Assembly (NCBI GenBank): GCA_026991395.1
Contig: JALXBP010000084.1
Coordinates: 20,221 to 54,404 of the forward strand
From: Anaerolineae bacterium
GTDB taxonomy: Bacteria; Chloroflexota; Anaerolineae; B4-G1; SLSP01
Length of the DNA: 34,184 bases
Direction: 5' to 3'
Part shown: positions 1-34,184 of the stretch, in pieces
How the letters are laid out: every line of letters starts with the position of its first letter
How positions within the stretch are numbered: position 1 is the first letter of the stretch
Position numbers and translations under genes: made by a program
Notes under the pieces: generated by a model
The model's database searches: none
What the model saw: the letters and a program-made list of their open reading frames with translations, nothing else
Told to the model about the DNA's origin: nothing

Positions 1-523
1 CACCGGCATCCTCCTCTCCGTTGTCGTTCACGTCGTACCATACCCGGTTCCCTACGCTCAGCCGGTAGAAGCCGAAGTCTATCGTCAGGTTCGTGTTCGC
101 GTCCCCGTCGCCGTCTCCCGTCGGCTCCCCGCCGACCGTCAGCGTTACCACGCTGCTCGCCACGTAGCCGCCCGCGCCCAGGTCGCCGTTCACCGCCCCG
201 TGATCCACGTCGTTTACGTCGCTGTTCCCCCCGTAGGTCGCCGTGCTGTTCGCGTATCCTTCCAGCACGCCGCCCGCGGTGAAGTTGCTCCCCGTGATCA
301 CCACTACGTACCCTCTCGCAGGCAGCAGTCTCGTGAAGGTGTAGTACCCGCCGTCCGCTGTGACCGTCGTCGAAACCAGTTCGTCCACGCCCGCCGTGTA
401 GCTCCCGTCTCCGTTCGTGTCCTCGTAGAGCTCCACCGCCACGCCGTCGATGCCCACCTCGCCCGCATCGACCTGCCCGCTGTCGTCCGTGTCGTACCAC
501 ACCCGGTTCCCTAACGCTACCAG
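1..523 (-). repeat. SdrD B-like two-module super-repeat, copy 2
   Basis: Positions 1-133 match 880-1012 with no difference that I can see (offset 879 bases, 293 codons, in frame). Similarity continues with scattered changes to about 523, where copy 1 has a 12-base insertion. This is an in-frame tandem duplication of a pair of surface-protein modules. The copy continues past the left edge. Confidence 0.85.
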
Positions 524-3500
524 CGCCACCAGCCCGAAGTCCACCGTCGGGTCGTGCGTCCAGCCCTGGCTGCCCTCTACCGTGTTGTTCCCCTGCGCGC
601 CACCGCTCCCCGCCGTCGGCGTGAAGACCGCGCTCCGTATCGCTGTCCCTGCCCAGCGCACGCCGTTGTCGTCGCCGTCGATGTTGTTCCCAGGGTCGCC
701 AGAACTGGCAAGGTCCGTGCTGCTCGTGTACGCCGCAGGTACCTCCACCTCCACCGCGTATCCCTCTCCCGAGACCAGCCCCGTGAAGGTGTAGTACCCC
801 TGCGCGTCCGTCGTCGTGGTCGCTATCACCGCGCCGCTCCCATCGACCAGCCGCACCGTCAGCCCTCCGGCTCCACCTTCACCGGCATCCTCCTCTCCGT
901 TGTCGTTCACGTCGTACCATACCCGGTTCCCTACGCTCAGCCGGTAGAAGCCGAAGTCTATCGTCAGGTTCGTGTTCGCGTCCCCGTCGCCGTCTCCCGT
1001 CGGCTCATCGCCGCCGGTTACCGAGACGGGCGTACTGGCCACGTATCCGCCGCCGCCCAGTGTCCCGACCACTACACCGTGATCGACATCGTTCACGTCG
1101 CTGTTCCCGCCGTAGGTCGCCGTGCTGTTCGCGTATCCCTCCAGCACGCCGCCCGCGGCGAAGTTACTCTCCGTGATCACCACCAGGTAGGCCAGGTTCG
1201 GCGCAAGGCTCGGATAGAGGCGCGTGAAGGTATAGTATCCGCCGTTCGCCGTGGTCGTCGTCGAAACCAGTTCATCCACGCCGGGCGTGTAGCTTCCATC
1301 TTCATTCGTATCGCGGTAAAGCTCCACCGCCACGCCGTCGACGCCCACTTCGCCCGCATCGACCTGCCCGCTGTCGTCCGTGTCGTACCACACCCGGTTC
1401 CCTAACGCTACCAGATCGACGAAGCCGATGTCGAAGGTGTAATTGTCGTCGGTGATGATCGGCGTCGTGATGATCAGTCCATCCGAATCCAGCGCGTCAT
1501 CGCTCCCCGCATCCGTGAGCGTCTGCGTGTAGGCTTCCAGCGGCCCGCCGGGGGCGAAGTTCTCCTCCAGTACCGTGATCGTGTAGGCCTGGCTCACCGG
1601 CACGGTGAAGGTGTAGTAGCCGTTTGCATCGGTCGTTGTCGTGAAGATGCGTCCGTCGGGATAGGTCAGCGTCAGCGTAACCCCGGCCACACCGTTGGCC
1701 GCCCCGTCGTTCTGCACGCCGTCGTTGTTCTCGTCGAACCAGAGGTAGTTGCCCACCTCGACCAGGCGGACGAAGCCGTAATCCAGCGTCAGGTCCTCGG
1801 TGAAGGCGGTCGTCAGCGTGGTCGTGATAGCGTAAGGCGCACCGCCAAAGGTCTGGGTGATCGCGGCATCGGAGTCTGTGGCCGCCGTCGCAGCCGCCGC
1901 CTGATAGAGCGTCTGCGTGAACTCAGCCAGCGGCCCGCCGGCCATATAGCTGACACTGGAGATGCGCACCGTGTACGTTACACCCAGCGGCAGATGCTCG
2001 AAGAGATAACGGCCGGTTGCGTCGGTCGTCGTGCTGGTAATGTACGCCCCGGTCTGGCCGTTGAAGAGATCGATAACGACCCCGCCCAGGCCAAACTCGC
2101 CCGCGACCGATCCCTGCAGGCCGTCATCATCCAGATCGTACCAGACATAATCACCAAGACGTCCCAGAGGCCATGTGAGCATCTGCTCGTCCTCGGTGAT
2201 GTAGGGACGCACGCCTATCACGGTATCGGTGAGCGAGGTGTTGTGGACGATCGCCGTGTTGGTGAACAGGTCATCGGTGTAGATGGCGCGATCGAGACGG
2301 GCGGTGCAGGTGAAGATCGCTATGCCGCCCACGTCCAGCGAGGCCAGCGTCCACGTTACTACCCGTCCGTCGGGGGCAATCGTCCCCCCGGCGGAGGCAC
2401 CGATGGCGGTCAGCCCATCGGGCAGCACGTCGGTGATGAGGAGGCTGTAGGCGATCGCGTCGCCGTCGTTCGTCACGGTGAGCGTGTAGATCGCCGTCTG
2501 CGGATCATCCGTTACACGCCCCTCTTTGGCGATATGGACGTTCGGCTCTCCAACGGTGTTACTGACCTCGTTGCTCGTCGTTACCACGCTCGCCGTCGCA
2601 TGCGTCATCGAGGCCGTGTTGGTGATGAGGTCTCCGGCATTCGCATCGGCATCGGCAGAGGGCCACTCGTGCGAGATGCGGGCCGTAACGGTGACGAAAG
2701 CCTGCGTGTCGTGCGGGATGGAGGCGAAGGTAGCCGTCAGCGATTGCCCGCTCCAGCTCGCCGCCGCGCCCGTACCGCCCGCCGTCGTGACGCTCTTGAT
2801 GCGCAGACGGCTATCGACCGTGTCCGTAACGACCACATCGTACATCGTCGCCCGGATAGGAGCACGAGGCACGATGAGGGTATAGGTTACCAGCGTGCCG
2901 AGTGTCGCCGTCGGCGGCGGCGCGAAGTTCATCACCTTGGCGATGCCTCCGTCAACCGTGCGCAGTGCGGTGGAATGGCTGCCGCCGCTGTAGCGCCGCG
3001 TGATCGTCGTCGGCTCCGAATGGCCCGGCCAGGCATCGTAGGCCAGCTTCACCCGGCTGGGAAGGAAGACGTTCGCCGTGATGCCCGACGATACCCGCAG
3101 CACGACGGTCATCATCAGCGTACCCGAATCGCCGCTTGGGGGGAAGCCGAGCCGATTGATGTGCCACACCAGTTCATCCTCGTCGCCAGGTGTCGGCTCG
3201 GCGGTTACGACGGAGGCAGCGTCATCGCTGGCGATGGAGGAGGTCACGAAGCTCAGGCCGTCGGCGATGGTGTCGGTTACGACCAGATCGTAGGCCGTCA
3301 TACCGGTCTGCGAGTAGGGCCAGCGGCTGGCAATGGTGATGGGGAAGGTGTAGGTTACCAGATCATCGGCACCGACGACGCAGCCCATCTCATCCATGCG
3401 CGTTACCAGCGCATTGTCGAAGGCCACATCCGCCATCTGATAGGTGTAGAAACCGACTCGACCGCGCGGATAGAAATCGGGATCGTAGGCTTCCAGCACC

Positions 3501-6500
3501 AGTTCGCCGTTGACGAAGGCTTGCAGGTGATTGCCCACGGCCCGCACCTCGATGTGATACCATTCGCCCGGCACGTAGGTCATATCGAAGCGCTGGGCCA
3601 GCACGGGATAGGTCGCGCCATCGCGCTTCTGGAGCCGCATCCGTGGCGTATTGTTGCGCCACTGGAAGCGATACCAGTGGTGATCATCTACGTAGCGGAA
3701 GTAGAGGCCGAAATAGCGTTCCCCATCCTCCGGCACACGCACCATCGCGCTGAAGCTATAGTCGCTCCAACTGCCCTCTCCAGCCAGTGCTCGAACAAGG
3801 CCCGTCGTATTCTCGAAGAGCACGGCGGCCTGCGCCGGGGCGGCGGGATCGCCGATGATAGACCAGGGGGCGGGCGGCAGGAGCGTCCAGCCGTCGGCCA
3901 CGCCATCATTGAAGTCCTCGTGGAGCAGGGTGGCATTGCACCCCGGAGGGGTTACGTAGCTCTTGCCGATGTGCAGCAGCGGGGCCACGATCCTCACCTT
4001 CGCCGTGTCGGTGTAGAGATAGGTCTGGCCGTCATCCACGTAGCTCATCTCCAGGTGATTAACCTGTTGCGCGCCGCCGTAGTTGCTCTCCACATCGCGG
4101 ATCACGGCGGTCAGCACACCACTGATGCGCACCGTGCCGGGGAGATCGCCCAGCGACCAGACGACGTTCCCCGTTCCCAGGTAGGCCGGAGTGGAACTGG
4201 GTGTCGGGTGCGTCGTCGTCGGGCCGCCGCTGTTGCCGTCGCCGTCGACGGTCATCGTGAGCGCCGAGGCAACATAACCCAGCCCGTCCGGCAGGGCGTC
4301 GGTGAGCACGGTCGAGGCGTAGAGGTTGTCGTAGTCGGAGAGGGCGACATCGAAGGTGAAGACGGTCAGACTGCCGATCGTCCCCGTCTGCACCTCCGGA
4401 TTCTTCTCGAAGCGGGCCAGCAGCGTGGCGTAGGCCACATCATCAACCTGATTGTTGGTACAGCCGCTATCGCAGCCGGTCGTTGCCGTTACGACATTGG
4501 CATTGTTCCCCGTCGCGCCGTGGATGGCGCTCACCTGCGCCGTCCACGTCCCGCCTGCAGGAATGGTAGCCGGATGCCAGATTACCGTGTTGCCGCTCAC
4601 CGTCGGCACGGCCCCATCCGAGCCGTTGGTCGCCTGCAGAGCACTGTACGTGTTGCCCGCCACGTCGGTAACGACGACGTTGTAGGCGGCTCCCGTTCCC
4701 GTGTTGGTAATCCGAACCGTCCAGGTTACGCGCTCACCGACATCGGTCGTCTGCGCGTGCGGCAGTTTGGCGACGACGAGATCGGGGCCGATGATGTTGA
4801 GCGCCGTCGTCGATGTCGCGACATAAGGCCCGGTCAGACTGCAGTCCGGCACATCGTCATCGTACTGCACAACGGCGATATTCGGCCCGCCGGGCAGCGC
4901 ACAGGTGCCCGCCGGTGTATCGTTGCGGGCGCGGAAGGTGATCGTCGTCCTGCCGGAGGGGAGCACCATCCAGGTATAGACCACCGTCTGCCCCAGATCG
5001 GTCGTCCCCGAAGGCGGCGTGCTCACATAGACCGTCTCGCTGTACACGTATCCGGCGGGCAGCGTGTCGGTGAAGATCACGCCGTAAGCCGGTGGGCCGG
5101 CGTTCTCCAGCGTTACGGTGATCAGCCCGCCGCAACGGTGGAAGGAGAGAGCCGGCATATCCGGCGTAACGAGTGGATCGCCGAAGACGGGGCGCGTGCG
5201 CAGCACGACCGCATCGCCCTCCACGAGGTGGCGGCAGCCGTTCGGGCAGCCCCACGCCCCCTCCACCTCGTTCTGCATATCGAGTTCGGTACAGCCGTTC
5301 GGCTGGACGATGCGCGTGCTGATCGTCAGCACGCGGCTGGCTCCGGCGGCCAGCGGCCCAAAGGTCCACGTGATCAACTGCCCGGACTGCACGTAGCCCG
5401 GCGTCGCATCGACGAAGGTTACATTGGGGGGCAGCGTATCGGTCACGACGACGACACTCGCCGGAGCCGCATTGCCCGCGTTGGTCGCCGTGATCGTCCA
5501 GTTGACATACTCTCCCGGCTCACCGTAGACGATCTCCGTCAGCGGCGGCGTGCGGTCGATGTTCACCCCCGTCTTGACGATGGTGAGATCGGGCTGACGC
5601 ACGGGCAGGATGAAGTGCGAAGCATCGGTCAGATAGACGCCTCTGCAGACATCGCGGTAACTGGTGTGGACGACCAGTTGCCCGCCCTCGAAAGGACAGG
5701 AGGGCACGACGTCGAAACGAATGTAGACGATGCCCGAAGGCGAGATGCGTGAGAGCCATTCTCCCAGCGGCGGTCCACTCGACGGATCCCACACCAGGGT
5801 CTGGCCGCTGATCGTCGGATCGGGGCCAGGTTGCCAGTGGACGGTATCGGTGCTGACCTCGGTCGAGGCAGGGATGTAGGCCAGGCCGGTCGGCAGCGTC
5901 TCCGTAACCGTCGCCGAGTAGACGCTGAGCAGTCCGGCATTCTTCAGCGTGATCGTAACCGTGCGGCTGTAGCACGAATCGATGGGCGTCAGCATCTGGT
6001 TGGTGTTGATGAGAATGGTCGGCGGCAGTTCCACGTGGGAGCGTTCCGGGCCTACCGAGCAGCAATTCTCCCCCAGGCATCCCCGTGTCGCCGAGTAGAT
6101 GTTGGTCAGGTCCTCACAACTGACGATCTGCGCCGTGAATTTGATCGTATACATCTCCCCGGAGAGAATCGTCAGGTCTTCCCAGCGGGTCGTCTGGCCG
6201 TTGACGATGGGGGCCGCTCCGGCAGCCGAGCCGAGCGTCGAAGTCATCGTCGAGGTCAGGTAGCGCAGCCCGCTTCCGAGCACGTCGGAAAGGACAACGT
6301 TCCGCGCAGCGCCCGCACCTCCGTTGATCGCCGTCAGCGTCCACGTCACGACATCATCCTGGGCGTAGATCACTTCCGGGAATTTGGTGAGGAACATATA
6401 GGGCGCAAGGGTCAGCGGCGAACCGCCGCTATCGGAGACCGAGCACTGCTCACCCGTAACACCGTTGTCGCCACAGGCGTTTTCGTAGTAAAGCGTCGTC

Positions 6501-8926
6501 TGCAGCGGTGCAGCGCCACTGTTGCAATGAAGCTGCACGTGCAGATGCAGCGTCGCCGTCGTCGCCGAGGTGAAGGCGTCGCCGTAGAACCAGTGGTAAC
6601 CGGAGGCATTGGCCGTGGTGTAGAGCGGCGTAACACCGCTGAAATCGAAAGCCGAGAGGACGGCATAGGTATCGGTTACCAGGTCCAGGCGGACGTCATA
6701 GGCCCCCACATCGGAGGTGCGCTCGATATCGATCGCCACGGTGTACTCGCTGCAGGCTTCCACCTGCGCCGGAATGTCGCGCACGGTAACCTCCATCTCC
6801 GGGGCGAGGCTGCCCATCGTGACACCTTCCTCGAAGCGGGGGCTTGCCGCACAGGGGCCGTTGCCGGTTACGCCCAGATCGAGGTAGGACCAATCGTAGA
6901 AGCTCGCATTGGAGCACATCGAAGGCTGCGTAATGGCCGTCCGGTAGGTAATCACCATCGTCGAGCCGGGCACGGTGATCGAGCATGTCGGCGAAATCTG
7001 CGTCAGGACGAGTTGATCATCGATCAGAGCCTCGACGTAAGTGGCCGGACAGCTCGTTGCCCCATCGCTGACCATGATCCCCGTCGAGTGGCTGATGTAA
7101 TGCTGGTAGTTGAGTGTCTCGGTGAAGACCATCCCTTGCCAGGTCGGCGTAACCGTCAGCGAGGTGAAGGTATAGGTATTCACGACCGTGTAGGCCGGAT
7201 TGGCGCAGTTGGGTGCGGCCTGCGGGTCCGCCCCCTTGCTCGAGCCGACAACCGAATCGCCGCATTGGATATGCGTCGTCGCCGAGGCCGTCGCCACCTG
7301 GCGACAGTCCTGACAGTCGGCCCCCGTCGCCGTGACGACGTTCGTCGCCGCCGTTCCGCACAGCGAGCAGCCGGAAACAACCGGGGTTCCGAAGACCGGC
7401 TCCAATGTCGTGGCGGCGGAGACCAGCCACGTAATGTAGCTCCGCGTCCCAATGGTGAAGACGGAGCCGCCGTCGGCATCCCGGACGAACCACCCCTCGG
7501 GCACGGCATCGGTGACGAGTGCCGAACCGGCAACGCCTGCCGGATCGATGTTGATCGTCGCCGTTACATCCTGACCGAGATAGATCTCCTCCGGCATCGA
7601 CTTGGAGAGCGAGAGGTTCGGCGGCGTTGCGATCAGATGCCATGGCGCAAATTGCGGAGCATTCGTGTAATAGTGATGACACCGATCCTCGTATGTCATA
7701 TCGAACCGGAACATTCCGGTCGGTGAACCGGAAAGCGTGCACATATTCGCGGGAAGCGTCAGGGTGAAGACGAGATCGAAGGTCTCGCCGGCAGGAATCG
7801 GCGGCAGATGGAAAGCGCCGCCCGTGTAGGTTACGTTGGGGGCAGGCGTGACGACGAAAGGCGTAAAGTCCACGGTGTAAGTGCCGCTGTAGGCCGTCGC
7901 CGTCCCATCGTTCGTAATCGGCACGGTGAAGACTTGGGAGCCCGTACAATAGGGGACATCGAAACTGCTCGGCAAAGGTGTTAGCAGCGTGGGAACCGTG
8001 GGGATGAGGTCCACGGCCCCCTTGGCCGTCTGCGGGAGGAGACAGGAGCCGGAGCCACAGCCCCACGTCGCCGTAACCACATTCTCCAGCTCGGAGCAGC
8101 CCACAACACGCGCAGCAATATCGAAGGAGCGTGTCTCACCCACGGGAATGGAGACGTAGCTCGTCGAGGTGAGACCGCTGACATACTCCAGGCCGTTGCC
8201 CAATACATCGCTCACAACGACATTGGAGACCCGACCATAGCCCGTATTCTCGACCGTTATCGTCCACGTTACCACATCATCGAGATGAGCAGGAATAACG
8301 GCGGGCTCCTTGCGGATGGTGATCGCGCCGGGCTGTACCGCAAAATCGGTGTACACGTAGATAGGCGGAGCCCCATCCTGCGTTACCGTTACCAGATTCT
8401 GCCCCGAAACGGCGGAACAGGTCGCCTCGTACACGGCCTCCAGCTCGACGACCTCGTTGGGAGCCATCGTGCCCACATCGAAGGTGCGCACCGTCGGCTC
8501 GAAGCCGACCGGCATCGTGCTGGTCACGAAAACCCCCGTCGCCGTCGAACCATCATTGGTCAGCCGAATGGTGAAGGTAACCGTATCACAGTTTTCGATC
8601 TGTGTTGGCCCCTCCACCTGCACACCCGTCCCGTCATCGGTGATGAGGCGCTGCGGAGCCAGGAGCCTGCGCGGCTCTACCGACCGAGAGCGCATACAGG
8701 GCGAAACCGCCTCCTGCGCGGAGGCCGGCGCATCACGATGGAAGCTCTCTTTCGCTGCCGCGCTTTTCACCGCGCCGGATAGCGCCGCAGGGGCGATCCC
8801 TCCGTCATACCAGCTCGGTAAAACCTGCGAAACCCCCGCGGCCTCGACAGAGGCAACGGGGAAGGGGATGATTCCGATCAGTAAGGAGATCAGCGCCCAG
8901 ATACTGAAAAGCCTACGTTTGTTCAT
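1..8926 (-). CDS. Giant secreted surface protein: DUF11 repeats, concanavalin-like domain, SdrD B-like repeats (C-terminus beyond window)
   Basis: Likely an extracellular adhesin or surface-layer-like fibre. The start ATG at 8926 follows AAGGAGG. The N-terminus (MNKRRLFSIWALISLL...) is a signal peptide of about 30 residues. From about residue 100 there are many DUF11-type repeats (for example VTFTIRLTNDGSTATGV and VTWTITVENTGYG), some with Cys pairs. Residues about 1712-1852 form a concanavalin/LamG-like domain (RYFGLYFRYVDDHHWYRFQW). After more DUF11 units, at least six SdrD B-like modules begin near residues 2254, 2391, 2508, 2665, 2805 and 2958, each with a G(N/D)xxWxD core and DxNxDG loops. 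The start codon and the repeats at the left edge are in the same frame. No ATG-started minus-strand ORF is listed in that frame, as expected if it is open throughout; I did not translate every codon. The ORF track omits it, probably because it lacks a stop in the window. Cell anchoring cannot be seen. Confidence 0.88.
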   Translation of the reverse strand, partial: MNKRRLFSIWALISLLIGIIPFPVASVEAAGVSQVLPSWYDGGIAPAALSGAVKSAAAKESFHRDAPASAQEAVSPCMRSRSVEPRRLLAPQRLITDDGTGVQVEGPTQIENCDTVTFTIRLTNDGSTATGVFVTSTMPVGFEPTVRTFDVGTMAPNEVVELEAVYEATCSAVSGQNLVTVTQDGAPPIYVYTDFAVQPGAITIRKEPAVIPAHLDDVVTWTITVENTGYGRVSNVVVSDVLGNGLEYVSGLTSTSYVSIPVGETRSFDIAARVVGCSELENVVTATWGCGSGSCLLPQTAKGAVDLIPTVPTLLTPLPSSFDVPYCTGSQVFTVPITNDGTATAYSGTYTVDFTPFVVTPAPNVTYTGGAFHLPPIPAGETFDLVFTLTLPANMCTLSGSPTGMFRFDMTYEDRCHHYYTNAPQFAPWHLIATPPNLSLSKSMPEEIYLGQDVTATINIDPAGVAGSALVTDAVPEGWFVRDADGGSVFTIGTRSYITWLVSAATTLEPVFGTPVVSGCSLCGTAATNVVTATGADCQDCRQVATASATTHIQCGDSVVGSSKGADPQAAPNCANPAYTVVNTYTFTSLTVTPTWQGMVFTETLNYQHYISHSTGIMVSDGATSCPATYVEALIDDQLVLTQISPTCSITVPGSTMVITYRTAITQPSMCSNASFYDWSYLDLGVTGNGPCAASPRFEEGVTMGSLAPEMEVTVRDIPAQVEACSEYTVAIDIERTSDVGAYDVRLDLVTDTYAVLSAFDFSGVTPLYTTANASGYHWFYGDAFTSATTATLHLHVQLHCNSGAAPLQTTLYYENACGDNGVTGEQCSVSDSGGSPLTLAPYMFLTKFPEVIYAQDDVVTWTLTAINGGAGAARNVVLSDVLGSGLRYLTSTMTSTLGSAAGAAPIVNGQTTRWEDLTILSGEMYTIKFTAQIVSCEDLTNIYSATRGCLGENCCSVGPERSHVELPPTILINTNQMLTPIDSCYSRTVTITLKNAGLLSVYSATVTETLPTGLAYIPASTEVSTDTVHWQPGPDPTISGQTLVWDPSSGPPLGEWLSRISPSGIVYIRFDVVPSCPFEGGQLVVHTSYRDVCRGVYLTDASHFILPVRQPDLTIVKTGVNIDRTPPLTEIVYGEPGEYVNWTITATNAGNAAPASVVVVTDTLPPNVTFVDATPGYVQSGQLITWTFGPLAAGASRVLTISTRIVQPNGCTELDMQNEVEGAWGCPNGCRHLVEGDAVVLRTRPVFGDPLVTPDMPALSFHRCGGLITVTLENAGPPAYGVIFTDTLPAGYVYSETVYVSTPPSGTTDLGQTVVYTWMVLPSGRTTITFRARNDTPAGTCALPGGPNIAVVQYDDDVPDCSLTGPYVATSTTALNIIGPDLVVAKLPHAQTTDVGERVTWTVRITNTGTGAAYNVVVTDVAGNTYSALQATNGSDGAVPTVSGNTVIWHPATIPAGGTWTAQVSAIHGATGNNANVVTATTGCDSGCTNNQVDDVAYATLLARFEKNPEVQTGTIGSLTVFTFDVALSDYDNLYASTVLTDALPDGLGYVASALTMTVDGDGNSGGPTTTHPTPSSTPAYLGTGNVVWSLGDLPGTVRISGVLTAVIRDVESNYGGAQQVNHLEMSYVDDGQTYLYTDTAKVRIVAPLLHIGKSYVTPPGCNATLLHEDFNDGVADGWTLLPPAPWSIIGDPAAPAQAAVLFENTTGLVRALAGEGSWSDYSFSAMVRVPEDGERYFGLYFRYVDDHHWYRFQWRNNTPRMRLQKRDGATYPVLAQRFDMTYVPGEWYHIEVRAVGNHLQAFVNGELVLEAYDPDFYPRGRVGFYTYQMADVAFDNALVTRMDEMGCVVGADDLVTYTFPITIASRWPYSQTGMTAYDLVVTDTIADGLSFVTSSIASDDAASVVTAEPTPGDEDELVWHINRLGFPPSGDSGTLMMTVVLRVSSGITANVFLPSRVKLAYDAWPGHSEPTTITRRYSGGSHSTALRTVDGGIAKVMNFAPPPTATLGTLVTYTLIVPRAPIRATMYDVVVTDTVDSRLRIKSVTTAGGTGAAASWSGQSLTATFASIPHDTQAFVTVTARISHEWPSADADANAGDLITNTASMTHATASVVTTSNEVSNTVGEPNVHIAKEGRVTDDPQTAIYTLTVTNDGDAIAYSLLITDVLPDGLTAIGASAGGTIAPDGRVVTWTLASLDVGGIAIFTCTARLDRAIYTDDLFTNTAIVHNTSLTDTVIGVRPYITEDEQMLTWPLGRLGDYVWYDLDDDGLQGSVAGEFGLGGVVIDLFNGQTGAYITSTTTDATGRYLFEHLPLGVTYTVRISSVSYMAGGPLAEFTQTLYQAAAATAATDSDAAITQTFGGAPYAITTTLTTAFTEDLTLDYGFVRLVEVGNYLWFDENNDGVQNDGAANGVAGVTLTLTYPDGRIFTTTTDANGYYTFTVPVSQAYTITVLEENFAPGGPLEAYTQTLTDAGSDDALDSDGLIITTPIITDDNYTFDIGFVDLVALGNRVWYDTDDSGQVDAGEVGVDGVAVELYRDTNEDGSYTPGVDELVSTTTTANGGYYTFTRLYPSLAPNLAYLVVITESNFAAGGVLEGYANSTATYGGNSDVNDVDHGVVVGTLGGGGYVASTPVSVTGGDEPTGDGDGDANTNLTIDFGFYRLSVGNRVWYDVNDNGEEDAGEGGAGGLTVRLVDGSGAVIATTTTDAQGYYTFTGLVSGEGYAVEVEVPAAYTSSTDLASSGDPGNNIDGDDNGVRWAGTAIRSAVFTPTAGSGGAQGNNTVEGSQGWTHDPTVDFGLVALVALGNRVWYDTDDSGQVDAGEVGIDGVAVELYEDTNGDGSYTAGVDELVSTTVTADGGYYTFTRLLPARGYVVVITGSNFTAGGVLEGYANSTATYGGNSDVNDVDHGAVNGDLGAGGYVASSVVTLTVGGEPTGDGDGDANTNLTIDFGFYRLSVGNRVWYDVNDNGEEDAG
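880..1414 (-). repeat. SdrD B-like two-module super-repeat, copy 1
   Basis: This is the partner of the repeat at 1-523. The shared ends are the CACCGGCATCC start and the CTAACGCTACCAG end on the plus strand. The offset grows from 879 to 891 because of a 12-base insertion around 1190-1220, which still keeps frame. Confidence 0.85.
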
Positions 8927-9272
8927 CGTGCTTGGCCTCCTTCCGCCACCAGGCGGTGGAAAAGACAAACTCTCCTGCGAGAACCAGGATGACGGCAAGT
9001 ACGGCCACAGGCGCGTGGCCTCCTGAGACGGGTAAGAGAGGTTCAGGCGAAACGGGGGTCCCGACCACCGGGGTCGCCGACGCGGGGGGTGGCGGCGGTG
9101 TCGGCGTCGTCGGTATCGGCGTCGGCGTTGGCGTCATCGTTGGCGACGGCGTCGGTGTCGGCGTAAAACCGGCCATGGCGGGAGCGACGCCGTATCCAGG
9201 CCAGATCACAGCCAAGGTTATGGCCACGATCAGCAGGCTCGCCACACCCCACGATAAATGCCCCTTCTTCAT
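8913..9272 (-). CDS. Small Thr/Pro-stalk membrane protein with LPxTG-like C-terminal anchor
   Basis: 119 residues. I chose the ATG at 9272 because AGGAGG lies six bases upstream; the longer listed ORF (from 9440) and the ATG at 9287 lack this. The N-terminus (MKKGHLSWGVASLLIVAITLAV) is a signal peptide or anchor, followed by a TPTPTPSP-type low-complexity stalk. The C-terminus reads LLPVSGG, a hydrophobic segment (VAVLAVILVLAGEFVF) and a charged tail (RKEAKHDEQ), the layout of a sortase sorting signal with Ser in place of Thr. The TAG stop at 8913-8915 lies inside the next gene: the giant protein's ATG overlaps it by 14 bases, so the two are probably translationally coupled. Function is unknown; it may be a wall-anchored partner of the giant protein. 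Confidence 0.75.
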   Translation of the reverse strand: MKKGHLSWGVASLLIVAITLAVIWPGYGVAPAMAGFTPTPTPSPTMTPTPTPIPTTPTPPPPPASATPVVGTPVSPEPLLPVSGGHAPVAVLAVILVLAGEFVFSTAWWRKEAKHDEQT

Positions 9273-9344
9273 CCTCCACCTCCTCATATTCAGCCCCCAA
9301 CCCCTGCAACGACTGCACCGCTTGCAGTCCCGCAAGCTACGTTG

Positions 9345-9373
9345 ATTATAAAGGAACCCAAAAAGCAAGTCAA
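9345..9373 (-). promoter_or_regulatory. Sigma-70 promoter for the stalk protein and giant surface protein
   Basis: On the minus strand TTGACT (9373-9368) is followed by a 17-base spacer and a perfect TATAAT (9350-9345). It lies about 70 bases upstream of the chosen ATG at 9272 and is the only good promoter seen for the two-gene unit. Confidence 0.8.
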
Positions 9374-9673
9374 GATTAAATGGGTAACTTCTAACTAAGG
9401 CAAGACCATTTTTCATAAACTTGTTACCTTTCGTTGACAATTACCCCCTCGCCGCGAGAGGCAAGCACAACTCGCCCATCCCGACGCCACACGGCATCAG
9501 AACAGGCTCACGCGGCACAAGGGTAGAGTGAGGTGCCCGGTCAACAACAGGACAAGAGGATGCCCCCGAAGCACATTGCGGATGCCCTTCCTGCACCTAT
9601 TGGTCGGCACAAAGCCCGAAATCCTGCGCTGCAGCAAGCCTTGCGTGCAAAGAGATTGGCCGAGAGGGAGACG
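9374..9673. other. Intergenic stretch without recognised gene
   Basis: Between the surface-protein promoter and the terminator at 9674 I see no convincing gene on either strand. The listed plus ORFs here (9528 and 9533) are shadows of the minus-strand gene at 9722-10861. The stretch contains a short CTCG-CCG-CGAG palindrome near 9450 of unknown meaning. Confidence 0.5.
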
Positions 9674-9703
9674 AAAAGCGTGCCCGCAGAGGTGCGGGCA
9701 CGC
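9674..9703 (-). terminator. Rho-independent terminator of the 9722-10861 gene
   Basis: A perfect 11-bp stem (GCGTGCCCGCA / TGCGGGCACGC, 9678-9703) with a 4-base loop is followed on the minus strand by TTTTCG. It sits 18 bases beyond the stop codon. Confidence 0.85.
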
Positions 9704-9721
9704 CCAATGGATGAGCGGAGA

Positions 9722-10861
9722 TCAGTCGCTCATCGCCAGATCACCGACGATGTTGGCGTAGCCCGCCTCCATCACCCGCTGGCTGAGGCGAAGGAAAGGA
9801 TGCAACGCATCGGGCAGCGCCCGGTAACAGGCCCGATAGGCCCGCCGGACCTCCTGGAGGATGATCTCGCTGAACATCTCGACATCCCGGCGGCGGAGAG
9901 CTTCCATCAGCGGAGGACGGGAGCGCCCGTCGATGTCGCCGACCTCCAGCAACGCCTCCAGGTAGCGCGGGTGCGGCTGGTTGAAGAGGTTGATGGAGAA
10001 GAGGTCCCAACCGGCGACCTTGCCCTCGTCCGTCAGGCGATCGCCCCAGTCGTCGAAGAGGCGAATAGCCAGCGACGGCTGACGGCTCAGCATCTCGATG
10101 GGCCGCCGAGCCTCCTCGATCGCCGCCAGCGAGGGCAGGCGGGGATCGCGGCGACGGTAGAGCGCGTAGATGACGGAGGTTACGTAGATGAGGCCGTTCA
10201 TCCGCACGGTATGCCTCGCCAGTTCATCCGCGTGCCGCGCCCAGAAAAGCGCTCTCTCCTCCTCTTCCATCTCCCGATAGCGGCGGGAGAGCCGTGCCAC
10301 CTCCATCTCGCGCCAAAGCGTTTCGATGAAGGCTTCACGCATAACGAAGGGGCGATCCTCCTCCGCGGTCAGTTGCTCGATGACCGAGCGCAGACGCTCG
10401 AGGCCGTAGGTGCGCGTCCTCACCAGCGCCGGAGGAGCGGACGGCGCAGGCGCAGGCTCGACGATCGCCGGCCAGTGCCGATGCAGGTAGCGGTGGAGAG
10501 CCTCCTCCATCGCCCGGTCCCCGCGATCCATAGCGTGATCGGTCCAGTAAACGAGGGCGATACTGACACCGGCTTCGGCCACCTCCGCGACCGATTCGAT
10601 CTCACCCGCCGTAACCATCGCACAGAAGACCGTCGATTTGTTGACGAGCTGCCGCAGCCAGCTTTCGATCTGCGCTTCAGAGGCGGGGACCATCCAGCGC
10701 CGCAGAACCGGGCGGAGCGTCGTCAACAGGTGCGCGTAGACGGCACCGATGTAAGCCTGCATCGAGGGCACATCGAGCCTTTCCAGCGGCGGATAAGAAT
10801 CGGGCAGCACTTTGTTGCGCCAGGTGGAGAGGATGAGTTCCCGCACTTTGCCGTTCGACAT
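9722..10861 (-). CDS. Helical protein of unknown function, possibly terpenoid-synthase-like
   Basis: 379 residues from the ATG at 10861 (MSNGKVRELIL), which follows GAGGAGAATAACA. The longer ORF start at 10942 would lie inside the promoter region. The protein is almost all alpha-helical, with no signal peptide or clear membrane segment. Two acidic motifs stand out: YWTDHAMDRGD about one third in, and RLFDDWGDRLTDE about two thirds in. Their spacing recalls the first and second Asp-rich metal-binding motifs of class I terpenoid/isoprenyl synthases, but the second is not a classical NSE motif (D where S/T is expected). This is pattern resemblance only; the family is not otherwise recognised. 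It is a single-gene transcription unit with its own promoter and terminator. Confidence 0.7.
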   Translation of the reverse strand: MSNGKVRELILSTWRNKVLPDSYPPLERLDVPSMQAYIGAVYAHLLTTLRPVLRRWMVPASEAQIESWLRQLVNKSTVFCAMVTAGEIESVAEVAEAGVSIALVYWTDHAMDRGDRAMEEALHRYLHRHWPAIVEPAPAPSAPPALVRTRTYGLERLRSVIEQLTAEEDRPFVMREAFIETLWREMEVARLSRRYREMEEEERALFWARHADELARHTVRMNGLIYVTSVIYALYRRRDPRLPSLAAIEEARRPIEMLSRQPSLAIRLFDDWGDRLTDEGKVAGWDLFSINLFNQPHPRYLEALLEVGDIDGRSRPPLMEALRRRDVEMFSEIILQEVRRAYRACYRALPDALHPFLRLSQRVMEAGYANIVGDLAMSD

Positions 10862-10947
10862 TGTTATTCTCCTCGAGAAACATCGATGAAAGCGCGATGC
10901 CGGAGCGGCAATCCGCAGCATCGAGAGAAAGGCCGCCAACATCTCGG

Positions 10948-10976
10948 ATTATAGCGCAATTTCTTTTTTACGGCAA
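10948..10976 (-). promoter_or_regulatory. Sigma-70 promoter for the 9722-10861 gene
   Basis: On the minus strand TTGCCG (10976-10971), a 17-base spacer rich in A, and a perfect TATAAT (10953-10948). It lies about 90 bases upstream of the ATG at 10861. Confidence 0.75.
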
Positions 10977-11063
10977 TAGCGATTTTCGCGCCCCTCCCCG
11001 AAGTCTGCAGAAGAGGGTTGCAAAAGAAAATGCAAACCGCTCCCGACCCCGGCCACCCCGGAC

Positions 11064-11091
11064 TTCAACATCGGTCGTTTTGGGTTATGAT
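11064..11091 (+). promoter_or_regulatory. Probable promoter of alr
   Basis: TTCAAC (11064-11069), a 16-base spacer and TATGAT (11086-11091). The -35 box is weak but the -10 box is good. It lies about 50 bases upstream of the alr ATG and diverges from the promoter at 10948. Confidence 0.5.
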
Positions 11092-11141
11092 GGAAAGCCC
11101 TGAGGTGCGGCAACCGCATCAGACCACGGAACGGGGGAGCT

Positions 11142-12296
11142 ATGGCAGAACGGAAATGGGCGGCCACGAGTGCGCCGCCGGGAGTCGTAACCTGGGCCGA
11201 AATCGACCTGGCGGCCATCGCCGCCAACACCGAAGCCATCCGGCGCTGGGTCGGCCCGCAGACGGAGATCATCGCCATCATCAAGGCCAACGCCTACGGC
11301 CACGACGAGGTCGCCGTCGCGCGGACGGTGCTCGAAGCGGGGGCGACCCGCCTCGCCGTCCACCGGACGATCGACGGTGTCCGCCTCCGCCGCGAGGGGA
11401 TCGAGGCTCCCGTCCTCATCCTCGGCTACACGCCGCCCTCCGGCCTGCCGATGGTCATCGAGCATCACCTCACGCCGACCATCATCGACGCCGAAGTGGC
11501 CAGCCAACTCGACGCGCTGGCCCCCCACCCCATCCCCATCCACGTCAAGGTGGATACGGGGATGAGCCGCTACGGCCTCTTCCCCGACGAGGTCGTTCCC
11601 TTCCTCGACCTCGTGGCGGCGCTGCCCAAGGTCTGGGTCGAGGGGCTCTTTTCCCACTTCGCCACCGCCGACGAGGCGGATCGCGGCCCGATGCTGGAGC
11701 AGTGGCACCGCTTCCAGGCGGTGATGGCGGCGGTCGAGGCGGCGGGGCACCACATCCCCGTGCGCCACATCTGCAACAGTGCCGCCCTCATCGCCCTGCC
11801 GGAAGCCCACCTCGACGCCGTCCGCCCCGGTATCCTCCTCTACGGGATGAATCCCTCGGCGGAATGTCAGGCCCCCTTCTCGCTGCGCCCGGCGCTCTCA
11901 CTCAAGAGCCTCGTCGTCCGCGTGCGCACGCTGCCCGCCGGAGCGGCCATCGGCTACGGACGTACCTACATCACCGAGCGAGCGATGACCGTCGCGCTGG
12001 TCCCCATCGGCTACGGCGACGGCTACCATCGGCTCATCTCCAACCGGGGCGAGGTGCTCATCCACGGGCGGCGCGTCCCGATTCGCGGGCGCGTCAGCAT
12101 GGATCAGATCGTCGTGGATGTGAGCGAACTGGAGGATGTGCGCGTGGGGGATGAAGTCGTCGCCATCGGTCGCCAGGGGGATGAGGTCATCACCGCCGAG
12201 GAGGTCGCCGTCTGGGCGGAGACGATCAACTATGAGGTGGTAACCGCCCTCCATCCGCAGGTCGTGCGTCTCTACCTCGGCGGCTCTGCCACTTGA
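11142..12296 (+). CDS. alr: Alanine racemase
   Basis: 384 residues. A PLP enzyme that interconverts L- and D-alanine in the cytoplasm and supplies D-Ala for peptidoglycan. The PLP-binding lysine is K48 in IIKANAYGHD. The second catalytic residue, a tyrosine, is expected in PIGYGDGY (Y291). Family signatures VKVDTGMSRYG, HICNSAA, RPGILLYG and SMDQIVVDV appear in order, covering the TIM barrel and the C-terminal beta domain. The ATG at 11142 follows GGGGGAGCT. It is close to the usual alr length (about 370-390). The stop overlaps the -35 box of the nrdR promoter, so nrdR can be transcribed both by read-through and on its own. Confidence 0.95.
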   Translation: MAERKWAATSAPPGVVTWAEIDLAAIAANTEAIRRWVGPQTEIIAIIKANAYGHDEVAVARTVLEAGATRLAVHRTIDGVRLRREGIEAPVLILGYTPPSGLPMVIEHHLTPTIIDAEVASQLDALAPHPIPIHVKVDTGMSRYGLFPDEVVPFLDLVAALPKVWVEGLFSHFATADEADRGPMLEQWHRFQAVMAAVEAAGHHIPVRHICNSAALIALPEAHLDAVRPGILLYGMNPSAECQAPFSLRPALSLKSLVVRVRTLPAGAAIGYGRTYITERAMTVALVPIGYGDGYHRLISNRGEVLIHGRRVPIRGRVSMDQIVVDVSELEDVRVGDEVVAIGRQGDEVITAEEVAVWAETINYEVVTALHPQVVRLYLGGSAT

Positions 12297-12320
12297 CAGC
12301 GCGACACTATCGGCTAAGAT
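12293..12320 (+). promoter_or_regulatory. Promoter of nrdR, overlapping the alr stop codon
   Basis: TTGACA (12293-12298), a 16-base spacer, TAAGAT (12315-12320). The TGA stop of alr is inside the -35 hexamer. The spacer contains ACACTATC, which resembles half of a NrdR box; autoregulation by NrdR is possible, but the match is too short to claim. Confidence 0.65.
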
Positions 12321-12414
12321 GCAACCCGCTAAAGGTGCCGCTTTTGGCCGCTCGCACCACAACATCTTGGGTATCGAGGAGGCACCGCAGTCAGCCCGCA
12401 GGGAAGGAGTCGTG

Positions 12415-12870
12415 ATGAAGTGCCCCTACTGTCACAGCACGAGGACCCGCGTCATCGACACGCGAAGTGATAGCGCAGGCAACATACGGCGGCGCCGTCG
12501 CTGCCAGGATTGTGGCAAACGCTTCACCACGCTGGAGCGCCCCGTCATCACCACGCCGCTCGTCATCAAGCGAGACGGTCGGCGCGAGCCGTTCGACCGC
12601 GAAAAGATTCTCTCCGGCCTGCGCATCGCCTGCGCCCGCCGCCCCATCGCCGCCGACGAGCTGGAGCGCCTGGTCGATCGCGTCGAGTACACCATCCGCC
12701 AGCGGGGCCGCACCGAGGTCAAGAGCAAGATCATCGGCGATGCCGTTCTCGACGAACTGCGCGAACTGGACGAAGTCGCCTACATCCGCTACGCCATCGT
12801 CTACCTGGGTCTGCAGGATTTGGAAGCCGTCCGTCGAGAGATCGACCGCATCCGTTCCCTTCACCGCTGA
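12415..12870 (+). CDS. nrdR: Transcriptional repressor NrdR
   Basis: 151 residues from the ATG at 12415 (GTG at 12412 directly before it is an alternative); GGGAAGGAG lies upstream. The longer listed ORF starts inside the promoter. NrdR senses ATP/dATP and represses ribonucleotide reductase genes. An N-terminal zinc ribbon is visible (CPYC near residue 3, CQDCGKRF near 31-38), followed by the linker TLERP and an ATP-cone domain (VIKRDGRREPFDREKI; VAYIRYAIVYLGL). The length equals the family norm of about 150. It stands 90 bases upstream of nrdJ, its expected target. Confidence 0.95.
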   Translation: MKCPYCHSTRTRVIDTRSDSAGNIRRRRRCQDCGKRFTTLERPVITTPLVIKRDGRREPFDREKILSGLRIACARRPIAADELERLVDRVEYTIRQRGRTEVKSKIIGDAVLDELRELDEVAYIRYAIVYLGLQDLEAVRREIDRIRSLHR

Positions 12871-12895
12871 CCGTTTCCGAATTTCCGTCCCATCA

Positions 12896-12917
12896 GCGCC
12901 CTGCCCAAGGGCGCTTT
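12896..12917 (+). terminator. Short hairpin between nrdR and nrdJ
   Basis: GCGCCCT / AGGGCGC stem of 7 bp with a 5-base loop, followed only by TTTACTT. It may partly terminate or stabilise the nrdR message; read-through into nrdJ is likely. Confidence 0.4.
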
Positions 12918-12960
12918 ACTTGCCCTGCGCAGGTGAAAATGAGAAAGGAGGTCTATTCTG

Positions 12961-15555
12961 ATGGACATTCTCGATCTACCGATATTGACAGAGGAACAAC
13001 TCCGTGCCCAATTCAGCGAGAACGCGCTCACCGTCCTGCGAAGGCGCTACCTGCGCCGCAACGAGAAAGGCGAACCGGCGGAGACGATCTCGGAGATGTT
13101 CCGTCGCGTCGCCCGCCACGTCGCCCAGGCGGAAGCGGAGATGGGGGGCGATCCGCACGACGCCGAGGAGCGTTTCTACCGCCTGCTGACCTACCTGCGC
13201 TTCATCCCCAACTCGCCGACGTTCACCGGTGCGGGCACGCCGCTGGGACAGCTCGCCGCCTGCTTCGTTCTCCCCATCAAAGACGATATGGGCCGCATCG
13301 AGGGAGGCATCTTCCAGACGCTGCGCGATGCCGCCCTCATCCAGCAAACCGGCGGCGGTAACGGCTTCTCCTTCTCGCGCCTGCGCCCCAAGGACACCCT
13401 CGTCAAGAGCAGTATGGGGAAAGCGACGGGGCCGCTCGGCTTCCTGCACGTGTACGATGTCGCCTTCGGCGAGATCGCCCAGGGGGGGACACGTCGCGGA
13501 GCCAATATGGGCGTCCTGCGCATCGACCACCCCGACATCGAAAGTTTCATCACCAGCAAGACCGACGAGAACGCCATCACCAACTTCAACATCTCCGTGG
13601 GGATGCTCGATGCCTTTATGGAGGCGGTGGAGAAGGACGAGATGTGGCCGCTCCGCTTTCCCGATGTTCTCCATCCCAAATACCGCACCTTCCACGGCAC
13701 TTTGGAGGATGCAGAGGAGGCCGGCATCCCCATCAAGACCTACCGCAAAGTCCGCGCCCGCGAGCTTTTCCAGAAGATCGTCCACCAGGCATGGCGCAAC
13801 GGCGAACCGGGCATGCTCTTCCTCGACACCGCCAACCGCGACAACCCCGTCCCGCACCTGGGACGCTACGAAAGCACCAATCCCTGCGGGGAGCAGTTCC
13901 TCCTCCCCTACGAAAGCTGCTGCCTCGGCTCCATCAACCTCGCCCGCCACCTCGCCCACACGGAGGACGGTCGCCCCACCGTCGATTGGGCCAAGCTGGC
14001 CGAATCCGTCCATCTGGCCGTGCGCTTCCTCGACGACGTCGTGGAGGCCAACGGGTACGTGCCCGCCGTCCCGCAACTGAAGGAAGCCGCCCAGCGCTCG
14101 CGCCGCATCGGGCTGGGGATCATGGGGCTGGCCGATCTCCTCTTCCATATGCGCATCCCCTACGGCAGCGAGGAGGGACAGGAGATCGCCGCGCAGTTGA
14201 TGGAATTCATCCGCTACGAGGCGATGCTGGCGAGCATCGACCTTGCCTCCCGGCGCGGTCCCTTCGCCACCATCAAAGGCAGCGTCTACGATCCGGAGAA
14301 CGTTACGTGGAGACCGCCCGCCTGGCCCGAATGGCTCGGCGGCAAGCCTCGCCACGACTGGGGACGCCCGCCCATCCACTGGGAGCGCGTCCTGGAGGGA
14401 CTGCGCCAACACGGCATCCGCAACGCGGCCCAACTGACCATCGCCCCCACGGGGACGATCGCCACCGTCGCCGGAGCCGAGGGCTACGGCTGCGAGCCAG
14501 TCTTCGCTCTGGCCTACACGCGCAACGTCCACGAGGCCGATCGCATCATCCCGCTGCGCTACGTCAGCAAGGCCTTCACCCGCGCCCTGGAAGAGACCGA
14601 CCTCGATGAAGCGACCAGGGAGGCCATCTTCGAGCAAGTCGCCCTCACCGGCAGTTGTCAGCAGGTCGAGGAGGTGCCGGAAGCCATCCGCCGCGTCTTC
14701 GTCGTCGCCTCCGACGTCCCCGCCGAAGGGCACGTCCGCATGCAGGCGGCCCTCCAGATTTTCGTCGATGCGTCCATCTCCAAGACGATCAACTTCCCCG
14801 CCGATGCGACGGAAGAGGATGTTGCCAATGCCTTCAAACTTGCCTGGAAGCTGGGCTGCAAGGGGCTGACCGTCTACGTGGCCGGTTCCCGTGAACACGA
14901 GGTACTGGAGACGGAGGCGACGCGCAAGGCGAAGAACGGCGAAGCTCCGGCCCCATCTGACGAGGCCGCAGGAGAGACAACGGAGGAGGAACCTTGCACG
15001 CCGCCGAAGCTCAAGCCGTGGGAAGGCCCCACCATTCGGCCCCGCCCACCACGGCTCGTGGGGCGCACATACCGCATGCCGACCCCCGTCGGTGCGGCCT
15101 TCATCACCATCAACAGCAACGGGCACGACCAACCCTTCGAGGTCTTCATCAACGTCGCCAAGGCCGGCTCGGAGACGGCGGCGATGGCCGAAGCCATCGG
15201 CAGGCTCATCTCCCTCGTCCTGCGGCTCCCCTCCGCGATGGAGCCGATCGACCGGCTGGAGGAAGTTACGGCCCAGCTACGCGGCATCGGCGGCGGGCGG
15301 CCCTTAGGCTTCGGGCACAACCGCGTCCTCAGCCTCCCCGACGGCGTCGCCCGCGCCATCCAAACCTACCTGGAGGAATACGAGGCCGCCGATGAAGACG
15401 AGGACGAGGAGGAGCCCCCCGCCTTCGAGGAGCCGCCCGTCGTGCAACAGGCACTCTTCCCCACCGGCGATCTCTGCCCCGTCTGCGGCCAGCCGACGAT
15501 GGTCTACACCGAAGGATGTCGTCGCTGCTACAGTTGCGGTCACAGCGAATGCTAA
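12961..15555 (+). CDS. nrdJ: Adenosylcobalamin-dependent (class II) ribonucleoside-diphosphate reductase
   Basis: 864 residues; the ATG follows AAAGGAGG. It reduces ribonucleotides to deoxyribonucleotides using a radical from adenosylcobalamin, so it works with or without oxygen. C101 (QLAACFVLP) is one of the redox pair. NPCGEQ at residues 307-312 holds the thiyl-radical cysteine C309 with N307 and E311. [18 protein letters not shown] and [12 protein letters not shown] are further active-site signatures. The C-terminal third has the class II TSCR-like domain ([24 protein letters not shown]), a Glu/Asp-rich linker and a zinc ribbon (C839PVC ... [12 protein letters not shown]) thought to regenerate the active-site cysteines. 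No separate small subunit is present. The preceding NrdR is its probable repressor. I see no cobalamin riboswitch in the short leader. Confidence 0.96.
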
Positions 15556-15572
15556 GGCTCTTTCCAACGACG

Positions 15573-15600
15573 AACGGGGAGGCACTTGGCCTCCCCGTTT
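15573..15600 (+). terminator. Rho-independent terminator of nrdJ
   Basis: An 11-bp perfect stem (AACGGGGAGGC / GCCTCCCCGTT) with loop ACTTG, ending in TTT. It lies 17 bases after the nrdJ stop. It also marks the left border of accessory island 1 and could act for the minus-strand transcript that converges on it. Confidence 0.8.
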
Positions 15601-15624
15601 GTCGAGCGCGTCGGGTGTCGAGTG

Positions 15625-15667
15625 GTGTGGGTGTATTGGCTGCAGAAGGGGTTTTAGGCAGAATCTA
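15625..15667 (-). repeat. Left arm of an attC-like site after the HEPN gene (remnant)
   Basis: Directly after the HEPN stop the minus strand contains AACCCCTTCTGCAGC. The site after the Abi_C gene (29930-30038) has AACCACGTCTGCAGC at the matching place, with 13 of 15 bases identical. No right arm with GTTRRRY is seen before the nrdJ terminator, so I read this as a truncated recombination site at the end of island 1. Confidence 0.4.
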
Positions 15668-16279
15668 TCACGGATATTGTACAGCTATGTAAGCCATCTG
15701 CCGTAATTGGATTACCCATATTTCAAACAATGCAACACCGGAAGGCAATTGAGGCTGGCTCGCCCAATCTATCGGTCGCGCTTGTGCTGCCATCCCGATG
15801 GAGCGAGCAATACTCCTAACATGTTTAGCAGTTGTAGCATTGCGATGCGCAAAGAAGTTTCGCATTCGGCGTAAGTCATCCACCGGTGATGGTGTCATGC
15901 CGAGTCCTCCGCTGACATTTAGAAAATTCGTGATACTGAGTCTTTGGGCTGCACTGATACTCTCATTGGCATCCGCCCAACGAGGTTCACGCCTACCCCC
16001 TTTACGGGTTTTGATCTTAGCCCTACTAATAGCATCACCCCTTGAGCGAATATCTGGTGCTTTAGGGACAATCACGCCGTTAATTGAATAGGGACGAGCA
16101 TAACTTGAAATAATAATCAGTTCCCTACAAAATCTCGCCCAAGCGTCATGCAATCTTATCACACTCATTTCCCTCGCTTGCACGGGGCAGATTGCACTAT
16201 GCGCATTGTTAAAGCAATGTAGCAATACCGCCGTTTCCATGACGAAACGGCGATACAGTTTTCCCAAGTCTTTCAGCAT
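15668..16279 (-). CDS. HEPN-type protein (putative ribonuclease), partner of the DUF262 protein
   Basis: 203 residues. The best visible motif is RNFFAH at R140-H145 (DDLRRMRNFFAHRN), the Rx4H signature of HEPN RNases, in a mostly helical protein. HEPN proteins are common in toxin-antitoxin and abortive-infection systems, where they cut RNA. The ATG at 16279 is only three bases after the stop of the DUF262 gene (TGA AGA ATG), so the two are cotranscribed and probably act together. The middle part (residues about 80-105) is rich in Arg/Lys. The exact HEPN family is not recognised. Base composition is AT-richer than the neighbouring housekeeping genes, suggesting transfer. Confidence 0.6.
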   Translation of the reverse strand: MLKDLGKLYRRFVMETAVLLHCFNNAHSAICPVQAREMSVIRLHDAWARFCRELIIISSYARPYSINGVIVPKAPDIRSRGDAISRAKIKTRKGGRREPRWADANESISAAQRLSITNFLNVSGGLGMTPSPVDDLRRMRNFFAHRNATTAKHVRSIARSIGMAAQARPIDWASQPQLPSGVALFEIWVIQLRQMAYIAVQYP

Positions 16280-16282
16280 TCT

Positions 16283-17356
16283 TCACAACCGCTGTGGCAA
16301 TAATGCTCGAAAATAAACAGGGAAGCGCTTTCGACGGCTGGCAATACGCTGGGTAGTACCTGACGACGCCATCCAGAACTCTTTCAAATATGCTTCCGAA
16401 GGGGGCTCATCACTCTCCAATATTTGTGACAAGTAGCCTAGATTCTCTATCACCATAGAAATATTGCTGAGAGCGTGAGAACTCCTCGCCGGCATCCTCT
16501 CACCCATTTTCCCTTGGGGAATACCAAACAAGGCATGAGCAACTGCGGCATATAACATCAAGAAATGCGGAGATCTGCTAATTGGGCCATCAAGAGCTAA
16601 GGAAAGATTCCGTACAATAAATTCTATAACCTCATTAACTTTCAAGATCGTTTCTTCCTTGTTGGGGAAATCTTTATCATATTTAACGTACAGCTTTCTG
16701 ATATTGCGTTGTCCCCCATCAGTAACCCCTTCCAAAATCACTCCAAACATTTCTGCCATTAACGAATCGTCCAACATCCTCACACGTTGGCGCATAGAGA
16801 GAATCGAAAATCTTTCCCATAAGTCCTTACCCCATTGCATAGATGTATCATGCACCGCCCATTTGAAATCACCCTGAAATTCCGCATGGCGCAACTCAGC
16901 ATCGTTAAGTCGCACGTTATATGAATTCAATCGTGAGAATATTTCTAATACCTCCTCATCTGACGCATTGATTAGAAGTTCAACTGCCACAGTGTAGGAT
17001 AAAAAATGCTCTTGGATATCTTCCGAGAGAGTACTGTATCTATACCCTCTAAACTCCTTAGCTCTGCTTCCCAAGATCAGCTTGTCATCGGCAAACTCAA
17101 TAATTGCACGCAACCTCTGCTGCCCATCTACCACTTCACGGTATGATTTCTTAGTTCTCAAATCAATGCGAGAACGTATGTAGATTTTAGGTATGGGGTA
17201 ATTTCTTAGAATAGTATCTATCAGGTAAGACTTAGCAGCTTGCGTCCACACACTCCGGCGCTGAAAATCAGGATTTAGCTTAAGCTGTTTTTTTCTATGC
17301 CATTCAAGGAAGTCCGCAATAGTATATTGCTGAAGGTTTGATGTGGCCATTTTCAT
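16283..17356 (-). CDS. DUF262 domain protein (ParB/GmrSD-N-like)
   Basis: 357 residues. The N-terminal half is a typical DUF262 domain: LNPDFQRRSVW at residues 27-37, LIDTILRNYPIPKIYI, and VVDGQQRLRAI at 75-85 carrying the DGQQR motif. DUF262 is related to the ParB/Srx NTPase-nuclease fold and forms the N-terminal domain of GmrSD-type modification-dependent restriction enzymes. The GmrD-like HNH domain is not visible in the C-terminal half, so the effector may be the HEPN protein encoded three bases downstream. ATGs occur at 17356 and 17350; AAGAGG upstream suits either. It starts 33 bases after an attC-like GTTAGAC end, so with the HEPN gene it would form one cassette. Defence against phage or plasmids is an inference. 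Confidence 0.85.
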   Translation of the reverse strand: MKMATSNLQQYTIADFLEWHRKKQLKLNPDFQRRSVWTQAAKSYLIDTILRNYPIPKIYIRSRIDLRTKKSYREVVDGQQRLRAIIEFADDKLILGSRAKEFRGYRYSTLSEDIQEHFLSYTVAVELLINASDEEVLEIFSRLNSYNVRLNDAELRHAEFQGDFKWAVHDTSMQWGKDLWERFSILSMRQRVRMLDDSLMAEMFGVILEGVTDGGQRNIRKLYVKYDKDFPNKEETILKVNEVIEFIVRNLSLALDGPISRSPHFLMLYAAVAHALFGIPQGKMGERMPARSSHALSNISMVIENLGYLSQILESDEPPSEAYLKEFWMASSGTTQRIASRRKRFPVYFRALLPQRL

Positions 17357-17384
17357 GCACCTCTTGAAATCCGATTTCTCAAAA

Positions 17385-17525
17385 GCCTGTCTAACAACAA
17401 CGTCAGTGAAGCTGCAACGCTACCACGGACATTATTGGCGACATATCTTTCTCGCAGGAGCCCCACTAGACTCACGAGAAGTACATCCGCCGGATGCAAG
17501 ACTAGACATTTTCTGCAGCTTTGCC
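17385..17525 (-). repeat. attC-like spacer between the phosphoribosyltransferase and DUF262 genes
   Basis: The minus strand ends with GTTAGAC (17395-17389), which fits the integron R' rule GTTRRRY. The plus-strand sequence at 17385-17412 (GCCTGTCTAACAACAACGTC...) matches the site at 29926-29953 in 22 of 28 bases. Internal palindromes are present (CATCCG-G-CGGATG and TTCTCG ... CGAGAA). A clear R'' (RYYYAAC) after the phosphoribosyltransferase stop is not seen, so the left arm is degenerate or absent. Confidence 0.45.
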
Positions 17526-18122
17526 CTAATTGGGCTTGCGCGAATCTCGAACATAGCCATATCCCTTGTACATCCAAGGCATACGGAAATCCCCGGTAAT
17601 CTCTTTACCAAAATAATCTGGGCGATATGCAGAGGTAACCCCCTTTACAAAGCAAGCCGTCCGTATCTCTTGAGGATTTACTTGCTCAATTTCATGGAGA
17701 AAGAATTTCATTGTTCCTCCAGTAAGAACATCGCCAGCCACTAATAGTACCTTTTTCCCTCTGAGTGGGGCAAAGTCGATCATTCTGTTTTCCACTTCTA
17801 TCCGTTCCCCATCATGCCATTCATACATTCGATCCACACCTAGTAAGGGAATATTTCGCATCTTGTCCGGTACCCGTAAGTTTCCTGACAATAAGGCCCC
17901 AAGGATTGAACCACCTCGACCAATTCCCACAATCACGTCTGGAACAAACATATCACTGCTCATCTGGGAGATTAATTTCTTCACCAATTTATCCACCTCC
18001 GCCCAGCTAAAACTCCGCAGGTTAAGCCACACCTCTGCCGTTTTATACAAAGTGGCTAAAAAGCCAACAAATGCCAACGCATAACTCGCAATGTCGAAAA
18101 GGTTTTTTACATCCATTGTCAT
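17526..18122 (-). CDS. Membrane-anchored phosphoribosyltransferase-domain protein
   Basis: 198 residues. One N-terminal transmembrane helix (IASYALAFVGFLATLY, about residues 11-26) is followed by a type I phosphoribosyltransferase fold: GIGRGGSILG at 67-76 and the PRPP loop LLVAGDVLTGGT at 126-137. The substrate is unknown; the hood region is not like a known purine or pyrimidine enzyme. Its ATG overlaps the stop of the histidine phosphatase gene (ATGA), so the two are translationally coupled and probably act on related metabolites. A membrane-tethered phosphoribosyltransferase beside a phosphatase, DUF262 and HEPN genes suggests a nucleotide-related defence or signalling role rather than housekeeping salvage (inference). 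It is AT-rich compared with the flanks. Confidence 0.8.
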   Translation of the reverse strand: MTMDVKNLFDIASYALAFVGFLATLYKTAEVWLNLRSFSWAEVDKLVKKLISQMSSDMFVPDVIVGIGRGGSILGALLSGNLRVPDKMRNIPLLGVDRMYEWHDGERIEVENRMIDFAPLRGKKVLLVAGDVLTGGTMKFFLHEIEQVNPQEIRTACFVKGVTSAYRPDYFGKEITGDFRMPWMYKGYGYVRDSRKPN

Positions 18123-18718
18123 CGCCCCACCAAAAACCCTAACTCCATATTGAGAGATTGCAGTTGTAAGTCACCCTCTTCCTTGAATAATAGTGTTGTC
18201 ACGCTGCAATTTGAACAAGGTAATAAACGGAACTTATTCAAGTCAAGTCCAAGAACTTGAGCAACTATTAGTCGGATAGTTGTGCGGTGAGAAACGCAAG
18301 CAACACTGCGAACTGATGTTTTCTGAGCAATAAACAGTATTTCATCATATACCTCCAATGCATGTTTCCGTATGCTTTTACCACCTGGGAAAGTCACCTC
18401 CCCTGGTGCAGTATGCCAACGCCGCATCACCTCATCGTCATATGTACGGGGTACTCCCTCATAATTTCCATAATCGAATTCAATTAATCCTTCAGTTATA
18501 ATTATCTCATGTTGTGGGAAAATAATCTTTGCGCTCTCAAGTGCACGGGACAATGGACTCGCAAACACTGCTTCTACAGGGAATTTAGAGAAAAATTCTC
18601 TAAGTCGATAGCATTGTTCCCTTCCAGTCTGAGATAAAGGAACATCACTCACTCCAGAAAGCAGATTTTTTTGGTTCTGCACACTTTCACCATGCCTAAT
18701 CAAATAAAGGCGCTTCAT
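18119..18718 (-). CDS. Histidine phosphatase superfamily protein, island 1
   Basis: 199 residues from the ATG at 18718; the ORF track starts one codon earlier at a TTG. GGGGG lies nine bases upstream. It has the superfamily signature LIRHGES with catalytic H9, the arginine-containing VFASPLSRALESA, the acid residue region GLIEFDYGNYEG (as in CobC/GpmB-like phosphatases) and the second catalytic histidine in VSHRTT (H144). It would transfer phosphate from a small molecule to H9. It is the first gene behind the island 1 promoter and overlaps the phosphoribosyltransferase gene by four bases. A distant relative occurs in island 2 (29306-29878). The substrate is unknown. Confidence 0.85.
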   Translation of the reverse strand: MKRLYLIRHGESVQNQKNLLSGVSDVPLSQTGREQCYRLREFFSKFPVEAVFASPLSRALESAKIIFPQHEIIITEGLIEFDYGNYEGVPRTYDDEVMRRWHTAPGEVTFPGGKSIRKHALEVYDEILFIAQKTSVRSVACVSHRTTIRLIVAQVLGLDLNKFRLLPCSNCSVTTLLFKEEGDLQLQSLNMELGFLVGR

Positions 18719-18814
18719 CAAATCTTACCCCCGAAATGAATACAGAGAAACCCATACTAGTGCGACGCGTAAGCACCAAGCACCAGAGCGTCACGGATAC
18801 ACACAGAGGCCCAT

Positions 18815-18975
18815 TCCATTATGCAGCATAACTTCTACATAACGCCTTCCCCTTTGAAACCATATGCGACTCCTCCCTTGCCCTTGAAACATCCCGGCTA
18901 CACCTCCATCACCGATGATCCTTCATTACCCTACGCTTCAAGCAAAATATATCCTATCTTGAGAATAGTGTCAAG
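18815..18975 (-). repeat. Island 1 leader, homologous to the island 2 leader
   Basis: Three blocks match the leader at 30907-31021 in the same order. 18933-18975 matches 30979-31021 (37 of 43). The GTTTCAA block near 18884-18897 matches the GTTTCGAA block near 30932-30946. 18815-18832 matches 30907-30924 (15 of 18). The spacing between blocks differs. I see no gene in 18722-18975 on either strand; the listed 65-residue plus ORF has no support. Confidence 0.75.
18946..18974 (-). promoter_or_regulatory. Sigma-70 promoter of accessory island 1
   Basis: On the minus strand TTGACA (18974-18969), a 17-base spacer, TATATT (18951-18946). It is about 230 bases upstream of the first gene, leaving a long leader. 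It is nearly identical to the island 2 promoter. Confidence 0.8.
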
Positions 18976-19070
18976 AACGAGATACGTGCCCACCAATCCG
19001 GGGAACGGCTCAGCCTGAGAGGGCAGAGGAAGGTGTCGCCGAGGTGCAGGCATTGGAGGATTCATTGACC

Positions 19071-19102
19071 GAGGACGGGCACCATAGCGGCAACCCGTCC
19101 TC
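19071..19102. terminator. GC-rich hairpin between greA and island 1
   Basis: GAGGACGGG / CCCGTCCTC, 9 bp with a 14-base loop. There is no T tract on either side, so whether it terminates greA transcription is uncertain. Confidence 0.4.
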
Positions 19103-19142
19103 CGGCGATGGATCGAATCAGTCGGCGAGGTGATAGCTCACG

Positions 19143-19160
19143 AGGGGCGTCAGCCCCCTC
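19143..19160 (-). terminator. Hairpin directly after greA
   Basis: GAGGGGC / GCCCCCTC pair with one bulged base and a GTCA loop, starting right after the TGA of greA. It lacks a T tract. Confidence 0.4.
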
Positions 19161-19637
19161 TCATCTCACCTCGAGGATGCGGAATCGGAGCACGCCTATC
19201 GGCGCGTGGTATTCGACGATCTCCCCTTCGCGATGACCGAGGAGCGCTTTGCCCAACGGCGATTCGTAGGAGATCTTCCCCTTGCTCGGCTCGGCCTCCG
19301 TCGGGCCGACGATGACGTACTCCTCGACCTCGCTCTCGTCCATCCCCTCCTCCAGCAGCCGGACACGCGACCCCATATCGATGCGGCCGTTGCCCCGTGG
19401 CTTGCGGATGATCTGCGCATTGCGGATCATCGCCTGCAACTGCTGGATGCGGCCTTCGAGGAAGCCCTGCTCCTCCTTCGCCGCGATGTAGTCCGCGTTC
19501 TCGGAAAGATCGCCCTGCTTGATGGCCGCATGCAGCCGCCTGGCCAGCGCCGGGCGCTTGACGTTGATCAGTTCATCCAGTTCGGCCTTCAGGGCCTCCA
19601 AGCCCTCCTCGGTCAGATAGACAGGCTTGTCGTTCAT
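19161..19637 (-). CDS. greA: Transcription elongation factor GreA
   Basis: 158 residues from the ATG at 19637, which follows GGAGGAGGTGAAG; the longer listed ORF runs back through the promoter. GreA enters the RNA polymerase secondary channel and stimulates cleavage of backtracked RNA. The N-terminal coiled coil carries the acidic tip KQGDLSENADY (D43, E46). The C-terminal FKBP-like domain includes GSRVRLLE, ISYESPLGKALLG and the terminal FRILEV. Length matches the family (about 157). It is a single gene with its own promoter, divergent from the site-2 protease operon. Confidence 0.96.
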   Translation of the reverse strand: MNDKPVYLTEEGLEALKAELDELINVKRPALARRLHAAIKQGDLSENADYIAAKEEQGFLEGRIQQLQAMIRNAQIIRKPRGNGRIDMGSRVRLLEEGMDESEVEEYVIVGPTEAEPSKGKISYESPLGKALLGHREGEIVEYHAPIGVLRFRILEVR

Positions 19638-19664
19638 CTTCACCTCCTCCGCTATTGCTGGCCT

Positions 19665-19692
19665 ATTGTAACACGGATGAGATGCGGGACAA
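19665..19692 (-). promoter_or_regulatory. Promoter of greA
   Basis: On the minus strand TTGTCC (19692-19687), a 16-base spacer and TACAAT (19670-19665), about 30 bases upstream of the start codon. Confidence 0.65.
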
Positions 19693-19747
19693 TCCTCGTT
19701 GCCCGCGCCGGGTACAGGAACGGCCTTCCCGCCTCCAGCGTCCATAG

Positions 19748-19753
19748 TATAAT
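19748..19753 (+). promoter_or_regulatory. Probable -10 box of the site-2 protease operon
   Basis: A perfect TATAAT about 90 bases upstream of the GTG start. No good -35 is visible at 16-18 bases, so this is weakly supported. Confidence 0.4.
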
Positions 19754-19841
19754 GACGCCGACGGCGAATCGTCACGTCGTATATCCAGGCAACGAAGGCG
19801 GTTGGCCGGGCCAACCGCTCGCTCGAACAAGGGAGGTCTGC

Positions 19842-21044
19842 GTGTCCACCTTACTGGCCCATCTCAATCCGGCTCTCGGTGCATTGCTCAGTTTCCTGCT
19901 GGGCCTGGTGCCGCTCATCGCCCTGCACGAGGCAGGGCATATGCTGATTGCGAAGAAAGTCGGCGTCTGGGTGCGCGAGTTCGGCATCGGATTGCCGCCG
20001 CGCATCACCACCCTCTTCCACTGGAACGAGACGGCCTTCACACTCAACTGGATTCCGCTGGGCGGCTTTGCGCGGATGGAGGGAGAGGAAGAAATCCTCG
20101 CCGACGAGCAGACGAAGGAAAAGGAAGCCCGGCGGCGCGCCACCCTCCCGCCGGAGGAGCAGGCCAGGCTGGCCGCAGAAGACGAGGAGCGCCGCAAGCA
20201 CAGCCTCTACGCGCAGCCTCCTGCCAAGCGCATCCTCATCTACCTCGGCGGGCCGATGATGAACCTCCTGCTCGGCTGGCTGCTCGCCATCCTCCTCTTC
20301 GCCAGCGGGACGCCGGTTATCGACAAGGGCGTCGTCTATGTCGAGATGGTCTCCCCCGGCTCACCCGCCGAGGCCGTCGGCCTGCAGGCCGGCGATCTCA
20401 TCCTCGAGGCCGCAGGAGAACCGCTGGAGAGCGTGGAAGCCTGCATCGAGGTCATCCATCGGCACGCCGGAGAGCCGCTCCCGCTGGAGATTCAGCGCGG
20501 CGAAACAACCTTCGTCGTCACGCCCACGCTGCGCACCGAAGCGCCCAAGGGCCAGGGCATCCTCGGCGTCGCCATCAGCGAGATGCCGCTGGCATCGCAC
20601 ATCGAACGGATGCCGCTCGGCCAGGCCATCGTCACTGGCAGCCGCTACTTCGGCGGGCTGGTCGTGGGGCTGATGATGCTCCCCGTCAACCTGGTGCGCG
20701 GCCTCTTCCCGGCCAGCGCCGCCCGCCCGATCAGCGTCATCAACATCAGCCGCATCACCTACCAGAGCGTGCAAGCCAGCGTCGATGTCGGGGCGCTCTA
20801 CCCCATCCTCAGCCTGCTGGTGATGCTCAACGTCAGCCTGGGCCTCTTCAACCTCCTCCCCATCCCCGCGCTGGACGGCGGGCGCATCCTGCTCACGCTC
20901 GTCGAGATGGTCAGCCGCAAACCGCTGACCCCGCGGCAGCAGGAACGGGTCCACCAGGTGGCGATGTTCTTCCTCCTCCTCTTCTTCCTGGGAACCCTCG
21001 TCCTCGACCTGCTCTACCCCGTCAATCTGCCGGGTGCTCCCTGA
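19842..21044 (+). CDS. Site-2 protease family zinc metalloprotease (RseP-like, M50)
   Basis: 400 residues. The start is GTG at 19842, preceded by GGGAGG; the listed ORF start is far upstream inside greA. It is an intramembrane protease with HEAGH (H29, E30, H33) in the first transmembrane helix and the third-ligand motif LLPIPALDGGRIL near residue 340. A charged insertion (residues about 85-125, rich in Glu/Arg), a transmembrane helix with GPMMNLLLG, and one PDZ domain (about 160-250, SPAEAVGLQAGDLILEAAG) lie between. The C-terminus is hydrophobic. Family members cut anti-sigma factors or signal-peptide remnants. It heads a plus-strand operon with a HEAT protein, an MA-like peptidase and a glycosyltransferase; no anti-sigma factor is in view. 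Confidence 0.9.
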   Translation: MSTLLAHLNPALGALLSFLLGLVPLIALHEAGHMLIAKKVGVWVREFGIGLPPRITTLFHWNETAFTLNWIPLGGFARMEGEEEILADEQTKEKEARRRATLPPEEQARLAAEDEERRKHSLYAQPPAKRILIYLGGPMMNLLLGWLLAILLFASGTPVIDKGVVYVEMVSPGSPAEAVGLQAGDLILEAAGEPLESVEACIEVIHRHAGEPLPLEIQRGETTFVVTPTLRTEAPKGQGILGVAISEMPLASHIERMPLGQAIVTGSRYFGGLVVGLMMLPVNLVRGLFPASAARPISVINISRITYQSVQASVDVGALYPILSLLVMLNVSLGLFNLLPIPALDGGRILLTLVEMVSRKPLTPRQQERVHQVAMFFLLLFFLGTLVLDLLYPVNLPGAP

Positions 21045-21065
21045 GGCGCGGCAGGAGGGTTCGCT

Positions 21066-22049
21066 ATGGACGAGAGGAAACGCGAGCGCCTGGAACGGCT
21101 CTGGCACGCCCTGGAGCGGGGCGAGATGCCTTACGAAGGCGACATCACCGCGCTCAGCGATCTCTCCGGCGAGGCGCTGGCACGGACGGCGCGGCTCTGG
21201 CGCGAGGCACCGGAGCAGGTGCGCCGCCATCTGGCCCACCAACTGGCCGTCATCACCCCCTTCACGCCGGAGTACAGCTTCCTCGACCTCTTCCGGATGA
21301 TGCTCGACGACCCCGACCCCCGCGTCGTCGAGGCGGCGCTGCGCGGCTTGGCGGATGAGGAAGCCGACGATTACCGGCTCGTCGAACCGCTCGTCAAGCT
21401 CCTGCGCGGCCACACCGCCGAGGCGGTACGCGCCGCCGCCGCCCGCACGCTCGCCTACCTGATGGCGATGGGCCTGGAGGGGAAGCTGCCCGAAGCACGC
21501 TACCATCAGGCAGAAGAGGCGCTCCTGGCCGCCCACCGCGATGCCGGGGAGAGCGTCGAAGTGCGGCGTCGCGCCCTGGAAGCCGTCGCCGTCGCGGGCG
21601 GCGATGTGATCGCGGCGCTGATCGAGCGCGCCTACCGCGCGGAGGAACCGGCGATGCGCATCAGCGCGCTCTACGCGATGGGCGCGCACGGCGACAAACA
21701 GCGCTGGCAGCGTCCGGTGATGCGTGCCCTCTACAGCAGCGATCCGGAGGTGCGCTACGAGGCCGCCGTCGCCAGCGGCAAGCTCGACCTCGACGAGGCG
21801 GTGCCGGCCCTCCTCGATCTGACGGATGACGTGGACGAGGAGGTGCGCCAGGCAGCCATCCTCGCCCTCGGTACGATCGCCAGCAGCGAGGCCATCCGCG
21901 AACGGCTCCTCACCCTCCTCGACGACGAGAGCGAGGTCATCCGCGAGGTGGCGGAGGAGGCGCTGGCCCTCTTCGAGACCTTCCACCCCGATGCCGAGCG
22001 GTTGAAGCGGCTGGCCGAGTGGCTTCCCCCCGACAAGGAGCAAGGATAA
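21066..22049 (+). CDS. HEAT-repeat protein
   Basis: 327 residues; the ATG follows AGGAGGG. The sequence is a chain of helical pairs with HEAT/PBS-lyase-type units, for example DPDPRVVEAALRGLAD, DPEVRYEAAVASGKL, DVDEEVRQAAILALGT and DESEVIREVAEEALALF. It should form a curved scaffold for protein binding. It has no signal peptide, so it is probably cytoplasmic. It lies 21 bases after the site-2 protease gene and one base before the MA-like peptidase gene, so it is cotranscribed. The partner is unknown. Confidence 0.9.
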   Translation: MDERKRERLERLWHALERGEMPYEGDITALSDLSGEALARTARLWREAPEQVRRHLAHQLAVITPFTPEYSFLDLFRMMLDDPDPRVVEAALRGLADEEADDYRLVEPLVKLLRGHTAEAVRAAAARTLAYLMAMGLEGKLPEARYHQAEEALLAAHRDAGESVEVRRRALEAVAVAGGDVIAALIERAYRAEEPAMRISALYAMGAHGDKQRWQRPVMRALYSSDPEVRYEAAVASGKLDLDEAVPALLDLTDDVDEEVRQAAILALGTIASSEAIRERLLTLLDDESEVIREVAEEALALFETFHPDAERLKRLAEWLPPDKEQG

Positions 22050-22050
22050 G

Positions 22051-23262
22051 GTGAAACACATTCGTCTCTTCCTGCTGGCCAGTGCGCTCCTGCTCATCCT
22101 CCTGCCCCTTCGCGCCCCGCCCGCCGCCGCCGGAGGCGCAGTCACGACCTACAACTACACCTTCGCCCAGCAGGCGACCTTCACCTTCATTCTCCCGCCC
22201 GGGGAGGCCGCCCGCGAGGTGCAACTCTACCTGCGCATCGACGATCGGCCGATCGAGATGCACAACGTCCCCATCGAGGAGGGGCGGGCCGTCTACCGGC
22301 GCGACCTGCGCACCCACCCCTTCCCGCCCTTCGCCCCCATCACCTTCTGGTGGAGCTATCCTCTGGCCGGTTCGCCCCAGCAGACGGAGGAGCACTACTT
22401 CCTGTACGAGGACAACCGCTTCAACTGGCACGAGATCGGGAAGGACGGCATCACCGTCAAGTGGGTGGAAGGCGACGAAGCGCTGATGCTCAACGCCCTC
22501 GACATCGCCATCGAGGCACGGGAGACGATCGGGGTCCAACTCCAGTACTCCGCCGTCGAGCCGATGACGCTCTACATCTACCCAAGCCAGGCCGATCTCC
22601 AACTGGCCTTGCTGCTCAGCGGCGAAAGCTGGGTCGGCGGCGAGGCCCGCCCCGAAGTCGGCGTCATTCTCCTGGCCATCCCCCCCACGGAGGAGGCCGC
22701 CCTGCAGATGCAGCGCGACATTCCCCACGAGATGACCCATATGCTCCTCTACCGGCGGCTGGGCGAGAGCGGCTATCACAACCTGCCGGCCTGGCTCAAC
22801 GAGGGGCTGGCAACGCGCTTCGAGCAGCGCCACGATGCCAGTTACGCCGTCGCGCTGGAAAAGGCTCTCTCCGGCGAGACCATCATCCCGCTGAAGACGC
22901 TGTGCCGTCCCTTCTACGACCTGCCCGATGAGCGTGTCCTCCTCGCCTACGCCGAAAGCTACAGCGTCGTAACCTACATCCAGCAGCGTTACGGCTGGTC
23001 GGCCATCCGCGGCCTGCTGAGCGCCTATCAGGACGGGCTGGACTGCTCCAGCGGGGTGCAGCAAGTCCTGGGGAAGGGGATCGGGGAGGTGGAGCGCGAG
23101 TGGCTGACGTGGCTGGGCAACACGCAGGGCGAGGGGGAAAGCGGCGGCACGGCCATCCTCCTGCGCCTCTTCGCCCAGCAACTGGCCCCCTGGCTGCTCC
23201 TGCTGGCGGCACTCAGCACGCCACTCCTCCTCACGCTCCTCGTCCATCCGAAAGGGAGATAG
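22051..23262 (+). CDS. Secreted MA-like metallopeptidase with C-terminal membrane anchor
   Basis: 403 residues. The start is GTG at 22051, one base after the HEAT stop, with AAGGAG upstream. There is a signal peptide of about 27 residues (MKHIRLFLLASALLLILLPL). A beta-rich N-terminal domain (about 30-150) precedes a peptidase MA/gluzincin domain with HEMTH (H226, E227, H230) and LNEGLA, where E251 would be the third zinc ligand. A C-terminal transmembrane helix (PWLLLLAALSTPLLLTLLV) with a short basic tail would hold it on the outer face of the membrane. The substrate is unknown. It is cotranscribed with the site-2 protease, so a proteolytic cascade at the membrane is possible (inference). 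Confidence 0.85.
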   Translation: MKHIRLFLLASALLLILLPLRAPPAAAGGAVTTYNYTFAQQATFTFILPPGEAAREVQLYLRIDDRPIEMHNVPIEEGRAVYRRDLRTHPFPPFAPITFWWSYPLAGSPQQTEEHYFLYEDNRFNWHEIGKDGITVKWVEGDEALMLNALDIAIEARETIGVQLQYSAVEPMTLYIYPSQADLQLALLLSGESWVGGEARPEVGVILLAIPPTEEAALQMQRDIPHEMTHMLLYRRLGESGYHNLPAWLNEGLATRFEQRHDASYAVALEKALSGETIIPLKTLCRPFYDLPDERVLLAYAESYSVVTYIQQRYGWSAIRGLLSAYQDGLDCSSGVQQVLGKGIGEVEREWLTWLGNTQGEGESGGTAILLRLFAQQLAPWLLLLAALSTPLLLTLLVHPKGR

Positions 23263-23269
23263 GCCGGCC

Positions 23270-25150
23270 GTGGCCGCCAGGCAGCGCCGCCGCACCTTCG
23301 CGCCGCTCATCCTCATCCTCTGGGGAGCGATGGTGCTCCGCTTCTACCACCTGGGCTTGCAGTCGTTCTGGAACGACGAGGGCAACGCGGCCCGCCTGGC
23401 GGAGCGGAGCCTCGCCCTCATCGTCAAGGGGGCGGCGATGGACATCCACCCTCCCGGCTACTACCTCCTGCTCCACTTCTGGCAACTCGGCGCGGGGAGG
23501 ACAGAGTTCGCGCTGCGGGCCTTTTCCGCGCTGTGCAGTCTGCTCACCGTGGCCGTCGTCGCCGCGCTGGGGCGCAGCGTGGGCGGGCGGCGCGCAGTTG
23601 CGACCGCGGCGATCCTGATGGCTTGGCACCCGCTGGCCGTGTACTACGCGCAGGAGGCGCGAATGTACGCGCTGCTCGGTCTCCTGGCCGCGCTGACGCT
23701 CTGGGCGGGAGAGCGCCTCCGCTCGCGAGGCGACCGCTCCACGGCGGTGATGCTGGCCGCGCTGCTGACCGCGGGGCTTTACACGCACTACGCCTACCTC
23801 TTCGCGATAGCGGCGCTGAACGGCGCGGCCATCATCGAGGCCCTGCGGCGCAGCACGAGGCGGCCCTTCCCCCGCCGCCTCTGGCTCGCCGCGAACGGCT
23901 TCGCCGCGCTGGCCTTCCTCCCCTGGCTGCCCCACCTGCGCAAGCTGACCACGTGGAAGCCGCCCGACCTGGCCCAGACCGGGGCCTTCACCCACCTGTG
24001 GACGGCGCTCCTCGTCGGCACCACGCATCCCGCGCCGCCCGCGTGGCTCCTTTGGCCTGCCCTGGCGCTCCTCCTCTGGGGCACAGTGCGCGGGATGGGC
24101 CGACGGCCCTTCCTGACCACGGCGGCGCTCCTCCTCGTCCTCCTGCCGCCGCTCCTCTTCCTCGCCACCGGAAGCTACCGCCCGGCCTACCTGAAGTTCC
24201 TGCTCGTCTCGCTCCCCGCGCTGACGGTACTCATCGCCGCCGCGACGGCGGTCAGGACGAGGTGGGCATCGTGGCTCGCCTGCCTCCTCCTGGTCGCGCT
24301 GTTCATCCCCCAAGAGACGGCGCTGGACCATCTCTATCACGACCCCGCCTATCGCCGCACCGACTACCGCGGCATAGCCGCCCTCATCGCCGCCGAGGGA
24401 CGGCCCGGCGATGCCGTCGTGTTGGACGCGCCCAATCAGTGGGAGGTCTTCACCTACTACTACCGCGGCCCGCTGGAGGTCTTCCCCGCGCCCTACCACC
24501 CAGATCCGGCGGAGGCGCAGGCTTGGCTCGCCACGCTCCTCGACGGGCATGAGCGGCTCTTCGTCCTCTACTGGGGAGAGCGGGAGGCCGATCCCCAAGG
24601 CTACATCGAGCGCGGCCTGGCCGAGCGGAGCTACAAGGCGGGGGAAAGCTGGATCGGCGAGGTGCGCCTGGCCCGCTACGGCGTCGCGCCGCTGCCGGAG
24701 GAGCCGACCCGTCCGCTGGAGGCGACCTTCGGCTCCGCCATCCGCCTGGAGGGCACGGCCATCGGCGGCGAATGCTTCCGCGGCGGGGAGATCATCCCCA
24801 TCTCCCTCTTCTGGCGGGCGACGGCGAAACCGGCGACACGCTACAAGCTCTTCGTCCACCTCCTGGACGCGGCGGGGAACCTCGTCGCCCAGTACGACGG
24901 CGAACCGGTCGGCGGCTTCCGACCGACGGATGGCTGGGAGCCGGAGGAGCGTCTCATCGATCGCTGCGGCCTTCTCCTCCCCGCCTCGCTCCCCCCCGGA
25001 CGGTACCGTCTGCGCCTGGGCCTCTACGACGCCGCGGGGACACGGCTCCCCGTCCGCAGCGGGGGTGAGGTGGACGACGGCGTGCTATTCGCGACTTTGG
25101 AGCTTCCCTGTCACGACGCCCAGGGGGTGAGCAGCCGAGCCGGGCAGTGA
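23270..25150 (+). CDS. GT39/PMT-like membrane glycosyltransferase
   Basis: 626 residues from GTG at 23270 (AAAGGGAG upstream, eight bases after the previous stop). It is polytopic, with about ten to twelve transmembrane segments in residues 10-350. The first loop carries FWNDEGNAARLAE and DIHPPGYYLLLHFW, the acidic and PPGY motifs of polyprenyl-phosphate-sugar-dependent glycosyltransferases (GT39/GT83/ArnT-like). It would glycosylate protein or lipid on the outer face. The C-terminal 200 residues form a beta-rich extracellular domain. The last residues and the stop codon are encoded by the first 23 bases of a repeat shared with 27648-27696, so the original C-terminus has probably been altered by an insertion or recombination event. 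Confidence 0.87.
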   Translation: MAARQRRRTFAPLILILWGAMVLRFYHLGLQSFWNDEGNAARLAERSLALIVKGAAMDIHPPGYYLLLHFWQLGAGRTEFALRAFSALCSLLTVAVVAALGRSVGGRRAVATAAILMAWHPLAVYYAQEARMYALLGLLAALTLWAGERLRSRGDRSTAVMLAALLTAGLYTHYAYLFAIAALNGAAIIEALRRSTRRPFPRRLWLAANGFAALAFLPWLPHLRKLTTWKPPDLAQTGAFTHLWTALLVGTTHPAPPAWLLWPALALLLWGTVRGMGRRPFLTTAALLLVLLPPLLFLATGSYRPAYLKFLLVSLPALTVLIAAATAVRTRWASWLACLLLVALFIPQETALDHLYHDPAYRRTDYRGIAALIAAEGRPGDAVVLDAPNQWEVFTYYYRGPLEVFPAPYHPDPAEAQAWLATLLDGHERLFVLYWGEREADPQGYIERGLAERSYKAGESWIGEVRLARYGVAPLPEEPTRPLEATFGSAIRLEGTAIGGECFRGGEIIPISLFWRATAKPATRYKLFVHLLDAAGNLVAQYDGEPVGGFRPTDGWEPEERLIDRCGLLLPASLPPGRYRLRLGLYDAAGTRLPVRSGGEVDDGVLFATLELPCHDAQGVSSRAGQ

Positions 25151-25176
25151 GCGGAGCGAAGGTGTTGGCTCAAGGG
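25128..25176 (-). repeat. Cassette-border repeat A
   Basis: It matches 27648-27696 in 44 of 49 bases, in direct orientation. Copies A and B flank the metalloprotease gene. Copy A supplies the end of the GT39 coding sequence and lacks the GTTGG end seen in copy B. Confidence 0.8.
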
Positions 25177-25266
25177 AAGAGCAGCGTGTCGGCTGGAAGC
25201 GCTTGTCGGGCAACGCTCTCGACTACACGAGCCAAGCATATCGCAGCGTACTACCTTTAAAACGAA

Positions 25267-27615
25267 TCACCTGGTAATCATGGGCAAGTAATTCTTATAT
25301 TGATATATCGAAGGCTTGGCACACCAGTCGAATTCGACAAAATCAAAATCGGCCTGAAGTGGGTTATCCTGCCATTCGTTTATCAGGTGAACACCAGCAT
25401 AGAGAGTATTGGCCGCGCTGAAATGAACATCCCCTACTTGGATCCAATCCGTACCAGTCCGACTATACCAAGCAGTGAAGCTGTTGTTATCTCGCTCGAA
25501 TCTGAGATACACATCAGAAGCAGAAAGTATAATATCTCCACTATCTGTATATGTACCACTAACACGATAAATAAACCGCAGATGCCCACCAGTCTTGAGT
25601 TCTAGCCTGATATAGTTATTTTCGTCTTGCCAGATGAGAAGGCCAGCACCCTGGTATTCATCAGGCACGGGCACAATTCTTACATGGGTTTGAACAACAA
25701 ACCTCCTTCCTACCGGCTGCAAGAGACGAGGAGCATTTAGATTGAGAAACAGATCGTGGCCACTGCCCGGAGTCATTAAGCGCAAGTAACCGGGATTCGC
25801 GGTCAGGCTGTAAGTGGAATCGGCCAACGGATCGACCCACAACCATCGCAAGTCAAGCATGGAAGTGTTGAAAAGATCGCAAAAGCCCGGCGGGAAAAAG
25901 TCGCTATCCCACAAGGTAACATACACTATATCGTCTTTCTCAAAAGTCTCTGCCCAAAGGTTGGCTCGACGATTGACATAGTTGAAGGTCAAGTTTAACC
26001 CTATTCGTCGACCATGCTGCAGAATCAGTCCAGTTTGGGAATTGTACGGAATGGCTATTTGGACAAGGTAGCCACTGCCGTAACTACGTGCATATCGACC
26101 AATGTCTGACTCCGTAATAAGTCTTCCAAACGGGTAGTTAGGGTCATCATCCCACATCGGATAGCCCTTGGTGGCAATGATGGTTTCACTGCTATCCCAA
26201 ATATGTGCCTTGCCTATAATCAAAGGGGCAGTTGGGTCTGAATAACTTGGGTCTATGTTGATCTCATAGTTATCTTTGCCGTGAAACCATCCATCAGCGT
26301 TGGCGTCAATCATAAGATGTATTTCCGCAAACCTATCAACCTGTATCATCAGGTAGAGATAGTTGCTATCCCAGTTGGCGTATACTGTGGAGGAAAAAGG
26401 CGCGTTTGCAGCATTGACACCGCTAATGAGTATATCCCAACCGGCAGGGTCCCCATTGAGCGGCAAGGTCTTCTCTGACATCTGTGTATTGATGCGATAC
26501 AGAGGTTCAAAATCATTGCCGTCCAAAGCTTTATCCCCATCTGTATCAGGAGCAGTCAGATCGGCGTTTCTGAAAAAACCCGCAATACTCTCTTCGAGAT
26601 CTCCATATCCATCTCCATCTGTATCAACAAGAGCTGTTGAACTTCCAAGGGACTGTTCCGTGATGGGCAGAGATGGATTTTGGTCTGGGACACCATCTCC
26701 GTCCGCATCAGGAGCCTGGATAATATCTCCCCAAGGAGGACGTAACACGAGCCAATTATCGGCTGGCCAGATTTTCATTCCATAGGCCCAAAAACTCCAG
26801 TTTTCCCCAAATGCACCTTCCAAATCCCAAGGGCGATCTGGAAAGAAATACTCAGGGTAGCCGCTGTTTTCCAGCATAAAGTCAATAGTATGCTGAATCT
26901 CGTGGGGAAACGCAGTAGAAAATACCTCTGCTCCAGACGGCTGAAATATCGGAATCTCTGTTATGCCGGTGAGACCCAGTTGCCAATAGATGCCCCCACC
27001 CAAGCCTCCATAGGCCGCTGGCAATGAGCCGTTGTTATGTGCCCATAGGTAATTGATGCTATCAAACTGATCCCTCTCGACTCCTCGATTCAACAGATCA
27101 GATTCAACAGATACGCCATCCCCATCATCATCAGTAGGATTCAACCAGTAGCCGCCATTCTGGTGTTGCGTGAACTCAGATGAGTCTTTATAATCATCGA
27201 TAATCATAAAAGTTAGATTAATATAGAATTTAAAATGAGACTGCCGCCAAATGAATCTGGCCGTGTTTGCAACATGCTGTTGAAGGAGATCAATATCACT
27301 TGAGCTTAATGTGCCAGCAGCCGTATTAGGATAAATTACGATAAGAGTGTCGAGCTCAGTGTATGCCGTCGTGCCAGAGGCTGCCTGGTAAGCAGACTGT
27401 GGAACCTGCAAGGGAGGAAATAAATAGGGGTTTCGAATTTCGATATAGCCTTGAGGTTGATCTATGGGAGCGTCAAATACCGCATAGATGTAGGGCGATC
27501 CTGCATTTGGCAGGTTATTTACGCTCGAAGTTGGCGTAACCTGCAAGCCAGTGAATAAGACTAATGCAAAAACTATTCGAAGATATTTGTGACTAAACAT
27601 TCTGATACTCCTCAT
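25267..27615 (-). CDS. Secreted HExxH metalloprotease-like protein with Ca-binding repeats, CBM9-like and concanavalin-like domains
   Basis: 782 residues. The signal peptide is near residues 5-25 (YLRIVFALVLFTGL); the ATG follows GAGGAG. The N-terminal 330 residues include FPHEIQHTID with the zinc motif H238EIQH242. Thrombospondin-3/EF-like calcium repeats follow (DADGDGVPDQNP, DTDGDGYGDLEE, DTDGDKALDGND). Residues about 400-560 look like a CBM9/DOMON-type domain (ANWDSNYLYLMIQVD, NYEINIDP). The last 200 residues are concanavalin-like (DUF1349 type: YQGAGLLIWQDENNYIRLEL, FTAWYSRTGTDWIQVG). The end NYLPMITR resembles the YLPLxxR tail common on secreted Chloroflexota proteins (from memory). It has no close operon partner, is AT-richer than the flanks, and lies between direct repeats A and B. 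Confidence 0.85.
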   Translation of the reverse strand: MRSIRMFSHKYLRIVFALVLFTGLQVTPTSSVNNLPNAGSPYIYAVFDAPIDQPQGYIEIRNPYLFPPLQVPQSAYQAASGTTAYTELDTLIVIYPNTAAGTLSSSDIDLLQQHVANTARFIWRQSHFKFYINLTFMIIDDYKDSSEFTQHQNGGYWLNPTDDDGDGVSVESDLLNRGVERDQFDSINYLWAHNNGSLPAAYGGLGGGIYWQLGLTGITEIPIFQPSGAEVFSTAFPHEIQHTIDFMLENSGYPEYFFPDRPWDLEGAFGENWSFWAYGMKIWPADNWLVLRPPWGDIIQAPDADGDGVPDQNPSLPITEQSLGSSTALVDTDGDGYGDLEESIAGFFRNADLTAPDTDGDKALDGNDFEPLYRINTQMSEKTLPLNGDPAGWDILISGVNAANAPFSSTVYANWDSNYLYLMIQVDRFAEIHLMIDANADGWFHGKDNYEINIDPSYSDPTAPLIIGKAHIWDSSETIIATKGYPMWDDDPNYPFGRLITESDIGRYARSYGSGYLVQIAIPYNSQTGLILQHGRRIGLNLTFNYVNRRANLWAETFEKDDIVYVTLWDSDFFPPGFCDLFNTSMLDLRWLWVDPLADSTYSLTANPGYLRLMTPGSGHDLFLNLNAPRLLQPVGRRFVVQTHVRIVPVPDEYQGAGLLIWQDENNYIRLELKTGGHLRFIYRVSGTYTDSGDIILSASDVYLRFERDNNSFTAWYSRTGTDWIQVGDVHFSAANTLYAGVHLINEWQDNPLQADFDFVEFDWCAKPSIYQYKNYLPMITR

Positions 27616-27625
27616 CTGCAGCGAT

Positions 27626-27696
27626 AAGCCACCAACGAAGCGGCGGATGAGCAGCCGGGCCGGGCAGTGAGCGGAGCGAAGGGGGTGACTTAAGGG
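27626..27696 (-). repeat. Cassette-border repeat B
   Basis: Its first 57 bases are related to repeat C at 30757-30812 (both read AAGCCACC..AAC then GCGGCGGATGAGC on the plus strand) and its last 49 to repeat A. On the minus strand it ends in GTTGGTG 15 bases before the metalloprotease ATG. It looks like a degenerate member of the attC-like family; I do not see a good complementary left arm. Confidence 0.6.
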
Positions 27697-27723
27697 TCTG
27701 CACCCGTACTGCGCGTCAGCCCA

Positions 27724-27936
27724 CTATGGACGGTTGGTTCCGCCACCAATACGGCTGCCCATCTCTCTTCCCCGCTCCCTGCCCGCTATCCAAATCGGAT
27801 ACCGCGCATTAGCACCCCGCGTTACCCGCTGCACCTTCCCCGTCGCCACCTCAGCCAGCCAGATGTCCGGCACGCCTCCCGCATCCGTGCTGAACGCCAG
27901 CCACTTAGAAGGTGTAGTGCTTCGCCGAATACACAA
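27724..27936 (-). pseudogene. Fragment of a TolB/PD40 beta-propeller protein
   Basis: The 70-codon frame contains about 40 residues of one and a half PD40 blades (KWLAFSTDAGGVPDIWLAEV then GKVQRVTRGANARYPIW). After YPIW the expected SPDG is lost and the frame continues into unrelated Arg/Gly-rich sequence. There is no ribosome-binding site. I read it as a relic of a larger gene, carried or truncated when the island formed. Confidence 0.55.
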
Positions 27937-27945
27937 ACCCTCGGC

Positions 27946-29280
27946 TTATTCCCCAAAGCGCCGGAGGAGTTGGTAGATAGCATTTGCGCCAAAACCGATT
28001 GCTTCAACGGGAATGCGTTCATCTACACCATGGATCACCTGGATGAAATCGAAATCTCTTGGAAGCTGCATCGGCACAAAACCGTAAGTTTGAATCCCCA
28101 AGCGAGCGAAGAAGCGCGCATCGGTAACCCCGCTCATCAAAAAAGGAACTGGAATCCCATCGGGATCGGCCTGACGCAAAATATCAGCCAGCAAATCAAA
28201 GAGGCCCATATCCGGTTCAGCCGGGCCGGGATCATAACGTATGACTTCGATCTCGACATCGTGGCCGACAATGCCGGTTAACTCCGAGATCAAGTCATCG
28301 GGGCTATAACCGGGAAGCAGCCGCCCATCGAGTCCAATAGACACTTCGCCTGGTATGACATTGATTTTGGAGCTTCCGTGCAGGACGGTCGGACTTACCG
28401 TGTTGTGCAAAAGGGGATCAAATGGACGGCTATGTTCCCCCATTGCATCCAGCACCATGTTCGTGAATAGTGGGTTCGTCAATTGACCGAGAACGAGTTT
28501 CTTCACTCCCCCACTTGCCGATGCCACGGCATCGAACATGAGCCGCGCGGCTGGTGTGATATGCACCGGCAGACGATTCTCATCCAACAGCCGAAGGACC
28601 TGAGACAACTTCGCCATCGCTCCTCCACGGACGGGTATTGCCCCGTGTCCACCAGTACCGCGCACTGTCATGTTCAGCCAGCACAATTGTTTCTCCGCAA
28701 TCATAATAGGGTAGAAACGTTGTTTGCCAACATAGAAGGTAAATCCACCGAATTCTCCTATGGCATATTTGATTCCTTCGAACACTTTGGGGTGATTCTC
28801 GACCAGATACCTCGAACCAAAATCGCTGCCTGCCTCCTCGTCGCTGACAATCGCAAGGACTACATCTCCGGGCAATTTCAAGGCATCCCCTTTTGCCCGC
28901 AAAAAGGCAGCCAGCATCATGGCTACTCCGCCCTTCATATCAAGAGCACCACGTCCCCACACAAATCCATCGCTCACTTCACCGGCAAACGGGGGATGCT
29001 GCCATGGCTGATTCTCCGTTGTCACAACGTCTATGTGTCCGTATAGCAATAACGGAGGTGCGTTGCCCATCCCCGGCAATCGTGCGATCAAATTGGGGCG
29101 CTCAGGCGTTTTGCCGAGAATGGTCGTTTTGATCCCGGCTTCGGCCAGCAGGCCGTTGATAAAGGAGATGCATTCAGCCTCGTTGCCAGGCGGATTGGTG
29201 GTATCGAATCGGATAAGGCGCTGGAGCAGCTCTGCGGGGCGCTCATAGATGGCCGACCGGTTGCGTTTATTAGATGTCAA
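27946..29280 (-). CDS. M20-family metallopeptidase (ArgE/DapE/carboxypeptidase-like)
   Basis: 444 residues from a TTG start at 29280, well supported by AAAGGAGG eight bases upstream. It is a cytoplasmic di-zinc amidohydrolase. Metal and catalytic residues are visible: GHIDVV (H82, D84), GALDMKGG (D114), SDEEAGSD (E148/E149) and the late histidine in VIHGVDERIP. The dimerisation domain includes GTGGHGAIPVRGG. The exact substrate (N-acyl amino acid or dipeptide) cannot be told. It lies 25 bases after the second histidine phosphatase gene, so the two form one unit, probably a single cassette downstream of the attC-like site at 29930. Composition is nearer to the chromosome than that of the Abi_C gene. 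Confidence 0.9.
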   Translation of the reverse strand: MTSNKRNRSAIYERPAELLQRLIRFDTTNPPGNEAECISFINGLLAEAGIKTTILGKTPERPNLIARLPGMGNAPPLLLYGHIDVVTTENQPWQHPPFAGEVSDGFVWGRGALDMKGGVAMMLAAFLRAKGDALKLPGDVVLAIVSDEEAGSDFGSRYLVENHPKVFEGIKYAIGEFGGFTFYVGKQRFYPIMIAEKQLCWLNMTVRGTGGHGAIPVRGGAMAKLSQVLRLLDENRLPVHITPAARLMFDAVASASGGVKKLVLGQLTNPLFTNMVLDAMGEHSRPFDPLLHNTVSPTVLHGSSKINVIPGEVSIGLDGRLLPGYSPDDLISELTGIVGHDVEIEVIRYDPGPAEPDMGLFDLLADILRQADPDGIPVPFLMSGVTDARFFARLGIQTYGFVPMQLPRDFDFIQVIHGVDERIPVEAIGFGANAIYQLLRRFGE

Positions 29281-29305
29281 GGCAACAGCCTCCTTTTTCC
29301 CTCTA

Positions 29306-29878
29306 TCATTCGAGTATTGATACCACCTTAGCCGATGGCATATTCATGACTATTGCCGTAGGCATCTTCAATTGCTTCCAGAACTCAAAGGGGGTTACTC
29401 CTCGTACTACTCGGCTAACATACAAACTCATCACCGTCCCATGCGACACGATGACCATATCGTATCCCGTTCCCTGTTTCCAACAATCTGCTATCGCTTT
29501 CTCTATACGCTCTGATGCTTGCAATGCGGTTTCCAGGCCAAAAACTTTCTCTGTCGGATGTTCATAAAACTTTCGCAACATCTCGTCAAAACCATCTCCT
29601 ACCCAACCTACGTTACGACGATCGTGTTCTCGTAGCCCTTCATGTACAGCAACTGGCACATTGTCCAATTGCGAAGCCAGAATTCTTGCCGTTTCCTGCG
29701 CTTTATTCTCTGGACTCGTAAAAATGATCTTGATTGTATAGGTCTCGAGGTTCTCGGCTAATTGAAGGCACCGCCTCCGTCCTTCATCCGACAAATGCCA
29801 TTGGAAGGAAGGAACGGCGGGATCAACTTCTGGGATCGAATGACGGACAAGGATCAGATTTGACAAGCCGGGCTCCAT
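29306..29878 (-). CDS. Histidine phosphatase superfamily protein, island 2 (RHS variant)
   Basis: 190 residues. The phosphohistidine motif is LVRHSIPE (R12, H13), with Ser replacing the usual Gly. FTSPENKAQETA carries the second motif but with Asn-Lys where an Arg is common. GLREHDRR supplies the acid region, and VSHGTVM holds the second histidine (H146). Catalysis is plausible but the changes may alter specificity. The ATG at 29878 has AGGAG 13 bases upstream, rather far. It follows the attC-like GTTAGGC end by 52 bases and precedes the M20 gene. It is the same superfamily as the island 1 phosphatase but only distantly similar. Confidence 0.8.
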   Translation of the reverse strand: MEPGLSNLILVRHSIPEVDPAVPSFQWHLSDEGRRRCLQLAENLETYTIKIIFTSPENKAQETARILASQLDNVPVAVHEGLREHDRRNVGWVGDGFDEMLRKFYEHPTEKVFGLETALQASERIEKAIADCWKQGTGYDMVIVSHGTVMSLYVSRVVRGVTPFEFWKQLKMPTAIVMNMPSAKVVSILE

Positions 29879-29929
29879 TATACGATTCTTTCTCCTGTTT
29901 ACACCGGAGAGCGTCTACTGGTACTGCCT

Positions 29930-30038
29930 GCCTAACAATAGCGTCAGCGGCGCGGCGAGTTTGTCCAGAAGCATTGCGGCTCGAAGTCGTCTGGTTGTCC
30001 CACAGCGAAGCTGCTGTCCGCTGCAGACGTGGTTGGGT
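29930..30038 (-). repeat. attC-like recombination site between Abi_C and histidine phosphatase genes
   Basis: On the minus strand it begins with ACCCAAC (30038-30032), 12 bases after the Abi_C stop, and ends with GTTAGGC (29936-29930). These fit the integron core rules RYYYAAC and GTTRRRY. The outer arms pair imperfectly (CGTC-TGC-AGCGG against CCGCTGACG), with small internal hairpins (ACAGC ... GCTGT and CCAGA ... TCTGG). Length 109 bases, within the attC range. ACCCAAC is the exact complement of the GTTGGGT that precedes the Abi_C gene at 30768-30762, as expected for the two ends of one cassette. Confidence 0.6.
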
Positions 30039-30049
30039 GACATCGTTTT

Positions 30050-30745
30050 TTAATCTCCGTCCGCAAAACGTTCTTGGTAGGTTTCCAACAAAAATAATCC
30101 AATTGTCGTCAACGCATTTACAGCAAGCCTAGCATGTCTTCTACCTAGCCGATACTGATGATGCCCTTTTCCATGAAAATCACTGTATTTTGTCCGCAAT
30201 GTTGCTATTCCCGCACCTACGTTCACTAAACCGCCAAGTATGCGTTTGATATCACTGTCAGCATGGTTTTCAGGAGACAATTGCATCTTGCGGAAAACCG
30301 CTTTTTGAAGCGACTGAAGACTCTCGTCTTTAGGGTACGCTTCGTCAAATGAATCAAGGATAGCTTTACAAATGCTCTCTAATGTTGTAGAAGCAAGACC
30401 GATTGCGCTTTCTGGGCGTACATCTACATCTCGTAATGCTTTGTCAAAGTCTCTCTTCGCATGTGCATATGCTGACCCATCCAATAAGCTCCGCAAATGG
30501 ATTGCACCGGTAATTTCACTGGATGGAATATCAAGCCCTAAATCCAGAGCAATTTGCGTGACAATGCTATCATCCACATTACTCAACAACTCTTTCACAT
30601 AAACCCATTTGCTGTGAACCATTGCAGCACCGTCATTCGCAATACCAAAGCCACCAAGATAAACGTTGATGTCTGTGGTTGTCATTGTGCTTTGAAGACG
30701 GCGACCTATTTGATCAATTAGATTGAAGCGGTCTATCTTTCTCAT
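30050..30745 (-). CDS. Abortive-infection family protein (Abi_C/AbiJ-like)
   Basis: 231 residues. The C-terminal half matches the Abi_C domain: STTLESICKAILDSF near 120-134, YPKDESLQSLQKAV near 137-150, KRILGGLVNVGAGIATLRTKYSDFHGKG at about 167-194, and RRHARLAVNALTTIGLFLLET at the end. R184 and H191 (Rx6H) would be the HEPN-like RNase residues. The N-terminal 100 residues are not recognised and may sense the trigger. No clear ribosome-binding site precedes the ATG at 30745, which lies 17 bases after the GTTGGGT border. It is the first gene behind the island 2 promoter and the only gene in its putative cassette. Role inferred: phage-triggered growth arrest. Confidence 0.82.
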   Translation of the reverse strand: MRKIDRFNLIDQIGRRLQSTMTTTDINVYLGGFGIANDGAAMVHSKWVYVKELLSNVDDSIVTQIALDLGLDIPSSEITGAIHLRSLLDGSAYAHAKRDFDKALRDVDVRPESAIGLASTTLESICKAILDSFDEAYPKDESLQSLQKAVFRKMQLSPENHADSDIKRILGGLVNVGAGIATLRTKYSDFHGKGHHQYRLGRRHARLAVNALTTIGLFLLETYQERFADGD

Positions 30746-30761
30746 ACAACTGAATTAAGCC

Positions 30762-30850
30762 ACCCAACAGGGCGGCGGATGAGCGGCCTGGCCGGGCGGC
30801 GAGCGTAGCGAGCCAAGTCCGGCCAAGTCCGTTCCATCCGCCAGTCAGGC
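30762..30850 (-). repeat. attC-like palindromic site upstream of Abi_C (contains repeat C)
   Basis: On the minus strand GCCTGAC (30850-30844) is followed by a long imperfect stem, with GGCGGATG pairing CATCCGCC, TGGCCGG pairing CCGGCCA, and an apex of GCTCGCTACGCTCGC. It ends in GTTGGGT (30768-30762). Length 89 bases, typical of attC. GCCTGAC departs from RYYYAAC at one base. Plus-strand 30757-30812 is related to repeat B. A further GTTAGGC sits at 30879-30873 in an 8-bp palindrome (GCAGCCTA ACTG TAGGCTGC) and could be an attI-like or older cassette end. Confidence 0.6.
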
Positions 30851-30906
30851 ATTGCTCGCTCCGCTCGCGGCAGCCTAACTGTAGGCTGCAAATCTGTTCC
30901 ATATAC

Positions 30907-31021
30907 TCCATGACGCAGCACAACTGCCGCATTCGAAACGTCTCGGCAGCGTCGGGTATGCCTCCGACATCTTGCACCACGCCCCAAGCAAAATATATCC
31001 TACCTTCAGAAGACTGTCAAG
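30907..31021 (-). repeat. Island 2 leader, homologous to the island 1 leader
   Basis: It shares three ordered blocks with 18815-18975, the strongest being 30979-31021 (37 of 43). No gene is seen between 30746 and 31043; the short listed minus ORFs at 30714 and 30742 run through the palindromes and have no support. Confidence 0.75.
30992..31020 (-). promoter_or_regulatory. Sigma-70 promoter of accessory island 2
   Basis: On the minus strand TTGACA (31020-31015), a 17-base spacer, TATATT (30997-30992). It is about 245 bases upstream of Abi_C. It stands back to back with the plus-strand promoter at 31044. Confidence 0.8.
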
Positions 31022-31043
31022 CAAAACTACGCTATCCCTTCAT

Positions 31044-31072
31044 TTGACAAGAGGGACGCCCTCTCCTACAAT
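31044..31072 (+). promoter_or_regulatory. Sigma-70 promoter of the eRF1-like gene
   Basis: TTGACA (31044-31049), a 17-base spacer, TACAAT (31067-31072). The start codon is about 175 bases downstream, leaving a long leader. Confidence 0.8.
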
Positions 31073-31102
31073 GGAAGCAGGTGAGGAGAGAGACGATGAT
31101 CG

Positions 31103-31165
31103 AACTCGGTGATCGAGCGAAGCGGGCACTTTGTCGCAAAGCGCCCGCTTTGTCTTGCCGAGAAA
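31103..31165 (+). promoter_or_regulatory. Structured leader with terminator-like hairpin (possible attenuator)
   Basis: AAGCGGGC-A-CTTTG / CAAAG-C-GCCCGCTT forms a 13-bp stem with one mismatch and a TCG loop (31120-31150), followed by TGTCTTG, so TTTGTCTT closes it. CTCGG and CCGAG can close an outer stem. AAAGGAGG follows at 31163. An upstream start codon (ATG at 31096 after AGGAGAGAGACG) precedes the hairpin. Together this resembles a translation- or ligand-controlled attenuator, but no known riboswitch class is recognised. Confidence 0.45.
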
Positions 31166-31247
31166 GGAGGTGTCACGAGGTCGAGGGCCTCCTCAGCCCA
31201 CGGGCGATCGTCCCACGATGCCAATCCCTACAAGAAAGGATGGTACC

Positions 31248-32351
31248 ATGTTCGACGAAGCGTTGCTGCGAGAGTTGGCCGTGCTACAGGCCCGGGGACC
31301 GATCCTCAGCCTCTACCTGGACGTGGACCCGACGCGCAAGAGTCCGGATGAGTACAAGCTGGTGCTGCGCGATCTCCTCCACCAGGTGGAAGGCGAGGCC
31401 GATGCCGAGGACATCGAAGCCGTTCGGCGCTACGTGGAGCTGGAATACGATTGGTCGGGGCGCGGATTGGTCCTCTTCTCCCGACAGGCGGAGCATCTCT
31501 GGTATGCCCTTCCCCTTGCCGTCCCCGTCCGCTCCGGCGTTACGGTGGCGACCAAGCCCTACATCTCCCCCCTGGTGGAACTGGACGGCATCTACGGGCG
31601 CTACGCCGTCGCGATGATCGATCGGCAGGGCGGGCGCTTCTACCTCTTCCAGATGGGCGAGCTAAGCGCGCAGGATGGCTACCTGGGCGAGGAGGTGCGC
31701 GGCTCACGCAAGGGACGCGGCTCCTCGATGGTCGGCATGCGCGGCGGTGCGCCGACCTCCGGTCGCCGCGAGGAGGAGGTCATCCAGCGCAACCTGAAGG
31801 AGACGGCGCAGGCGCTGGAGGAGTTCTGCCGCCTCCACAAGCCCCGTCGACTCCTCGTGGCGGGGACGGAGCACACGGTGGCGCAGTTCGTCGAGGTGCT
31901 GCCGCCCACGCTGCGCCAAATCCTCATCGGCACCTTCAACGCCGATATGGGCGCGGGCGAGGTGGAGGTGCGCCGGGAATCGCTCCGCCTCCTCGCGGAA
32001 CAGCAGGCGGCACGCAAGCAGGCGCTGGTGGAGGCCGTCTTCACGGCGGCGGCCAAAGGCTCCAACGGCGTCATCCGCCTCGACGAGACGCTGAGCGCCG
32101 CCCACGAGGGGCGTATCCAGGTGCTCCTCATCGAGCGCGGCTTCCATCGGCCCGGCTACCGCTGCGATGGCTGCGGCTACCTCACCACCCAGACGCTGGA
32201 GCGCTGCCCCTTCTGCGGCGGCACCTTCCTCGAAATCCCCGATGCCGCCGAGGCGGTCGTCACGCAGGTGGTGGAAAAGGGCGGCACGGTGGAGGTGGTG
32301 GACGACGGCGCGATGGGCGAGGCCCACATCGGGGCGCTCTTGCGCTACTAA
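31248..32351 (+). CDS. Bacterial eRF1-like protein (baeRF/Vms1-like family)
   Basis: 367 residues from the ATG at 31248, which follows AAAGGA. The listed ORF from 31131 adds unlikely leader sequence. The domain order matches bacterial eRF1-like proteins: an N-terminal domain (ILSLYLDVDPTR, residues 19-30), a central domain with AVAMIDRQGGRFYLFQMGE, a flexible basic loop with a GGA triplet (RGGAPTSGRR, about 165-174) where the Vms1/eRF1 catalytic GGQ-like loop would be, an RNase H-like part (RRLLVAGTEHTVAQFVEVLP) and a C-terminal L7Ae-like domain. A zinc ribbon is inserted near the end (C306DGC309 ... C320PFC323). Likely role: releasing peptides or tRNA at stalled ribosomes. Regulation by the structured leader is possible. 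Confidence 0.75.
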   Translation: MFDEALLRELAVLQARGPILSLYLDVDPTRKSPDEYKLVLRDLLHQVEGEADAEDIEAVRRYVELEYDWSGRGLVLFSRQAEHLWYALPLAVPVRSGVTVATKPYISPLVELDGIYGRYAVAMIDRQGGRFYLFQMGELSAQDGYLGEEVRGSRKGRGSSMVGMRGGAPTSGRREEEVIQRNLKETAQALEEFCRLHKPRRLLVAGTEHTVAQFVEVLPPTLRQILIGTFNADMGAGEVEVRRESLRLLAEQQAARKQALVEAVFTAAAKGSNGVIRLDETLSAAHEGRIQVLLIERGFHRPGYRCDGCGYLTTQTLERCPFCGGTFLEIPDAAEAVVTQVVEKGGTVEVVDDGAMGEAHIGALLRY

Positions 32352-32372
32352 AAAGCTGCAACTCCACAGACG

Positions 32373-32399
32373 AAGCCCCCAGGGAATCCCTGGGGGCTT
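32373..32399. terminator. Perfect 27-base palindrome after the eRF1-like gene
   Basis: AAGCCCCCAGGGA, a single A, then its exact complement. It gives a very stable hairpin but has no T tract, so it may stall or process the message between the eRF1-like gene and the small membrane protein gene. Confidence 0.55.
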
Positions 32400-32418
32400 G
32401 CGTGAAAGGCGAATCACG

Positions 32419-32643
32419 ATGCCCAAGCTTTCGGAAAACCGTCAACGACGGCGACAGTGGGAACGCCGCAATCTCCTCCTCGTGCTCGGCATGCTCCTCC
32501 TCGGCGGTGAGGCGATCATCGGGCTGCTCTACGGCCGCTCGGCGGCGCTGAGCGCCCTCCTCTGCCTTGTGCCCGCCGCCGTGCTGATCGTCCTCCTCTG
32601 GCTGCTCCTTGTCGCCGTGGAACGCTGGCTCGACCGCGGCTAA
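32419..32643 (+). CDS. Small two-helix membrane protein
   Basis: 74 residues from the ATG at 32419 (GTGAAAGGC upstream). A basic N-terminus (KLSENRQRRRQWERR) precedes two transmembrane segments (NLLLVLGMLLLGGEAIIGLLY and ALLCLVPAAVLIVLLWLLLVAV), ending RWLDRG. No family is recognised. It lies 67 bases downstream of the eRF1-like gene, separated by the palindrome, and its stop overlaps the stop of the converging glutamate dehydrogenase gene. Confidence 0.65.
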   Translation: MPKLSENRQRRRQWERRNLLLVLGMLLLGGEAIIGLLYGRSAALSALLCLVPAAVLIVLLWLLLVAVERWLDRG

Positions 32644-33926
32644 ATCCAGCCGCGCAGGCGCATCGCCGTCTCCACACGGCGGATGGCGACCCAGTAAGCC
32701 GCATCGCGCATGTAGAGGTCGTGCTCCCTGGCCATCTCCAGCACGCCCTTGAAGGCGTTGGTCATCTTCGCATCGAGCTTGGTCAACACCTCCTCGCGCG
32801 GCCAGTAGTAGTTCATATCGTTCTGCACCTGCTCGAAGTAGGAGCAGGTTACGCCGCCCGCGTTGCAGAGGAAGTCGGGGATGACGAAGATGCCGCGCTG
32901 CTTGAAGACCTCATCCGCCTCTAACGTGGAAGGGCCGTTCGCCCCCTCGGCGATGATCTTGACGCGGTCGCTGACCTTCGGCGCAGTCTCCTCGGTGAGC
33001 ACATCCTCGATGGCGGCGGGGATGAGGACGTCCACATCCTTGGTGAGCCAGGCGTCCCCGTCCTCGACTGTGTAACCGGCACGCACGGCCTGGTCCTTGT
33101 CGATCGTCCCGTAGATGTCGGTGATCTTCTGCAGGTAGTAGGGATCGATCCCCTCCTCCTTGGTGAAGGTGTAGGCGGTGCGGTCGTGGCGATCCCAGCA
33201 GGAGACGCTGACGACCTTGCCGCCCAGCATCTCGATGAAGTGGATGGCCGCCCACTGCGCCACGTTCCCGAAGCCCTGGATGGCAGCCGTCGTGCCGCGG
33301 GAATCCATCCGCAGATGCTTCATCGCCTCGCGCACGGTGACGATGACGCCGAAGCCGGTCGCTTCGGTCCGCCCCTGCGAGCCACCGCTGCCCAACGGCT
33401 TGCCGGTGATGACGCCGGGCGTGTACTCGCCGACCAGCTTGGAGTATTCGTCCATCATCCAGCCCATCATCTGCGCGTTGGTGCCCACGTCGGGGGCGGG
33501 GACATCCATCCTCGGCCCAATATTCCGCCACATCTGATCGACCCAGCCGCGACAGAGACGCTCTTTCTCGCCGGTGGAAAGCGTCGCCGGATCGACGACG
33601 ACGCCGCCCTTGCCTCCGCCCAGCGGAATGTCGGCGACGGCGCACTTCCAGGTCATCCACGTCGCCAGGGCACGCACCGTGTCGATCGTCTCATTGGCGG
33701 CGAAACGGATGCCACCCTTGCACGGCCCGCGCGAATCGTTATGCTGGACGCGGAAGCCGAAGAAGACCTGAATCGAGCCGTCATCCATCCGCACCGGAAT
33801 CTGGAAGCGGAATTCGCGCAGAGGCCAGCGGAGAATCTGCCTCACCGAAGGGTCGAGGTTCATCTGCTCGGCCACGTGGTCAAACTGGGCCTGCGCTAAC
33901 GCAAAGGGATTGGTTTTCTTCGCCAT
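32640..33926 (-). CDS. gdhA: Glu/Leu/Phe/Val dehydrogenase, probably glutamate dehydrogenase
   Basis: 428 residues; the ATG follows AAGGAG. It catalyses reversible oxidative deamination of glutamate to 2-oxoglutarate and ammonia with NAD(P). Substrate and catalytic residues are visible: K70 in RGPCKGGIRFA, K94 in MTWKCAVADIP, K106 in LGGGKGG and D146 in PAPDVGT. The Rossmann domain has IQGFGNVAQWAA, and the late signature is EGANGPST. The binding pattern fits the hexameric GDH of about 415-430 residues. Cofactor preference cannot be told. Its TAG and the small membrane gene's TAA share the sequence CTAA, so the two genes converge with overlapping ends. It lies downstream of gatB on the same strand. 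Confidence 0.95.
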   Translation of the reverse strand: MAKKTNPFALAQAQFDHVAEQMNLDPSVRQILRWPLREFRFQIPVRMDDGSIQVFFGFRVQHNDSRGPCKGGIRFAANETIDTVRALATWMTWKCAVADIPLGGGKGGVVVDPATLSTGEKERLCRGWVDQMWRNIGPRMDVPAPDVGTNAQMMGWMMDEYSKLVGEYTPGVITGKPLGSGGSQGRTEATGFGVIVTVREAMKHLRMDSRGTTAAIQGFGNVAQWAAIHFIEMLGGKVVSVSCWDRHDRTAYTFTKEEGIDPYYLQKITDIYGTIDKDQAVRAGYTVEDGDAWLTKDVDVLIPAAIEDVLTEETAPKVSDRVKIIAEGANGPSTLEADEVFKQRGIFVIPDFLCNAGGVTCSYFEQVQNDMNYYWPREEVLTKLDAKMTNAFKGVLEMAREHDLYMRDAAYWVAIRRVETAMRLRGWI

Positions 33927-33968
33927 AAACTGTTCTCCTTGATGTAGTTTAGGATCAAAGGTCCAACC

Positions 33969-33989
33969 ACTGCGTACCGAAGACGCAGT
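33969..33989 (-). terminator. Hairpin between gatB and gdhA
   Basis: ACTGCGT / ACGCAGT, 7 bp with loop CTTCGGT on the minus strand, ten bases after the gatB stop. There is no T tract; partial termination or message processing is possible. Confidence 0.45.
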
Positions 33990-33998
33990 ATCCTTCTC

Positions 33999-34184
33999 TC
34001 ACGCCTCATCCAATGCCCGCCGGAGGAGCGTCCGCGCCTCCTGGGGATTGGCCTTGCCGCGCGTCGCCTTCATCACCTGACCGACGAACCAGCCGATGAC
34101 CGCCTTCTTCCCGGCACGATATTGCGCCACCTGCCTGGGGTTGGCGGCGACAACCTCGGCGACGATGCGGGCCAGCGCCTCGCT
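33999..34184 (-). CDS. gatB: Aspartyl/glutamyl-tRNA amidotransferase subunit B (C-terminal 61 residues only)
   Basis: The reading frame enters from the right edge and stops at TGA 34001-33999. The visible end is the GatB/YqeY tail domain: [18 protein letters not shown], then [19 protein letters not shown] and [18 protein letters not shown]. GatCAB makes Gln-tRNA(Gln) and Asn-tRNA(Asn) from mischarged tRNAs. The rest of the gene is outside the window. The ORF track omits it, probably because it has no start here. Confidence 0.92.

Follow-up and report, generated by a model that had tools for sequence, protein, structure and literature searches.

The usual description of an integron has one attI site next to one integrase gene, intI. 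Two reports (PMC9024848, PMC8618304) also define the CALIN, a group of clustered attC sites without an integron-integrase, and CALINs at several loci are described for Xanthomonas in a third (PMC12444791). Here, we analyzed 34,184 nucleotides from an Anaerolineae bacterium (the window, meaning this whole stretch of DNA), in which two islands of accessory genes, called island 1 and island 2, are headed by the same promoter element. With a probability of roughly 85%, this element is the Pc promoter of an integron platform (Pc, a leader of some 210 nt and attI) that is dispersed over at least eight intergenic places, where every copy stands at the head of accessory genes of its own and no assembled one adjoins an integrase gene.

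The initial annotation of the window had matched positions 18933-18975 to 30979-31021, and the match was borne out: 37 of 43 bases are identical (86%; E=1.8e-7 in the whole-genome search and 8e-11 in the pairwise comparison) and TTGACA-17-TATATT is present in both. In the island 1 Pc element (18933-18975, minus strand), the -35 hexamer TTGACA (18974-18969) and the -10 hexamer TATATT (18951-18946) are separated by a 17-bp spacer; in the island 2 element (30979-31021, minus strand), the same hexamers lie at 31020-31015 and 30997-30992, again with a 17-bp spacer. Downstream of both elements the block GCCGRGAYGTTTCRA and then, at a palindrome, the block AGTTRTGCTGCRTMATGGA follow in conserved order, as seen in the sequence and in alignments. 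These two further blocks had been noted before, as had the exclusively minus-strand accessory genes behind both elements and the non-coding nature of the leaders, in neither of which we see a gene; all of this was confirmed.

The platforms were counted by sequence searches, and their number is to be read as at least eight. In the 2.46-Mb genome the exact element has three occurrences, and it was absent from all 23 other genomes of the family that were searched; the third occurrence lies on contig C93, near genes for tRNA-Arg and tRNA-Val. Relaxing the search, and searching with the longer module, recovered five further related copies (two on C45, one each on C50, C133 and C102), which gives eight platform copies, some of them truncated, two in the window and six on five other contigs. 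Downstream of all eight lie accessory genes, and downstream of none a core gene; nameable products include GmrSD_N restriction-like, AbiJ-like Abi_C, PIN, CHAT and VRR-nuclease proteins and an NTPase. The genes on the other side of the platforms are ordinary ones, greA and tRNA genes among them, and include no integrase. The initial annotation had named an occurrence before many core genes as the sign of a merely common strong promoter; this is not the case, and such a promoter was rejected, the element being found solely at platforms in the genome and family searches. Directly behind the C93 platform (L010:1974-2386, minus strand) there is an apparent broken, frame-shifted methyltransferase gene, named by reading and with no match in Pfam. 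Two further candidates were discarded: the sole match in a contig search, from Bathyarchaeota (L019), is due to chance (the leader is not shared and the match appears inside coding sequence), and a match on C144 to the promoter of the relative G035 is unrelated and precedes a LacI-like regulator. A pattern scan of viral contigs for the element gave no match. G022, which belongs to another genus of the same family, carries two platforms of the same kind.

The module has three parts, namely a sigma-70-like promoter (Pc), a non-coding leader that carries a conserved palindrome, and an attI core (CCTAATTATAAG^TTAGGC). When the copies are aligned, the shared sequence spans about 210 nt between the -35 hexamer and the attI core CCTAATTATA[AC]G^TTAG, and about 10 additional bases before the -35 hexamer are common to C50 and C102. 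Hexamers of the type TTGAC[AG]-17-TATA precede the leaders, and from the sequence Pc is predicted to read into the array. The full core TAATTATA[AC]GTTAG is present in four copies (two on C45, and those on C50 and C133), where it stands at the head of the array with the core G^TTRRRY, as an attI does. The core spacing would be the same in attI1 of class 1 integrons, CCTAA-6-GTTAGGC. When the attI 14-mer was searched in 396 genomes of the class, four occurrences were found here, two in G022, and otherwise at most one per genome, a frequency close to that of the reversed control. On C93 and on C102 the copy is truncated and stops short of attI. The island 1 leader (18722-18945, minus strand) keeps the palindrome (about 18815-18843) and aligns as far as this point; beyond it attI is absent, with no recognizable core. 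The island 2 leader (30887-30991, minus strand) contains the palindrome ATGCGGCA-GTTG-TGCTGCGT and matches the C50 leader at 79% over 52 nt (E=1.3e-4), and its attI core GCCTACAG^TTAGGC (30873-30886, minus strand) is 5 bases shorter than in the intact CCTAATTATA[AC]GTTAG copies. The window copies are old, with no attI in island 1 and a shortened one in island 2, so that both most likely now serve only as promoters for the resident accessory genes.

The palindrome, TTATGCAGCA-GTTG-TGCTGYGTAA, stands about 50 nt ahead of attI and is retained in most copies (e.g. L102, about 9620-9660, minus strand; in the window at 18815-18843 and about 30900-30930) as well as in G022; it may be an accessory integrase-binding site. 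A structured leader RNA was considered and rejected: 88% of cells show pairing at the palindrome, with no two-sided changes and at a level no better than in shuffles, so that covariation gives no support, and an Rfam search found nothing.

The two platforms on C45, called C45A and C45B, are identical at 196 of 197 bases up to the attI sequence GTTAG, and at 20 of 60 thereafter. Similarity that ends precisely at the attI crossover is what the entry of different cassettes into an already copied platform would produce, and this order of events, copying and then insertion at the crossover, is the simplest reading of this pair. That copies this similar carry different first cassettes implies that an integrase was active fairly recently, and contig C45 stops inside platform A, leaving its upstream side unassembled; both points favor one complete, intI-bearing integron that is missing from the draft assembly, for instance upstream of C45A, with the other copies as its satellites. 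No contig carries intI, however, despite a stated completeness of 100%: the best match to TIGR02249 in the assembly reached 84.7 bits against a cut-off of 265, and the matches are Xer-like. G022 likewise has no intI above the cut-off. We rate a missing integron as a serious possibility, at slightly under even odds.

The weak Xer-like profile matches lie on C97, on C102 (about 15 kb from the platform) and on C105, and the profile search found no intI fragment beside any platform, and no platform has an adjacent intI in the assembled sequence, which does not cover the upstream side of C45A. True intI genes, scoring 430-508 bits, are present in 9 of 48 genomes of the order, and these relatives follow the same plan: divergent intI, Pc, leader, attI and cassettes. 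The leader of one of them, G035, is single-copy in its own genome. Ordinary decay, in which acquisition or duplication placed several complete integrons (intI, attI and array) at different loci and deletion of intI from each of them left Pc-attI-CALIN remnants, would agree with the presence of intI-bearing integrons in the family and order, with the decayed state of some attI sites here and with intI loss as one accepted origin of CALINs (PMC8618304). It would, however, require many independent clean deletions, none of which left an intI fragment, and the platforms cease to resemble one another at the -35 hexamer or just before it, with the expected place of intI beyond that point. On balance we find decay rather unlikely.

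To locate attC sites, we used a model, R1, built from five attC sites of intI-bearing relatives that belong to another family of the order; it is independent of the window, and its E-values are rough. A separate custom attC finder run on the window alone found 1 site against 0.8 expected in shuffles, which is not significant, and the attC calls therefore rest on R1. In the whole genome, R1 gave seven matches (E=1.1e-8 to 0.014), on C45, C50 and C81, and since C81 continues C45 through an exact overlap of 127 bases, all seven lie in platform-headed arrays. An attC site matched by R1 on C102 likewise belongs to a platform-headed array. In total, attC sites are found downstream of five platforms (island 2 and four others), all in array direction, and the arrays on C45, C50 and C81 show the mark of a CALIN, at least two clustered attC sites with no neighboring intI. 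Island 2 has one strong and one weak site, and the evidence for attC is weak or absent at island 1, C93, C133 and the G022 loci, with no convincing attC near the platforms of the latter. The C102 array also encodes a cassette protein of 375 aa (L127:2690-3817) with a near-identical internal repeat, broken by an N run in the assembly.

A strong, regulated promoter without any tie to integrons, which was duplicated or came in together with accessory genes, would account for the peak of similarity in the promoter and for the four of eight copies in which attI is missing or altered (both window copies, C93 and C102). The module, however, runs for about 210 nt to the attI core, its homology ends at the crossover, and arrays of attC sites lie downstream, which contradicts such a promoter for C45A, C45B and C50; we regard it as very improbable, conceivable as the present-day role of the island 1 copy.

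The integron-like layout of island 2 can be followed along the minus strand. Its first cassette, which contains no ORF, spans 30768-30878 with R' cut points as boundaries, and a similar unit is found on C45, C50 and C102. The site attC1 (30762-30850; R'' GCCTGAC, R' GTTGGGT) is the best R1 match of the window (30.5 bits, E=4.4e-5). It is followed by a cassette at 29936-30767 with the 5' end TTGGGT and an Abi_C/AbiJ-like gene at 30050-30745 (Pfam, PADLOC), whose R'' ACCCAAC pairs 7/7 with the R' GTTGGGT at its own 5' end (preceding G included), a trait of integron cassettes. The site attC2 (29930-30038; R'' ACCCAAC, R' GTTAGGC) came from a strict fold search and ranks second by R1, with E=0.56; other matches in the window, presumably due to chance, begin at E=0.66. 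The remainder of the island (25180-29935) encodes a histidine phosphatase (29306-29878), an M20 peptidase (27946-29280) and a GH43_C2-domain protein (25267-27615), and degenerate attC-like repeats lie in this region at 25125-25176 and 27645-27696. The core flank is a gene for a baeRF-family protein (31131-32351, plus strand), divergent from the platform. The tandem of ORF-less cassette and attC recurs in very similar form in several arrays (window 30768-30878; L101 about 6263-6430; L102 about 8885-9060; L127 about 3945-4057), sometimes behind a second short palindrome, GTTAAGCC...GGCTTAAC.

The accessory genes of island 1 (15668-18721, minus strand) encode a histidine phosphatase (18119-18721), a phosphoribosyltransferase (17526-18122), a GmrSD_N protein (16283-17356) and a protein of unknown function (15668-16279), according to Pfam and PADLOC. 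R1 listed no attC site here, so that island 1 alone lacks the two attC sites of a CALIN; a degenerate attC-like site seen by eye (17389-17535, minus strand; R' GTTAGAC 17389-17395), which is not among the model matches, is tentative. The core flanks, both identified with Pfam, are ribonucleotide reductase (12961-15555, plus strand) and GreA (19161-19814, minus strand). These two genes are convergent and 17-256 bp apart in six genomes of the same family (G011, G012, G014, G017, G018, G021), and 3.6 kb apart here. As the flanks are direct neighbors in all six, island 1 is either an insertion into a conserved gene order or a loss common to all six, and insertion is the simpler account of this gene order. 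The G+C content is 45-51% in the islands and 64-68% in the core. A histidine-phosphatase gene is present in both window islands (18119-18721 and 29306-29878), and the two proteins are distantly related (28% over 132 aa).

In the mechanism that we propose for the dispersed platform, cassettes would have been inserted at attI, through attC x attI recombination, by an IntI that worked in trans and is now lost or absent from the assembly; Pc would transcribe the inserted cassettes, and copies of the platform, alone or together with its array, would have reached new loci. As the assembly contains no integrase gene, recombination is inferred from its footprints only, and any present-day landing activity is hypothetical. 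The duplicated promoter with an attI-like landing site proposed in the initial annotation is supported by the module, the attC sites, the crossover break and the empty site at island 1, and on a larger scale, with eight copies; it needs correcting in that both window copies are worn, island 1 having lost its attI and island 2 having a shortened one, and in that no integrase was found. A stronger version, a distributed integron in which the Pc-leader-attI module is itself mobile or actively multiplied and seeds, at new intergenic loci, several independent and separately expressed arrays per chromosome, all served by one integrase in trans, is put forward tentatively, as clearly short of an even chance. 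If the platform reading is true, a genome with eight Pc-attI heads but no integrase nearby, together with a module of the same kind in a second genus, would show that a landing site is separable from its recombinase and can increase in number; more than one cassette at a time could then be first in line for expression, and some CALINs would gain a testable origin.

CALINs, CALINs at multiple loci and a second attI in a prophage are already known, and what appears new is the large number of Pc-leader-attI heads lacking intI. We found no paper on many such modules without intI in a literature search covering a minority of subscription papers, which does not prove novelty. The module shares with the chromosomal integron (intI, Pc, attI and array; relatives G035, G036, G039, G041, G042 and G012) the 17-bp spacing of Pc, a non-coding leader, an attI core ending in G^TTRGGC and attC sites in one orientation, but there are eight Pc-attI modules here instead of one, and none adjoins intI. 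Cassettes outside the primary integron and attI pieces moving with cassettes are also known from attG insertions and delta-attI-type cassettes (PMC12901181); there, however, the attG sites are not attI copies and the delta-attI piece lies downstream of a gene inside a mobile-integron array. A prophage with a second attI resembles the platforms in that an attI heads an array without its own integrase, but in that case two attI sites and a complete integron share the same prophage, whereas here eight platforms occur and no integrase was found. With CALINs the loci have in common attC arrays that lie apart from intI at several chromosomal sites; here, in contrast, each array is headed by the same Pc-leader-attI module, a feature that the CALIN descriptions consulted do not give.

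Follow-up and report, generated by a model that had tools for sequence, protein, structure and literature searches.

The locus analysed here raises the question of what kind of element could reach the end of a core gene and supply it with its last codons and its stop. The window, i.e., the whole stretch of DNA that was analysed, spans 34,184 nucleotides of an Anaerolineae bacterium (contig JALXBP010000084.1, positions 20,221 to 54,404), and coordinates refer to it throughout. A PMT_2/GT39-like glycosyltransferase gene (23270-25150, + strand; Pfam PF13231) has its last 7 codons and its TGA inside a repeat that recurs on the other side of a putative metalloprotease gene. The initial annotation had interpreted this arrangement as the insertion of a segment flanked by near-identical direct repeats, and these repeats are indeed present. 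Repeat A (25125-25176) and repeat B (27645-27696) are direct, with 46 of 52 bases identical (88%), and lie 2520 bases apart; the score of their alignment corresponds to z=19 over shuffles, and none of 1000 shuffles scored as high.

Repeats of this kind occur also elsewhere. In the 52-base register a third copy is present in the window at 30777-30828 (62% identity); a relaxed pattern search found related copies on other contigs of the same genome (two on C45 and one on C50), and further stretches akin to A and B were read on contigs C102 and C85. On the gene strand, the fuller copies have GCTTAAC at one end and GTTGGGC at the other and therefore show RYYYAAC...GTTRRRY, the outer boxes of attC, the site that is folded and cut by the integron integrase IntI. 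When compared with the attC-type copies on other contigs, B gave z=12-15, with the GTTGG of the R' box included, and A gave z=4-7 (copies on C102, C45 and C50). Since B and A reach these values while both remain below detection by the attC covariance model (R2, see below), we call them decayed (or atypical) copies of one attC type. On the - strand, B together with an R'-like GTTGGTG (27630-27636) makes up an attC-type site at 27630-27696, just before the metalloprotease gene, whereas A, from which a clear R' box is absent, marks the distal end of the array as a decayed site of attC type. A cassette consists of a gene and an attC, and the distance of 2520 bases in the same orientation would correspond to one cassette length. 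The internal loop TTGCTCGCTCCGCTCGCGGC does not have the same orientation in all copies of attC type: in C45:21278 and at 30850-30880 of the window it is inverted with respect to C50 and C45:19404, in copies that otherwise match (L067 about 1260-1450; L068 about 14880-15070).

The R2 model was built from 11 sites on the other contigs of this genome and 5 sites found beside intI in relatives; its training alignment contains nothing from the window. The specified stem is paired in 90% of the cells of this alignment, with 54 compensatory cells as compared to 20.5 in shuffles (0 of 500 as high). In the window, R2 detected two attC sites on the - strand, both outside the training set: one of 109 bp at 29930-30038 (R'' ACCCAAC ... 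R' GTTAGGC; 42.6 bits, E 2.8e-10) and site C at 30762-30850 (R'' GCCTGAC ... R' GTTGGGT; 24 bits, E 6.6e-5), which contains the third copy of the A/B repeat. The next matches had E values of 0.05 and worse. A plain text scan for R''/R' boxes gave 4 hits in the window vs. 0-2 in shuffled sequence, and because this barely exceeds the shuffled level the attC calls rely on the covariance model. Over the whole genome R2 found at least 19 attC, with RYYYAAC/GTTRRRY boxes and a paired L''/L' stem.

The sites detected by R2 and the repeats belong to an AT-rich block of about 5.9 kb (25.1 to about 31.0 kb), which extends past 27.7 kb and in which all genes are on the - strand. Going from 31025 down to 25125, it contains a leader (described below), a gene-less cassette (30851-30872 with attC site C), a gene for an Abi_C/AbiJ-like protein (30050-30745; Pfam PF14355, PADLOC AbiJ 7e-19), the attC at 29930-30038, a histidine phosphatase gene (29306-29878; Pfam PF00300), an M20 peptidase gene (27946-29280; Pfam PF01546, GC3 0.56), the 3' remnant of a PD40/TolB-like cassette gene (27771-27906), repeat B, the metalloprotease gene and repeat A. 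The PD40 remnant was recognised by its match in the related genome G028, where a leader-headed array has a first cassette protein whose C-terminus is 72% identical to it over 43 aa. The histidine phosphatase, M20 and PD40 genes share a single interval with no internal attC, and for this reason one has to assume one or more deletions or else a cassette with several genes. GC3 is 0.36-0.56 in the genes of the array and 0.85-0.91 in their neighbours; in particular, it is 0.45 in the metalloprotease segment vs. 0.91 in the glycosyltransferase gene. Rfam gave no match.

On these grounds, the metalloprotease gene is very probably a gene cassette, the most distal one in an integron-type array on the chromosome, with A and B as decayed attC copies, rather than a free-standing insertion delimited by the two repeats. 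The direct repeats at both flanks and the foreign composition would also suit a discrete segment inserted between them, as the earlier reading had it, for instance a transposon or a composite element. We regard this as very improbable: no transposase was found in the block by the Pfam scan of its named genes, the same repeat type occurs at other sites of the genome and as an attC at 30762-30850 in this very array, and the foreign block runs on to 31.0 kb. A transposon with terminal direct repeats was rejected, the repeat type being found on other contigs and its third copy being an attC; together with the alignment scores of the copies, these findings refute the discrete segment as a full explanation.

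The cassette gene between A and B (25267-27615, - strand) codes for a protein of 782 aa with a signal-like hydrophobic stretch at its N-terminus, an HExxH motif (HEIQH, residues 238-242) followed 24 residues on by a glutamate (Glu 266), calcium-binding-like DxDGDG repeats and the C-terminus YLPMITR. The sole region recognised by Pfam is a C-terminal GH43_C2/DUF1349 domain, and the name metalloprotease therefore rests on the HEIQH motif, which suggests this activity. The open reading frame, the signal-like stretch and the motif of the secreted metalloprotease proposed by the initial annotation are all there, and its protease label is to be read as motif-based. The annotation's view that the segment is foreign is supported, since no full-length homologue was found either in 80 relatives or in a scan by sequence pattern across 84,980 species genomes, a method that picks up only close relatives. 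A search of PDB sequences with the full protein gave a similarity of the calcium repeats to an OmpA-family protein (E 7e-4), the rest being at chance level; an AlphaFold2 model of residues 31-383, obtained without alignment, had a mean pLDDT of 32 and was set aside. Several cassette proteins of G028 share with this protein a YLPLVLR / YLPMITR-like C-terminal tail (L128, L127, L125, L063 and window 25267-27615), which is possibly a sorting or anchoring signal.

At the other side of repeat A, residues V620-Q626 of the glycosyltransferase (VSSRAGQ, 7 residues) and its TGA (25148-25150) are encoded by the repeat, as initially proposed. Neither the window tail CHDAQGVSSRAGQ nor the repeat is present in any of 24 glycosyltransferase homologues from relatives (about 47-55% identity), so that the observation named as refuting the initial annotation, the same tail and repeat in homologues without the island, was not made. 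Most of these homologues end a few residues past the last beta strand; their tails vary, and a few carry long extensions. The window protein keeps the last beta strand, LFATLELP, has a complete conserved domain and gains 7-13 residues. With the domain complete and the strand intact, the array added 7-13 residues and a stop codon, nothing recognisable being lost. The idea that the native C-terminus was replaced is not borne out in these terms, considering that LFATLELP is retained, that tails are variable among homologues and that no conserved end is visibly missing. An empty site beside the glycosyltransferase gene could not be shown in nine relatives, because the gene neighbourhood is not conserved among them. 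The locus nevertheless offers a concrete case of an attC as the source of a tail and a stop codon for a core gene. Chromosomes can also take up integron cassettes at non-classical sites termed attG (Loot et al., 2024, as cited in PMC12444791), and, as far as that citation describes it, such an insertion could explain why the array stops where an unrelated gene has its stop codon. By the same description attG events need no leader, whereas a promoter-attI-like leader precedes the array here, and no intact attG-attC junction was shown at this locus.

This leader occupies 30872-31025 (- strand, 154 bases; model R1, 94.3 bits, E 9.8e-27, this copy being in the training alignment). It has promoter-like boxes, TTGACA (31015-31020) and, 17 bp further, TATATT (30992-30997), and ends with an attI-like site, CAGCCTACA-GTTAGGC (30873-30888, - strand; R box 30873-30879), which was assigned by comparison with the intI-adjacent attI of relatives and has a shortened spacer. 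The second AT-rich block of the window shares with this one a 37-base stretch (89% identical), which is the start of the longer conserved leader. R1 is a sequence model trained on five of the nine leaders that this genome contains (two on C45, one on C50, two on C84 and one each on C133, C102, C93 and C85); G006 gave two more, and 97 other relatives gave none. The common layout is TTGACA-17-TAT(A)T(A/C)T followed by a tail with an attI-like end. Seven of the nine are followed by an attC within 6 kb and in the same orientation, and the two that are not include the second leader of the window; no intI lies beside any of the nine. In terms of contigs, 14 of the 19 attC detected in the genome are on those carrying leaders, and four more are on C81. 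The start of C81 and the end of the C45 array overlap, both having the same methyltransferase gene (L066:1-350 / L108:1-470), and the latter array therefore probably continues onto C81 with at least four more attC. Leaders are 60-99% identical to one another, so that most of them are not assembly duplicates; the C45 pair (99%) could be an assembly effect.

These leaders also bear on whether the whole pattern might be a chance clustering of a GC-rich dispersed repeat, REP- or MITE-like, with unrelated horizontally acquired genes. It is true that the attC-type copies hold GAGCGNAGCGAG motifs and that some of them form a gene-less unit after another attC. Still, chance of this kind is hardly credible in view of the covariation of the attC stem, the same-orientation order of leader, gene, attC and gene at seven loci, and the attC that lie beside intact intI in relatives.

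The link between leaders and integrons comes from the relatives, 20 of 80 of which have a full-length IntI over the family cut-off. In these, the stretch that separates intI from the first cassette has GTTAGGC or GTTGGGC at its end, preceded at the same spacing by CCTAA or TCTAA (G032, G028 and G021) or by TTATAA (G046). The leaders of the present genome end with CCTAATTATAAGTTAGGC; the CCTAA-N5/6-GTTAGGC end is as in the intI-adjacent attI of G032, G028 and G021, and the end TTATAAGTTAGGC is as in G046. The leader end is also reminiscent of class 1 attI1, a resemblance that is not counted as evidence. A search with the intI-adjacent leader of G028 found it at four further places in G028 itself, two more in G032 and one each in G030 and G042, with 71-87% identity. 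In total, G028 has five and G032 three copies of their own leader, one of which, in each genome, is beside the integrase gene. Each of the four satellite leaders of G028 is followed by attC that point the same way, and satellite copies mostly retain the CCTAA...GTTRGGC core. In G028 intI is found at one place only, and thus promoter-attI leaders without intI coexist with one intact integron in the same chromosome. This layout with multiple copies is not universal, since the leaders of G021 and G046 are present as single copies in their own genomes.

No IntI above the TIGR02249 cut-off was found in the present genome, which contains only recombinases below it (XerC/XerD-like and one other tyrosine recombinase); the assembly consists of 153 contigs, and this absence is not proof. 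The integrase may have been lost or be missing from the assembly. One might think that each leader was once a complete integron whose own intI was later deleted, which would imply the gain of many integrons and the loss of every integrase. The divergence of the leaders (60-99% identity) would fit such a history, which we consider improbable, given that a search of the whole of this genome gave no trace of intI with an E value of 0.001 or lower and that, in G028, four of five leaders have no intI and the fifth is intact. In addition, homology among leaders has a sharp start at the -35 box, upstream of which they share no sequence. This sharp boundary suggests a putative leader unit made of promoter plus attI; no second recombination site was seen at its 5' side.

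CALINs, i.e., attC arrays without integrase, are common and may originate from off-target insertion or from loss of intI (PMC8618304). With at least two attC and no intI nearby, the array is itself a CALIN, and an ordinary decayed one could have arisen by off-target recombination or from a dead integron, its leader being either a gene-less cassette with a promoter or a repeated host promoter. This explanation is unlikely, though several points are in its favour: no IntI is present in the assembly, multi-locus CALINs are known in Xanthomonas and gene-less cassettes with promoter activity have been described (PMC12444791), and the attI is decayed in one of the window's arrays and shortened in the other. 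It does not account for the leader of G028 and G032, which lies directly beside intact intI, in the position of attI, nor for the core that satellite copies mostly keep. Moreover, the sequence of the leader is of attI type and not of attC type, and it heads seven different arrays here.

We read the leaders as satellite platforms, each made of a promoter and an attI without intI, probably served in trans by one integrase. The array of the window would be read on the - strand from the leader at 31025-30872 to the metalloprotease gene, provided that the predicted promoter is active. The array was most likely built by an IntI, its gene located elsewhere or no longer present, that took up circular cassettes at the leader attI and at resident attC. 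The distal end of the array lies within or next to the glycosyltransferase stop codon, abutting the 3' end of that gene, with the stop provided by the last attC; the array would then have been frozen as its sites decayed. The shortened spacer of the array's attI and the decayed or atypical A and B speak against an integron reading, as do the lack of an IntI over the cut-off, of an empty site and of attC above threshold in the second array, the interval shared by three genes and the two leaders that no attC follows. We propose tentatively, and at somewhat less than even chances, that the integron forms a multi-site system in this bacterial order, scattered intI-less promoter-attI platforms being filled in trans by an integrase from a single locus.

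A single attI near the integrase is the typical layout of integrons (PMC9024848), which are known from Chloroflexota (PMC8618304). The arrays have in common with sedentary chromosomal integrons the attC R''/R' boxes and stem, the single orientation of the genes and, as predicted from sequence, a promoter and an attI-like site before the first cassette, and the relatives have a full-length intI in the expected place; they differ in that none of the nine leaders has intI beside it and that one chromosome has several leaders instead of one attI (PMC9024848). With CALINs they share the lack of a nearby integrase, the presence at several loci and possibly mobilisation in trans by IntI (PMC8618304, PMC12444791): in Xanthomonas, CALINs occur at seven loci and a functional IntI can mobilise CALINs in trans (PMC12444791). 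The definition of CALIN names attC only, whereas the arrays here have a conserved promoter-attI-like leader. No published report of repeated intI-less promoter-attI leaders was found in a literature search of partial coverage; the integron itself is known, and the layout of leaders would be new as far as we found. If the proposal holds, capture and expression of cassettes would be spread over the genome, new genes being acquired at many places, and arrays filed as clusters lacking integrase may be active docking sites whose integrase is encoded at another locus.

The second leader (18774-18979, - strand; R1, 129.8 bits, E 1.1e-37, itself in the training alignment) has a decayed attI end and precedes the other AT-rich block (15.65-18.98 kb), flanked by a ribonucleotide reductase-like gene and a greA-like gene. 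On the basis of Pfam, defence-gene and ORF evidence, its genes (15668-18721, all on the - strand) code for a histidine phosphatase (18119-18721), a phosphoribosyltransferase (17526-18122), a GmrSD_N protein (16283-17356) and a protein without assigned family (15668-16279). No attC above the R2 threshold was found in this array; a weak attC-like remnant, GTCTAGT ... GTTAGAC (17389-17507, - strand), was recognised by eye between two of the genes. The cassettes of such arrays are also a source of unknown genes; here they include a gene of Abi type, one of GmrSD type and the metalloprotease gene, whose predicted secreted product is exceptionally long for a protease and has hardly any known relatives. 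In the C102 array, an early cassette contains, as judged by eye, a RelE-like toxin gene and a small gene upstream of it (L086:5090-5570), which is likely the antitoxin. At the left end of the window (1-8960, - strand), a stop-free frame of 2986 codons runs off the end; it has a signal-like start near 8.9 kb and may code for a giant secreted repeat protein.
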